Below, one piece after another: positions 1 through 64,000 of a stretch of 64,000 bases of DNA. Below the pieces are notes generated by a model. The model saw only the letters and a program-made list of their open reading frames with translations. It did not search any database and had not been told where the DNA came from. The DNA is from Nitzschia sp. pyKryTriq1 (taxonomy: Eukaryota; Bacillariophyta; Bacillariophyceae; Bacillariales; Bacillariaceae), in assembly GCA_956465555.1 (NCBI GenBank), contig OY101115.1, positions 3,882,120-3,946,119 of the forward strand. The letters run 5' to 3'. Every line of letters begins with the position of its first letter. Positions within the stretch are counted from its first letter, which is position 1. A program made the position numbers and the translations under genes.

Positions 1-450
1 GAAAGTCTACGAAGTCTACAAGGAAGTCTCTCGAATATCTAGTCTACTCATAACTACAAAAGCAACGAAAAGCGGTATTGCTAGCTATGAGATCTACTCT
101 AGTATAGTGGCGAGTTATTTGCGTTGTCCTTGTAAACTTCAAGCATCTGTTGGAACCTTGTTGTTGGCTATCCTTTGTTCGACAGCATACTCGCTGTCAC
201 TTTGCTCCATCGCCAGGTACCAGACGAGCCCGAGAGCGTGGCTGGTCTCCGTTTATCGGGCAGGGGGGGGGGGGGGGGCAAAAGGGTAATATATCTGACC
301 GACGACTCGGATTTCGAGTGGCAGTTTGCCACCGTCGTACTCTCTGAAGCTTGTCTCATTCAACACGATTGCTGCTTCGACGCCATGATGCCGATTCTAT
401 CGGCTAGATCGAAGCCCCTTGGAGGGCTCTCTCCTAAAATTATAGATGCT
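1..450. other. Intergenic left edge
   Basis: I see no gene here. The first 60 bases repeat the hexamer GTCTAC several times. A run of 16 G lies at 263-278. The open frames that cross the stretch have no recognisable protein character. The 3' untranslated region of the leftward gene ending at 451 probably lies here. Confidence 0.5.
263..278. repeat. 16-G homopolymer
   Basis: Sixteen uninterrupted G residues. Such runs are length-unstable and prone to sequencing error; no coding frame of interest crosses it. Confidence 0.9.
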
Positions 451-1542
451 TTAGCTGATGGGAGTAGTCGCGGTCCATACCTTGGGGCTTTGCTCGTTGC
501 GCTTGTCAAAGAAATCCCAGACGACCTTTCTAGCCACCCAACACATGGCAGCATGATCCGTCGTCCCTGCCCACACAGTTGGAATGTTGCCAAAGCGTCG
601 ATACCAGAAACGATTCCCTTCGTGTGCCTCCCCAGTTTTCTTATTCTTATGATCCGCAAATGTATCAGACGGATTCTCGGAACAATTTCGAATGTACAGA
701 GCTCGTTGAGACTCGAGGAATTCCGTCACGGGTTTATCGTCTTTTGCCCATTGGAGATTGTGTGTCGAATCGGTAAACACTAAACCATTGATACTGGAGA
801 GCAATTTCCTTCTGTTCTCTCCTTCAAGCAAATAGTGAACGAGATAGCCCCCAGCAGCCGAGTGGGAAAGTATGTATATTGGATGTTTGGCGAAGGATGG
901 CTGGCTCCATTCCAAGTTTTCCAAGGAGCATCGAACTAGAGTCATCCCTTCCGTTTTCCCCCGCGCATTCGGATCCAGCACAATGACTGACCATCCCCGC
1001 TTTATTGCTTGGTGGATATGATAAAAAGCGGATCCTCTTTCTAAACCAGATACCAATAATTCCCTGACCGACAGAATTCCAGCTCTTGATTTCCCCTTGC
1101 CGGTAAAAATCATGAGGATCGGTCTTGTCTCTTCAGGATCATTGGCAAAGCCAGGGGTTGCTAGTGCATTTATTGGCTCTCCTTCCAAAGAAAATAGTTT
1201 TGCCCATTCAAGACCATACTCGTCTTGCAAGCGTTGCTGCACGATTTGCTGGCAGCACTGGATTACCCTATCAAAGTAAGGGCCATCTGGAATATATGTT
1301 TTTCTGTTGTCGGAAGTTATCATCACGCCAGTTGTTTTGTGAAAAAGGCGAGTCTCGGGAAGATCAGGCTCGTCCGGAGCGTTGCTGGCAATGCGACGAT
1401 ATTCAAAGCCGCAATCGGACAGCCCAAGTGCTCCAAATCGAAGGGGAGCTTCCTCGGGTTGCGCCTTTTTATTTCCTGATGTTGGTGATGGCTCCAATTC
1501 TTTCACAACACACGACGAGCTCCATGGATTACAATTTCCCAT
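451..1542 (-). CDS. Arb2/FAM172-like domain protein
   Basis: Single-exon gene of 363 residues starting at an ATG. The C-terminal two thirds match the Arb2/FAM172A family, an alpha/beta-hydrolase-like fold linked in fission yeast to Argonaute chaperoning and in animals to nuclear RNA processing. Diagnostic segments are VIVLDPN (residues 187-193), the pseudo-nucleophile loop SHSAAGG (226-232), VFTDSTHN (255-262), a Cys/Asn-rich stretch near 286 and the late TTDHA (327-331). These follow the order seen in FAM172A. The family normally has an HSxGG elbow; here two alanines sit in it, so catalysis is uncertain. The N-terminus begins MGNC, which suggests N-myristoylation and Cys palmitoylation, unusual for a protein expected in the nucleus or cytosol. 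The neighbour on the right is divergent. Family assignment comes from motif recall, not a search. Confidence 0.8.
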   Translation of the reverse strand: MGNCNPWSSSCVVKELEPSPTSGNKKAQPEEAPLRFGALGLSDCGFEYRRIASNAPDEPDLPETRLFHKTTGVMITSDNRKTYIPDGPYFDRVIQCCQQIVQQRLQDEYGLEWAKLFSLEGEPINALATPGFANDPEETRPILMIFTGKGKSRAGILSVRELLVSGLERGSAFYHIHQAIKRGWSVIVLDPNARGKTEGMTLVRCSLENLEWSQPSFAKHPIYILSHSAAGGYLVHYLLEGENRRKLLSSINGLVFTDSTHNLQWAKDDKPVTEFLESQRALYIRNCSENPSDTFADHKNKKTGEAHEGNRFWYRRFGNIPTVWAGTTDHAAMCWVARKVVWDFFDKRNEQSPKVWTATTPIS

Positions 1543-1994
1543 TTTAGGCCATTTGAGCTTTTGTTCATTGATGTCGACGATTTTGCTGTTATTTTAGGTG
1601 TGTAATCTACTCGTAGGAGTTGTTTGACACGATCAATTGTTTGGTTTTGTTATCCCGACGTTTGTATTTTGAGTGGTGTCAAGTGTGTGTATCCAAAAAA
1701 TAAAACCCGTCTTGCGTCTAATATACCGGTACCTGGCGTCGTCATTTGGATGGGCGAAACGCGAAGCGCTAAATTTTTTACACGCGGCTGGAGAACTAAA
1801 AGAAAAACCCGGCATGGGGATGACGTGTCACAAAATTGAGAACTTCACGATACTGTACACGTACTACCGGTAGGGTTGGATGGTGACCCAAATGACTAAG
1901 GCGACTTAATAATTTTGTGCGAAGTCCGCGCATCCGGCAAATCCTCGACAAACGAGCCGAAAGAGCCAGCAACTACAGTAAAAGCCGCAGCGAC

Positions 1995-2999
1995 ATGATG
2001 ATTGTGCCGGTACCAGGTAATGTTGTGAGGAGAGGGAGCGACAACAATCGACATTGGTCACAGGTCATAAATCTAGCATCACAGAATCGAATTATCCCCT
2101 CTTCACGACTGGCTGACATGACAAGTATGAGCCCCAACAACGACTCCAAACCCAGTGTCTCCATTCGAGGAATGGATTGCTTCGCGCATCATTGGAACGT
2201 CGACACTTCCAAGATGCCCAAAGCGCTTGTAATCGTTTTTCATGGATTTCTAGCGCATGGGAACTATCCTACCGTCCGATATGCTGCTGAATTCCTGTCC
2301 CAGGACGGATACGCGGTGGTGGCCGTGGATATGCCCGGTCATGGAAAGTCAGAGGGTACTCGAGGATACCTTGAAAGTGCCGAGACGGTTGTTGCAGATG
2401 GATCGAGTATTGTCGAGTATGCACGAGGACTTTACGACAACAAGCCCGACCTTAAAGTTATTCTCGTCGGTTCGAGCATGGGGGGAGCGATAGCCTTATC
2501 AGTAGCACAGAAACTTGGGAACGGTGTGATTGCAGGTGTGGTGCTGCTGGCGCCGATGCTCAAATTAAATGTCAGTTCCATCGAGCACACAGCTCTGCAA
2601 TGTTTGACCTTTGTAATGCCTACCGTTCCTCTGATTCCGTCGAGTGCGACAGATGATTCAAAACAATATCGTGACGAAGGGAAACGAAAAGAATGTGCCG
2701 AAGATACGCTGACTGTCTCTGGCTCCAAACTCCGCGTGGCCTCGGCGTTGGCGTGCGTCGATATTACCTTGAACATTCGAGAACAATTTTCCAAAATTAC
2801 CTGTCCCTTCTTGCTTATGATTGCTGACGAAGATGTGGTTGTCAAGAATGAAGGATCCGAAGAATTGTTTGACAAGTCGCCGTCCAATGATAAGACCAAA
2901 AAGAACTATCCTGCCTTGCATGGCCTCTTGTGCGAACCATCGCCACTATTTGATGAAATCAAAACTGACATGCTGACGTGGATGGGTGAGCATGTCTAG
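1995..2999 (+). CDS. Monoglyceride-lipase-like alpha/beta hydrolase
   Basis: 334 residues from the first in-frame ATG; the open frame continues upstream without an ATG, so a short upstream exon is possible. It is a serine hydrolase of the Hydrolase_4/monoacylglycerol lipase group, expected to release a fatty acid from monoacylglycerol or lysophospholipid. The oxyanion motif HGF is at 83-85 and the cap entry reads DMPGHGKSEG. The nucleophile elbow GSSMGG puts the catalytic Ser at about 161, the Asp in IADED near 277-279 and the His in ALHG near 308. The order and spacing fit the family, whose members usually run 280-350 residues. No signal peptide or membrane segment is seen, so a cytosolic or lipid-droplet location is likely. 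The exact substrate cannot be told; plant-type caffeoyl-shikimate esterases share this fold. Confidence 0.8.
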   Translation: MMIVPVPGNVVRRGSDNNRHWSQVINLASQNRIIPSSRLADMTSMSPNNDSKPSVSIRGMDCFAHHWNVDTSKMPKALVIVFHGFLAHGNYPTVRYAAEFLSQDGYAVVAVDMPGHGKSEGTRGYLESAETVVADGSSIVEYARGLYDNKPDLKVILVGSSMGGAIALSVAQKLGNGVIAGVVLLAPMLKLNVSSIEHTALQCLTFVMPTVPLIPSSATDDSKQYRDEGKRKECAEDTLTVSGSKLRVASALACVDITLNIREQFSKITCPFLLMIADEDVVVKNEGSEELFDKSPSNDKTKKNYPALHGLLCEPSPLFDEIKTDMLTWMGEHV

Positions 3000-3304
3000 A
3001 CTAGAGAATACTTTCAATATATGAGCAAAAATTCAATAGATGAGCAAACAAAAGACATCGTCATTGATCGTTGAGAGTGCTTTTATTCAGGCTAAAGTAC
3101 TGGTACCAATAGTCTACCGGTAGACTTTACCTCTGTGGTAGTACACGTACTTATTCGTACAGTAGATCCGTCCCCACGTGAGACACGAATGAAGTGGATC
3201 GGGACTTAGAATAGTTGACTGCCTGGACTCAAAAATACAGTATGATGTAACCGGAAACGGCGAAGGCCACAAACCACAAACTATTACACCACAGTACGAC
3301 TAAT

Positions 3305-4408
3305 ATGGATCTTTCCTTGATGCTCCTTCTTCAATTCCTTTCATTACATCCATCGCAACAGTACCCGCACAGTGAGAGACTCGACGCGAAAGCATCATAT
3401 AATACTGAAGAAACGATAATGGCTGTTGAGATAAAGGCACCAGACGAATTTTCGGAGGAAGAAGTTTTACAGTTTCTCCGCGGGTTGGACCTGTCAGATC
3501 ACATTGGATCCTTTCAGAGTGAGGCGGTAGATGGGTCGTTACTGGTGACCTTGACATTTGATGAGTTAACAGATGAACTTGGTTTGTCGATGGGAGAAGC
3601 TAGGAAAGTGCTGCAGATGGTGGATTTCTGCAGCAGCCTCTCGTCGAATGGGCAGACGACGCCAGGTGCAACAACTCTGACTGTTAATTCCGATCCAAGG
3701 ATCCAAACTTTGCAATCCGAAAACGAAGCACTGCGAATTCGTATTGCGAAGATGGAACGAGACATTCGAGAGCTCAGAGGAGAAACTCCTGTATCTTCAT
3801 CCTTACAGTCGACGTATTCTCCACCAGCAGCCACGGCTGATAGTGGTTCAGGCGTTTGTACTCGAGGTTCGGCCTATGTTCTTCCAGTCACACCCATCGC
3901 CATTTCCAACTCGGCTCCACAGTACGTCAGCCCAAACACAGCTACATACCCTCCCCCCGCATCGACTCAAGGGATGTCATATCAGACTCAACAAACAACT
4001 TCCATGCCAAGTTACGTCTCTTCGACTTCCGACGCCGCCACGAAAACCAAAACAACCCCAACAACGCCGTCGTATGTGCAACCATACATTCAGTCTCAAC
4101 CGACAACAACTACTGAAATTAGCCACACGGCTCCATCCACAGCTTCGTATACCCCATACATCTCAGCAGTACCACCTCAAAGCAGTAGTTTGAATAGCCG
4201 CACACCTCGAAACGTGTACGTCCCCCAGGAAACTGGGCAGTCCACGATGGCACCCTATGTGTTGCCATCACCACAAATATTGCCGGACACCTCCAACGTG
4301 GGCTACTATAGGTCGTATCAGCCAAAAGTCTATGTGCCGTACCAAACCAACAACACCACAAATAAGACCGATAACTCTTTGACAGGCCAACTTGCTAGAT
4401 ACGTTTAA
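3305..4408 (+). CDS. SAM-domain protein with Tyr/Pro/Thr-rich tail
   Basis: 367 residues from the first ATG; a second ATG at 3419 (residue 39) would remove a hydrophobic leader and start just before the folded domain, and may be the real start. Residues about 48-105 form a sterile alpha motif: FSEEEVLQFLRGLDL, then a Leu-rich helix and the GLSMGEARKVLQ end helix. SAM domains bind other SAM domains, other proteins or RNA. A short coiled coil follows (about 136-160, with the heptad-like stretch ENEALRIRIAKMERDI). The rest is disordered and rich in Pro, Thr, Ser and Gln, with scattered YV or YxP units, the kind of tail found in scaffold or adaptor proteins. No catalytic domain is present and the partner is unknown. 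Confidence 0.7.
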   Translation: MDLSLMLLLQFLSLHPSQQYPHSERLDAKASYNTEETIMAVEIKAPDEFSEEEVLQFLRGLDLSDHIGSFQSEAVDGSLLVTLTFDELTDELGLSMGEARKVLQMVDFCSSLSSNGQTTPGATTLTVNSDPRIQTLQSENEALRIRIAKMERDIRELRGETPVSSSLQSTYSPPAATADSGSGVCTRGSAYVLPVTPIAISNSAPQYVSPNTATYPPPASTQGMSYQTQQTTSMPSYVSSTSDAATKTKTTPTTPSYVQPYIQSQPTTTTEISHTAPSTASYTPYISAVPPQSSSLNSRTPRNVYVPQETGQSTMAPYVLPSPQILPDTSNVGYYRSYQPKVYVPYQTNNTTNKTDNSLTGQLARYV

Positions 4409-4657
4409 GTGCCGCTAATTATACCGCCAGCAGGATGACTGATCAATAACTGCCGGCAAGGATCTGCATACTTTGGGGCGATACAGGGTCTGATTGAGCA
4501 TTTCGATAGAAAGTGCTCGTGCAGAGAATTCCTGGTCAGAATGATGTTTGGAGAACGCCATGGGAAAGAACATGTATTCACTTCGCACGGTACAAAAAGA
4601 CCCTGCTAAAACAGTGCCAGCCGTGCCGACAATCATTCCCTGGATATGTAATAAGAG

Positions 4658-6046
4658 TTACCATGTTAAGATTGCGTTTGATCCTGCGTGACCTGCGTTC
4701 CCGTTGGCAAGAATCATCGTTTTGTTGTCTCCAAATACTTTCGCGATAGACCCACACCCACGGAGCTTGTGATTCATGATTATCTTCTCAAAATGATCTT
4801 CTTCGTTGGCTTGCCAGCCCTTTCCAATGAGCAAAATATCTTGGGCTTCATCCAGTGGTGCTGCCCAGTCCGAAGGGGGATAACGTCTGATCTTCCCCGA
4901 CATTGGTTGGCCACAATAAGTGCCGATAGAGTCATCTTCTAGGACAATGTATAGATCTGGAATGCCGTCCGAATTGACATCCAAAACTTCGACATCGGGT
5001 GCGGCGAATGGCAGAGCCATTTTAAAATAAAACTGGGAGAAATCAAATCTTTCGGGGGAATCAATTCCTTTGAATATCTTCAAATGCGGGCTGAACCATT
5101 CTTTGTCATTGTTTCGAAATTTAGCTGTTGTCACAATTAAATCAGGAATTCCATCTTGATCCACATCCGCAACCCTCGCCGATCGAATTCGATTATTCCT
5201 GTAGTTTCGAGGGTATTCAATTTCTCTGAACGTGCCCCCTTCCTCTTGTTCAAGAAAGATCGTCCAGTTTCTCATGTGCATCACGATCAGATCGTCTCTT
5301 CCATCTTGGTTCCAGTCGACAACGGAGATCTGCCTAGCTTTAGCGGGCCTGTTCCAGGGGCCCGGTACTTCTTCGAAATACGGCTCTCCATCGATCAGTC
5401 GATACATCGCATGGGTATTGAATGCTCCATCGGTACGTCCGGACCCAAACGCTGCGACGAAGACATGCGTGACGTTTCCCTCATCCACTTTGTTGTGCAA
5501 GGTCTCAACAAATCTTGACCGCACAGTTGTGTACTTCTGCAGCCCATGGTGTTTGACCTTTTGAAGTGATCCATCCGTTTGAGTCAAATACAACTCATTG
5601 TATCCGTTCCCCTGTCCCTTGTCTGCACCAACAAGGCAAATTATATCCAGTAATCCATCCTTGTCCACGTCTAAGGTAGTGCAGTCGTGACGATCAATAT
5701 GGTCTGGCGTAGCGTCCAGGTCGTTTAGTTCGTCGTTGTTGTCCATTATGGCGATTTCAGGCGTCGTCCAATTGTCCAACTCAGCATTATAACAGTGTGG
5801 CGTCTCATCCAATTGGTGACCGACCATCCAAAAAGTTGCATTCCCCCCACACCATGGGGAGCCCTCTGGGGATGAAATCGAGCCATATACCATCCGTTGT
5901 GGACTGTCTTCGACAACTGTGACATTCGGTTGTAGTGATGGTACCTGTAAGACTACTCGCAGGGTTACTTCCAAATCCCGTTCCGAACCATGCCAAGCTA
6001 ACGAATTCCCAAAGACCAGTGATGCCGATAAGAAAGTTGTTTTCAT
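4658..6046 (-). CDS. Secreted FG-GAP/VCBS repeat protein
   Basis: 462 residues starting at the ATG that opens a signal peptide (MKTTFLSASLVFGNSLAWHG). At least four Ca-binding FG-GAP/VCBS-type loops are visible: DVDKDGLLDIICL, DWNQDGRDDLIVM, DVDQDGIPDLIVT and DVNSDGIPDLYIV, spaced about 75-90 residues apart as in a beta-propeller. Such domains occur in integrin alpha chains and in many secreted algal proteins, where they act in adhesion or glycan binding. There is no transmembrane segment, so secretion to the wall or medium is expected. The C-terminus ends shortly after a conserved-looking NGNAGHAGSNA. A donor-like GTAACT overlaps the stop codon and an acceptor lies about 56 bp on, so a very short last exon is possible. 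Transcription converges on the SAM gene, 249 bp away. Confidence 0.8.
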   Translation of the reverse strand: MKTTFLSASLVFGNSLAWHGSERDLEVTLRVVLQVPSLQPNVTVVEDSPQRMVYGSISSPEGSPWCGGNATFWMVGHQLDETPHCYNAELDNWTTPEIAIMDNNDELNDLDATPDHIDRHDCTTLDVDKDGLLDIICLVGADKGQGNGYNELYLTQTDGSLQKVKHHGLQKYTTVRSRFVETLHNKVDEGNVTHVFVAAFGSGRTDGAFNTHAMYRLIDGEPYFEEVPGPWNRPAKARQISVVDWNQDGRDDLIVMHMRNWTIFLEQEEGGTFREIEYPRNYRNNRIRSARVADVDQDGIPDLIVTTAKFRNNDKEWFSPHLKIFKGIDSPERFDFSQFYFKMALPFAAPDVEVLDVNSDGIPDLYIVLEDDSIGTYCGQPMSGKIRRYPPSDWAAPLDEAQDILLIGKGWQANEEDHFEKIIMNHKLRGCGSIAKVFGDNKTMILANGNAGHAGSNAILTW

Positions 6047-6917
6047 CGTAGATACCGAAGACAATCAGTCGAGTTATCAGTGAAGATAGATAATTGTGAG
6101 GGTACCTGGTACGGTGCGGAAAGGACCATCGAGGAAAAGAAGTGGTACCGGTACGGCGTATCGACGAGGAGAGACGAGTTTTGGAGGGTTGGTGGTTGGT
6201 GGAGTGATTTTTGCAATATTATTTTGTGGAGAAGATAGAGAAGGCGGCAATACCGGTACTGTAGCTCAACGACAACGATCAAAAGCAGCGATTTGATAGG
6301 GCAACGAAAGTCAAGAAGATGTATTCAGACATGAATAAAGTTGCAATGCTCCTTGATTTTTGTGTACCGTTGACAACATTTTGTTCATAAGCCCCATTTC
6401 AAAGAGGCTTATTTACTAAATTATGGAATCTATTACATATTATGTTCTAGCCGTCATTTTTTGTTTCGAAAATGCACAGTCTACTAGTAGTCAGTCGGGT
6501 AGTCTACATAGTTAGTAGTAGTATCTACTATGACTTTGACTTTGACTCACTCTACTACCGGTAGCAACCGGTACATAGTCTCTACTAGCAAAGAGAGAGA
6601 GAGAGAGAGAGAGAGGGAGTTTAGGTAGCAAAATATGGTTTAGTCTGGTACTTCGTAGAACCCGCCGGTAAGGTACATTGCACCCGGGTGGGAGTTCTTG
6701 ATCCTCCAGAGCAGTGGTCTAATACGAAGAAGCAGCCGCAGAGATCATCTTCTACTAGTAGAGCAACTTCAAAGCAAACAAGTACTAGTGTAATCCCTTG
6801 GCAGTCTAAGCTCAATATAAGAGGGACTTAGGCTTACAGTACAAGCCTCGTCTTATCTCGGAACAACGATTGTGACGCTATCAATGCCCCCTTTTAACCA
6901 TAGACAAAATCACATCT
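6047..6917. other. Intergenic, palindrome- and AG-rich
   Basis: No convincing gene. It holds several TAC/GTA palindromes (near 6117, 6145, 6253, 6557, 6568) and an (AG)n tract at about 6592-6617. It separates the start of the FG-GAP gene from the 3' end of the P450 gene. Confidence 0.5.
6592..6617. repeat. (AG)n microsatellite
   Basis: About twelve AG units in an intergenic stretch, immediately followed by GGGAG. Confidence 0.9.
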
Positions 6918-8465
6918 TCAAGATGCAGCAAAAACGAGGAATTCTCCCTGAACCGCCACTTTGGGGTTTGGCCGTTGTCGTACTCTCATTGGAATCCCAC
7001 CCTTAGGACACTGGACGAATCCCTCCCTGTGCGGTGTCAAGACAAAGTCTTCCCGAACATCAAACTTGAAATTATCCAAAAGAACAGAGAGAGCAATCGT
7101 CATTTCTTGAATTGCAAATCGTTGCCCAGCGCACGATCGAGCACCTGATGAAAAAGCTACAAATGCCTTTGGATTTCCAGCCGGAACACCTTCAAAATCG
7201 TCACTCTCCCCATATTCTCGCTGCACCCAAGATCCCGTGGAGTCGTCGTAGCGGGTCCATCGTTCAGGTATGAACTTGAGAGGCCACTTGAAATGTCTTT
7301 CATCTCGTTGAATAATCCAAATCGGAAAGTACAGATAAGTCCCCTTTGGTACCTGCAAGCCCCCAAAGCGAACGTCTCTTTCGAGAGATCGAGTAGTGGA
7401 TATAACAGGTGGAAACAATCTCATAGCTTCTTTGATTACAGCTTCCATGTACATGGGTTGTTCCGGCTTGGAGCGAATCTCGTCCAGACACCTTGCCTCA
7501 ACATCGGGATGAAGCGACACGAGATACAAAACATAGGTCATGGTGACGCTTGAAGTTTCGTATCCCGCAAATATTAAACTTTTGATTGTATCCGCCAGTA
7601 TCTGGTACGTGGTTTCTTCGTCGATACTTTCTTCCTCGCCACCGCCATCCAGAGCAGCTTCTTCGATCAATGCCGTCAGTAGATCCTGTGGGAGATCATC
7701 CACATTGTTCGCCTCTGCCATTTGCGCTCTTCGTTCATCAATGAGATCAAATAAGTAGTCCTCCATGCGTTCCAATACCTGTTTGTGCTTTTTATTTTCG
7801 GCAGTGGGCAATTGATATACATGTGAGGCTGGATTTAGTATGCCCTTGGTCATTCGTCGCATTACTTCTGACGACATGTAATCAAAGTCCTTCATAATCC
7901 GTGACGGTTTTAGTCTTTTGCAGCATCCAAAATCCTTATTCAAAGTCGCCAAACCAAAGGCATCTAGAGTCAATAGCTTCATAAAAAGAGAAATGTCTCC
8001 CACATAATCCACGTTCTTGGTCGACATGGAATTGACCAGAGTTTCGGCGGCTTGATGAAAGGCCTTTCGATTGTGTTCGATTACTTTGCGCCCATGCAAT
8101 GCCTTGATGATTGCAGTGCGTTTGGATCTCCACTCATTTCCTGTCAAACTTCCAATATTGTATTTTCCAAAGAATTGTTCCATGTGCATTTTCATCACTG
8201 GGAACAGTTCGCGGTGCGACGAAACCTTGAGCAGCGTTTGGACGTCTTCGCACCTGGTGACAGACAAACTGGGCGTCGTGGGGCCCATCCAAAAGGTGCA
8301 CCGCCCTTGATCGTCCGCATGATCCACACTGAATTTTCTCATGGACTTTTGAAAATCTGACTCCAACAGCAGATGCAAGTGACCAGTGAACCACGTGCCA
8401 TAGGGGATCACTGGAACTCCTTCCACGGGCGATTCTTTGCTCTTCCAAAATTGCGGCACCATCAT
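6918..8465 (-). CDS. Cytochrome P450 monooxygenase
   Basis: 515 residues, single exon, ATG start (a second ATG follows directly). All core P450 signatures are present. The I-helix oxygen-binding motif is AGYETS (300-305), the K-helix ExxR is EAMR (346-349), the PERW is PERWTR (400-405) and the haem loop FSSGARSCAG (438-447) has the proximal Cys at 445. The helix-I and haem loop style is closest to CYP4/CYP97-like eukaryotic enzymes. It uses haem and NADPH-P450 reductase to oxygenate a lipophilic substrate, which cannot be named from sequence. An N-terminal membrane anchor is not obvious; an upstream exon may supply one, or the N-terminus associates only peripherally. The gene lies 720 bp from the divergently transcribed IQ-motif gene. 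Confidence 0.93.
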   Translation of the reverse strand: MMVPQFWKSKESPVEGVPVIPYGTWFTGHLHLLLESDFQKSMRKFSVDHADDQGRCTFWMGPTTPSLSVTRCEDVQTLLKVSSHRELFPVMKMHMEQFFGKYNIGSLTGNEWRSKRTAIIKALHGRKVIEHNRKAFHQAAETLVNSMSTKNVDYVGDISLFMKLLTLDAFGLATLNKDFGCCKRLKPSRIMKDFDYMSSEVMRRMTKGILNPASHVYQLPTAENKKHKQVLERMEDYLFDLIDERRAQMAEANNVDDLPQDLLTALIEEAALDGGGEEESIDEETTYQILADTIKSLIFAGYETSSVTMTYVLYLVSLHPDVEARCLDEIRSKPEQPMYMEAVIKEAMRLFPPVISTTRSLERDVRFGGLQVPKGTYLYFPIWIIQRDERHFKWPLKFIPERWTRYDDSTGSWVQREYGESDDFEGVPAGNPKAFVAFSSGARSCAGQRFAIQEMTIALSVLLDNFKFDVREDFVLTPHREGFVQCPKGGIPMRVRQRPNPKVAVQGEFLVFAAS

Positions 8466-9186
8466 GATGATGAGGGAGATTTTCCGGTTGTGTTGCAGTG
8501 AGCGACTTCGTAAGCCACAAGGTTATTGGCAGGGATTCACTTGTTTGGTAGGAGCTTGCTATGTACGAGTACGGTAGTTATTTGGAGTAGTGGAGAGGGC
8601 TGAATGGGAAGCAAACGAAGGATGATGAGAATGAAGAACTTCTTCGCGGGCTGGCTCGGGTACTTGTAGCCGGTACGTACAAGTACCAGGTACTGTACAT
8701 ACCGGTATCGCCCTACCGGTACCACAGTACCTGGTACACTCCGAAGATGTTGGAGGGAAATTTGACTTCGTCGATTGGAAAAAAGTCGAACGGGCTGGCT
8801 TGAAAAATGAGTCTTGATAAAGGCGCTTTACCCGACCGGCGGGATAATTTGTATAAGTTTATATTCATGAATATAGATCATCATCATCTTAAATTATGTG
8901 TGGTTTCATCGTAAATACATCCCATCCAACGGACCCACATGTCGGGTGCACGTCAAAACAAACACCGCCCTGCCCTGCACTCAGCCGAAAGTGAGAGTAA
9001 AATACTGTTAGCAGAGCACTTGGTACTCTCTCTACTCTAGAGACTAGGTAGTACTTGTATTGCCTGTAGCATTTATTTGATGCGACAAGGCTGAGGTTGC
9101 AACAAAGACGATTACAACATCCCCGTGTACTTCATTCACGTCATTGAAAGAGGTGCATCAACCTACCGGTAGGCGAACAATAAGTA
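8466..9186. other. Divergent promoter region
   Basis: Intergenic DNA between the starts of the P450 gene (leftward) and the IQ-motif gene (rightward), so both promoters must lie here. The P450-proximal part (about 8640-8735) is a dense run of overlapping palindromes with GGTACC, ACCGGT and GTAC cores. No gene is seen. Confidence 0.5.
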
Positions 9187-12100
9187 ATGTCTTCCGAACG
9201 ACATTACAGGTATGTGTCGGCGTCGCCGAGTTATCCAGGGCTAACGATGGACAACAGTTCTTCGCAGTGGGAAGAAAACTATCGACGGCGGGCCCGGTTA
9301 ATGACGCGGGATTATGTGAATCCAAACTCGACAAGGTTAGACCACCAGCGATCGAGGAGTGCAGACTCGCGTCCTCAATACCGCACCAGAACTTACAATC
9401 ATGAAACACCCGAAATCAGGGCCACTTCTAGTGATTTATCCAGTCATCGAGCTCAGTGTTTGAATATGTTCTATCCCACCACCGATGAATCGAGGGCACG
9501 TGTGATGTATAATACCGGGGGGCCGCAATTTCCGTCTCAGCTACCGAGACCCGTAGGAGTGTATGAAAGTAGCGACCTCGAACGATCAGGGCGATCGTTG
9601 TCTCCAGCATCTTATTCGGGGAGTAGCTACGGGAGGGGTGGGAGTCGAACACATAAGACGCCTTCGGGGATAGTGGATCCGTATGCGACGTCTCAGCATA
9701 TGCGAAGGCCTGCTCCACAATTTCAAAATTCAAGTTCGGCGCCTGTCACTCCGAAAAGGCATGATTATGATTATCTGAAGCATTCCTTGATTATGTTTGG
9801 GGAAGAGGAGTCGAGTATGGGCACAGGTCTTAGTCAACAAGAATTGCTAGAGCGCAAGCGGAGAGAGCAGACGACGGCTCGGCGGAGAGAGAAGAAGCAA
9901 CGAAAACGGATCGTCAATTTGCCTTCGAGTTTGTTCCCCCCCCATTCTAGTCGACAGCGGCAGCTAAACTCATCGAGAGATAGGGATCAAGACAACTACC
10001 ACTATGATTTATCCCGAAACAGGCAAGCATCACCCGTAACTATTGACGAGTACGAGCCTCCTTCTCCTCATCTGGCAAGCCAAATGTCTTCGGCACCGTC
10101 CACTCCAAGGCATGCATTTTCGGGTCCCACTACCAATACCACCCATGCGGTCAGCCCAGACCCTCCAGCCGATCGAGCCCCCGAAGCACTTTCTAGCATG
10201 GGTTCTAGAGGCTCAATGGTAAGTAGAAGACATGCAACCTCGAACTCATCGAAATCGTCATCCCATGGATGATGACTGACATTGTTTGTTTGTTATTATT
10301 ATTATTTCGTTTCTTGTCCATTCAGGTGAATCGCATTAAGAATCAGAAATCTTCCACGGGCCGAAGATGGAAAATCATTCCTTCACTTTCGCGTTCCAGG
10401 TCAAGGTCTCGATCACCCATTCGTACTCGAAGTGCGGACGAAATTGATGAGACGGGGGCATTTCCGTCACCGGCCCGTGTGGTTGGTTCGGTAAGATATG
10501 GTGACCCGAACAAAAAGAAGCCTACAAACAATAATGTTCGGGACACATCGAAAGAGCGAGCAGACAACGACTCTAGTAGCGACTACACACCCAAACGAGC
10601 CCTGGATCCACCCGGTGGAGCAAGTAATGTTTCGGACGACTACTCGGACGAAGAGATGTATACATGGACTGGCACGGAGCAGCCAATGGAGCAGAGCAGC
10701 GATATGGACGACGGCAACGACCAACGGGGAAACTTTATCAGTTATGGTCAGGATGAGCAATGGAATGATCCTCGCGTTGCTGGACCAACGTGGAAGGACT
10801 TTGGGGAGGATGGAAGGGATCGTGGATTTCCGGATCCACAGTCGAGACTATACTACGGATCCAAAAGTGCTCAGAACACTCCTCGCAAATACAACAAAAA
10901 CGGGGCTTTTCCAGAGTTTTCTTCACCTGCAACTCCAATGACTGCATCTATGACGAACGACTCTAACGAAATGCCTTATGAATTCGATCCTTTCACGACT
11001 CCCATGGTTGATTATAGCGATGACGTCCAAGAAGAACATCCTTACTCGAAACGATCACAGCAATTTTCGAATTTTGAGGACACCTTTTGGAGAAGCCATC
11101 CTGAGACTCCTAGCGGCAGGCGCGAAGGAAATGCCGAAGTACCTGCCGCCTATATGCCGATGTCCCGGTTAAATAACCCTCCTGGATTGGATATGGACTT
11201 TTACTCTCGCCCAAAACCAGACGCTCCAGCGTCCAACTCGAACTCACGACACACGAAAATGTCGCCGACATCAATCTATGATATGAACCAAAACGTGCGA
11301 TGGAGCGAAAATCTAGATCAACTCCCAACACCGCGCCGCATGACAAATGAGAAACCAAAGTCAATCCTAAAAAGAAGCCGCCTCCGACGTGCCGCGTTCG
11401 GCAATGACTATCCATCGGACGAAACTCCAGCCATGAACAAAGCAGTCCGTATTTCAGACAAGCCGGCTTCTCGGGGTCAATTCATTTCGGAACATCCGAG
11501 TGCAATGGGATTTGTAGATATCGATGGTCGTTCTTTATCGCCCATCACAAGTTTCGACGCGGAATACGGAGATCACGGCTGGCCCGCCAATCAAGCCACG
11601 CCGATCTTTGAACGAAATATTCCTGAGGAGTTTCAGTTAGCATTCCTCACCGAAAATGCGGTAGGTTTCGGGAACTGTGTGGATACTTTGATTGCTTCGC
11701 CGCTCCTTGGCTCAATTTTTTGCTCTCTTGCACTACAGATCTCAAAGACAGACGGTAACTCCGGGCAGATGTCTGTGGCATATGCAGAATTCATTGAGTC
11801 TGTTGCATCGGTGGTAGTCCAAACAGCTGCTCGCCAATTCTTGGCAAAACTCAGGGTGCGCAGACTGAGGGAAAAGCGTAACTGGTCGAGGAGATTGTCT
11901 AAACAAACTGGGATGAAGAAAGCTGATGCACGCACAAGAAATCATCATACCTCGACTCGAAACGATACTGGCGTACAACTTGACATGTTCACACTTGCTG
12001 CTATTCGGATACAAGCCGTGTATCGAGGCTGGTATGCCAGAGATTGCATCTCAATTGACAACTACTGTGCCACCATCATCCAAAAGAACTTTCGTAGAAA

Positions 12101-14417
12101 GAAGCCATATTCTTTGTTCCGCAATTGTGTGTACTGCGTCGTCAAAATTCAATCCGCTTTCCGGGCCTACAGAGTTAGGGAAACACTGGCAACAAGCAAT
12201 CACGAACCGTCGGAGGTGATTTACCATATGGCAGCTACCGTCATCCAATCGCAGTGGAGGTGTTTCATGTGTGAGATGGACTTTCTTCGAGCATACGAAG
12301 ACATTCTGCTAGTACAGAGCATCGCACGTGGATGGGTTGCAAGAAGCCGCTTTAGATCATGGTTGCGAAAGCACAACATCCAAACGTCCTGGTTAACGAA
12401 GGAAAATGATACCCCGAGAAAGAAGTCCACTTCGTCTCAGGCTTACACGCTCCCGCATGGTTATCACAACCATACAGCTTTCATGAAACAAAGCCTGCCG
12501 TCTCCGGTCAGAAACACTCATGCCACGAAATCGAAGCAACAAATTCCAGAAAAGGCAGAGTACTCCTCGAGCGATTCAACCCAATATCCGGAAATATCGA
12601 TAGATAGTTCAAGGGATGGGCTGATCGAAATGTATCATAATACGCAAGACGAGAAAAACACGGAGAGCGTGAATTCTTCGACGAAGAGTATGCAATTGCG
12701 TTCTGCAGATTCTTCGTCTCCATTTGACGAGCAAGATCGAGACAGCAAAGCAAACGGCGAGGATGTTAACGTCAGTGTCAAGGCCAGAAACAATAAGTTT
12801 GGGCACGCTCGAGCTAGAATTGTGACTTCTTCTTCGCACGACGAAATAGGCAGAGATCAAGAGACGGGTGCATTGCGTTCAATTCAACATGGTGCTCTTG
12901 TTTCTGGCAAAAAAGCTCGACCGGTGGTTGGTTATGCAGCCTCATTTGACTTGGCGACGAAGAAAACAACAACTTCAGTGGCATCCCAAATAAGTTCATT
13001 CGGTAATAAAAGCGAGGAAATGCCGGACTCGGCTCCTGACGGTGGCAGCGGTACGCCTGCAGCACCACAGATCGATGAAAGCAACTTGGCCACAGCGTCC
13101 AGTGTTCTTGCGGGATGGCGCAATCGAGAAAAGAATGGAAAGAGCTTCGGCCAAGGCAGGACACCGGCACGTCAAGCAGTTGCTTCTTCAGGCTCTTTCG
13201 ATTTGGCCACTGAAACGACAACAGGCGCGACAAAATTCCAGGTCCGGGCAGTCGGTATCGAAAGTGCAGCCATGGTGGAGCCTAAAACTGACGTTGTTGA
13301 CATTAATTCTGAATCGAAAGAACATGCTACAGCCTCCAAAGTTCTGGCAGGGTGGCATAATCGAGAAGTTAAGGGAAGTAGCTTCCGCAAAAAAGGCAAC
13401 GAATCCACCCACTCCTTCGGTAGCTCTTCTGTGTCTTCGTATCCAGACTCTTTCAATTTGGCTTCAAAGAAGGCAGCAGACGTGACAACGCCCCAGGTCG
13501 AATCTACGGAGAAAGAAGATGAAGCGCCATCGGAACGAAGAGCTGACGACCTTGGCAGTAGTTCTGAAGCAAAGGAACACGCTACAGCCTCGAGTGTCTT
13601 AGCGGGATGGCGAAACCGAGAGAAAAAAGGTAATACTAACGTCGGTCAAGTCAACATATCGGCAACCAATCCTTCTTTTGGAAATCTGAAGAAGCCTGTG
13701 TGGTTAACCAAGAACTCGGATGAGGAAGAAGAACATCTGCCCGACGGATCTCGCGAGGATACAACAAGCAACGACGCGCCAAAATGGCAGAAAAGAGGCC
13801 CAACAATTTCGGTGTCAAAGTCTTTCCACGAATCCCATGCTCTCCCGCGAGCAACTGGGAAGAATCTTGACCGCTCCGAAGATTCTAATGATAAGCAGAG
13901 TTTGGCAATGAAACTTCGTCCCGTGAGCCATGACCTACACGATGAAAAGAAAGAGGACATGTCCGTCTCGGGTGCCACGGCACGTACAGTGAGTCAACCG
14001 CCAGAGCTGCAACCCGAGTCAGATCAAAGTGCAGGTCTAGATGACGACTCTGCTCCTGCAATGACTGCACCGGTAAACAAATCAGACACAGTCGTTGAAA
14101 AGGGTGGCGCCCGAGACGAAAGTCTACCCTTGGGTGACCCTATGAAGTCGAAATCTCCGATTCACATGGAATTGCGCAAAAAGCGAAGCGAGAGCGAACA
14201 GAAAAGGATAGATGCCATGCATCACATGTTCATCCGAGCGGGTGTCATGGGAAGAGCAGAAAAGGAGAAAATCAGTTTTGCCGATACAACATCGGCCGAA
14301 TACGAGGGGCGTAGGATGCAACAGGAGGGCGATTTCGAGCCAACTGCGAGCGATTTATTACATGCATGGAAGGGCGTGGACCAGACGCAGCCAGAAATGC
14401 GAGGAAAGCTGTTTTGA
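9187..14417 (+). CDS. Large IQ-motif (calmodulin-binding) protein
   Basis: Two exons, 9187-10218 and 10326-14417, joined across a 107-bp GT-AG intron (phase 0), giving 1,707 residues. The first third is disordered and rich in Ser, Arg and Pro. The middle carries at least four IQ-type motifs that bind calmodulin or myosin light chains: AAIRIQAVYRGWYAR, ATIIQKNFRRK, VVKIQSAFRAYRVR and AATVIQSQWR, followed by a weaker VQSIARGWVARSRF (DNA about 11990-12370). The C-terminal third has three tandem repeats of about 84 residues, described separately. No motor, kinase or membrane domain is seen, so it is probably a cytoskeletal or calcium-responsive scaffold. Intron placement is supported by an unbroken frame and protein character on both sides. 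Its identity beyond the IQ motifs is unknown. Confidence 0.85.
12939..13630 (+). repeat. Three in-frame ~84-residue protein repeats
   Basis: Within the IQ-motif gene. Each unit begins with SFDLAT/SFNLAS (DNA about 12941, 13194 and 13449) and ends with ATASxVLAGWxNRE (about 13085, 13323 and 13578). The period is about 253-256 bp. The linker between the two conserved blocks is acidic and poorly conserved. The last 40 residues of the protein contain a partial echo, ASDLLHAWKG. Confidence 0.85.
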
Positions 14418-14969
14418 GATCTCTTGCTTTTTTTTATAAGATAATACTAACAGAGAAGATCGCGGTCTGCCGTTACCACTCTTTAGCTAGAGCTCTTTTT
14501 GGTAGATTATTTATGTCTGGCAATGGAGGAATTTGCGTGACTTCCAAACTTCTATATTTTAGCCAATCAGAGCACATGATTTTTACTCACGAATTCTTTC
14601 ACGTGTCGTAGGTGCGAAAAAGTTTGAATGTAATAATGCGTGCTTTTTCTCGTGCTTCATGACATAATAATAATGCGTGCTTTTTCTCGTGCTTCATCAC
14701 ATCATAAAATTACGTGCTTTTCGCGTGCTTCATGATTCATGACATGTAATGATAATGCTCAGCGCTTAGATCTCTCCGTACTGCCCGGTACAGTTTGATA
14801 CCATAGAAGTCTTGATGAGCAAGTCTGTGTTCTGTGTGGGTCTGATGTTCGTGTTGTGGCCCTCGTTCTGAGGTGAGTAGACTATCGTACGAGCACTCAA
14901 TCATTCAAATCTGAATCATGTGACGAATGCTCTCTAACGTAGCTGGTACGAGTAGAGATAAACAACAGC
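14418..14969. other. Intergenic with CGTGCTT repeat
   Basis: 3' flank of the IQ-motif gene and 5' flank of the epoxide hydrolase gene. It contains three tandem copies of a CGTGCTT-based repeat (separate entry). No gene is seen. Confidence 0.5.
14638..14733. repeat. CGTGCTTTTTCTCGTGCTTCAT repeat, three tandem copies
   Basis: Copies start at about 14638, 14674 and 14712, roughly 36-38 bp apart, separated by AT-rich spacers that include CATAATAAT. Each copy contains CGTGCTT twice. Related copies occur near 18.2 kb and 36 kb in this window. Confidence 0.85.
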
Positions 14970-16178
14970 ATGCGAAGCTCCGATGAAGAATCATCTCCAA
15001 TTCAAGGGATTTTCTTTTCGTCTGTCCGCGCCAACGGAATCCGGCATCGGCTGGCAAGCAACGTGCGACATCTTGACAGAGGAGGATCGATTCTGGCAAA
15101 GTCGAAAGGATACCCCCTTGTTCTGTTTCTTCATGGCTTCCCGGAATCTTGGTATTCTTGGCGTCACCAACTTGCGGCCCTAAAGGACCGGCCGTTCCTG
15201 CTCGTTGCCCCGGACATGAGAGGATACGGAAGCACCGACCAGCCCAAGTTTACCAAAGATTACACACAACCCGTGCTAGCTCGCGACGTCATTGAAATCT
15301 CAAAAGTTATGGGTTACGAAAAATTCGTTGTCGTCGGACATGACTGGGGCGCTATGCTTTCGTGGTCTGTCGCTCTGTTGTACCCTCAGAACGTAATGGG
15401 GGTCTGTGGAATGTCGGTACCTTACGCTGGGACGCCCAAAAAGGGGCTTCTTACCATGTTAGAAAATGCCTACGGAAAGTGTTTAGATCCATCCCTTCCT
15501 CGAGAAGTACTTGAAAGGACCAAATTCCACTACATCCTGCACCATTGTCTCGAACGATGTGACGAAGAATATGCCAAGAATACAGAAGAATTTTTATACC
15601 GCATCTACAGCTATAGAAAAGGATGCAGAATACAGTCTGGGACTCCAGAACGCGATCCTCGTGGACTCATGTTCCCACCCACTGGAGATAGAGAAAGTGA
15701 TAGTACTCGAACTCTAGACGCTACCTCGTCTCCAGGATGGTGGACCCGGATTCCACGTCCTCTGGACCTACCGCCGTGGCTAACACGGGAAGATCTAGAC
15801 TACTTCATTGGGGAGTTCAAACGAAGTGGTTTTCTTGGTGGGATATCGTGGTATCGAGCTGCGGGTATGAACTTTGACTTGATGCGAGACCTATTGAAAC
15901 CTGAGAATGGCGGGAATGGTGACAAGGTGCTTCCACCCTCGATGTTTCTGATCGGCGACGATGATGCACTAGTAAAGTTCTACGGAGGGGAAAACAAAGT
16001 GATGGAGCGACTGAAAGAAAATTTACCCTCCCTGATGAGAGATCCAATATTTGTTCCTAGATGTGGTCACTGGATTCAGCAACAAGAAGCCCAGCTTGTC
16101 AACGATGCTCTGTCCGAATTTTTAGATAGTGTCACGGGAAAAATGAAGCTGCCACGAAATAGCCATTGTAAACTGTGA
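14970..16178 (+). CDS. Soluble epoxide hydrolase-type alpha/beta hydrolase
   Basis: 402 residues, one exon, ATG start. Epoxide hydrolase hallmarks are all in place. The oxyanion motif HGFPESW is at 55-61. The nucleophile loop VGHDWGA gives nucleophilic Asp at 125. Lid Tyr lies in SGFLGGISWYR (about 295), the acid in IGDDDA (about 330-332) and the general base His in CGHW (about 367). The enzyme opens epoxides (lipid epoxides or xenobiotics) to vicinal diols with water. There is an insertion of about 50 residues in the cap (about 215-262) compared with compact bacterial forms. No targeting peptide is obvious. A haloalkane dehalogenase role is less likely because the lid Tyr and FPESW loop are those of epoxide hydrolases. 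Confidence 0.88.
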   Translation: MRSSDEESSPIQGIFFSSVRANGIRHRLASNVRHLDRGGSILAKSKGYPLVLFLHGFPESWYSWRHQLAALKDRPFLLVAPDMRGYGSTDQPKFTKDYTQPVLARDVIEISKVMGYEKFVVVGHDWGAMLSWSVALLYPQNVMGVCGMSVPYAGTPKKGLLTMLENAYGKCLDPSLPREVLERTKFHYILHHCLERCDEEYAKNTEEFLYRIYSYRKGCRIQSGTPERDPRGLMFPPTGDRESDSTRTLDATSSPGWWTRIPRPLDLPPWLTREDLDYFIGEFKRSGFLGGISWYRAAGMNFDLMRDLLKPENGGNGDKVLPPSMFLIGDDDALVKFYGGENKVMERLKENLPSLMRDPIFVPRCGHWIQQQEAQLVNDALSEFLDSVTGKMKLPRNSHCKL

Positions 16179-16686
16179 TAAGGGATGTATCGTGCCATTT
16201 CTTAGCCTCGAGTATTCTCTCTTTTCTTTTCTTTATTGCACTAGTACCAGGTACAGCAGCTTGAAGAAACATCTACTAGTAGATATCCAGATCTACCACA
16301 CCGTACCAGTGCTGGTACTGTAAAGAAAAAAAGAGTATGATTATTTCACGATGTACCGGTACGATGGTTACAGTAGTGGTACCAGGTACCGTAGTGATAT
16401 TCGGACAAAAAATGTACAGTAGACTTGTACTGTACCTGGTACCCCGGCAGTACTGGTAGGGGGGGGGTCTCGAGAGCTCCCCCAATTTACGACCCCAGGA
16501 AAAAAGCGTGCCAACACGCACGCGCCTCATCGTATTTGTACAAAACCGTTACAGGTACTCGTAGTCTACACACATCTCATTATTGCGGCAACATCAGACA
16601 CAACACACACGCAAGAGAGCGATCAACATACCTACGTAATGGCAATTTTCAAAACTGCTTTGTACTGCTTCAACATATAGCACGAA
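16179..16686. other. Intergenic, dense palindromes
   Basis: No gene. Between about 16240 and 16460 nearly every ten bases hold a GTAC, ACCGGT, GGTACC or ACTAGT palindrome. A run of G lies near 16459. The promoter of the carrier gene must lie in the right part. Confidence 0.5.
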
Positions 16687-17835
16687 ATGTTTCAGGTCCT
16701 ACTTTGTATAGCTTGGCTTTCTCTTGCAGCTAGCTTCCTGTACATAGATGTGAACGTAAGGAATTGTCGACGATGTCATGATTCTTCGTCGCTGGTGGTG
16801 TCCATCCTACGACGCCAACTTCGGCATCAGAATAATGAGGATTTGGACGTTCCCGATTTCCTCCGAGAGAGGAAACTAAACACATTGCCAGTTTTCGTTC
16901 CGGTCTCTGCAGCGATGATTATGTTTAGTCCACTGTCCTCTGTTGCTGAAGAATTGAAACACGAGGATTTAGTGCTGGACGCAAGGTATTTTCTAGCCGG
17001 AGGACTATGTGCCGCTTTTTCGCACGGCGTCACAACGCCCCTTGATGTCGTCAAGACACGGATCCAAGTGGATCCTACCAATTTTCAAGAAGGAGGGGTA
17101 GTTGGTGCCGCGCTGCAGATTATTCGAGAAGATGGCAGCGCGGCACTTCTTGCAGGACTCGGTCCCACGGTCATTGGCTACGGATTGGAGGGAGCAGCCA
17201 AGTTTGGTTTGTACGAAAGTCTCAAACCTGAAATGGTCAGGTTGCTAGCACTTGAGAGCCCGGTAATTTCATATCTTCTGGCTAGTGCTGTTGCTGGAGC
17301 AGCCGCATCGATCATTTTGTGCCCCATGGAAAGAACTCGGATTCGACTAGTTACCGAGCCAAACTTTTCTTCCAACTTCCTGACGGGTATTCCTTGGCTA
17401 CTAAAAGAGTCGGGAGTTAAGGGCCTATTGTATGGTCTCCCTGCAATGCTTTCAAAACAAGTCCCTTACACGGCTGGTAAACAGATTTCATTTGATGCTT
17501 TTGCTGCCCTGCTCTATTCTGTGGCAGCAAAGGCTGGTTTATCCGAGGAAGCAATCAAGTTTGAAGTGTCACTTGGCGCAGCGGCACTGGCTTCTGGAAT
17601 TGCTTGCGTAATGAGTCATCCTGGGGATGTCATTCTTACCCAAGCTTATAAAGGCTCGTCTAATCGAAGTTTCGCGGGCATTATGTCATCAATCTACGAG
17701 GATAAAGGCCTGGAGGGATTCTTGTCTGGAATCGCCGCTCGATTTATTCATGTCGGAACGATCATCACCTCTCAGCTTGTTCTCTACGACATAATTAAGC
17801 AACTTCTTGGCTTGCCTGCTACAGGATCATCATAA
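16687..17835 (+). CDS. SLC25 carrier, phosphate-carrier-like, probably plastid
   Basis: 382 residues, one exon. Three mitochondrial-carrier repeats are present, with signatures PLDVVKTRIQ (repeat 1), CPMERTRIRL (repeat 2) and the degenerate HPGDVILTQAY (repeat 3). The stretch GLGPTVIGYGLEGAAKFGLYE is characteristic of the phosphate carrier branch (SLC25A3/Mir1/Pic2), which imports phosphate with a proton. Unlike mitochondrial carriers, which normally lack a cleaved presequence, this one starts with a hydrophobic signal peptide (MFQVLLCIAWLSLAASFLYI) and then a basic Ser/Arg-rich stretch. The AAS-F junction resembles the diatom plastid motif ASAFAP, so I infer delivery through the ER into a plastid membrane. 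Substrate assignment to phosphate is by resemblance only. Confidence 0.85.
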   Translation: MFQVLLCIAWLSLAASFLYIDVNVRNCRRCHDSSSLVVSILRRQLRHQNNEDLDVPDFLRERKLNTLPVFVPVSAAMIMFSPLSSVAEELKHEDLVLDARYFLAGGLCAAFSHGVTTPLDVVKTRIQVDPTNFQEGGVVGAALQIIREDGSAALLAGLGPTVIGYGLEGAAKFGLYESLKPEMVRLLALESPVISYLLASAVAGAAASIILCPMERTRIRLVTEPNFSSNFLTGIPWLLKESGVKGLLYGLPAMLSKQVPYTAGKQISFDAFAALLYSVAAKAGLSEEAIKFEVSLGAAALASGIACVMSHPGDVILTQAYKGSSNRSFAGIMSSIYEDKGLEGFLSGIAARFIHVGTIITSQLVLYDIIKQLLGLPATGSS

Positions 17836-18578
17836 TGGCTAAATGTTCTTTTTATCTATCCATACGTCACGTGCATGTATGTACGGATGCGAAAGATACA
17901 TGAGAATCGTCAGGCGACTGTCTTCTCTCGAGATTACTGTACGTAATACGTAAAGTCTTTTGTTTTGGTCCACATATTATTATTCATTCATCCTGTTGTA
18001 CGCTATTAGTTCATGAAAAGTACAGTACAGATGCTGAAAAGGTTATTGTTATTGCATCTTTCTCTTGAGAACGAAATCAAGAATAGGAACTATCGTGTGC
18101 GTTTATCACGGTGAGTATATCATTTTCTACTCACTCGCAGTGTACCGGTATGTACGGGTAGATAAAAGCAAGCCCGTCCTTTTCATCATTTAAAGCTCAT
18201 CGCGGTAAAAGCTCGCGCTTTGCGTTGTTACTCTGCAATACAAGTACTGTAGCACACAGCGCGGTAAAGACCGCGTGCTTTTCGTTGGTATGATGCTGAA
18301 GGGCTGCTCATCGCGCTAAAATCTCGTGCATTGAAGCGGGCGACGACTCGTGTTCAGGTGGAGCACTGCATGGCAAATAGCAACCTTCTTCACTATGGTG
18401 TACTTGATAACTGACAACTTCACCGCGAGTAGGAAAAGAGGTTAGGTCAGCAGCAACGGCCAACGCATAATGATCCACTCTTCGAGCACTCCAGAGTATT
18501 TTGCATAAGTGAACGAGAGGTGGAAAGATTGCCCTTGCGGGTACTTTTCGTTTCAGTCATCGTCGGAGAGATAGTTGA
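17836..18578. other. Intergenic with GCGGTAAA/CGTGC repeats
   Basis: No gene found. Around 18190-18340 three related units occur, each of the type CGCGxTAAA followed by a CTCGxGCTTT-like core (starts about 18198, 18259 and 18310). They resemble the CGTGCTT repeat near 14.6 and 36 kb. Confidence 0.5.
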
Positions 18579-20075
18579 ATGACAGGCGCTCTGTCAAGTA
18601 ATCCTTCCCAGCAGACCTCCATCGGTGATGGGGATTGCCTTCCTTCGTTGAAAGTCGACGTGATCATTCCGGTCCACAATGCGTCCAGTACAATCGAGGA
18701 AACCGTCCGTTCTGCTATGGATCAAACGATCCCTCAACATCTGATATCACAACTTGAAAGCTACAAGATGTCTATCACTGTTTGTTGTTACGATGACGGA
18801 TCAGCCGACGAAAGTTGGTCAATTCTCCAGAGACTTGTGGAAGAATTTTCCAATGGGAGCAGTGAAGGAAAACAAAATCGAGTCGCCCCATCATTATTGA
18901 CCCAGAAAAGTTCAGATGGTGTTGCACGTGGAGCTGGTTTCGCTAGAAACAAGGCAGTTGCAATGCAGAACCAGTCAAACGAAAATGGCATTTTACATTT
19001 TCTATGTATGTTGGACAGCGACGATACGATGCACCCTCATCGCGTGGCTGAACAGGTGTCATTCATGCTACGAATGGAACCAGATGAGCGAAGCATGACA
19101 TTACTGGGTTGCAAGTTTGATCGAGATCCTCCAGATTCGACTTGGCACTATAGTCAATGGGCCAACTCACTCGACGACGAACGTCTTCTCCACGAGCGCT
19201 TTCGTGAAGTAACCATCCTCCAACCAACTTGGTTCCTCAGCCGAAAGAGGTTTCTAGATCTAGGAGGATACGTGGAGGCCCCCAAAAATAGGTCCGACAT
19301 GGCCAATTTCTATGATCAAGAAAAGAAAGCCCACAACCGTCTGGTTCATCCATTATATGACACGATTGAAAGTCTTCGGCTCGCCGAAGATTTAAGATTC
19401 TTTCATGATCACCTCGGCTCTAAGGGGACAATCCGTTTACATCGAACAAAAAATGCATTGGTAACCTACCGCCATACTGGAACGTCGCAAAGCTTTCGAA
19501 CCAGTCGAAAGCTAATGCTACAACTCCGTGTTTTGGCTTTGGAAAGAAGTGTCTTACGATCTCAGTGGTTGTGGCAACAGGATGATGGACGCTTTGTCAT
19601 CTGGGGAGCAGGGAGGGATGGAAAGGATTTTTTCAAAGCCTTAAGCGATGATGTACGTCGTCGGGTCTACTGTATGGTGGACGTCGACGAGAAGAAGCTG
19701 GCAGTCGGAAGATATGTGAACCGCGACTTGGCGGCAGATGTCCCGATTCTGCATTTCTCTTTTTTGGCCACTGACGATGAGAAACGCCGTAACATTCAAG
19801 CTGAATGGGAAGTAGGTAACAGTGAGGACGAGATTAAAGGCCGAATAAATAAAGCAAAACCAGACGGTAACAAAGAAAAGGTCCAAAGTCAACCCGCCAA
19901 GAAACGAAAACTGGTCAAGCGGGAGCCCTTGAAGTCTCACGGTCTCGATCTCAGCAAACTTCAGCGACTACCCGTGGTGTGTTGTGTTGCTATGTATCGA
20001 ACTGGCGGGGCACTCGAACGGAATGTTGAGTCAATTGGTCGGAGAGAAGGTTCAAATTTATGGCATTTTAGCTGA
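18579..20075 (+). CDS. QTGAL: Queuosine-tRNA galactosyltransferase (B3GNTL1/QTGAL) homologue
   Basis: 498 residues, one exon, ATG start. The N-terminal half is a GT2 family GT-A domain: DVIIPVHNAS (about 27-36), YDDGSADES (71-79), GAGFARNKAV and the metal-binding LDSDD (145-149). Family-specific blocks follow in the order found in vertebrate B3GNTL1: GCKFDRDPPDST, ILQPTWFLSR, LAEDLRFFHDHL, then FVIWGAGRDGK, VDVDEKKL and ILHF. The very end, GGALERNVES...LWHFS, matches the vertebrate C-terminus. B3GNTL1 is now known as QTGAL, which adds galactose to queuosine at position 34 of tRNA-Tyr. A lysine-rich insert (about 410-455) sits before the last block and may be a nuclear localisation signal. No signal peptide or membrane anchor is seen, as expected for an enzyme acting on cytosolic tRNA. 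Confidence 0.85.
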   Translation: MTGALSSNPSQQTSIGDGDCLPSLKVDVIIPVHNASSTIEETVRSAMDQTIPQHLISQLESYKMSITVCCYDDGSADESWSILQRLVEEFSNGSSEGKQNRVAPSLLTQKSSDGVARGAGFARNKAVAMQNQSNENGILHFLCMLDSDDTMHPHRVAEQVSFMLRMEPDERSMTLLGCKFDRDPPDSTWHYSQWANSLDDERLLHERFREVTILQPTWFLSRKRFLDLGGYVEAPKNRSDMANFYDQEKKAHNRLVHPLYDTIESLRLAEDLRFFHDHLGSKGTIRLHRTKNALVTYRHTGTSQSFRTSRKLMLQLRVLALERSVLRSQWLWQQDDGRFVIWGAGRDGKDFFKALSDDVRRRVYCMVDVDEKKLAVGRYVNRDLAADVPILHFSFLATDDEKRRNIQAEWEVGNSEDEIKGRINKAKPDGNKEKVQSQPAKKRKLVKREPLKSHGLDLSKLQRLPVVCCVAMYRTGGALERNVESIGRREGSNLWHFS

Positions 20076-20107
20076 TACGGGGCGGAGAAAGAAAATTTAT
20101 AGAAATC

Positions 20108-21481
20108 CTATTCATTGGCATGACTCTTCTCTTGAGTCCAGTTTAGTATAAAGTCCAGAGTGCCTCCACCGAACATTATTTCTAAAACCATGTCCGCGTG
20201 TCCGACATCCTCCAAGAGATGCCAGTCCAGTCCACTGACCTCTGCAAAATGTTTCGTACCTGCGTACGGAACAGTAGTATCCATATTCCCGTGCAGCAAC
20301 ATTGTTGAGGTAGGAAAGCGGCCAAGCATTTGCTTTTGCTGTTTATTGTCGGCCGTCCTCAGAATGTATAACGGCGAGGATTGTTTCCAATTGTTGAGGG
20401 TGTAGCCACAGGCTGCTGCCATGGGAGAAATGCGCTGAATCCCTCGTCCTCGCTCAAATCGATAATGGCTTGGAATATCGTACACTCCGGCCATACCTAC
20501 ATATTGGTCCAAGTTGGGGAGTGCCAATCGACCTTCCATAAATGCCATGGTCAGAAGATGGGATCCTGAAGAATGGCCGACGACCGTCATATTTTCGTGC
20601 CTTGTCAGTTGACTTATGCATTCCAAGGCCTGTGCAATGTCGTCCAATTGGCCGTTCAAGTCAGCACTTGGAAAGGTTCGGTAACCGACAAGTGCCACAT
20701 TGGTATACCCCTCATTCAAAAAGGGGGTGGCTGTCAGCGCGTACATGCTTGGGAATCCAGAGCCCCAGGCTCCACCGTGAACAACCACAATCGTTCGATG
20801 TTTCTTCAAGGGTGCATGGGCGGATATTTTTTGTGAGGAGCCAGTCGAGGAAATTAGGGACACGAATTGTCGCTTGTCGGGTCCGTAAAAGTGTCTCTCC
20901 ACGTCAAATTCCAGATCATGCCTGAGACCGACGGAAGACACTCGCTCGATGTTCCACAAAGAGTGGAGTACTCGTTTCGCCATCCGCCCAGCGGGCTGGC
21001 CACTTGACGGTGTAGTCAATCGGAAGAAATCGAAGACCGCCCATGGATATTGGTAAAGGAGACTTGGAATAGCCGTCCATACCAGCGAATCCATAATCCC
21101 CCGCACCACTCCAGAATCACGCATCCAACTCTGAAAACTTTTGGGTACTCGCTGGCGAAAGGATCGAAAGAAGTCGTCGTCGGGGTTGTTGGTCGAAGGT
21201 TTCGGAATTCGAAGAGGCGAGGAGTTTGTCGTTTCGGGTTCTTCCCGAGCCGCTTTCAAGGATCGAGACTGCAGCCGTTGTCGATCATGTCTAGCTGGGC
21301 CTGGGCCTTTGTAATATGACAATGCAAAGGCAGGCCATGTATGACGACCGGTAGTTCCAGCGGGGCTGGCGTGTATCAATAGTAACCCATTTTGTACAGC
21401 GATTCTTTGCAGAATAATCAGCCCAGCCAAGAACCACAATACTGACAATGTGCTTGCAGCGTTTTGTTTCCAGTTTTGCAT
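20108..21481 (-). CDS. Membrane-anchored alpha/beta-hydrolase (ICME-like esterase)
   Basis: 457 residues from the ATG at 21481. One hydrophobic segment near the N-terminus (about 8-26) acts as signal anchor. The catalytic domain covers about 180-450: oxyanion motif VVHGGAWGSG (about 234-243), nucleophile elbow GHSSG with Ser about 304, a late TTVPYAG containing the likely acid loop and DVGHADM with the likely His. HGGAW plus GHSSG places it among carboxylesterases like isoprenylcysteine methylesterase and kynurenine formamidase. The membrane anchor favours the ICME-type group, which demethylates prenylated proteins, but substrate specificity is not provable here. Its stop codon is 32 bp from that of the converging QTGAL gene. 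Confidence 0.75.
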   Translation of the reverse strand: MQNWKQNAASTLSVLWFLAGLIILQRIAVQNGLLLIHASPAGTTGRHTWPAFALSYYKGPGPARHDRQRLQSRSLKAAREEPETTNSSPLRIPKPSTNNPDDDFFRSFRQRVPKSFQSWMRDSGVVRGIMDSLVWTAIPSLLYQYPWAVFDFFRLTTPSSGQPAGRMAKRVLHSLWNIERVSSVGLRHDLEFDVERHFYGPDKRQFVSLISSTGSSQKISAHAPLKKHRTIVVVHGGAWGSGFPSMYALTATPFLNEGYTNVALVGYRTFPSADLNGQLDDIAQALECISQLTRHENMTVVGHSSGSHLLTMAFMEGRLALPNLDQYVGMAGVYDIPSHYRFERGRGIQRISPMAAACGYTLNNWKQSSPLYILRTADNKQQKQMLGRFPTSTMLLHGNMDTTVPYAGTKHFAEVSGLDWHLLEDVGHADMVLEIMFGGGTLDFILNWTQEKSHANE

Positions 21482-22186
21482 GTCATGCAACCCCGTCGTG
21501 TCTTCTTGATATGGAGCGGTCTATCTCATACAGTATCGGCAGCAATGTAAAGCGTTCTCTTGTCAGTACAAGTCCCAGTACGGTACCTGTACCTGTAGCA
21601 GCACAAACATAAACTTAAACGCTCTCTCATTGGCGTTTGGCATTTAAAATAGTAGAATTTGGCATGTGAATAAAAGTTGAGATCTTGCTGCTGGCTGCGA
21701 TGACTGGCGGCGCAAGAGGTAATATGGCCACATTACCTCTTGGGCGGCGTGCGGGGTGTGTGTGGGGAAATAAACGTCGTCGGCATCAATGGATTTTGTA
21801 CCGGTATGATACTGTACGAACATCGGCGCATGTGCTCCTCGCATCTCGAGGTCTCGCGCGCTCCATCCAGCAATCCGGAGAGACAAAGAATACGGAATCT
21901 TACAATCAGGAATTTGGGTTACCCGAGATGGAAATGGTTTGCGATGATTGTCCGTCTTCTTGCTTTATTATGCTTTGCCGAAGTGCCGAGTTGACCATGG
22001 GGCTCCTCCGAGGGATCGGTCTATCGCGAGTAGCCGTGCTGTGTGCTGTAGCCCCGCTGCATCGCGTCCGCGGCAACGGCACCCCTCTACAAACGGCCCA
22101 CCCTTCGCTTTATGCGGCCATCTTGCCTTTCTTCATAGAAGAATCATTTTATTTTGCTCTTTCTGAATTGATATTATTTTTCGACC
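21482..22186. other. Divergent promoter region
   Basis: Between the starts of the esterase (leftward) and the acidic protein gene (rightward). Open frames here have no domain character. It contains two TACCGGTA-like palindromes. No gene is seen. Confidence 0.5.
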
Positions 22187-22217
22187 ATGGCATCTCAGGA
22201 GCATATTGCGATGCTTC

Positions 22218-22248
<31 letters not shown>

Positions 22249-24734
22249 TGACTCCTCGTCGACTACATCCAGTAGCAGTGATGATGATGACGACGATGAT
22301 GATAGCGACGACGATGACTCCTCCTCCTCGTCGTCGTCAGAGGGTGATGGGCCTGCAGTTACTGCGGAAGCGACTGTTATGGTCACACCCAAGAGTGCAA
22401 CTGCAGCGATGGAAGTATCGTCGCCTGCTACGGAAAGGGTTGTGAAGCAGGAAGAATCATCGATCTCTCCCGCCATGCCTGCGAAGAAGCGGATAAAGCT
22501 TGGATTCACTCTAGCAGCCAACAGCAATGTTGAAGACACCGTGAAACTAGATGTGCCGAGCTCGGCGGATATGGAAACGAAGGCCGACGATAAGACATCA
22601 TCTACGTCCTCTGATTTGCCAACGGTGGAGGCAAAGCCCATCCCTACACCATCATACTATCATGAGTCTATGAGCACGCACGTCACGTCATCTCTTCCTC
22701 TTCGTCTCAAGAAGAAGTTCAAGCTCCCGCCTCACAAGGCTATCATGGAACGAGCTTCTACCGAAGGAACAGACATCACCGACGATGTTGTTGTCAAAGC
22801 CACAGTTGTCGAGAGCGACGACGGTGGGGAAGATGACGCAGTCGCAGCAGTTGTAGAAAAACCAGTTCCTATCAAGCCCAAGTCCTCGACCACACCTCAC
22901 GCAAGAGGAACCTCTGCCTCCCCCACATCTGGTGCGAGACAACAGCGGCGGCAAGCCAACACTGGTATAAAACCAGTCCGTCTCCCTCCCATGTCCTCAC
23001 CTGGCCTCCTTGTCAGTGTTGGGCCTGGACCGTTCCGTGAAGTCGCCAATACTGCCACAGGCCTAGCAACTCCAGGCGCGATCTTCGACCATACCATGGC
23101 TGCTGCGGGCTATACCACTGAAAACAGATCCAAGAAGCCGCATCGGGGGTCCAGCGTCAAGAGAGTGATTGACGATATGTTTGAACCCAATGTCAAGTTT
23201 TGTCTCGGCTATCCACCTCTGGTACCCGAAGATCTAATCCCTCCTTTTAGTAGTGATGCTTCTGCAAACGGTGGGCCTCGGCTCTCGGATCGCCTCTTGA
23301 AAGCCTTTCGGCCGACTCGAGCACATCCGCCAGGATCGGGGCTGTCGAATGGGATGGGTGCCGACACTGGTATCAATAGTAATAAGACGGCTGAAAAGAG
23401 AAGGAAACGAAAACTACCAGGATTTATGGAAATGGCGCCCTTGTCCTTGACAATCCCTTATCCAGAAGAATACATTCAGAAACGGCTGGAGTACATTGAC
23501 AAAGTCAATGCACGGTAGGTTTTTCTTTTGTCGTCATCAATTTCTTGGACGACTGAAGCATTATCTCACCATGTTTCTCTTTTTATTACACACAGTGAAA
23601 AGGCTATTGTGGCATATCAAGAAGAAGAGCTCAGATTGCACAAGGAAAAAGATCGACTCGAGATGGCTGGGAAGTCCGTTCATGATAACTTTTTGACCCC
23701 ATCTATCGTGATCCCTCCGCTTCCGGAACCACCAAGCGCTCCAAGACTCCGTGGAATTGATGGATTTGATCCAGAGGCGTTTGAAGACCACCATCCTATC
23801 TATCTTCCCAAAACTGGGGACCTATCATTGGTAGCTCACTTGGATAAGGCGTGCTTTCATGTCGTAGATGGAAGATACTTTGGATTGTCAAGTAATTCCG
23901 TTGCCGACCCAAATTTTGTGGGACCAAATGCACCAGGTTTGGCGGGTTTAAGCCTTTCAGGGGGTACAGGATTGGCAACCGCCAACTCCGGCGGGGGTGG
24001 CTCTGCTGGTTGCACGTTGTTATCCGCGCCTTCTCAGTCCGGGGCCTCCGCGAACGCGAATGCCAAGCCGAGAACGAAGGACGCTGCAAAAGGAAAGGAT
24101 ACGGAGAATGGGAAGACAACTGGAAAGTGCAAGGATGGTAAGGCTGTAACAAAGACAAAATCAGGTGAAAGGTCCTCAACACCAGCCAAGAGCACAACCG
24201 GCAAGATCTCGAAAGTGCCGGCTTCCTCGCCGAATTCTGGCACATCTCCACCGAAGAAGAGTAAGGCAAACGGACCACCAGTAAACGCTTCAGCGGCCGA
24301 TCTCCGAAAAATTATGGAAGATGGCGGCGATGATACAGAGGCGATGAAAACGTGTATTATTCGAGCAGCAGTCTATGCAAGTCGCTGTGGGAAGCACACG
24401 CGGAGTTTTCGGGCGCCAAACACCATGGTCTACCCTGACATCAGCAAGGCATTTGCAGTTCATGCTGGCGTGAAACCCTGTGAACGATGCAAGAACAATA
24501 AGCAAGGGGTGAGTTTTCCGATTCTTCGGATGATTCTTGAATTTCTCGATACTGGTATTGCCTCATCTCACTTAACCATTTTCCCACTGACAGGCCTATC
24601 ACTGTAGGTTGCGGCGGAAGCACAAAGAACCCGATTACGATGGAAGTGATAGCACCGCAGTACTTGGGCCTCTATTCAAAGTGCCGATGGAGGAGTTGGT
24701 GATACGAGTTATCAAAAAGAAGCCGGCCACTTAG
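22187..24734 (+). CDS. Acidic Asp/Ser-rich nuclear-type protein with C-terminal Cys cluster
   Basis: Three exons (22187-23514, 23596-24508, 24594-24734) with introns of 81 and 85 bp, 793 residues. I do not recognise the family. Residues 8-50 are almost only Asp and Ser, encoded by a GAC/GAT and TCC/TCG microsatellite. A basic KKRIKLG stretch (about 98-105) could be a nuclear signal. The centre holds a conserved-looking block (LPGFMEMAPLSLTIPYPEEY into a charged helix across the first intron), then PSIVIPPLPEPP. A Gly/Lys-rich linker leads to the C-terminal module: a helix around CIIRAAVYASRCGKH, CERC and YHCRLRRKHKEPDYDG, a possible zinc-binding set. The splice sites are supported because the frame and the Cys cluster are restored across both. 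A chromatin or transcription role is a guess from composition only. Confidence 0.75.
22214..22345 (+). repeat. Coding GAY/TCN microsatellite
   Basis: Trinucleotide-rich tract encoding poly-Asp and poly-Ser at the start of the acidic protein. The codons alternate between GAC and GAT, which suggests an old, partly interrupted expansion. Confidence 0.85.
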
Positions 24735-24917
24735 GTCGAAGGTGATTGGCTTTGTTCTGTACTTGCGGTAACGGTAATCTAGCTAGATATTTGGTGGTGC
24801 CTCTTCTATCAACACGTTGGTACTTTTGACTGTGATGCAGCAATCTAGTATAGCAGTGCAGGACACAATTGCCAGAGAGAGGAGAGCTGCTATCTGTCGT
24901 TCCCTTTACCGGAACAC

Positions 24918-26612
24918 TTAGGCGGTCGCACATGCGGAAGCTGCCAAAGCCTTGGCAAAACTTAGCAAAAAGTCTATGGCAGAGGTCGAGGCTTCGAAAA
25001 ATTTCTCCACATCGAAGTCTCCTCCAAGGGACTTCACTCCATTCATCCCTGTTGAGCTTGTCTGGTGCTGTTGTTCCAGCAACGTGTGGATCAACTCGAG
25101 CGGAGTGCTAGGAGCAAAACAACCCATTAGTTTGTATTCATAAAGCGTCACATTTTGCAATAATTTATGGAGAGCATCGGGAGAAGAGTATCGAGACGAC
25201 AATCCTGCTTCCATTGCCCGCACTCTATTGATACAACGTTCCTTGTTCTCGATTGTCTGAATCAACCGATCTCTCATCTTGAGCGAGCCCTGGACCAATC
25301 GAGGGGCTTCAGGTCCAGCAGCACACACAAATGCACGAACACGTCCCAATGCTTCCTTGCCCTCGCACCATTTCAAGAGCAGTTCAGGCACTTCAAGATT
25401 GACCTTTTCATGAGAAGTTTTCTGGTGATTTTCCAGAATCTCGACCAACGCCCGAATCGTGGCCCCTGTCAAGACATCGATCCTAGCATTGAACTTTTCG
25501 ACGAGCGCCAAGCGTGCGATCCATCCATCGATTCCTTGTTGATTTGCCAAAGCTTCAGAGCGTTTGTCGAGTATTTGACGATCCTGGTCAAGCCACTGTG
25601 AAGCACGCTTCAGCTCCGAGACCAACGAAACAACTTCTTCAAAATTCTCCAAACCGTCAATCGTGTCATTGTCATTGACTTGAAGTCTCGCATTGGTAAC
25701 AGCTTGTGCCGCCTTCAATTCTTTCTCGAAGGATCCCGTCGACAAGTGCAAGCCAGTTCTACCACGCTCGAGTTGCAGTGCATTCACCAGATCGAGTCCT
25801 TGCAATACGCAAGAACCAGCTTTACCAAGACTTGCTAGAGTCGACGGGCTTCGTCGATGAGTGGCATTTTTTGTTTTTTGTTTCTTTGTTTGACTTTCTT
25901 GTATTTCTTCTTCCAGATTGTCAATGAGTTGTTGTAAAAGATGCGGTCGCTCGTCCAAGTACTGTACGACGGCTTGCGTCAAGAAGGATCTCCAATGACC
26001 CGGTGCTCGGCGAACCAGTGTCGATGAAAAATGAGGAAGCTCTCCATAAATAAAATCAATCTCCAAATCCAACTGATCCGCTACTCGTCGCAGTTTCACC
26101 TCGTCCAAAGGCTCTTGAATGAATCGATTTTGAGAGCCGGATCCTTCAGCGTCTTCTTCATCTTGGTCTGCTTGCTTATGCAATCTTCGTTGAACAATAA
26201 GACCCGAAACTTCTTGCAGCGTCTCAATACCCTTAGGTCGGTCCATCCATCGAATAAAGTCATCTCCGCAAATCCACAAGAATCTCGTCCCTTCCGGATA
26301 CTTTTTCTTGAGTGCTTTCAACATTTCCCCGTTGGAAGCGCCGACCTCTTCCTCGATCGTGGAAACGGACAAGGCATCTCCAAACGAAGCTATCGCCAGC
26401 TCGCACATCCGGACTCTATCCTCAAAGGGCAAGAGGTTTCGTTTGACGGCATGCTTGTACACTGGCACTAGTACGACTTCATCGACCGCCTTGGTTTGCT
26501 GCGTCGTAATGGCTAAAAGTGCATGACCCAAGTGCACTGGATTGAAACTACCTCCAAACACACCGATCGTGAGGGGTCGTGCCTTGCTGCTACGGCTGAC
26601 ACCAGTCGCCAT
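24918..26612 (-). CDS. NMNAT/NadD-type adenylyltransferase fused to a NIT (nitrate/nitrite-sensing) domain
   Basis: 564 residues in one uninterrupted frame from the ATG at 26612; the frame extends 39 codons further upstream without an ATG. The N-terminal 230 residues are a nucleotidyltransferase of the NMNAT/NadD family, which makes NAD or its deamido form from the mononucleotide and ATP. The HxGH signature is GGSFNPVHLGH (20-30), with a CGDDF block (about 115-119) and the late SSTLVR (196-201) that replaces ISSTxxR. A charged linker (about 235-255) follows. Residues about 265-558 resemble the all-helical NIT domain of bacterial nitrate/nitrite receptors: LVNALQLERGRTG, then FEKELKAAQAVTNARL, GKEALGRVRAFV and a final helix ASTSAIDFLLSFAKAL. 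The NIT match is from memory of the family pattern. No targeting peptide is clear from the chosen start. Confidence 0.8.
   Translation of the reverse strand: MATGVSRSSKARPLTIGVFGGSFNPVHLGHALLAITTQQTKAVDEVVLVPVYKHAVKRNLLPFEDRVRMCELAIASFGDALSVSTIEEEVGASNGEMLKALKKKYPEGTRFLWICGDDFIRWMDRPKGIETLQEVSGLIVQRRLHKQADQDEEDAEGSGSQNRFIQEPLDEVKLRRVADQLDLEIDFIYGELPHFSSTLVRRAPGHWRSFLTQAVVQYLDERPHLLQQLIDNLEEEIQESQTKKQKTKNATHRRSPSTLASLGKAGSCVLQGLDLVNALQLERGRTGLHLSTGSFEKELKAAQAVTNARLQVNDNDTIDGLENFEEVVSLVSELKRASQWLDQDRQILDKRSEALANQQGIDGWIARLALVEKFNARIDVLTGATIRALVEILENHQKTSHEKVNLEVPELLLKWCEGKEALGRVRAFVCAAGPEAPRLVQGSLKMRDRLIQTIENKERCINRVRAMEAGLSSRYSSPDALHKLLQNVTLYEYKLMGCFAPSTPLELIHTLLEQQHQTSSTGMNGVKSLGGDFDVEKFFEASTSAIDFLLSFAKALAASACATA
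24939..25820 (-). other. NIT-like sensor domain of the fused adenylyltransferase
   Basis: Coding segment for the helical C-terminal half. The opening helix carries the LQxERGxT pattern and the middle helix the KEAxGxxRA pattern, the two places where NIT domains are most conserved. It contains no membrane segment, so any sensing would be cytosolic. Confidence 0.7.
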
Positions 26613-27218
26613 TGGATTGATTGATAACGTCGTCTGGCTGGGCTGAGTGGGGTTAGAGATACGGTATGGAAATAGTGGGAATGAAATGACAACGAGAGCG
26701 ACGAGAGAAAGTGCTAAAGTACAGGACAAGAAGTAGAGGAAGATCGCGAAATTCGAAAAAATAATAATGCCGGCAGCAGTTTGCGTCGGCCGGTCGGAAG
26801 GCGTATCCTTCTGGTCGCTGTCATGACCGCGCTGCGCAGTTCGCCGGTCGGAGCTTGGTCGGAGTAGTCATTCTTCCAGCAAACCGTCCATGTCGCATAC
26901 GACATTCAAATTGAAACGCGTGTCGTCGTTTTCTTCTGTCTTCACATACCGGTACCGGTACTGCGTAGAGGTTGATGACATTTCAATTTCTTCTTCATTT
27001 TTACCATATCCATACTTTTTGTTCGTTATTCTTTGATTTGATGCTTTGATGCTTCCTATTCCTACTTTCTGATTGTGCATTGTTCCTTCGTTTCAGTCGT
27101 TGACACTCTGTATTGCAAGCAATCTCATTTAAACCTATCTTGTTTCGCTGATATTGTACTCCAATTGTACTCCAATTTCCAGTTCGAGACTGATTTTTCG
27201 CTGTCTGGAACAGCGACC
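26613..27218. promoter_or_regulatory. Divergent promoter of the NMNAT-NIT gene and a membrane protein gene
   Basis: 606 bp between two ATG codons pointing outward, so both promoters lie here. A perfect ACCGGTACCGGT core lies near 26949. No TATA element can be claimed. Open frames in the stretch look non-coding. Confidence 0.5.
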
Positions 27219-30200
27219 ATGGACGAAGAGGAAGATGACTCGTGGATTCCTCTGACGCCGACTGCCACAGCGGAAGAATCATCATCATCAGCTGCGGATG
27301 ATAACGGTACGGTACCTGAACCACATACTCGAGGTAGTATCACGAATATGCATACAAGTGCTGCCGGAAGATCACAGTCCAGTCGCGGCAGATCTTCTGC
27401 CGGTACAAGTACAAGCAACCGCACAGCTCACCAGCAGCAGCAAGACACTCGTAACCTTCAGCAACGTCTGGAGGCGCGGATCCGTTTGAAATCGAACTTG
27501 GTGGATCACCCGATTGATTTGTTCTGGAAGCGATATCTAGTGAATCTAGCGCAAGAAGTATGGGCTCTGGAATGGCACATTCGATTGGGGCTTTGTATGT
27601 TGATACTGGGGATCACCACCAAAGTCTTTTTGCTTTCCACGTGGTATTTCTGGTACCCGCGCTTTGTACTTGTAACCATGATTTTGGTGGCTGCGACACT
27701 ATATCTTGATGTGTTCGGTTTCCAGCAGCGATTCGACAATCTTGGAAAGCTATTGGTGTCACCCGAGACTGTGCTGCAGCTCATCCAACAGCTCGACTCG
27801 ACAGGGATACGGCGACTGGCGGTGGTGCTTTTATTGATACCGACAGGGTTAGAAATGCGAACCTTGTCATTTTTGTCGGGTATCAAAGCAGAAACAGGCT
27901 GGAGTCTTTATAACCTGCTGCTATCATCCAGTCTGTTAGGCCTGATGATGTACTGGTTCCGCGTCCAGCATATCAAGCCCCGAGAGTGCTTGTACCGGGG
28001 GCTCCTGCTGCTATATGGGTCTGCACTCTGGGTCACTATTTATACTACCAACTTATCTCGTCTACCCATTCTGGCAGCTCCTTTTTTGACAGCGACCGGC
28101 ACGATTATGATTACGTATCAAGACGATGACATGGAATGGGTGTCAAGGGTCTTGCGTCATGCACTTCGACTCGCCCTGAGGGACGTCCTCTCGTCCATGG
28201 GAGAAAAAGTGACCGAAGATGAAATGCTACAGCTGGCCATATTGCGCTGGATTGCTGACTATTGGGCCTCAGCACCAACAACCTCCGCTCCCGACTCCTC
28301 GTCCAGCTCATCCGAACGACCTGCTGCGCATCAGTCGGCACCAAGTAGAACATCGGGTACAGCAGCATCAGCTGCTGGTTCTGCTGGTTCTACGTCAAGT
28401 TCGGGCAGTGCCACGGGCCGTGCTTCAGGATCTTCTACACCAACACCACTTCCACAAACAAGTAGTTTCACCGGATCACAGCGACGATCTGCCTCTGCCA
28501 TTTTCCAACGAAGACACGACGTTTCCTGGGAAGAGCTACTTCCCATGCTCAATGTGGCTACAGAACATATGACATCGGAAGTTCAAATGCTTCAATCCAA
28601 CCCTCAAACAATGGGCGCTGTCCCCAATTTCGGTACCCCACCTCGAAGGACCACAGAACCCTCCACTGGTCCTATTGATAGCTTCCACGACATGTTGCGG
28701 GCCCTGAATGTAGACGAACGTGCCGAACCGGCAGTCAGAGCCTACAAGCGAGCCGTGGAATCCTTTCCACCCAGTCAACAAATGGCGGTTCTTCTTTCCA
28801 TCTTGAGGCGATGCCCTGCTTTTCTGACTATCCTGTTCCATATCGTCATGGTTAAACCTGGCGTATTGTCTTCGACAATGGTCCTGCTTCCCTTTGTGGT
28901 CATGGAATATCATCGTATCATGGCCTGGCTTCATTGCTGCGAGCAAGTCAAGGTCTATTTTGACACCGTGGAAGAGCCCGAGGGGTCGACGTCTGACAAT
29001 AGTCGAAAGTTCATTCCAAGTGCGTTGAGAGATGCAGATCCTATGGTCATTCTATTGGTCGGTGACTCGTACAATCCGCTTCGACCACCCGCACTCCTTC
29101 TTGTTTGGCGAAATGTTGCCAATTCAGTGTCAGCTCTAGAAGTGGGTTTGACGGCCGCTCGATGTGCCGAGACGACCGCCGTGGCTGTGCAATTTGCTGG
29201 CAATGTCATGTCACTAGTTCAGTTTGGTCAGGAAATTCATGAACATGGACTCCTTCACGGTCTTTTGGTCATGGGCAAGGAAGCAATCCTGATGCACACT
29301 ATGGACGAAAGCGTACGGGACCGAGAGTCGACAAAGTACACACATGCTGTCATGGGTGCCATGGAGAATGCACAACGTGTGGCTCGAAACGTGCAAACTC
29401 TTGCCCATGATGACAAGATTGGTCATGTTATCCAGCCAGTAGTTTGGGCCGCATGTTCGTTGAGTGGGTACGGCTGGCTTTGGGGACGGGAAACGCCGCC
29501 TGACGCATCATCGTCATCCTCGGAGGAGATGACGAATGATAGGGCCACCTCAGTTCCACAAGAATCATGGGCGACTGAGAAAAAGTCGATGGACGAGACA
29601 CCGGAAGATCAATCGAGCAGTGGAGCTACCTCACCCGACATTGCGCAGACAGGAACAATACCAGAGGGACTAGACCAACTTTCTGACTTGATGGAAGAGA
29701 TTGTGGAAACATATGGAGATGGTCAAGTTAATGAGGTGCGTTTTCTTTCTCGGCCTCTCTTTGGATTGAAAAGTGCAGTCTTGTTGTTTTCTCACTCTCT
29801 TTGTAAAAATAGGCTCAAAAGGACGAATTGTGCGAACGGCTGTCGCATGTCTCAGGTACCGATTCCTCGGCCGTACGTGACATCAAGAAGGCGTTGGCAG
29901 AATTTGTGAAGAAAAATGAGAAGAGCAAGGAACCCCCTTCGGCTGATGAGAATAAGGAACGTGTCCGCTCAAGTGCAGTGGTGGAAATGGTGCTGGCGGC
30001 GTACTATCGCGGCCTCATTGATCAGGTGAGTATGTGGCCGTTTCTATTCAATTAAAGAAGGTGAATACGTGCACATGTGTATTGACCCCTTTTGAAATTC
30101 CCCATGACTGGAAACCCAGCAGACGGAAAAGGCTGCCTTTTGTCAGAGGGTGGCTAATCTTAGCGATGAGGAACGAACCGACCCAGCAGTTGTGGGGGGC

Positions 30201-30752
30201 ATGATCCGTACATTGACAGCTATCCTGGAACAGGGGCATACCATCGATGAAACCACTGTCGTGGAAAACAGCTCGCATCAAGTGGAAGGACACGAAAAGA
30301 CCAAGGATAGAATCATCATCGAAAACGAGGAAGCATCACATAGCAGGGCAGCAGAAGCAGTTGCAATGGACGAAATACCCACAACAAGTGCGAGCGAGAT
30401 TCCTTCCTTCGCACAACAAGCCGATGGGGAGCAGTCACACAATGAGCAACAACCACTTTACGGGACAGCGCCAAATACTACGAGTGATGCGGAGACTCGC
30501 CCAAGTACACAGAGCAGAGAAAATCCACACGACGGATTAGTCCGTTTGGGAATGGCAACGCTGAGCTTCGTTGTTGGCGGCGTCTTGCTTTCCCGGAATG
30601 GCGCAAATGATGAACAGCAAGAGCAACGCAGTGATCAGGGAAGTCAAGATTCGGCGAGCAGGAACGAGACCACCGGTATCGGCGGATCAACAGTCCAAAT
30701 TGAGGAAATTGAAGATGATGTGGAAGAAGAATGGGTGTCTGTTCCACAATAA
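27219..30752 (+). CDS. Unknown multipass membrane protein
   Basis: Three exons (27219-29735, 29813-30025, 30120-30752), introns of 77 and 94 bp, 1,120 residues. I do not recognise the family. After an acidic, Ser/Gln-rich N-terminus come about six hydrophobic helices between residues 125 and 320, a Ser/Thr/Pro-rich loop (about 355-440), a mixed soluble and hydrophobic region (about 510-760) and a disordered acidic tail. One more hydrophobic helix lies near the C-terminus (LGMATLSFVVGGVLL). The second intron ends in CAGCAG, so the exon may start at 30120 or 30123, adding or removing one Gln. The start is the first ATG in a good context after a long leader. Location and role are open; peroxisomal or ER membrane are both possible. 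Confidence 0.75.
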
Positions 30753-30780
30753 TGATTTCTACTATGTATAAGATGATTTT

Positions 30781-32576
30781 TTACAAGTCTGCCGAGTTCC
30801 GCCATACGTCGATATCGCCGTTTTCAACGAAATATTCCGCTCTGATATGGTTTTCTTCTTTTTGACGCTGCTGGAAGAAGGGATTGTCTCCCGCCTTGGA
30901 GTACTTGGGACAATCGTAGCAGCCTTTCTGGGGGCACTGCGAGGAGACCAAGCACTTTTCCTTCAGAGTGTGATACCAAGACGTGCGATGATTATTGTCG
31001 CTGTCGATACCAGCAACGTAAAGAGGTGTGGGACCCCGCCTGTGGCCAAGGTGCTTGTGGTCATCTCTACCGTCTCCCTCGTCTCGAGCTTTTTCGAATT
31101 CCTGTAGCTCTTTGTAGGATACCGGATGCATGCAGTCGACAGGGCAACTAGTTACTGCCTGCTTGACATCAGGAGTATGGCGCTGGTCAAACGTTCGTGC
31201 CCGGCCACTCTCTAACATTAGAAAGGAGTCCGGCGAGATATTGACACATTGCGCACACCCAATACAAGATTCCTCATCAATAAAGACTGACACGGCGGGA
31301 ACATGTGAGTGGCAAAACGAGGGTAAGACCGTTATTCTTCATTGCTCAACTCATTCCCATTGCACGTACCGAAATCTCCATCCCGTACCCACAAAGGTGT
31401 GTTGCTGTTGGGTGCCATTTCTACCATTTTGTGGCTGCTCATCGACCCACTCGCCGACATCCGATCCTCTGGATTTGCGCCAGCTCCCTTTTCCGAATAG
31501 TCCCATTCCAAAATCTCGCATTCGTCCATGATAGTGTTGGCTTTTACGGCATGGGTTGGACCTTTGAGCTTGAGCTGTTCTGCCAACTGTTTCCGTTCCT
31601 GCTCGATTGGAGACAAAATTCCGTGGTTGCGCAAGTCTCGCCATACAGCATCCACATAAGGCTGCCGAAGAGCCAGGTGGCGCTCCCAAGTCACGTTTTC
31701 ATTCGATCTGACTCCAGCAATAGTCATTAGGTAGAGTTTTTCAAAATCTTCCTCCAAAAGTCGCCCACTTCCATACGAGCTAAATTCCGACAAAGTTTTG
31801 ACAACCCGGCTATCGTGAGCACTGACTCGTCGTTCCTCCGTCTTCAATGCAGTTGTCATCCAGTTGGCCACTCCTTTTCGATCCAAGCAAAGGGCTCCAT
31901 CCACAGGATCAGGAGTAGCATGCATATAAAAAAGTTTGGAAGCCGATTCTTTCAGAAACGCCGTGGGACGGACTGAATTCCCCTGGATGGAAACTAGTTG
32001 AATGACATTATTTCGTTCACTCTCTGTCAAAGGCGCCAGCGCCCTTCCCTCGGAAACTAACAAGTCTTCCGGGTGTTCATTGCAGCGAACGAGCATGGCA
32101 ATTTCATTGCTCATATCATCAATTTCATTTGACGTAGTGTCCGATTCGTCAAAACTGGTATCGTACAACGGGACATGTTCCTCGTCCAAAGTCGCGAACG
32201 AATTGTGAATCTCGTCCACCATGGAGCTGATCCAGCGATCTTCTTGGGACAAAACCACGTCGACACTAGCCGCCTCGAATTCTCGGGCGGCGTTCCACGC
32301 CAAATCTTGGTTGTACAGCTCCTCGCTGTCTGGAGTCGAATCTCGCTCATTCTCTAGGGAGAGCAGCGACCAATTATCAGCTTCAGACCAAGTGGAAGAG
32401 GAGGAGCCACTGCCACTGCCACTGCCACTGCCACTTTCAACGCCGTTAACAGTGGACTGGCGTGCTACGATTATCGGTGCAGCTCTTCTTGTTGCGAATG
32501 GCGACAACCACGCACTCGTACTGCTCAAAGATAACGATGTGCCGAACAACAGAAGAAGTGTCTTATTCAGGCTCAT
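30781..32576 (-). CDS. Plastid-targeted 4Fe-4S ferredoxin-domain protein
   Basis: Two exons on the minus strand, 31370-32576 then 30781-31286, separated by an 83-bp intron, 570 residues. It starts with a signal peptide (MSLNKTLLLLFGTSLSLSS) that ends at TSA-W, a permitted variant of the diatom plastid ASAFAP motif, and a Ser/Gly-rich transit stretch. A long middle region (about 90-395) has no domain I recognise. The C-terminal exon encodes a ferredoxin fold, FIDEESCIGCAQCV and SCPVDCMHPV, supplying cysteines for a 4Fe-4S cluster. A further Cys cluster follows, CLVSSQCPQKGCYDCP, preceded by TPLYVAGIDSDNNH. Splicing directly restores VFIDEE, the usual ferredoxin start. The stop codon is 28 bp from that of the converging membrane-protein gene. 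Confidence 0.82.
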
Positions 32577-32990
32577 GTCTGGTTTCCTTTTTGCTTTCAA
32601 TAACAGATGGTAAATGCTCGATTTAACAAGTATGAATATATGATCGGTGGTGGTGTTGATGAGATACATAGAGTAAAAGAGAATAACACGATGGTGGACG
32701 AGATCGACTATCGACCCGATGATGGCAAAGATTCTTCCATATTTTTTGGCTTCTTCGCGTGTCATCATCGATCGCCGCGCGGAATGATGCGAAGAATAAA
32801 GAGAAGAACTCGTTCATTCGTCGCGAAGAACGCGTCCGCAGTCGCTTTCTCCAGCCGGCGCTCCATCGTACTGTAATCCTATACCGGTATCGATTACAAG
32901 AAGTAAAGTACGGTACAGTCCTCCTACGTCATCATTCAACAATGCGACACAAAGAAGACACATGATTAGAGACATTTCAACAGGAGAGTA
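32577..32990. other. Intergenic, promoter of the ferredoxin gene
   Basis: 5' flank of the ferredoxin gene running up to the left arm of the inverted repeat. One ACCGGTAT palindrome is at about 32883. No gene is seen. Confidence 0.4.
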
Positions 32991-33234
32991 GGGAACTCAT
33001 CTATACCACATCGGAATTTTGGCGCCCCTTGCCCGCCTGCGCGCTGTCGCTACTCCGACTGCTACGCTTCCGCCGCCGCCGACAAATGGCCTAAGGCCTT
33101 TTTCGCAACATGACGGAAATTTTTGAAGTCCGAAGGGACGTACCTTGAGCAGAATATGCGAAAAGGCGAAGAATAGAATACAAGAAAATTCGAAAAAATG
33201 ATTATTCGACAACATGTATACAACATGACGGAAA
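32991..33234 (+). repeat. Left arm of a 244-bp perfect inverted repeat
   Basis: Begins GGGAACTCATCTATACC. By eye it is identical, base for base, to the reverse complement of 33520-33763. It contains an exon-end-like CTCAAG|GTACGT on the minus strand. Confidence 0.9.
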
Positions 33235-33258
33235 TTTTCTAAGTCCGAAGGGACGTAC

Positions 33259-33432
33259 CTTGAGCAGCTTGATACTGCGACCGGTCATGTCAGTGGGATC
33301 TGACACCAGCAACTGCGCCAGATCAATGAGTTGTGATGTTCCATCCACAGCATCACTAACCTCTACATTGATGCCTGAGGCATCCCATTCGTTGTAGGAG
33401 GCAACTGTCGCCTCCAATGATTGCAAATCCAT
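33259..33432 (-). pseudogene. Captured exon-like fragment inside the inverted repeat
   Basis: A 58-codon open frame with an ATG (MDLQSLEATVASYN...) that ends exactly in phase 0 at CTCAAG|GTACGT, a strong splice donor. It looks like the first exon of a gene. No following exon is found: downstream on that strand lies the repeat arm, which itself repeats the last bases of the exon and the start of the intron. I do not recognise the protein. Confidence 0.5.
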
Positions 33433-33519
33433 GGTTGTTGGATGCAGAAGGGCAGTGTGTGAAATGAAGTGAATGAGAAAGATGGAAAAGGGGAAGAGTC
33501 TAACAAATATTAATTCTGG

Positions 33520-33763
33520 TTTCCGTCATGTTGTATACATGTTGTCGAATAATCATTTTTTCGAATTTTCTTGTATTCTATTCTTCGCCTTTTCGCATAT
33601 TCTGCTCAAGGTACGTCCCTTCGGACTTCAAAAATTTCCGTCATGTTGCGAAAAAGGCCTTAGGCCATTTGTCGGCGGCGGCGGAAGCGTAGCAGTCGGA
33701 GTAGCGACAGCGCGCAGGCGGGCAAGGGGCGCCAAAATTCCGATGTGGTATAGATGAGTTCCC
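33520..33763 (-). repeat. Right arm of a 244-bp perfect inverted repeat
   Basis: Reverse complement of 32991-33234 with no difference seen. The loop between the arms is 285 bp. Clear target-site duplication could not be seen at the outer ends (GAGTA before the left arm, GGTAG after the right arm). Confidence 0.9.
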
Positions 33764-33981
33764 GGTAGGAGCTGAGCGAGATAAAGAAGTTCCAGTCGCC
33801 AAAGCCGCAGCAAAATAACAAAATAAAACTCACAAGTGACCATAAACGAGTATCAGTAAAGAAGGTGAATACTGAAACAGCAAACAGCAACGACTGCTGA
33901 AACAGCATCTACACTTTCAGAGAAAACCAACTGACCTTTTATAATATTTCGCCCCAATTCCTCGGCGTTGGGAAGACACCG

Positions 33982-35701
33982 ATGTTAAAGATAACAGTAG
34001 CAGGAAATATGCGACCGCGCAATCAGCATGATGGTGGCCTGGTCAAACCAGCCGTTGGAGATGACACTATGACTCTAAAATCAATTGGGGTCTCTCTGCG
34101 TGGAAACAAAGTTATCAAATGCTCCTCGGCTACATCGGTCACGTCCTCTGGTCTGAACGTAACAGTGATGAATCCTGAAGACACCAGCTTTGATGCTGCA
34201 GTCAAGGCGGATACGGATCTTGTGTTGCAAGATTTAGAAAAGGACACAAAACTCTTTCGGCAACAACCATCGAGGAATCTTCCGCAATTCCAAACAGAAG
34301 GTACGTAAAGACCCAACACCAATAATATATAATCTACTCCTGCAACAATTGATCTCTGAATATCTTGTCTCACCGCTGCAATCGACCAGAACTCACTTTG
34401 AGTGGAGTTATCGGAGAAGGAGAATTCGGAGAGGTCTGCAGTGTCCTAGCGATCAGCGATATAAACAAAAAATTTGGATCTTCGTCCTCGTCTAAGAAAT
34501 ATTCAGATGATGGTAACCAACCACAGTCTGCTTCTGATGATCCTGAGCGCATTGCTGCCAAGAAGCGAGTGAAGAAAGACATCCTCCGCCTCGGATCCCG
34601 ACCAGATGCAGAAGACAGCCTGGTTCGTGCCGTCAAACCGGAAGACTTGAGAGCGTTCATGGCCGAGCGCTGCTACCGAGGCGACTCACCACGCTATGCT
34701 ATCAAACGAGTCGCGGCGTCTCTACTCGAATCCGATTTTATGGCGTCGGCCATTGTGGATCTCGCAGCGGAAGCCAAGTTTCTCTCGCACCTGGACCACA
34801 GTAACATTATCAAAGTACGGGCGACAGTCGGAACCCCGGGAACTATGGGGTTCATGATCGTTCTTGATCGATTGGTGAACATTATGGACAATAAAGTCAA
34901 AGAATGGAAACAGCAACAAAAAAGCTCTTGTAAACGAAAAGTAACATTCGGATTGAGGTTCGGAGGAAACAGCATGGAACGGCACGACCTCGCCACGGAG
35001 CGTCTCGTGGCAATGTTTGATATTGCCCGCGCCCTTCGCTACTTACGCAGTAACGAAGTCTTGTTTCGTGACCTCAAACCAGAGTAAGTCGGATTTGTAC
35101 TTCTCGCTTGACCACTGTTCTTTACTGAAGTGTAGTGAGTGAATAGACAACTCAATCTTGCCATTTGCTGCTCATTCACAGGAACATTGGCTGCGATGTG
35201 AGAGGAGACTTCAAAATATTCGACTTTGGCCTAGCGAAAGAACTGAAAGAGAAGGATCTTGCAGAGAAGCCTGATAGTTACAATCTCACAGGGTTAGTTG
35301 GAACAAGGAGATGGATGGCTCCTGAGGTGTGCCTGTGCAAGAATTATGGTTTTAGCTCGGATGTCTTTTCGTTTTGCATGGTTTTCTGGCATGTCATGAC
35401 CTTGTCCCTCCCTTTTGATGGATATGACTCGAAGAAACACAAAAAGAATGTGGTGCTCAGAGGAGAAAGACCGTCGCTACGAAAGCTCAAGATGAGCAAA
35501 ATGATGCGCCAGGCGATCATCTGTGGATGCGGAGACGATTGCACTGCACGACCAACAATAGCGAAACTCTGTGAATTGATTCAGCTTGAAATACTGATAC
35601 AGCAAAGCGAAACGAAGAAGAGAGGAAGTTATGGAAATTTCAAGGATCGATCGAAGCACTTGATCGACCAATCCATGGATTCACGTTTTGGGGGGTACTA
35701 G
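33982..35701 (+). CDS. Protein kinase (Ser/Thr, TKL-like)
   Basis: Three exons (33982-34300, 34390-35083, 35182-35701), introns of 89 and 98 bp, 510 residues. Kinase landmarks are in order: glycine loop IGEGEFGEV, lysine in YAIKR, catalytic loop FRDLKPEN (formed across intron 2), metal-binding DFGLAK, activation-segment end WMAPEV and DVFSFCMVFWH of helix F. The usual HRD reads FRD. About 75 extra residues, Ser- and Lys-rich, separate the glycine loop from the lysine strand, and about 30 more follow the hinge. The activation loop GTRRWMAPE is of the tyrosine-kinase-like type. The N-terminal 107 residues have no known domain. Such kinases with an enlarged N-lobe are common in diatoms, but the substrate is unknown. 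Confidence 0.88.
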
Positions 35702-37303
35702 CTACCAGCTTTGTCTCCACCACCACTCCTTATTCAAATGATTGTTGTTTCAGCTGAGGCCTTCTTCCAGCTACGCAAGACTAGTCTATTCGTAGCTACT
35801 CTACTACTAGTAGTAGAGCTACGAGAATAATACAACGGTTGTATAAAAAGACTCAATACTCGTCATACGACTCACAATCTCATAATCGCGTGCTTTTCCC
35901 GTACCGCTACAAGCTTGGTACAAGTAGACTACCGGTACCTGTACCGGTACAATTTTACCATCGTGATACTCGCAACTATCGCTTCGTTTTACTACGGAGG
36001 GCTGAGACAGAATAACGCGTGCATTTCTCGTATTTCATAATACGAGAATACCAAAATAATAAGCGTGCTTTTCTCGTGCTTCATAATAAAATAATAACAA
36101 AATAATAACGCTAACATACAACATACTAAAACGCGTGCTTTGCACCTGCATGATGACATTCTTACAGTATTCCTATTCGTAATGCGTGCTTTTCTCGCAC
36201 TATGCATGATGACAAAAAATTAACGCGCAATTTTATTGGTAGTAGTCTACTAGTAGTAGAGTGATAATCAAATTGAGAAGTTGCTATAAACTGACAGCGT
36301 GGACAGACAGCGGATAGCTGGTCATCGATCCCGCCTAAATTTTGCAAGTCCAAAATGAACAGCCAGACCGGCGACTCTAACTTTTGACGCCGCAGTCGGA
36401 CAGTGGCCAAACTTGAAACTATGCATTCGAGAATACTAATAACATCAAAAATATGAAAAGAATGGATCAAAACGGACTAATAGCCGAAAAGCTACTACAA
36501 TTCTAGCTAGCCATCGATCGCGCCCAAAAATTGAAAGTCTAGGAGAGTAGTAGTAATCGTGTACCCGTATCCAAAAATGTATGCTCGTACGCATCTATAA
36601 AACTACTGCTATTTTTCCTCTTCTTCCTTGCCTCGATCTTCGCCCTTTTCCTCTTGCTTGATGTGGCCTATTCTCTCTAGTATGTAGTAGAGTAGAGTCG
36701 TCTACTCGTACGCACGGGTATCAAAATAATGCCGCGCAGCAGAATGCGCTTTGGGGGTCATATTCTTCCTTCTTTTTATGAGAAGCGAGCAGTTGTATTT
36801 TGCGATATTATTAGCGCGGTGCCAGTTGTATTTTTAATGAAATTATACAACTCCGAGTGCTACTTTTGGTTGTATCTCGTACCATTTCGTGCCAGGCGCC
36901 AATGTGACATTACACGAGAGCGAACCTATTCCATCGCATGGTGCGCGCACGTAGACCGCGTGGGCATGCTACCAGGAAGTATGTACTACTTCGGTTGTAT
37001 TTCCGGGGTAATGTAGGTGTACTCGTAGACCAACTTCAAACCTGCCTGGCGCTTGGCGATGATCGGCAGCCAAAAGAACACGCAAAACGCGTGCCGCGTG
37101 CAGGCGAGTATCATACGGTTTCAGTTTTATCGCTTGGGTTGTGCATCGCATCGAACCGCAACTCTCCATCTTTAAAATCTACTCGTAGTCTACTAGCTAC
37201 CGGTAGAGTAGTTCTGGAGGTTTGACCAGTCGAGAGATTGATTCAGTCATCATTCAAAGTTCACGGACCCACCCTCCCAATTTGCCAATCATTTTTCAGC
37301 CGG
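35702..37303. other. Long intergenic stretch with repeats
   Basis: About 1.6 kb without a convincing gene. It contains clusters of ACTAGTAG and ACCGGT palindromes (35800-35950, 36238-36258, 37180-37210) and a set of CGTGCTTTTCTCGTGCTT-like repeats (35885-36211). Near 36290-36380 and 36505-36545 two similar phrases occur around ATCGATC. The F-box gene promoter should lie at the right end. Confidence 0.5.
35885..36211. repeat. Dispersed CGTGCTTTTCTCGTGCTT repeat cluster
   Basis: Degenerate copies at about 35885, 36015, 36063, 36131 and 36181, separated by AT-rich CATAATAAAATAATA spacers. Same family as at 14638-14733. Confidence 0.75.
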
Positions 37304-38683
37304 ATGAGCATTCCGACCATGCCGTACAAGTATCCGCCGCCAATTTTTCTTGGTTCGTTTGATAGCTGGGACGAGTTGTATGATTATATGGCTGTCTACG
37401 GTGTTCATCTGCTTTTTGGAGCCCTTCTCAGTGCCGTCACCATTTACAGACGGGAAATGAGCTGCAACCGAGTGTTCCACGTCGACGAAGAACCGAAAGA
37501 AGCACGAGAAGGAGAAAGAGAGCCTGCATCTCCAGATAATTCAATTATATCGGACGAAGTCGAGGAGGAAACGGATGCGCTGTTGGATTCTGCAGGCAGA
37601 TTCTGTGCATGTCAGCCTATTATTCACTGGGCATCACTGTGGATGGACTCGTTCCCCTGTGATGACAAAGACGGCAACGAGACAATCTTTCTGGCTAGAC
37701 TTTTGCAGGAAGACGTGACGCCAACCGACCTGTTGGAACGAGCTGGTAATTTTTGGTCTCCCGAGCCCTTCATGGCGGCCATGGCCCTATTTTTGTATCA
37801 GCAAAACAAAAAGGTTGCAGAACCTGCCAAGGGCGAAGCCTACGACCCCTTTACCAACCACCTCCCTCCGGATGTCCATGTGCATATCACTTCATTTCTT
37901 CACCCGAAAGATGTTCTATCGCTGTCATGCGTTTCTCGGACTTATCGATCCGTAGTGGATGAAAGCGACACCTCCCGGGCTATCTGGCGGACTCTCTGGG
38001 AAAGAGACTATGCTTGGGTGGTAAATGTCTGGCCTGTCGGAAAGGAAGCCCTGCGGCGTTCCGTACTTGAAGGGCCCTTTGTTGTTGACAAAGACTTTTA
38101 TTTTAGCTTTGGACAAGCCTACCTCAATTACATCCTAGCAGGTAGAAACACAAATTCTGACTGCATGGTGGGGCTTCATTGTCACACCTACGACATCACA
38201 TCCTTTCTGGACACCCACCCGGGCAGTCCTGACACACTCATGGTACATTCGGGAAAAGATTCCACTCGCTTTTTTGAAGACATGGGCCACTCTTTAGTAG
38301 CTCGACGACTCGCGAGGAAGCTCTGTGTCTTGGTCGACTTGTCGCAACTCAGCCGCGATGGTTGGGGTCTTCGACCTACCGAGTATACGAATCTAGGAGG
38401 AGACGGAGACAACAAGTACGTTCAACAAATCCCATCGCGATTCCCTGGAGCTGGAGAGAATCTATTGCTCGGACGTAAACAAATAATGCGTGGAGGAACG
38501 TTAAAGCGGATACGTACAAAACTGGAAAGTGAATTGGTGCACCTGGATCGTCATTTGAAAATGCAGTTTGGTAATGACCAATCGGTGTTGGGCAATGTGA
38601 ATCCTTACTACGACCCGTTTCGACGAGAATGGCGGATCTGGTACACGAACACGAACCTTGAAACAATATTTGGTCCTGCTTGA
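37304..38683 (+). CDS. Membrane-anchored F-box/cytochrome b5 fusion protein
   Basis: 459 residues from the ATG at 37304; an acceptor-like TTTTCAG lies just upstream, so an additional 5' exon is possible. A hydrophobic helix (about 28-48, VHLLFGALLSAVTIY) near the N-terminus suggests a membrane anchor. An F-box follows at about 185-235: HLPPDVHVHITSFL, LSLSCVSRTYRSV and IWRTLWERDYAW. F-boxes dock substrates to SCF ubiquitin ligases through Skp1. Then comes a cytochrome b5-like haem domain: HTYDITSFLDTHPGSPD and FFEDMGHS. Its two axial histidines are at residues 305 and 329, exactly 24 apart as in classical cytochrome b5. HPGG is changed to HPGS. The gene converges on Mog1, 193 bp away. Confidence 0.82.
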   Translation: MSIPTMPYKYPPPIFLGSFDSWDELYDYMAVYGVHLLFGALLSAVTIYRREMSCNRVFHVDEEPKEAREGEREPASPDNSIISDEVEEETDALLDSAGRFCACQPIIHWASLWMDSFPCDDKDGNETIFLARLLQEDVTPTDLLERAGNFWSPEPFMAAMALFLYQQNKKVAEPAKGEAYDPFTNHLPPDVHVHITSFLHPKDVLSLSCVSRTYRSVVDESDTSRAIWRTLWERDYAWVVNVWPVGKEALRRSVLEGPFVVDKDFYFSFGQAYLNYILAGRNTNSDCMVGLHCHTYDITSFLDTHPGSPDTLMVHSGKDSTRFFEDMGHSLVARRLARKLCVLVDLSQLSRDGWGLRPTEYTNLGGDGDNKYVQQIPSRFPGAGENLLLGRKQIMRGGTLKRIRTKLESELVHLDRHLKMQFGNDQSVLGNVNPYYDPFRREWRIWYTNTNLETIFGPA

Positions 38684-38876
38684 GTAGGGACAGCCAAATA
38701 ACTGAATTTGGGTCAATTCTTGAGCTACAGTACGGCATATGTCTACAAAATGATTCTACCTGTAGTGAAAGACAATGCTCACTACTTGGGCAACTGAAAC
38801 GAGCGGTCCGTCGACACAAGACGGACGACGCGCGTTTCTACACTACCCTCGATCCTGCGACATACTCTGTGCTCTG

Positions 38877-39449
38877 CTATCCAAAAAGTGCCCAATCCCG
38901 AATCTGCAAGGAAGCAATAACTCTTTGAAAAGCTTCACTCCAAGAAGGAGTGCTGCTCATGCTAGCTTCGACCGGAGGATCTTTCGGATTAGGCACAGGT
39001 TTGGTGATAGTCACTAGCAGATCGGTCTCCACACGAGCTAATCGTAACGCACACAATTCGACACAAGTCCATCGTGTTTCTTGATTTTCTCTTCGCCGTC
39101 CGCTTATATCGTGATCTTTCCCCATGGCAATATTTTGATATCCAATCCCCGCGCAGGCAGTGGCGCCTTGAATTTGTACCGGAAGCGAAAAATCCGTCGC
39201 TGGCTGGAATGACAAATCACTAGCACGTGTGATACCATTGCTCTCGGCCAAATCGTTAAAGAAGAAGGTAGCAGCATGTGGGTCGTCTACTTCTTGTCGC
39301 TGTAGAATTTCCACGACCAAAACTGCACCATCCAAGTCCTGCCAAACTTCTTGATGGTCTGGAACTTGTCGGATGTCGGAGACATCTCTGCACGAAGTCG
39401 GGATCTGACAAGAAATCGCTCCTCCAAACAATGACCGTTCGGTGTACAT
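38877..39449 (-). CDS. MOG1: Ran-binding protein Mog1
   Basis: 190 residues, single exon, ATG start. The N-terminus has the Mog1 signature: LFGGAISCQIP, DVSDIRQVPDHQEVW and a following GAVLVVEILQ. The central part GATACAGIGYQ and the C-terminal VTITKPVPNP also fit. Mog1/RANGRF binds Ran GTPase, promotes nucleotide release and helps nuclear protein import. The length is typical (about 185-220). No targeting signal; expected in nucleus and cytosol. Confidence 0.87.
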   Translation of the reverse strand: MYTERSLFGGAISCQIPTSCRDVSDIRQVPDHQEVWQDLDGAVLVVEILQRQEVDDPHAATFFFNDLAESNGITRASDLSFQPATDFSLPVQIQGATACAGIGYQNIAMGKDHDISGRRRENQETRWTCVELCALRLARVETDLLVTITKPVPNPKDPPVEASMSSTPSWSEAFQRVIASLQIRDWALFG

Positions 39450-39570
39450 CTTCTGAATTCTGAGGAGTATATTGAAGGGATTAATTAAACAAGATAGGAC
39501 GTCTTGTTTTCCTACCGTAACTCAAACATCAATGTAATTCAAAACAAACAATTACAAATTGAATAGAACC

Positions 39571-40103
39571 TGTTGAGTAAACTGGTCGGACACCGACCAT
39601 ACCAAGGTATGAAGGCAGTATACATACATATGATCTATGGTGGTATGAGACATCAACGTAAGAAAGAAAGATATTGTCTATCGACCAACCATTATTTGGA
39701 GAAGAAACAAGTGAAACGTGAAACAAGGAAGATATCATCGGATAGGAACATAAAAATTTAATAATCCGATTTGCATGAAATATCAGATCGCAGTGGACTA
39801 TTGCAACAATCAAGTGGGTATCTTTATTGGATTCCAGATTAGTTGTAAATAGCCACTTGCTTCAACATTATTAAATTTTTATCGCGTGGATATGGTAGAA
39901 CAACCATCCCAAACGCCCAGCAGCCAAGGTGGCGGCGGGTACGGCGGCGGTCGTATGAATAAAAGACGCCCAACCGTAACACCTCCGAACAAACAACGAA
40001 CTGTACCACCGAACAAGAAGTTCGAGGGCAAAACTGACGACATTAAGAATGATGTCTACGATACCTCCGAGAGTCGCCAGGCCGACCAATTCCTCCGAAC
40101 CAC
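39571..40103 (+). mobile_element. Copia-type (CoDi-like) LTR and gag remnant
   Basis: Fossil. A possible LTR spans 39571-39867: it opens TGTTGA and closes TCAACA, a six-base inverted pair typical of LTR ends. Next comes the start of a gag-like reading frame from about 39892, with PNKKFEGKTDDIKNDVYD and SRQADQFLRTT, which resembles gag of diatom Copia elements. The remnant stops where a piggyBac-type sequence begins at 40104. Only the left part survives; no polymerase is present. It is broken. Confidence 0.5.
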
Positions 40104-40615
40104 CTCAAATGGAGTCAAACAGTGGCGGAAAGTTACAGCGGGGTATCTGCTTGCTTGGTTTGGCATACTATTACTACAAGGTGCCTATAAAATACGATAC
40201 TCTGGTCTATTTTGGGTTTCGTCCCCTTATGGGGTTGATGTTCCTTTTGTACGGAATACCATGACTTGTGATGCTTTTCTACAAATCCAGCATTCACTTC
40301 ATTTTGTGGACAACGACCACATCTACCCAAAAGGACATTCCAAATACCATCCCCTACAGAAAATCAAACCATTTATCGATGCAGTAGCGAAGACTCTTCA
40401 AGCAGGTTGGAATCTTGGTGAAAAAATATGCATCGACGAAAGTATGATCAAGTATATGTATATTACATGCTTTACGATGTCGATTTGCTCTGATAATGAT
40501 GACAATAGGAAGCGAGAAGTTGAAGTGTTACTGTCGACGTGTTTTGATTTTTGTGTTGCGGCGCACAAAAAAAGCGCGTGGGCTGAAAAAGCCCACGTCG
40601 GTGTGAAACGGTTAA
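40104..40615 (+). mobile_element. piggyBac-type element fragment (copy B)
   Basis: 512 bp that are the reverse complement of 41577-42088. It encodes the N-lobe of a DDE_Tnp_1_7 (piggyBac) transposase: WRKVTAGYLLAWFGILLLQG, QIQHSLHFVDND, LQKIKPFIDAV and ICIDESMIKYM (first catalytic Asp). It ends with GGTGTGAAACGG followed by TTAA at 40612-40615, the piggyBac target. A subterminal hairpin GTGGGCTGAAAAAGCCCAC lies at about 40578-40596. The other end of this copy is missing; it abuts the Copia remnant. Confidence 0.8.
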
Positions 40616-41576
40616 CATTGCCTGTGTTAGGTATTAAACGTATGGCTGTACTAAAGTATGGGATCCTTCGCGTGGACCGCGCGTGGCCTGGTACAAAACT
40701 CAACGCAGAACTCCGTACAAAATTTGGTTGAGCTGATTTAATTGTCTGGCAGCGGCCAGACTGCGTGATAATTCTCCGTGATGATCGAGTTTTCAAAAAA
40801 TGAGAGATAGCCGTATTAATTTTGCACTGCGGTAGCGCAAAACGCGCTGATCACGATGGTAGTAAAATACACGGCTGTCTCGCCTTCATTTGTTGGTTAA
40901 AGAATAAAACAAATTAACACGTGATTTTGACGCGCTAAAATGCGCAGAATTTCGGTGGTAGGACAGACTCCTACCAGGTTTTACGTGCGCTACTACGCGT
41001 TTTCGCGCTTTTGGTACAGCCATAATGCTGTTAGTCGGTATATTATGACGTTTTTCTGACGTTTTTCAGACGACCAGTAGGAGTCAAGTATGTTGACACA
41101 TTTGATTCAAGAGTGAGTCTTTGCAGCGATGCTTGATAATTATTTTGTTGTGGTTGAGACTTATTAACATTGCCTTTGTTAGGTATTAAACGTAATGCTG
41201 TTCAGTCGGTATATTATGACGTTTTTCCAGTAGGAGTCAAGTATGTCGACACATTATTTGATTCAAGGATGCTTGAACACCCAGGGTTAAAAAATTGCCT
41301 GCTCGTACGGCACTTATTAGTAGTAGGTACCGGTACTGCGGTACGTACAGCAGCGGGCGAACCCATCATCGATCTCGAGCGAGGAAGCATCGCCAAGCGG
41401 GGAGCTGAACCCGAACTCCTCGTCAATGATCAAACTAATTGTAGCTGCCTGCAACACGGTATTCCCGGTGTATGCCCTTAATTAATATGTCGACATGCTG
41501 TACCGGTACGGTACGTGTACGGTACAGTCGTCGTCCCTCTTTGGCCGGTAAGAAATTGAACCGTGTAATAATAATT
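40616..41576. other. Spacer between piggyBac copies
   Basis: Holds related direct repeats (separate entry) and a run of GTACC/GGTAC palindromes at 41325-41535. A 103-codon frame at 41170-41481 shows no domain. No gene is called. Confidence 0.5.
41022..41275 (+). repeat. Two diverged direct repeats, with a third partial copy at 40612
   Basis: 41022-41135 and 41190-41275 share AATGCTGTT-AGTCGGTATATTATGACGTTTTT and GTAGGAGTCAAGTATGT-GACACA (dashes mark small differences). The flank TTAACATTGCCTTTGTTAGG at 41164 matches the sequence right after copy B at 40612 with one mismatch. Confidence 0.75.
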
Positions 41577-42823
41577 TTAACCGTTTCACACCGACGTGGG
41601 CTTTTTCAGCCCACGCGCTTTTTTTGTGCGCCGCAACACAAAAATCAAAACACGTCGACAGTAACACTTCAACTTCTCGCTTCCTATTGTCATCATTATC
41701 AGAGCAAATCGACATCGTAAAGCATGTAATATACATATACTTGATCATACTTTCGTCGATGCATATTTTTTCACCAAGATTCCAACCTGCTTGAAGAGTC
41801 TTCGCTACTGCATCGATAAATGGTTTGATTTTCTGTAGGGGATGGTATTTGGAATGTCCTTTTGGGTAGATGTGGTCGTTGTCCACAAAATGAAGTGAAT
41901 GCTGGATTTGTAGAAAAGCATCACAAGTCATGGTATTCCGTACAAAAGGAACATCAACCCCATAAGGGGACGAAACCCAAAATAGACCAGAGTATCGTAT
42001 TTTATAGGCACCTTGTAGTAATAGTATGCCAAACCAAGCAAGCAGATACCCCGCTGTAACTTTCCGCCACTGTTTGACTCCATTTGAGCCTTCTTTGCCA
42101 CAACGATGACGGGCCTCTGGATCATTCTTGGAACATCGGACAAACATTTTTCTTTTGCGGGGATTTCCATCCTTGTCTGTTGTGCTGGCTTCTTTCACGA
42201 ATTCCTCTCGGCCATATTTCTCTGTGCACTTCGCTATGTGGTCCAATAGTTTCCGAGTAATATAGAACAAGAAAAGTACGACGAGACCACCACGAGCTGC
42301 GAGTGTACAGCAACTGCTGGGACCATGAACAGCACCTCCATCTCTCCCTTTATATGTTCGATATCTTCGGGCTCCGCTTCTTTTCCATCAAAAATTGTAG
42401 ATTCATTGTCAAATGAACCAGCGAGCAGTGATACAGCCCCAGCAACAATTCCACCGCCACCATGGGCTTGTGCTGGATGTATATAATCATGAGCCAAGTC
42501 ATCATCATGAGTGAGAAAGGCTGCTACAGCATCTTCTTCGTCCTCAGATGCGTAGTCGGATGCGTCCTCATCATCACTTCCACCCCTAAAATAATGCAAA
42601 GCTGACATATATCTAAATATCGTCTCAAGAAATCACTCAAAAAATAAACTGCTGCCGACTACACAAGGATAGACGCTTGTTCTACTTTCTGTATGAAAGA
42701 ATTGATCAATGGAGGCTCAGAGAGAGTACAGAGGATGGTTATCGCCAAGGTAGTAATTTTTGAGATGCTGCTATCGCCAAAATTCCATCGCGCGAAATTC
42801 GTGCTTCGGTGTGAAACGGTTAA
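41577..42823 (-). mobile_element. Non-autonomous piggyBac-type element (copy A) with TIRs and TTAA duplication
   Basis: Flanked by TTAA at 41577-41580 and 42820-42823. The terminal inverted repeats are 14 bp, CCGTTTCACACCGA at 41581 and its complement ending at 42819. The body of about 1.24 kb is shorter than autonomous piggyBac (about 2.3 kb or more). It encodes the acidic transposase N-terminus and the N-lobe, then jumps to the terminal sequence right after DESMIKYM, so the remaining catalytic residues are absent. A subterminal hairpin with GCGTGGGCT arms sits next to the left terminus. Confidence 0.85.
41581..42608 (-). pseudogene. Truncated piggyBac transposase gene
   Basis: Starts at the ATG at 42608 (MSALHYFRGGSDDEDASDYA), an acidic N-terminus usual for piggyBac transposases. 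Near 42280-42300 the coding frame changes, either by an intron or a frameshift, to FYITRKLLDHIAKC. A short basic stretch KRKMFVRCSKN follows, then the N-lobe of DDE_Tnp_1_7. The frame ends in the terminal repeat after the first catalytic Asp region. It cannot encode an active enzyme as it stands. Confidence 0.75.
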
Positions 42824-43148
42824 CAAAAAGGTAAAATAATGTGATCCAAAAACTACAGTATGTACCGGTACAGTATGTACCGGTATGAATACCAGGTAAA
42901 GAACACGCACGCACGTGAAAATTAATGTGAACCGCTTCTCGAATAATAATGGAGGGGGAGTCGTCGTCTGCGAAGCCGCCTCCCCGGACGCAACATCTCA
43001 CAGTCCAGTAGTGAACACATCCCCCCTTCCACACACTAACCCAACGACAAACAAAGGGCCAAAGGAACCGCAAACCATTCCCGAAACCTCGAAAACATCA
43101 TTGAAATAGTTATTCTTGGATAACGTATCATCGCAAATCGAAACAATC
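42824..43148. other. 5' flank of the hybrid kinase gene
   Basis: Short intergenic stretch with two GTACCGGTA palindromes near 42862-42885. No gene is seen; the promoter of the histidine kinase gene is expected here. Confidence 0.4.
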
Positions 43149-45922
43149 ATGGGCTGCAAATCTACTATGGCCAAGAAGAAGAGCAAGGATCCTGACAACA
43201 CTATAAAAATTGATCCGCTTCATGCAGTAACCGAGCGTGTCGCGATTCTCAGAGTGTGTTTCGTCGTTACTTTACTTGCTGCGGCCGCTGCTTGCGGTGC
43301 GATCTCTTACAAGATGGTCAGAAATTTGGAAGAGACTGTAGCTGTCAACACTTATGAATCTGTTGTTGCTAGCGCGCTCGAGAACGCCAAGGATATCACC
43401 AAGCGCAAGTTTAAGGGCTCGCAAGTTACAGCATCAATTTTCAGGCATACCTTCCCAAACGCGAGCATGTGGCCTTTCATTGCTCTTGGCGGCTACAAGT
43501 ATATCGCGAACGAAATAGCCGAACAGTCATCTACGTTAACCCAAGCAATGAATCCAATTGTACGGGAAGAGGATGCCGCAGAATTTGAACAGTTTGCCTA
43601 CCGAGTCTTTCGGGAACAAGGATATCCGGAGAGTGCAGGGGTTAGTGATTTTGGCTTTGGCATATTTGGTATCAATGAGACCGGTAGATATCACAGAACG
43701 GTCGCTGACACACCATGGGAAGGTAGCAAACACAGAATATTCGCCCCGGTCTTTCAACACAACAACGAAAACGCCACAAGCATTTTGTTCGATGTTTACG
43801 GCAAGGAAATCCAAGGCAGGATCATCGACAGCCAGTTAGATTGTGCCCAGCAAGCAAAGACTGATTCTGTACCTCCTAGCTGCTCATCGGTCTCTGGATT
43901 CGTGGAGCTTATTGTCAAACCCGGCCCCGCTGCTCTGTACTATCAACCTATATACCCCGTATCGGATCCCTACACTCAGGTTGCAATATCGGCGACTACA
44001 CTACACTGGGAGGAAGTGCTCTTGAACGTAGTCCCGGCATACATCAAGGGCCCATTGTACGCTGTTATCTCTACTGACAAGGCCTCATTCACTTATGCCA
44101 TTCACTCAGGGATACCAACGCTTCTAGGTCCAGGTGATTCGCACGACCCTGAGTACAGCAAGTTCCTTCAAGGAACTACTCTTACCGATTTTCAAACGAG
44201 CTTCGCCTTGTCAAAAGAATACAATCTGACATTTTATCCATCAGAGGAGATCTTTTCCGAGTTCAGCACGTACTCTCCCTTGGCTGTTGCTCTGGGATTT
44301 ACTGGCGTCGTTTTTTTCAGTGCCCTTGTCTTCTTCTTCTATGACTATTTCGTCAAACACGAAAGTCATCAGAGAAAAACAATTCTCGAGGTGAAGCGCC
44401 GATTCGTGCGCTTCATATCGCACGAGATACGTACGCCCCTGAACACCGTGTGCATGGGACTGGAGCTTCTCAAGGAAGATATTCAAAGGCAGATACAAAC
44501 GAATGAGCCGATCTCGGCAGGGTCGGGTTTAGGCGACTCAAAACTCAACGAGTGGACCGACCTAATGAACGACATCACCCAGAACTCAGCTGATGCAGTG
44601 CTGGTCTTGAATGATTTGTTGAATTACGATAAGATTGAAAGCGGTACATTGAAACTCGACCTGGAGGAGGAAGACATATATGGCATAACAAAAAGTATCA
44701 CTTCACAACTAAGCATCGAAGCGAAACACCGAGTAAGTGACCGTGCGCAGTACTCGGGCCATCTGCGATTCATGTTTCTTACCTTTTTGTGCGCTCCCTT
44801 AGAACGTGGCATTGTCTTTCCATTTTGAAAACAACCTCAGGCTTACTAGTCCTGGACAAGAACCACAAGTTGAGGATGTCGAAAAGGCAGAAAAGTACCC
44901 CAGAGTATGTGTCCTAGTCGATGCCAATCGCCTCACCCAAGTTATCAGGAACGTTATCTCAAATGCCCTCAAGTTCACCAAGGTGGGGGGTAGCGTTGAA
45001 GTGACGCTCCGCCTCGATTCGGATACATTCGAAAAGAAGGCCGACAACGTCGTCAAAGGACAAAATAATGGCAAAGAATATGCCCGAGTTGGTACGGCAC
45101 GTGTCTGCGTAAAAGATGACGGCATCGGCATGACAGCCGATCAGCTCAAGCAGTTGTATGGCGAAGGAGTACAATTCGATGCAAACAAACTTCAAAAAGG
45201 CGGTGGAAGTGGATTGGGTCTTTGGGTTTCTAAGGGAATTGTTGAATCTCACGGTGGCAGGATTTGCGCCGAGTCGGATGGGCACGAGAAAGGATGCATA
45301 TTCACGATTCATCTCCCTTTGGTGGAGTCGGATCACTCTATGCATTCTTATACAGCGAACACCATGGATCATTCTATGAATTCTTCGGGCCACCAGAGTC
45401 CACCAGAGAGTATTCCCGAAAGAGGATCGTATCACATGTTGGTGGCAGAAGATGTAAGTTCACTCGATTCATGGTGCGGCGGCGCCATTGTTCTTCGATC
45501 GATATCGCGTGATTCCGATCTAACATTGTGCATCTTCTTTATTTTTCGTTTAGTCTGTCCCTAATCGAAAGATGTTGTGTAGACTTCTGGAGCGCAATGG
45601 GCACACATGCGAAGCAGCCGTAGATGGCGAACAGGCAGTTGCAGCTGTATCGGCGACGCTGACCTCCTCGAAGAATAATATCGAAGAACGTCAGCCTCCT
45701 TTCGATGTCATTTTGATGGACTTCGAGATGCCCAACCTGAACGGACCGGAGGCAACTGCGCAAATACGAGCGCTGGGTTACTCAGGCATTGTGCTTGGTG
45801 TCACCGGAAACATTTTAAAGGAGGACGTGGACTTCTTCCGGGAGAAAGGTGCCAATGATGTACTGTCAAAGCCGGTGAGATATACGGATATTCAAGCATC
45901 GATCTCGAGACTGCCACAGTAA
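43149..45922 (+). CDS. Hybrid sensor histidine kinase
   Basis: Three exons (43149-44732, 44803-45453, 45554-45922), introns of 70 and 100 bp, 867 residues. Layout: short basic N-terminus, membrane helix 1 (about 30-50), an external domain of about 310 residues resembling CHASE (FGFGIFGINETGRYHRT, then YYQPIYPVSDPYT), membrane helix 2 (about 373-393), and a HisKA domain with phospho-acceptor His 425 in SHEIRTPLN. The ATPase domain has N-box VIRNVISNALKFT, DDGIGM and GGGSGLGLWVSK. A C-terminal receiver domain has acceptor Asp 801 in LMDFEMP and the conserved Lys in SKPVRY. It should sense an external signal and pass phosphate from His to its own Asp. The N-terminus MGCKS could be acylated if this ATG is used. 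Confidence 0.9.
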
Positions 45923-46001
45923 GCTATACCTTAAGTCTTCCATGAAGACAAGACTCTGCAGTACTCGTACTGTACTTGTCATTATATCCCATTGAACCTC
46001 T

Positions 46002-48596
46002 TCAAACCGTATTGGTGTTCACCCAATCTTCATATTGTTTCATCAAAGGTAGCACTAGTCGCCGTACTTTTAGACCAAGATCCTTTTGGATTCGAGCGTG
46101 TTGATAGCAATTGTATCCAAATCCATCGCTGTTGACTTTGGATTGAGATCCAGCTTCCTCGCGCAAGGGCCATGCAATACCAACTGGACAGTGCTTCATT
46201 TCGTCAATGTTCCGGCATCGTTCTGTCCAGTTGGCTGTTGCGGCTGGATCGGTAGTCTTAGTGTGAAGCATGAATGCCTCTGTCAACTCATCGACTCGTC
46301 GTTCATACGGCAGGCGCTGGTCAAAGGGTGGTGAGGCTTGCTCTGGTGCCTCATGAATCCGCCGCGTCACAGTGGTGTAGTGAACAAAGTGATTCAAAAG
46401 AAAAGAAGGCCTAAAGAGTTGTTTCTTGGCTCGAAACCCATAGTCTGGTTTGGGCAAGGGAGTTGGTTCGCAGTCGTAGGTTTCTAGGAATGTGGATGAG
46501 GCCGACTTGGCTAGACACATTGCTTCACCTTTGGGATTGGGAGTGCACATGCTACTAGGATCTGTCTCAATGTACGGTTGCATGAATTCGATATTTGGTA
46601 AGGCACGAGTCTGGTAGAAGCTCAAAATGTTTGTCTTTGGTGCGATTGCTCCTGAAGCAACGCCACTCTTCAGCCACGTTTGTATATCTGTCCAGTTCTT
46701 TTGAGGAATCAGATACTCATCTGTATCAAAGAAACTCATCCATTCGGTGTCTGGACCGAATCGGACACGACAGCTAGCTTCTGCGGCGTATTGCGACGAA
46801 CGTTCCCCCGAATTCCGATGGGCAGGCGGGTTGTTGTTGCACACTCGGAACCTCCAGGGTATTCGAGTGACGCGATCGGGTGGGAAGAGGCGGGTGACGG
46901 CTTCCAGGGATGTCTCGTTGGTAAATGCCTGCGTATTGTCGTAGATGTAAATGTGATCAAACTTGGCAATTTCTAGATGAAATGTTAACCATTCCAAGAG
47001 TCGAAGCGAAGTGGAAGTATCCAGCACTGTCCCCATTCCTCGGGTCTTGAACACTGCGGACGCCCATAGACAACCCACGAGGTAGTGGGGCTTGGCGGCG
47101 GAGACAGCAGAACTAGGCTTTTCCACGGGTCGTTCGATCGCTTTGACCACCGCCGCGCTCTCCGCATTTGCCTCGTCCACCGAAGATATAGGACAAAGCT
47201 GAATGTTCGCCCATCTACCACTTTGTTCGACTGGTGGCAGTACGTGCTGTGTTCCCCATTCTTGATCTGGGTCAAAGTTAGAGATCGATTTCAGTTGTGG
47301 ACAGTATCCTTCTCTATTTTCTCGTGGTGGTGTTCGAATGGGCACCAAATCCAAATAGAGCGGCGGAATGGGGGAGTTGCTGTTGCCGGTAGTACTTGAA
47401 GGGGGGGACGCTCGAAACCTTGACTGTAACTCAGATGGAATCGGACAAGAAAACAGAAGAATACTGTTCCATACCTGTTCATTGTGAGCTCCATGAACAT
47501 CTTGGTTGTCCTTGGGTCGCGTTAAGAGTGGATGGGAACGGCGGCCTTTGCGAAAATTGTCATGCTCGTAGTTGAAAGGATAGGCGCTGAGAGTCTCCCC
47601 CAATATATGCTTTTTCCATGACGACCAGGAGGAGGTTTTGTCCGTCACCAATATCATTTCTTCATCGGTGGTAATCGTACTCGCACCAGTAGCATTTGTT
47701 GTCACCGGCACAAGCGAGTGAAACTGACAGATAAAGCGAGTTTCTCTCCCATCTTCGTCCGCTTCGTCCAAGGATGCCAATCGGTATCGGTGGGAATGAG
47801 TATTCGAAACTAGCCACTCTTGTTCCTCCAAAGATAACAATTGTTTTTGTTCCGTTGCATTCAATCGTTTGATAGAAACACTTTGCAACAAGGCCACTTG
47901 CGGTTCCAAGTTCTTGAGATCCGTCTCCCGAAACATCGGCGCCGACCGGCAGCGCCGTTTGTTGTGTGCAATAAATTCCACGTTGGTGCTGGCTTGTCGA
48001 TGATTGTTATTGACAAAAACGTCATGGATCCACGGAAGAAAGGGATCCGCGTCGACGGGACAAAATCGCTCGGCGTAATCGTAACGGTGCGGGTACAAAG
48101 GTTGCATTCTGCCCATATTGGAACCAAAGCCGAGGCGAGAAGAAGAAGACTCGTCCCACTCTATTGGATGATCAACAGGCCATTGATTCGGAATGTCGCG
48201 GCATGTTTGAACCTGGGGATATACATATTTCTTCAGAGCTTTATTCTTACGTCGAGCCAGCGGGCGAGTCTGCAACCAATCGAACGACGATTCTTCCAGA
48301 AAGGCAGTCAAAGGAGGCAACGACGACGTGGTCGGCAGCTTCGTCGCATGCTGTATCATCGGCGTGCTGGCTTTCTTCGCAAGGGGGTGCTGCTCGTTAT
48401 GATGTTGCAGATTTTGCTTATGCAGAGCATGAAACAGAAAAAGGAACAGGAAGGAAGACGCCATGATCAGGGCACTCAACACACCCATGGCTCGGCGAAA
48501 GGAGAAGCGCAGCCCATGAGGAGCCGTCGAGGCTCGATTTTGGGTCTTTCCCCCAGTACGTGAACTCGTTGCACGTGGATTGCAAACGCCTATCAT
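46002..48596 (-). CDS. GT92-family glycosyltransferase
   Basis: 864 residues, single exon, ATG start. A type II membrane protein: basic cytosolic tail, then a hydrophobic anchor (about 35-55, ALIMASSFLFLFLFHAL), placing it in the Golgi. The C-terminal third carries a GT92 (DUF23) domain: LLEWLTFHLEIAKFDHIYIYDN, the metal-binding FFDTDEYL and a later FLNHFVHYT-like block. GT92 members transfer galactose or other sugars onto glycans. The roughly 450 residues between anchor and catalytic domain are a stem with little recognisable content. The stop codon is 79 bp from that of the converging kinase gene. Confidence 0.82.
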   Translation of the reverse strand: MIGVCNPRATSSRTGGKTQNRASTAPHGLRFSFRRAMGVLSALIMASSFLFLFLFHALHKQNLQHHNEQHPLAKKASTPMIQHATKLPTTSSLPPLTAFLEESSFDWLQTRPLARRKNKALKKYVYPQVQTCRDIPNQWPVDHPIEWDESSSSRLGFGSNMGRMQPLYPHRYDYAERFCPVDADPFLPWIHDVFVNNNHRQASTNVEFIAHNKRRCRSAPMFRETDLKNLEPQVALLQSVSIKRLNATEQKQLLSLEEQEWLVSNTHSHRYRLASLDEADEDGRETRFICQFHSLVPVTTNATGASTITTDEEMILVTDKTSSWSSWKKHILGETLSAYPFNYEHDNFRKGRRSHPLLTRPKDNQDVHGAHNEQVWNSILLFSCPIPSELQSRFRASPPSSTTGNSNSPIPPLYLDLVPIRTPPRENREGYCPQLKSISNFDPDQEWGTQHVLPPVEQSGRWANIQLCPISSVDEANAESAAVVKAIERPVEKPSSAVSAAKPHYLVGCLWASAVFKTRGMGTVLDTSTSLRLLEWLTFHLEIAKFDHIYIYDNTQAFTNETSLEAVTRLFPPDRVTRIPWRFRVCNNNPPAHRNSGERSSQYAAEASCRVRFGPDTEWMSFFDTDEYLIPQKNWTDIQTWLKSGVASGAIAPKTNILSFYQTRALPNIEFMQPYIETDPSSMCTPNPKGEAMCLAKSASSTFLETYDCEPTPLPKPDYGFRAKKQLFRPSFLLNHFVHYTTVTRRIHEAPEQASPPFDQRLPYERRVDELTEAFMLHTKTTDPAATANWTERCRNIDEMKHCPVGIAWPLREEAGSQSKVNSDGFGYNCYQHARIQKDLGLKVRRLVLPLMKQYEDWVNTNTV

Positions 48597-49116
48597 CCTA
48601 ACGTACGTATCAACAATGATCTTTCTGGTGGATCGGTGAACGGGTTCTCATTATCATAGCATGGCTGTTATTATCTGTTCTATTTATTTCTGTTCAAAAA
48701 GTGATGATTGGTGATACTGTAGTTGATTGTTGGTCAATCATTCAAATCCTCGTTTTTTAGTTTTTTGTATGTAGTTCAATCAAGAGGGATCAGAAAAAAT
48801 CTCTCGCTCGGTGGCAGAACGAAACCGCCATATAACGTCCGTTGACCTGAGTCGCGTTTCTGTAGAAAGTTACGTTGGAATCAGTACTGGTACTGATCGT
48901 CCCGTTCCCGGGAATTCCGCGTGCTTGAGCTCTTATTTCGCTCCTCGTTTTATTCTTACGAATATCTGTCGCGCAAATCATCCGGTCTTTATTGCGAAAA
49001 CCGGAAAGCTCGCGCGGCTCGCGTTGCACTTCGTCTTCATCTTCACACGATTGTGCTGAAGTGTTGTTGAGTGTTTATTTCAGTTATCCATTATCATTAC
49101 TGTATTGTCAACGACC
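48597..49116. promoter_or_regulatory. Divergent promoter of GT92 and Notch-repeat genes
   Basis: 520 bp between outward-facing ATGs. Pyrimidine-rich stretches lie near both starts. One GTACTGGTAC palindrome is near 48885. No gene is seen. Confidence 0.45.
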
Positions 49117-52100
49117 ATGGTGAAACTATCCGCTGCTGCAGTTGTGGTTCTCTCCACTCAACGGAGTTTTGCTTCGGCAGTGGCGCCTCCCCCGGGAACG
49201 GCGCACATTGTCAAGAGGTACGTAAGGATAGATAGACAGACAGATTATTGATTGACAAAGCCCAGCTCAGCACAGCACAGCCCAGCCCAAGCCCAGCAGT
49301 ATCGCCGGTGGGAGTCAATTTCATCGCGTGCTGCTGTGCGTGGGAGTCAATCATCGTAGCCTTTTGCTTTGCTGAACAGGTGAAATGAATGCATTCACCC
49401 CTCTCGTTGTCGTTGTCGATTGTCGAGCAAAATCAATATTGTTTTGTATCTTTTCTCGAATCTATTCGATTCTTCACCCTCGTTTTCACTGCTACCGTAC
49501 CGAGTGACAACTGACTCATATTACTCCCTTTCGCTATCTTTATTCTTTACTTCACAGTATTTTGAAAGACGACGCCAACTTGGTAGAGCGCCATGAGGGA
49601 CGCGTCCGTTTGTACGAATCGGGACTCTCGAGTCTACTGGTCCGACGGTTGGCCGGCAAGGAGAAGCAAGGCTCGTGCGACGCCGCCTTTTTGTCGTGTC
49701 TGCCCAACCTCAAGTGCGTCGATTGCTTTGCCACTCTGGAACTCGAAAAAATTGACTGGACAGGAGTCACGCCCGACACGGAGTGCGACGATGTCGTGAG
49801 CTTTCTCAATGACGGAGGGCACTGCCAAAAACTCAAGGGAGACAAGTCGGCTATTTCTACCTTTTGTGACACCTTTAATTCCTGTGTCGTCTGGACGGAT
49901 GATAACGGGGATGAAATCGAGCCGGAGGATCAAGAAGGCTTTGTGAACTGCACGGCCTTGACGGAGTGCAAGTGGGACGGTATGAAGGAGAACTGGCTGG
50001 GAGATGGAGTGTGCCACGACAATATGCACGGATGTTACAACACGGAACTCTGTGGATACGATGGAGGAGATTGCTGCGAGGATACTTGCGATGATGGCGG
50101 TTCGGAATACAAGCACTGCGGACAAGATGGCTATGCCTGCAAGGACCCCAGCTCGGAGAACTGTGATTCCGATCTGACCTTCAAGTGCAAGGGCGCTGGA
50201 AAGGAAGAAAAGAAAAAGGCGGATGAGGTCACTTGCAAGGATGATGAGCAAAAGTACCGTCTCATCATGTACGATTCCTTTGGCGATGGGTGGGACAAGA
50301 GCACGGTTACTTTGACGAAAACGGGATCGACCAAGAAAATCTTTCAAGGGACTTTGACGGATGGGTACCAAGGTACCGAATACATTTGCTTGTCCAAGGA
50401 ACCGACTTGCTACCAAGCTGTTACCACGGGAGGAACCTGGGGCGTGGAAGTCTCGTGGGAAATCAAGCCCATCAAGGAAGGATCTCCTGCCAGTAAGTAT
50501 ATTATTATGAGTGTACTGGTATTTCATGGTGATGATGCGGCCTTTTCTAACTCACTGACTACTCACTCACACCATATTTGCAGTCGTCGAATCGGGCGCC
50601 CCGAGTGATTGCGAATTCCCCATGGCTGGTGCAAAGTGCGACCTCACCTGCGAGGGCCTGCCCGACACGGATCCTACCGATGACCCAGAATACAAGTCCT
50701 TCAAAGAACTTTTCAACTGTATTTCGGATAAGTGCGTCATTCAACTGGGTGCTTGCAAGGCCGACTCGGTTTGTGAGCAGTGCTTTGTCGAAGATGCTCC
50801 GGATTACTGCTACGGTGTAGATGATTTCAACGCGGTGCTTGACTGTACCATGTGCAGCTGTACCGATCGTGCCGACTCGGCTGTCTGTAACAAGAAGGAA
50901 GGACCTGGTGCCGTGATTCCTGCCGATAACAATAAGGACAACGATAACAGTGCCCCCACTAAGTGTTCGGGTGCTGATACCATGAAGGGAGCCAAAGCTG
51001 TCATGGATTTTTCAGAGTGTGCCAAGATGCAAGATATTGGTATCATGGTCACGGACTTTGATCAATCGAACTTTGGACAAATCGATCAATTTGAAACTTG
51101 CGCCCATTCGTTCGCGGACGAAGATAATCACGGCGGACACACAGCGCTGGGGTGCATGCAGATTCTCTATAATGCCATGACTAATCCCGTCTCGGATGAC
51201 AACAAGAAGAACCCTCCAAAGGAAGCAATCTCGGCCTTGGCTAAGGATCTCTACCAAAATGGCGCGAACTTTTGCGACTGTGCCAAGTCCGCCTCGGATG
51301 ACTGCCCTCTTTGTCCATCCTTCATGTCCTTCAAGACTCTCTTGTATGAATCCCTCGACGCTTGTCAAGCCTTGGATGAAATCGACTGCGACTCTTGGGG
51401 AGAATTCTGGAAGCCGTGCAAGGACAATCTGGAAGACGAGTTTGGCAAGTCCGATCTCAAGATGCGTGACCAGTGTGATTTCATGAAGAAGGGTTGCGGT
51501 GGAGCGGGTGCCTTCCCTGCCTTTCGTCGTTTGGATTGTGATGGTGAAATTGACAGCGATGCCTGGGACTTTTACCGAAAGTACGAAAAGAACTGTCTCA
51601 GGGGTGATGACGGCAAACCCGACGATGATAACGATTCACCGGTCCCAAAGCCTAGCAAGGCCCCGGCGACATCGCCCACCAGCAAGCCGGCACCCCCCAC
51701 CACCAAGGCACCTGCCAAGGCTCCCACGTTGGTTCCCTACATTCCTTCGGACGATGATGTTACACCAAAGCCTTATATCCCCTCCGATTCCAAGAAGAGC
51801 ACTCAGCCAAAGTCCAAGTCGCACTGGTTCCGCAACTTGGTCCTGCTGGGACTTCTTGGCGGTGGTTGCTACTACGTCTACAAGCGGAGATTCCTTGATA
51901 GTTTCAACTTTATGCAGTACCGACGAGTTCGGAACTTTGGAAACTTTGGATACGATAACGGCGGTGGTGATGATAGTGCCGGCATGTACACCAACTTGAA
52001 TGCGAGCACAACATTTGAGCCTCCATCGCTTCCACCAACACCACAAATGATGGGCGGGGACGATGGCGGTATGATGATGGGCGGCCACATGATGCAAAAC

Positions 52101-52124
52101 TTTGGGGGCAATCAAATGTCTTAA
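49117..52124 (+). CDS. Secreted/type I membrane protein with Notch (LNR) repeat
   Basis: Three exons (49117-49217, 49558-50492, 50584-52124), introns of 340 and 91 bp, 858 residues. The first exon encodes a signal peptide. A Cys-rich domain is followed by a Lin-12/Notch repeat, WLGDGVCHDNMHGC then LCGYDGGDCCEDTC (about 49965-50090). Further Cys-rich segments follow, including YDSFGDGWD, a motif found in many stramenopile extracellular proteins. Toward the C-terminus a Pro/Thr/Lys-rich linker leads to one membrane helix (LVLLGLLGGGCYYVYKRRF) and a short Met/Gly-rich tail. LNRs bind calcium. A cell-surface role is likely, but ligand and pathway are unknown. The exon joins keep frame and Cys spacing intact. 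Confidence 0.82.
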
Positions 52125-52291
52125 AAATTCTCACACTGCAGTACACCACTCTTTACACATTTTCATCATTCTTACATAATCTATCATTGATATTTCAAGC
52201 TTTCTACAGTTCTACAGCACTCCTATAAGATTTAGCACAATATTCGTTTTCATTTATAAAGCATTCGGCTGTTCGGCAGCTTCTGGTTGAA

Positions 52292-52954
52292 CTACACTTT
52301 CATGACTTCCTTTTCCTTCTTATCCACAATATCTTCAATTTCCTTCACTTTCTTATCGGTCATTTTTTGCAGAGCATCCTGAGCGTCTTTACTTTGATCT
52401 TCAGAAATATCACCACTCTTTTCTAGCTTTTTGACTGCGTCAACATTACTTCGACGAATATTGCGAATGGCCACTTTGCCCTCTTCCCCAATCGCCTTGC
52501 ACTGTTTCAACATTTCCTTACGACGGTCTTCTGTAAGGGCAGGGATATTAAGGCGGATGATACTTCCGTCGTTTTGTGGAGTCAGCCCCAATTCTGCCTC
52601 GATGATTGCGCGTTCAATGGCAGAAAGAGAACTCTTGTCGTAAGGATCGACCGTCAGTTGCTGCGCCGAAGGGGCGGAGATAGTTGCCATCTGGTTGATG
52701 GGCGTTTCGGCCCCATAGTACTCGCATTTGACACGATCTAGCATGGATGGATTGGCACGGCCTGTTCGGACCGTTCCCATGTTTTGAATGACAGAGTCAA
52801 TGGACTTGTCCATGCGGTCCTCGGCATCTAGTGTGGCTTCTTCCACGCTGGCCACGAACAGGGGAAGGGTTCGGAAAGCAGGCAGAGGAAGATTCGGCAC
52901 AAAGGCGGCCGTTGAGATGACCGAAAGGGACAACAGGATCGCTTCGAGCTTCAT
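52292..52954 (-). CDS. RRF: Plastid ribosome recycling factor
   Basis: 220 residues from the ATG that begins a bipartite plastid presequence: signal peptide MKLEAILLSLSVISTA, then AFVPNLPLPAF, a clear ASAFAP-type junction. The mature part is a complete ribosome recycling factor: TVRTGRANPSMLDRV, YYGAETPINQMATISAP, LTVDPYDKSS, GSIIRLNIPALTEDRRKE and the C-terminal helix DIVDKKEKEVMKV. It frees plastid ribosomes from mRNA after termination together with EF-G. An upstream ATG-less extension exists but is not used. It converges on the Notch-repeat gene, 167 bp away. Confidence 0.95.
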   Translation of the reverse strand: MKLEAILLSLSVISTAAFVPNLPLPAFRTLPLFVASVEEATLDAEDRMDKSIDSVIQNMGTVRTGRANPSMLDRVKCEYYGAETPINQMATISAPSAQQLTVDPYDKSSLSAIERAIIEAELGLTPQNDGSIIRLNIPALTEDRRKEMLKQCKAIGEEGKVAIRNIRRSNVDAVKKLEKSGDISEDQSKDAQDALQKMTDKKVKEIEDIVDKKEKEVMKV

Positions 52955-54155
52955 GATAGAGTCAGTCTTTCGATTCAATATATGTGGTCTTCTATTGGAT
53001 TGAGTATTGTGCCAACGAACAGTGTCGGAATATGTTGTGGTGTCACAGTGAAAGCTACCTCTGTTGTGAGTTGAGGATCGATGATACCAGTACTACATAC
53101 TATTACAGTATTTTGCCCACCGCGAACCGCGATCCGATGGGCGATGATTTTCGAGATCGATCGGCGGAAGCTGGGCGGAAGCGCGCTGAAAAGTACGTCA
53201 GTTGTGGCCAGGATAAAAAGCTTTGTATCAAAATTCCAGATTCCTCCCTTCAATCATTCTTCGCGATGATGACGTCATCAGTGGTTTGCATGCGTGCGTG
53301 TGCGGGCTCAAAGACGCAAGCACAACTAAAGCAGTTACCGCTCTCTCTCTACCGGTACTCTCTACTACTAGCTCTCTACTCTAGTAGGAGAGTAGAGAGT
53401 AGCTACTCTACTACTAGAGTAGAGAGTAGAGAGACGACTCTCTCTCTACTACTGGTACAGGTAGAGAGGGCCTACTGCGATACTGCAGTAGTTTTTTATA
53501 AATAATCTACCATAAAATCTACTAACAATAACACGGGGTTCTCATCTCCGAAATCGTGCAAGTCGGAGCATTTTCACCCCTTTTCGGCGAAATCCTTGAA
53601 CCTCGAAGTCGGTACAAGTAAGGCACAAGCCGAAAGCACGGTTCGCTAGTAGTAGTGGTACGAGTACTAGCTCTCTAGAGAGAGGTACTACTACTACTTA
53701 CTCTCTCGAGGTACTCTACTACTACTACTACTACTAGAGCCGATGCAATTTAGCAACTACTGTACATACCTTGATGGTAACAGCACTCACACTGTATACT
53801 ACAAGTACTTTTACTTTCGTTTTAGGCAGAGGGGTCGAGCTACTACTACTAGTAGCTTGCCTCATCTTCAGCTCTAGAAACTCTGTGCAAGGAAACGTCG
53901 AGTCCTCACGCGTTCTCATTAACCAGGGAAGAAACACCAGCAACGGCCGCATCGAGCTTCACAAATAGCAGCGCCACTCGAGCACGCTGCATTCCGCGAA
54001 CTTACCCGCCGCCGACAACGATGTGCTGCTGCTGAATGTCAAGAAAGAGAATGCCGCACCCCCGAAGGAGATCACTGATGTCTGTCAAGAAGACGATTGG
54101 TGGATGGATCAATTCTTGCTGCTGATAAATGTCAAGAAAGAGGAGCAAGCCTCTT
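52955..54155. other. Intergenic, low-complexity and hairpin-rich
   Basis: No convincing gene. 53340-53480 and 53640-53740 consist almost wholly of CTACT, CTCTCT and ACTAGT words and can fold into long hairpins. Near 54020-54145 the phrase AATGTCAAGAAAGAG occurs twice after GCTGCTGCTG-like bases. Confidence 0.55.
53340..53480. repeat. CTCT/CTACT palindromic low-complexity tract
   Basis: Alternating CTCTCTACTC and GAGTAGAGAG blocks with an imperfect dyad centred near 53400 (AGTAGCTACT). Confidence 0.75.
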
Positions 54156-55406
54156 TCACTGTTGTACAGTCGTTTGGTTGCTAATACTTGCAGCCGCCTC
54201 ATGTTGTTTCAGGTAAGCCAATTTGCGGAGCACTTTTTTCTCATTTCCTTGATAGTGGATACTTTTGAGAGACACGCCTTTATCCTCTTTTAAATGGCCA
54301 TGTTTCTCGTCAAATCCTCTGATGTTCGAGTTGCAGTATTTAAAGGTTTGATTGACTGGAGGCAATCGTTTCGTCAAGGAAGCACCAGCATCATTCGTAT
54401 CGTGTGCTTCAAAATGACGATAATCGGCATCCGTCGCCACGATAAAAAAGTACCACATAGCCATGTCCGTCACATACGGACGCTCTTCAAATTTTTCTTT
54501 CAACACATCCTTGTAGGGAGGCTTATACATTTCGATTTGGAACTCCACGAAGCGTGTGAGCATATCCAGTGACATGACAGCCCCAGCCCCGACATAAATC
54601 GACCAATTGTGCTTGTCCACCCGATTCTTGCCTTTATCACCAAATGAAACGAGCCCATCACATTGCGGTTCTTTGTTCCCGTCTATAGTCGTGTCCTGTA
54701 CATGCGGAAGGAGTTCACGTGTGGTCAATGGAGTTTTCAAAATAACATCTGCATCCAAGTAGAAGACTTGTTGTAGATTGTGTTGTTCCATAAACTGTTG
54801 CAATACAAAGAACCGCTCCATACAAATACGCTCAAAGGGCTCTCGAAACCCCCAACCCACTTGATAGACATTTCGAAAGGTTTGAATCAATGGGTGATCT
54901 CCATGGACATGACGGATAGATAGGCGGTCATGATTCTGCAGACATGTGGGAAGATGGATTTCCATCGGGTTGTCGTCTTCGTCATCCGGCGCAATTAGTA
55001 GGAGTATGACAGTGTTATTGTGATCCAACGTAGTACAAATCGCTTCCCACATGTAAAAGCCAGCAGGAATCGTCTTGTGATGTCTCGGTTGCGCCTGATA
55101 AATATATATTACTGGTAGCAACATATCGTCTTCTTCTGTTGTGACTTGTTCCACTGCAGCATTTTTCGTCGACGAAGATTGCCGTTGCTGATCATGATCG
55201 TCGTGATGTACAAAATCGCTGTCATCGTGAGCGCGAGGAATAATATTATCGGATTGACTGCTGACCAATACGGTAAGCCCAGCGTGAATGACAAACAAAG
55301 CCACCACCGCCAGGCGGAACAGCAAGGTCTTCTTGTTGTTGTTGCTGCTACTACTGCTGCTACTCCCATCATTATGCTGCTGACTGTTGGTCGCTCCCAC
55401 CGCCAT
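54156..55406 (-). CDS. Putative type II membrane glycosyltransferase
   Basis: 416 residues, ATG start, single exon. A short Ser/Asn-rich cytosolic tail, then a hydrophobic anchor (about 29-49), then a lumenal domain. The domain contains FYLDADVIL, a DxD-type metal and nucleotide-sugar site, followed by a WSIYVGAGAVMS block and YVTDMAMWYFF, in the style of GT-A glycosyltransferases. I cannot name the CAZy family. Poly-Gln/Ser in the tail is encoded by a CAG/CTG-type microsatellite nearby. Expected in the Golgi. Confidence 0.7.
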   Translation of the reverse strand: MAVGATNSQQHNDGSSSSSSSNNNKKTLLFRLAVVALFVIHAGLTVLVSSQSDNIIPRAHDDSDFVHHDDHDQQRQSSSTKNAAVEQVTTEEDDMLLPVIYIYQAQPRHHKTIPAGFYMWEAICTTLDHNNTVILLLIAPDDEDDNPMEIHLPTCLQNHDRLSIRHVHGDHPLIQTFRNVYQVGWGFREPFERICMERFFVLQQFMEQHNLQQVFYLDADVILKTPLTTRELLPHVQDTTIDGNKEPQCDGLVSFGDKGKNRVDKHNWSIYVGAGAVMSLDMLTRFVEFQIEMYKPPYKDVLKEKFEERPYVTDMAMWYFFIVATDADYRHFEAHDTNDAGASLTKRLPPVNQTFKYCNSNIRGFDEKHGHLKEDKGVSLKSIHYQGNEKKVLRKLAYLKQHEAAASISNQTTVQQ

Positions 55407-56455
55407 TGCTGCTGCTGCTGCTGCTGCCCGCTAATAGAATTTCTTTCAAAACATGAATGCCTTATTATCTCCTGCCATGTCAACAGCAAAGGTAATACAA
55501 TGAATGAAACCAATGATCGGTACCGGGTGTAAAGAACAAGAACGAGATCGCTGCAAGACTCATGCGACTCTTCCGTCTGTCGTCGCCCGATTTAGCGCGC
55601 CCGTTTCATGCGGACGTTTCTGACCGTTACGAGGAAGAACAAAATCAAAATCAAGATCTTCTTGATCGATCTCTTCTTCCAACATCGTACAGCAGCATTG
55701 GCTCCTAGATAGCTTTTCACACAATTCAGCAAATAGAAACATTCTATCAACATTGTCATCGCTACTTTAGTTTCACTATTGCAATTCTATTCGATCTCGA
55801 TCTAATCAGCCAGACTACTACATCTCTGATATCATCGTGACACAGCAGCAGGGGGGAGGTAAAGAGGCAAAGAAGAATAAAAGATGGAGTGCGAGAGAGT
55901 TACCGGTAGATCTTGAGATACAACGATCTACAGCTTGAAGAGATGGTTGTATTGACTGAAATAAAAATGCTATTGATTGGTTTGTTGACGTACAAGTATG
56001 AGTACCGGCAAAAGTACTGGATGTTGGATGCCATTGTCGACGTCTTGTGTCGTCGGTAGATACAGTACTCGTACTGAACGCATCTGGGCGCGCGCCCATG
56101 CGATCTGGTAGAGATGCGTACTGTACCTGTACCTGGTACTGTACAAGTGTACAGTACACACAGTACCTGGTATGGATACTGCGTATTACACTATAGGACA
56201 CAGACCGTCTACCAGTCTACCAGGGGGAGCGAGACAACTGATGCATGCTAGCATGACCCACTGCGGGGGGAGTGAACAGACCCATCTGCGTATGCGTTCG
56301 TACTGTATGTATCATTTTTGTCTTCATTGACCATTGAACATGAGATTATTGTTCTCCTCTCAGGGGATACAGCCTTACGACGCCTAGAAACACAGGGCAG
56401 GTGCAGAGATCTTGAAATTCAGGCGGATCGACAACATCGCTAGCGTTTGAGGCTG
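55407..56455. other. Intergenic
   Basis: About 1 kb. A 60-codon frame with an ATG (55560-55742, minus strand) is acidic and short; I cannot support it as a gene. A cluster of GTACC/GGTAC palindromes lies at 56115-56175. Confidence 0.5.
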
Positions 56456-58625
56456 ATGAGATCCAAACTCCAAAATCTTCCTCGTCGGTGGAGGGGCAAC
56501 CTTCCAGACGCCCTTCCTGGCGCCCTTCCCTCTCTTCGAATGAGGAATTTTCATTCCATGGGAATAATTTCGTCATTTCCGAGTCCTATCAGGTATCCTT
56601 CTTTTGATCCTTCTTCCGGGCGACGAACTGATGGTTTTCTGCATTCACAACGACGACTTTTCCATAGAATACCTGGTACATCGACTCGCGACATGGCGGA
56701 CATTGAGGATCGAGTGAGTTCCCACGTTGGTGTGTCCGTCAAGGATCCCGAAATCAACTTGCCCCTGAAAGAACTGGGATGGGTGAACAGGCGCCTCGCT
56801 GTATCGAAAGATGGGACCGTTCAGCTCCTGCTGAAAGTTCCGACCCTTCTACATCCCTCGCTCGATCAGCTGAAAGAACTTGTGAAGGATGCAGCTGAAA
56901 AAGAAATCAAGATATGTCTTTCAGAAAAAGGGTTGACTGATGCTGCAGGAAGCATAATGGTAAACGTCGAAGCCATTGCCAACAAACCGATTCCATTTGC
57001 AAGCGGGGGGGGCGAAGATCCTGCCGAGATTGAATCAAGACTCGGACCCGGTCTTGTCAGTGTGGCTCATTGTTTGGCGGTGTACAGTTGCAAAGTGAGT
57101 GGGTTGACTGCTACTCGTATGTCGCCGTTTTTTGGGTCGCGTCTATGTGCTTCTAAAAATTGTTCGTATCGTCAATATTAGGGTGGCGTGGGAAAGTCGA
57201 CCGTGGCGGTAAATTTGGCGTACGAACTTGCCCGACTCGGAGGAAGAGTGGGATTGCTTGACCTTGACGTGTATGGGCCATCGCTTCCCGTTCTCGTCAA
57301 ACCTGACGATCTTTCCGTTAGGGGATCTCCTCTCGGTAAAGGTATGGTATACCCAATTGAACACAAGGGAGTCAAGCTTTTGTCTCTTGGGTATGTATCT
57401 TCCAAGGTACGTATTCGCTGATCCTCCACCGACATTACTTAATCGACGCCCATTATCTTTACACAACAACATTCAAATAATAAATGACTGTGCTATACAG
57501 AGTGGTGTTCCCGGTAGTGGCCAGGATGGTGGTGCCGCTGTGCTGCGTGGTCCCATGGCGGGGAAAGTTGTAACACAATTGTGAGTTTAATAGTACCAGG
57601 ATGATTCGAACCGGGCAATGCGCGACCTTTGGTTTCTCACCCGCTGAAAAGATTGAAAGGGACGGATTGGGGGGACCTTGATGTACTCATTTTGGATATG
57701 CCACCTGGAACCGGAGACGTACAACTCACATTGTTGCAAGATCTTGATCTGAGTGGGGCTGTGGGAGTGACAACGCCATCCAAGCTGGCAATCGCCGATG
57801 CTCGGAAAGGTATTGCAATGTTTTCAGAATTGGGCGTTCCGACAATCGCCATGGTCGAGAACATGTCATATTTCGAGGTAAGTAATGCGGTTTCTCATGT
57901 GCCCATTCATAAGTCTGCGCTCCTCACCTCAGAGACTCTGCGCTCCTCACATTCAGTGCGAAGGTGGCACAAAGCACTATCCGTTTGGGAAGGGCTTTAA
58001 GACCTTTATGGAGGACGTTGAGATCGGGAACATGAACAGAGAAAATGTGTGTCAGTTGCCAATTTCGTCCGCAGCAAATGATGCGAATGATGTAGGTATC
58101 CCTTTGAGTTTGTCGAGACCTGAGGCAGCTAGAAGTGAGTTGGAGGCTTTGTCACGGCTCGCTCGAATTGTATCGAAGGAGCTATTGACGTTACCCTTTC
58201 GACCGGAGAACAGCAGCGGCTCAGTATCTTTTGAGGACAACTCCGAGACGTTTGAGCTTTCGTCCATTCAACTCAGTTTGGATGGTGATGCCTTCTTGAT
58301 TCGTGCATTTTCAGAGAACGGAGCCGTGCAAAAGCGTTTCCCCCCGAAAGATCTACGACGTCGAGACCCAAAGACGGGTTCGATACTCGAAGAGTTAAGG
58401 GAGGAGGAGGACAAACCTCCTGTGAAGTCAAAGCTTGGGATGGTGGAAATTCACCGCGCAGGTGCCATGAAAGATACCAGCAAGGATGTTCCTGAAAGTG
58501 TGGCGAAGAAATCAAAGGTTGGATACGAAGTTGCCTGGAGTGATGGTGCCAAGTACATTTACTCAAAACGAGCCATCGTGCTGGCTGCTGGAGGCAAGGT
58601 TGATAAGCAGCAGATTCATGAGTAA
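56456..58625 (+). CDS. HCF101: HCF101-like Mrp/ApbC Fe-S cluster carrier
   Basis: Five exons (56456-57094, 57182-57406, 57501-57580, 57652-57877, 57957-58625), introns of 87, 94, 71 and 79 bp, 612 residues. A MIP18/DUF59-type domain (about 85-155) precedes the P-loop NTPase: GGVGKST (across intron 1), DLDVYGPS, DMPPGTGDVQ, then ENMSYFECEGGTKHYPFGKG (across intron 4). The KHYPFGKG sequence and lack of CPxC are those of HCF101, which matures 4Fe-4S proteins. The C-terminal AWSDGAKYIY segment may be the DUF971 domain that HCF101 carries. The N-terminus is Arg-rich without a signal peptide, so mitochondrial targeting is more likely than plastid. Confidence 0.85.
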
Positions 58626-59029
58626 CCCGGCAGTTGAAGCGAATGAATTGGTACATGTTGTAGAACTACAAAGTGCTCTACCGTGGAAGTAATCCAATTT
58701 AATTGCGAAGGGGTGTAGCCTTTTATTCTACTATACATTTACACATCTAAACCCGCAGGTGTCTTGGCAGGGTGACAGTCGCTGTCCAGGATACCCAAGT
58801 CTTTCAATCAAAAATTAGGGTGGTGAAAGTAATTAAATTGCGAATGCCTCGCACATAGCGACATTGCCATGCCAATCGAGATCCGATTGGTGGAATGAAT
58901 GAATCAACAAGAATGGTCGTAACATAGTATGCCCAACCCGAGCAGAGCTTCTGCAACAGGCTTTAAAGATAGCGCGCGAGAGAGAGATGAGTTTCATAGA
59001 TGTGCGTGCATTGAAACCGAATCATCTCT

Positions 59030-60829
59030 TCATGGTAGATAGAGACCCACATTTGATGCTGCATGTGGGGAGGTAGGAGATGGAGGAGTTTGAACAAGTG
59101 ACTGAGCGTTTTCTTGGAGAGGCCGTCCACCATGACCAGTGCCATGCCAATGAAGGAAATCGTCGTCACTTGTCGATCCTTGCCGTTTCTGAAACCCATC
59201 ACTTGTCTGGTAGTGAGCGTTTGATCGATTTCGAGAGTCGGGCCTGACAAGTCCAAGAACTCGATCATCAGCGGTAGCATGATCATAATACCCAGCAGGC
59301 GCTGAATATTGGTTGGTATGATAGAGCCTCGCGTCTCCCGGGGTATCGGGTGATTGGACATTGTCCTTTATGGGATACTCAAGAGGGCGCATTTGTGGCG
59401 TGGACATATGCGATGAGTGTAGGGAATGTTCGTCGTAGTAACCTTCGTAATGCTCCCCGGCAGCCTCTTCCGGGGTATCCAGCATTGTTAACAAGGCCGA
59501 TGTCATCATGGATAGACCATCGTCCTCCTCGGCGCCCGAATGCTGTCTCCGCCTGACTCCTTGTGGCATTCTGCCACGAACCATGGGAGAGCGCTGGTTC
59601 TCATGTGATCTGTAATGACCAGACCCATCATGATGCTGATCATCTTCACGACCGTGATAACTTGAGGAAGGCAGCGCATTGTATTCAAAAGAATTTGACC
59701 TTTTTGCGCGCCAAGTCGGTCCACCTAGACCTTGAACATGTGTTGACGAGCCGCTTCGACCAGGAGCTTGAGGAGCGTCATAGTATACACTGCCGTTTTC
59801 GCTGGCATTGCTTGAGATAGACCCCACTCGAGGAAGGGGCACGTTGGGATCCCCGAGGTTTTGTACATAAACTGTTCGACCTGCTTGGACAACATGCTGG
59901 CGACCGCTGCCATCGGCAATGTTGAATGCACCAAGGCTGTTGCTGCTGTTATTTCTTCTCGGTCGATTCCATAGAGAGCTCGACGATGACTCGCCGTGAG
60001 AGCCCATCATGTCCATGTTAGACATCGCCGTATCGTACGAGGACGCAATGGAGGGTGTGGAGCTTGAGGCAGCAACATCTCGGCTGTGGCCGAGGGGTCT
60101 GCTTGCGCTTGGTGCGTAGATCACACCCTCTGAACTGCCTTGAGATACAGGTATAACTTGGGTAGATCCATCGATGGACAGGAATGTTAGCGTTCCATCT
60201 GTTACCACAAAGTGTCCCTGCTGGTATGCAGCAGGTAATTGTGTCACGTAATGAATCTTGTGCATGTCATTGGAACCTTGTTGCACAGGAGCGTGCTGCC
60301 TGCGCTCTTCTCCAGTGCTGCTCGTAGGTCTCCGGTCGTGATAGTTAAGCGGATGGTGATAGCGACACGTTGATCCGTACTTGCAGCGACCATTCTTCAG
60401 GAAGAAGATGCAGTTCGGTTCGTCGGGTCTTTGAGGGAGTACCTGCGTGGTAGACTCTCCCCCAGCGCTGTTCCACATCATTTGTGGAGAGTCATTCTTC
60501 CTGCCTCCACCGTTTAGTATTGAGTTCCCGTTCAGCGGTGAACTAGACATTTCAGACTGAGGCGGGTGGTTGAACTTGCAGCTCTGTCCAAACTTGCACG
60601 TTCCGTGTTTCATGTAGTACTGGCAAATTGGTTCGTTCGGACGCACAGGAAACAAGGGTTCGGTAGGATCCAGAGGCATCTTCATACCACCTCCGGTCTG
60701 GACATTCGAGGGGTGGTTGTACTTGCACGAAGCCCCGTATTTACACCGCCCTGTTCGAAGGTAGTCTCTACAGTCTTCCGCCGTTACCTCCGCAGGCTTC
60801 CTCTGCGGGAAAGGGGAAGAGACCGACAT
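59030..60829 (-). CDS. Triple CCCH zinc-finger protein
   Basis: 599 residues from the ATG at 60829. Three CX8CX5CX3H fingers sit in the N-terminal third: CRDYLRTGRCKYGASCKYNH, CQYYMKHGTCKFGQSCKFNH and CIFFLKNGRCKYGSTCRYHH. Spacing is the same in all three. Such fingers bind single-stranded RNA, and plant ZFN/HUA1-type proteins have this repeated design. The rest is disordered, rich in Ser, Gly, Arg and His, with a short region SPMVRGRMPQGVRRRQ. No RRM or KH domain. A role in mRNA processing or stability is expected. The converging HCF101-like gene ends 404 bp away. Confidence 0.88.
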   Translation of the reverse strand: MSVSSPFPQRKPAEVTAEDCRDYLRTGRCKYGASCKYNHPSNVQTGGGMKMPLDPTEPLFPVRPNEPICQYYMKHGTCKFGQSCKFNHPPQSEMSSSPLNGNSILNGGGRKNDSPQMMWNSAGGESTTQVLPQRPDEPNCIFFLKNGRCKYGSTCRYHHPLNYHDRRPTSSTGEERRQHAPVQQGSNDMHKIHYVTQLPAAYQQGHFVVTDGTLTFLSIDGSTQVIPVSQGSSEGVIYAPSASRPLGHSRDVAASSSTPSIASSYDTAMSNMDMMGSHGESSSSSLWNRPRRNNSSNSLGAFNIADGSGRQHVVQAGRTVYVQNLGDPNVPLPRVGSISSNASENGSVYYDAPQAPGRSGSSTHVQGLGGPTWRAKRSNSFEYNALPSSSYHGREDDQHHDGSGHYRSHENQRSPMVRGRMPQGVRRRQHSGAEEDDGLSMMTSALLTMLDTPEEAAGEHYEGYYDEHSLHSSHMSTPQMRPLEYPIKDNVQSPDTPGDARLYHTNQYSAPAGYYDHATADDRVLGLVRPDSRNRSNAHYQTSDGFQKRQGSTSDDDFLHWHGTGHGGRPLQENAQSLVQTPPSPTSPHAASNVGLYLP

Positions 60830-62677
60830 GGTTTCTGCTTTTGCTTTGTGTTCAAACCAAATCACGCCCCTTCCCAGCACACGGTGACAACAGCGTAGCC
60901 CTCCTATGTCACCCCGTTCTGCTCGCTTTCTAATCGCAGTGTTGTGTCCCGATCGAACAGTCAAGGCGAATCTTCCTGCGTGGATTTGCAGAGATGATTT
61001 CACACAGGAGACCAGAAAGCATTCCTATCGTGTGCTTCACACGAACGAAACAGATGATCCCGGATATCTTAACGGTAGATCACCCAACAGTTTTCAGATT
61101 AACACAACAGCTGCCTTGAACCCAAACTAACGTGTTGCTCTTGTCGTCTACAGTCGAAATGATGCTCGCAAGAGTATTGGTAGTACCGGTAATAATAAAA
61201 GGACGCCTCTCAACGGGTGGGAGCGAGAGGGTGCAATGCAAATTCTGCCGAAAGAGAAGGATCGATGATGATGAGGGATTCTCGAAAATCGGAGCAAATT
61301 ACTTCTTCGGAACCGTGGAAAACACAAACCACACCGACCGGAACGACGCAGAAAGGAACAGAAATAACCGCTACTTAACGATCCAAAGCAAAGACAACCC
61401 GTTAGATACCGCGGGATGATGTCGTCGCCTGTTGGCGGGAGCCATTACCATTAAATAAAATGCTGCAACGTCGATTTGGAATGACACAAAATGGGCCAAT
61501 CAAAAATGATTCTGGACTGCCTCCGCCCAAAAAAGAAAGGAGCGCTCCGTCGTCGTCGGCTTCATCATTCGCACGGCTGAAAAAGATGAGAGGGTTGCCA
61601 CCAAGCAACCCGAAACACGAGAAAAATGACGCTCTTTCGATGGCTTCCTTTTACCGACCCAACGCAGCGCTGAAACATGCGAAATTCGAAATCAACAACA
61701 ACAAATGAAATAACGTGGACTCACCAGAAGGAGCAGTGGATTTTCCTTCAACTTTTGACTTTGGATCTTGGAACGATGATCCTGTCGCAGAGGCGCTGTA
61801 GTGCCGTTTGGCGCGTTGCGGCAGATGGTTTCGGCTTTTCGTTGCTGTCGTGTGGAAGAAGGAAACAAGCGAGGGGGAACCCATTTTAGTCGAAAAATGC
61901 ACGGTACCATGCATGCATACGGTACAGTACCAGGTACTTGTATCCCCAAGCAAATGGTGCCAAGAGATACTGCCGTTCTGTACAAGTACCTGGTACCTGG
62001 TAGACCTACCGGTAGGTACCACCGTACCGGTACTACTCGCTCGGTGCAGTTGCGAAATTGAAAATGATGTAGCCCCGCCCGTTGACATGCGTGGCAGGGG
62101 CTACTTGTACCGGTACACGTGCCATCATGTGCATTCTCCGCTAAAGGTCGCTTCGCGCGCGGCAGCTGGCGAGTCCTGATGACGATGCTTCTTCGTCAAG
62201 GACGAAACAGCTCATCAACAGGTATAATAGCATCTTAACTTCAACAAGGCTTAACCTCGCTTGGCGAAGGCCCCATTATTGCAGAGAACAATAATCGTTA
62301 CCCTTCTATAATTATATAAGCCTCTATTCAAACGATAATTATATTATTCTTCGATACTAATATGCCCCAGGCGGCGTCGAGCACCCGGAGGCGCGACACG
62401 GTAGCCATCGGCTAGCTGGCGGAGGACAGACGCGAATAATTTTGGGGAGAACACGCTGTCATACACGCCGGTATGTACCGGTACGGTATGATACATCAAT
62501 ACTTGTACAGCCTCGCTGCTCCATGAGTGGTTTCTCTCTGTTCTCCCACCTCCCGCACCCACCACGATCCCTCTTTCCGGGTGCGGCTCAAAGCTCAAAA
62601 AGAAACCAATAATCAATCCACTTTGGGTTTCGGGTTGGTAGTATCTAATAGAAAGCGCCATTGAAAGGTTCGAAGAA
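60830..62677. other. Long intergenic stretch
   Basis: About 1.8 kb. Contains the promoter of the CCCH gene on its left side and of the aquaporin gene on its right. 61905-62045 is packed with GTACC, ACCGGT and CCTACCGGTAGG palindromes. One possible small gene is listed separately. Confidence 0.5.
61460..61708 (+). CDS. Possible small or partial gene (unknown)
   Basis: 82-codon frame with ATG, basic and Ser/Pro/Lys-rich (MLQRRFGMTQNGPIKNDSG, PPPKKERSAPSSSASSFARL). Its composition looks protein-like but no domain is seen and no splice partner was found. It could be a gene relic. Confidence 0.2.
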   Translation: MLQRRFGMTQNGPIKNDSGLPPPKKERSAPSSSASSFARLKKMRGLPPSNPKHEKNDALSMASFYRPNAALKHAKFEINNNK

Positions 62678-63649
62678 ATGGAATCTGAAAATGCTGCTGC
62701 CGCCGCCGCCGCCTCGCGATGTGCCTGCATCAGCAGTACGATAGCACAGAACAAAACCGAGAAACCTCTGATGACGAGTACCATTGGCGAAGAATCTTGC
62801 GATCCCAGCAAGGCTGAATGCATCCCAATCGATGATATAAATTGCATCCGACTGGCATATTCCATGTCCCCAGCACCCTTACCCGAAGATACTCCCGAGC
62901 TTAAAGTCTCGGAGAAACTTCGGAAACTTGACGCCGAGGTCGTTGGAACTCTTTTACTTGTGATGATTGTGGTGGGAAGTGGAATCATGGCGGAACAAAT
63001 ATCGGAAGACGTAGGTGTGCAGCTGCTAATCAACTCCATCGCGACGACTGCGGGTTTGTACGGTTTGATCATCATTTTTGGACCCATATCTGGTGCCCAC
63101 TTCAATCCTTGTGTGACCTTGGTGGACCTCCTTTACACAGACACGACCCTAGCAAATTTTGTTACCTATGCGGCCAGCCAAATTCTTGGAGGTATTTTGG
63201 GGTGCATGTTGGCTAATGTTCAATTCGGCCTTCCTGTGGTGGAATTTTCTACGAAAGAGCGTTTCAGTTATGAATTATGGGTTTCCGAGGTCATTGCTAC
63301 AGCGACATTAATATTGATGATTCATGGCTGCATTCGAACAGGACACGAAGCATCAGTGCCCTCAGTGGTGTCTCTATGGGTTGGTGGTGGGTATTTCTTC
63401 ACGAATAGTAGCATTTTTGCCAATCCAGCAGTCACGATTGGCAGAATGTTTACTGACAGTTTTACAGGCATTAGTCCCAAAAGCGCCTTTGTCTATGTCC
63501 CATTTCAAGTTATTGGAGCATTGTTGGGTTTCGTCTTGACAAGTCTCTTCTACCCCCTAGATCTTCAACCACCGAAAAAGGGCGACAATCTATATCGCCG
63601 AGCCTGTGTGCTTTCGATCAAGGATTTTATCAACAAAAAGACTTACTAG
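62678..63649 (+). CDS. Bacterial-type aquaporin (AqpS-like MIP)
   Basis: 323 residues, ATG start, single exon. Six membrane helices plus two half-helices of a major intrinsic protein. The first NPA box is NPC (Asn 143) in SGAHFNPCVTL and the second is NPA (Asn 249) in FANPAVTIGR. The sequence GSGIMAEQ, the block IIFGPISGAHFNP and the SIFANPAVTIGRMFTDSFTGI end resemble bacterial aquaporins of the AqpS group, some of which move arsenite, more than plant or animal aquaporins. The N-terminal 85 residues are an extra cytosolic extension. It moves water or small solutes across a membrane; substrate is not decidable. Confidence 0.88.
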   Translation: MESENAAAAAAASRCACISSTIAQNKTEKPLMTSTIGEESCDPSKAECIPIDDINCIRLAYSMSPAPLPEDTPELKVSEKLRKLDAEVVGTLLLVMIVVGSGIMAEQISEDVGVQLLINSIATTAGLYGLIIIFGPISGAHFNPCVTLVDLLYTDTTLANFVTYAASQILGGILGCMLANVQFGLPVVEFSTKERFSYELWVSEVIATATLILMIHGCIRTGHEASVPSVVSLWVGGGYFFTNSSIFANPAVTIGRMFTDSFTGISPKSAFVYVPFQVIGALLGFVLTSLFYPLDLQPPKKGDNLYRRACVLSIKDFINKKTY

Positions 63650-63756
63650 TAGTCTAATAGCATGAAACTTCTGCCATCAAGAGCTATATTGGACGGATTC
63701 AAAATACTGGATGATCCACTTAGTCATAGTCGCTACACTGTGGTACTGAAAATTCG

Positions 63757-64000
63757 TCAGCAAGTCCGACAAGCAGCTGGACATTCCCGATTCATGTAGT
63801 GAGCATTGACTTCACACTCTCCCGCTAGACTCCAATGAGTACATAGTTCATGTTTGTTAATACAGGTGTTGAGTGATGCCACAGAGCGTTCTGCTTGCCA
63901 ATGTTGATATTCCTGCGTTTCTACAAGTCGCTGCAATACTTGAGCTCGCGTCTCTTCCGAGGGCGCGATTTGCAAGACACCTCCTTGATGCAATCCTATA
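63757..64000 (-). CDS. 3' end of a gene with a ShK domain (partial)
   Basis: Runs off the right edge. The visible end encodes a ShK-type six-cysteine domain: CINKHELCTHWSLAGECEVN then YMNRECPAACRTC, ending at the stop codon. ShK domains in algae often sit at the end of secreted enzymes such as prolyl 4-hydroxylases, but the upstream part is not in the window. Confidence 0.6.
   Translation of the reverse strand, partial: IGLHQGGVLQIAPSEETRAQVLQRLVETQEYQHWQAERSVASLNTCINKHELCTHWSLAGECEVNAHYMNRECPAACRTC

What the first reader, a model, noticed from the sequence alone, without database searches (positions are those of the whole stretch)
24918..26612. NAD-biosynthesis enzyme fused to a nitrate/nitrite-sensor (NIT) domain
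One uninterrupted reading frame encodes an NMNAT/NadD adenylyltransferase (GGSFNPVHLGH, SSTLVR) followed by a helical domain with the LQLERGRTG and GKEALGRVRA patterns of bacterial NIT domains. NIT domains are known on receptor kinases, transcription antiterminators and cyclases, where they detect nitrate or nitrite. I know of no NIT domain on an NAD-synthesis enzyme. Inference: nitrogen status may set NAD(P) supply directly, sensible in a diatom whose nitrate reductase consumes NADH. The domain has no membrane helix, so it would read cytosolic nitrate.
Basis: partly seen in the sequence, partly recalled or inferred. Interest (0 to 1): 0.88.

Follow-up and report, generated by a model that had tools for sequence, protein, structure and literature searches.

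The report
NAD-making enzyme with nitrate-sensor domain
A gene of a eukaryotic microbe, probably an alga, joins an enzyme that makes the coenzyme NAD to a domain of the kind bacteria use to sense nitrate, which suggests, but does not prove, that nitrate could directly set NAD production.

Summary
Window 24918-26612 (minus strand) is one uninterrupted 564-codon frame. Residues 15-221 are a NadD-type NaMN/NMN adenylyltransferase with its catalytic signatures intact. Residues ~264-559 are a divergent NIT domain: Pfam PF08376 above its gathering score; hhalign against 65 bacterial NIT domains prob 96%, E 1.8e-9, 222 columns, 100 shuffles at most 1.3%; still detected without the LQxERG helix. The AlphaFold model's two best PDB matches are the NasR chains of 4AKK, but that model leans on bacterial NIT rows. 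Arginines matching NasR R50, R115 and R176 are kept.

That nitrate controls NAD synthesis is inference. A NIT domain that binds neither nitrate nor nitrite is known (PMC6381276), and the window has Val where NasR has E175. No paper with both 'NIT domain' and 'adenylyltransferase' is in the library, and no NadD-NIT fusion lies in 60 bacterial genomes; but other eukaryotes could not be searched, and the one survey of eukaryotic NIT domains known to me was not held. Verdict: real, apparently new domain combination; mechanism plausible, unproven.

The parts
24918..26612 (-). whole CDS, 564 aa plus stop, one uninterrupted frame
25950..26570 (-). NadD-type nucleotidyltransferase domain, residues 15-221
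   Evidence: PF01467 E 1.2e-13; TIGR00482 E 2.7e-26, 92.8 bits, below its 112.45 cut-off; solved nicotinate-nucleotide adenylyltransferases by sequence
26523..26555 (-). GGSFNPVHLGH nucleotide-binding signature, residues 20-30
   Evidence: G20, G21, F23, P25, H27, H30 invariant against 10 prokaryote NadD stretches
26010..26027 (-). SSTLVR signature, residues 196-201
   Evidence: S196, T198, R201 invariant against 10 prokaryote NadD stretches
25827..25907 (-). charged linker, residues 236-262, no Met
   Evidence: translation; codon score like the rest of the gene
24936..25823 (-). NIT domain, residues 264-559, no strongly hydrophobic segment
25761..25778 (-). NIT helix 1 core LQLERG, residues 279-284; R283 matches NasR R50
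25578..25580 (-). R345, matches NasR R115; Arg in 69 of 69 bacterial NIT domains (not part of the search pattern)
25332..25358 (-). NIT helix 5 KEALGRVRA, residues 419-427; R426 matches NasR R176, V425 matches NasR E175
   Evidence: PMC7496416 passages

Best explanation
The gene makes a two-part, probably cytosolic enzyme: a NadD-type adenylyltransferase (ATP + nicotinate or nicotinamide mononucleotide to (deamido-)NAD + pyrophosphate) with a C-terminal NIT domain that regulates it. Most likely the NIT helical bundles bind a small oxyanion, nitrate or nitrite being the first candidates, between the arginines R283 and R426, and the resulting helix shift or change in packing raises or lowers adenylyltransferase activity, so that NAD production follows internal nitrate. 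Shown here: the frame, both domain identities, the kept catalytic and binding-site arginine residues, absence of a strongly hydrophobic segment. Inferred: enzymatic activity, ligand, direction of control, cell compartment.
For: Pfam NIT above gathering score; hhalign match along the domain E 1.8e-9 with shuffle controls, also without helix 1 (prob 78%, E 1.7e-5, 100 shuffles at most 1.75%). AlphaFold model pLDDT 80.6, pTM 0.82; Foldseek ranks 4akk_A and 4akk_B (NasR) first, prob 1.00, TM 0.61/0.57. Arginines corresponding to NasR R50, R115 and R176 kept; R176 was predicted to lie in the nitrate pocket (PMC7496416 passage). NadD signature residues invariant against 10 prokaryote NadD stretches. 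Maximum hydropathy 1.42 over 19 residues, whereas 63 of 69 pattern-selected bacterial NIT domains lie between strongly hydrophobic segments: it would read the cytosol, as NasR does (recalled).
Against: No binding or enzyme data, no orthologue, no transcript. Identity to bacterial NIT domains only 15-22%. NasR E175, whose alanine mutant no longer bound RNA (PMC7496416), corresponds to V425 (E in 60 of 69), and the near-invariant His of helix 1 (64 of 69) is N277. The NIT domain of PA4520 bound neither nitrate nor nitrite (PMC6381276). The structure model depends on the bacterial NIT rows: single-sequence folding failed (pLDDT 41.7), and no Foldseek match reached E 0.001. A single-sequence search of the PDB did not find NasR. 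TIGR00482 score is under its equivalog cut-off.
Confidence: 0.45

Rival explanations
1. The C-terminal part is a true NIT-fold regulatory domain, but its ligand is something other than nitrate or nitrite (another anion, a metabolite of the NAD pathway, or a protein partner).
For: Some NIT domains do not bind nitrate or nitrite (PMC6381276 passage; PMC13343842 passage). V425 and N277 depart from the usual NIT residues.
Against: The arginines matching NasR R50 and R176 are kept.
Confidence: 0.33
2. The NIT-derived domain has lost sensing and serves only as a dimerisation or scaffold module for the enzyme.
For: Strong divergence, 15-22% identity; NasR is a homodimer (PMC7496416 passage).
Against: 21 of 47 conserved positions outside the search motif are kept, 10,000 shuffles mean 3.3, maximum 10 (the alignment included the window, so this is biased upward), among them the two arginines R345 and R426, which a mere scaffold need not keep.
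Confidence: 0.15
3. Artefact: two separate genes or an assembly or read-through product.
For: No transcript and no orthologue could be checked.
Against: Uninterrupted frame, similar codon use and GC3 in both halves, coding-like linker, no in-frame ATG between residues 123 and 446.
Confidence: 0.05
4. Chance resemblance of a coiled helical region to NIT.
For: All-helical domains can give spurious matches; the single-sequence PDB search found no NIT structure.
Against: Shuffled and reversed controls score near zero; Foldseek puts NasR first and second of 202 matches.
Confidence: 0.02

Closest known systems
NasR (Klebsiella oxytoca, PDB 4AKK), NIT-ANTAR antiterminator
   Same: NIT domain without membrane segments (recalled for NasR); LQxERG helix and helix-5 arginine R176 kept; best structural match
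   Different: Output is an RNA-binding ANTAR domain, not an enzyme; NasR E175 is V425 here; NIT is N-terminal in NasR, C-terminal here
Bacterial membrane NIT receptors (63 of the 69 NIT domains collected here have strong hydrophobic segments on both sides)
   Same: NIT domain homology
   Different: Between hydrophobic segments, so probably extracytoplasmic; the window protein has none
NIT proteins of pelagophytes and dictyochophytes (PMC9481584)
   Same: NIT in photosynthetic stramenopiles, partly intracellular
   Different: In Pelagomonas joined to protein kinase domains or flanked by transmembrane segments, no NAD enzyme described; that survey reported homologues restricted to pelagophytes, dictyochophytes and one putative cryptophyte transcriptome
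Animal NIT guanylate cyclases (PMC7400543, PMC1592074)
   Same: NIT fused to an enzyme in eukaryotes
   Different: Receptor cyclase, NIT flanked by membrane helices
Bacterial NadD (TIGR00482)
   Same: Catalytic domain and motifs
   Different: No sensor domain in the NadD known to me; window scores 92.8 bits, below the 112.45-bit cut-off
Nmnat1-Rbp7 fusion of zebrafish (PMC4664474, title and abstract start in a search listing only)
   Same: An NMN adenylyltransferase fused to another domain in a eukaryote
   Different: Nmnat1 with a retinol-binding protein, no NIT

Membership tests
NIT domain (PF08376) | Profile score above the curated gathering score | tested here: met
   29.7 bits (whole protein) and 32.5 bits (C-terminal part) against 24.9
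NIT domain (PF08376) | Homology along the whole domain, not only helix 1 | tested here: met
   hhalign 222 columns E 1.8e-9; without helix 1 E 1.7e-5; Pfam itself aligns only profile positions 1-97 of 239
NIT domain (PF08376) | Arginines invariant in the 69 bacterial domains (NasR R50, R115, R176 positions) | tested here: met
   R283 (column selected by the search pattern), R345, R426
NIT domain (PF08376) | NasR-like double helical-bundle fold | tested here: met
   Foldseek top two hits 4akk_A/B, prob 1.00, TM 0.61/0.57, E 2.4e-3 and 2.8e-3, none under 0.001; model built with bacterial NIT rows, no independent model obtained
NIT domain as nitrate/nitrite sensor | Binds nitrate or nitrite | not testable with these tools
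   needs a binding assay; NasR E175 position is Val here
NadD (PF01467 nucleotidyltransferase, NadD branch) | Profile score and G-FNPxHxGH / SSTxxR signatures | tested here: met
   PF01467 51.9 bits against 21; signature positions invariant in A2
NadD equivalog TIGR00482 | Score above the 112.45-bit equivalog cut-off | tested here: not met
   92.8 bits; in 5 of 60 bacterial genomes no match reaches it either. Therefore called NadD-type, not certified NadD

The most novel reading that the evidence does not exclude
A core NAD-biosynthesis enzyme of a photosynthetic eukaryote carries its own cytosolic nitrate/nitrite sensor, so that nitrate allosterically sets NAD supply without any signalling cascade: the first NIT domain regulating a metabolic enzyme directly.
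Probability: 0.4. Interest if true: 0.85.

Novelty: new variant of a known kind. Interest (0 to 1): 0.62.

Why it matters
Diatoms and related algae live largely on nitrate, and nitrate reductase spends NAD(P)H (established knowledge). How they sense nitrate internally is, to my knowledge, poorly understood. An enzyme with a built-in nitrate sensor would be a direct, biochemically testable link between nitrate and redox cofactor supply, and would extend NIT domains from signalling proteins to metabolic enzymes.

Tried and rejected
Considered and rejected: two genes or a spliced junction; chance helical similarity. A combined NadD+NIT alignment for a fused-profile search failed, because MAFFT laid the NIT rows over the NadD half (A3); it was not used. 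Using open-frame length of NadD hits to screen for fusions was uninformative, because the frames run upstream of the start. Single-sequence AlphaFold gave no usable model (pLDDT 41.7). A single-sequence PDB search with the C-terminal part gave only two chance-level matches (E 0.54 and 1.3). Relatives of the window NIT part: none in plasmids, phages, viral contigs or genome contigs (a search that reaches close relatives only). The NadD part gave one distant relative in viral contigs, L123, 25% identity. A NIT motif scan of viral contigs gave one hit, L002, which looked non-NIT by eye. No whole genome is held for the window, so a second copy or a eukaryotic-type NMNAT in the same organism could not be looked for. 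No Rfam family matches window 20000-32000. Monteagudo-Cascales et al. 2023 (Mol Microbiol 119:739, on NIT domains in eukaryotes) is not held; only its title was seen, in reference lists, so it may already list this architecture.

Full report
What was checked. The finding's coordinates are exact: window 24918-26612, minus strand, holds a single frame of 564 codons from ATG (26612) to a stop (24918-24920). Both halves and the linker resemble the codon usage of nine other long frames in the window (0.23, 0.20 and 0.19 bits per codon for NadD half, linker and NIT half, against -0.03 to 0.08 in the two other forward frames of each half and in the three reverse frames of the gene), and GC3 is 0.50 and 0.49 in the halves. 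Met occurs at 1, 69, 97, 123, 446, 467, 496 and 523 only, so the NIT part has no in-frame start codon of its own. The window looks like nuclear eukaryotic DNA: among 20 frames scanned with Pfam are mitochondrial carrier, P450, F-box and CCCH zinc finger proteins and a transposase; no tRNA gene was found. 'Diatom' is plausible but was not proven; no whole genome is held for the window.

The enzyme half. Pfam CTP_transf_like, residues 18-184, E 1.2e-13. The best NCBIfam model is TIGR00482 (NadD), residues 18-221, E 2.7e-26, but 92.8 bits is below its 112.45-bit cut-off. Among solved structures matched by sequence (25 distinct sequences at E up to 1), those with the lowest E-values are named nicotinate-nucleotide adenylyltransferase; the rest include phosphopantetheine adenylyltransferases, an uncharacterised protein and one outer-membrane protein at chance level. 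The listing names no organisms; that the NadD entries are bacterial is recalled. Against ten NadD stretches that I picked from the matches in 60 genomes, invariant positions include G20, G21, F23, P25, H27, H30, R66, D118, S196, T198 and R201. I therefore call it NadD-type and expect it to be active; activity was not tested.

The C-terminal half. Pfam NIT scores 29.7 bits in the whole protein and 32.5 alone (gathering score 24.9), but aligns only profile positions 1-88 or 1-97 of 239. phmmer of this part over PDB sequences did not find NasR. 117 of the 118 had the motif in a frame longer than 150 residues; a stricter filter on the surrounding residues kept 69, and 48 were dropped without further test, some of them evidently NIT too by eye. 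All 69 match Pfam NIT (70 of 70 members, window included). A profile from these 69, without the window, hits the window's C-terminal part with 36.6 bits in three collinear stretches; the best of 1000 shuffles scored 5.9. Profile comparison with 65 of the 69 (left out: L044, L049 and L077, cut off by locus ends, and L111, whose frame stops early) gives prob 96.3%, E 1.8e-9, 222 columns; 100 shuffles reach at most 1.26%, and the reversed sequence 0.1%. Without helix 1 (residues 312-564) it still gives prob 78%, E 1.7e-5, 100 shuffles at most 1.75%. So the similarity runs along the whole C-terminal domain, not only the LQxERG helix.

Binding-site residues. In alignment A1 (70 sequences) the invariant columns are L279, Q280, E282, R283, G284, R345 and R426. 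LQxERG was selected by the search pattern and carries no weight; R345 and R426 were not. The NasR chain was aligned to the A1 profile (E 4.3e-55; the profile holds the window and 69 bacterial rows). PMC7496416 (passages) names Q174, E175 and R176, which fixes the offset of the chain numbering at 27 (my inference); on that numbering R426 is R176, R283 is R50, R345 is R115 and V425 is E175. [quoted passage not shown] E is present in 60 of 69 bacterial sequences at the V425 column, and His in 64 of 69 at N277. The site is thus kept in its arginines and changed in its surroundings.

Structure. With the 69 bacterial rows, AlphaFold gives pLDDT 80.6, pTM 0.82, nine helices; Foldseek over the PDB ranks 4akk_A and 4akk_B first (prob 1.00, TM 0.61 and 0.57, E 2.4e-3 and 2.8e-3), next an alpha-catenin fragment at E 0.1, TM 0.31 (50 of 202 matches were shown). 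No match reached E 0.001. The model leans on the bacterial rows; with the window sequence alone prediction failed (pLDDT 41.7), so the fold evidence is not independent of the sequence evidence.

Architecture survey. 63 of 69 bacterial NIT domains have a strongly hydrophobic segment (19-residue hydropathy above 1.6) on both sides; of the six exceptions three are cut off by locus ends (L044, L049, L077) and one frame ends early (L111). The window protein peaks at 1.42, in its last helix. tblastn of the NadD half over the loci then held (L001-L123) matched L123 and the E. coli nadD locus L001, and in the NIT loci only one 52-residue piece in L109 at E 0.93, taken as chance.

Known context. NIT domains in eukaryotes are known: extracellular parts of animal guanylate cyclases (PMC1592074 passage; PMC7400543 passages) and kinase-linked or membrane forms in pelagophytes and dictyochophytes (PMC9481584, one section and passages; expression in PMC12054182, passage). 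In what I saw of these, none is on an NAD enzyme. 'NIT domain' with 'adenylyltransferase' gave 0 papers; of the 3 papers none holds both 'NIT domain' and 'nicotinate-nucleotide adenylyltransferase'. The broader searches held 270 to 2,025 papers each, of which only the 10 to 20 listed were looked at; none of those listed described the combination in the title and abstract start shown. Monteagudo-Cascales et al. 2023, whose title announces NIT domains in eukaryotes, is not held. PMC4217691 (one section and passages) reports that eukaryotic nicotinate-nucleotide adenylyltransferases form a branch separate from bacterial ones; the window enzyme looks bacterial-type by its best matches, so gene transfer is possible, but no tree was made.

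Mechanism. The best reading is an enzyme with its own sensor. By analogy with NasR, where NIT is proposed to hold the output domain in an off state that nitrate releases (PMC7496416 passages), NIT may inhibit or activate the adenylyltransferase through packing. The ligand is the weak step: PMC6381276 (passage) found that the PA4520 NIT domain binds neither nitrate nor nitrite and suggested that NIT subfamilies differ in ligand. My estimate: NIT identity 0.97, one protein 0.93, nitrate or nitrite control of enzyme activity about 0.4-0.45.

Noticed in passing
window 39886-40731 (+) and 41482-42270 (-): Two transposase fragments (piggyBac-type, recalled) in opposite orientation that share 170 identical residues; the first matches Pfam DDE_Tnp_1_7, E 9.1e-15. 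Looks like an inverted duplication of a mobile element.
   Followed up: partly
window 37238-38683 (+): One frame with both an F-box and a cytochrome b5-like domain, a pairing unusual to my knowledge.
   Followed up: no
window 43116-45564 (+): Histidine kinase split over two overlapping frames: HisKA in the first, HATPase_c in the second, probably an intron between them.
   Followed up: no
window 26613-26729 (-): The frame stays open upstream of the ATG and would read as a hydrophobic stretch from a TTG; there is no in-frame ATG, so it is probably 5' untranslated, but a missed upstream exon could add a targeting signal.
   Followed up: partly
window 59030-61003 (-): Protein with three CCCH zinc fingers.
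   Followed up: no
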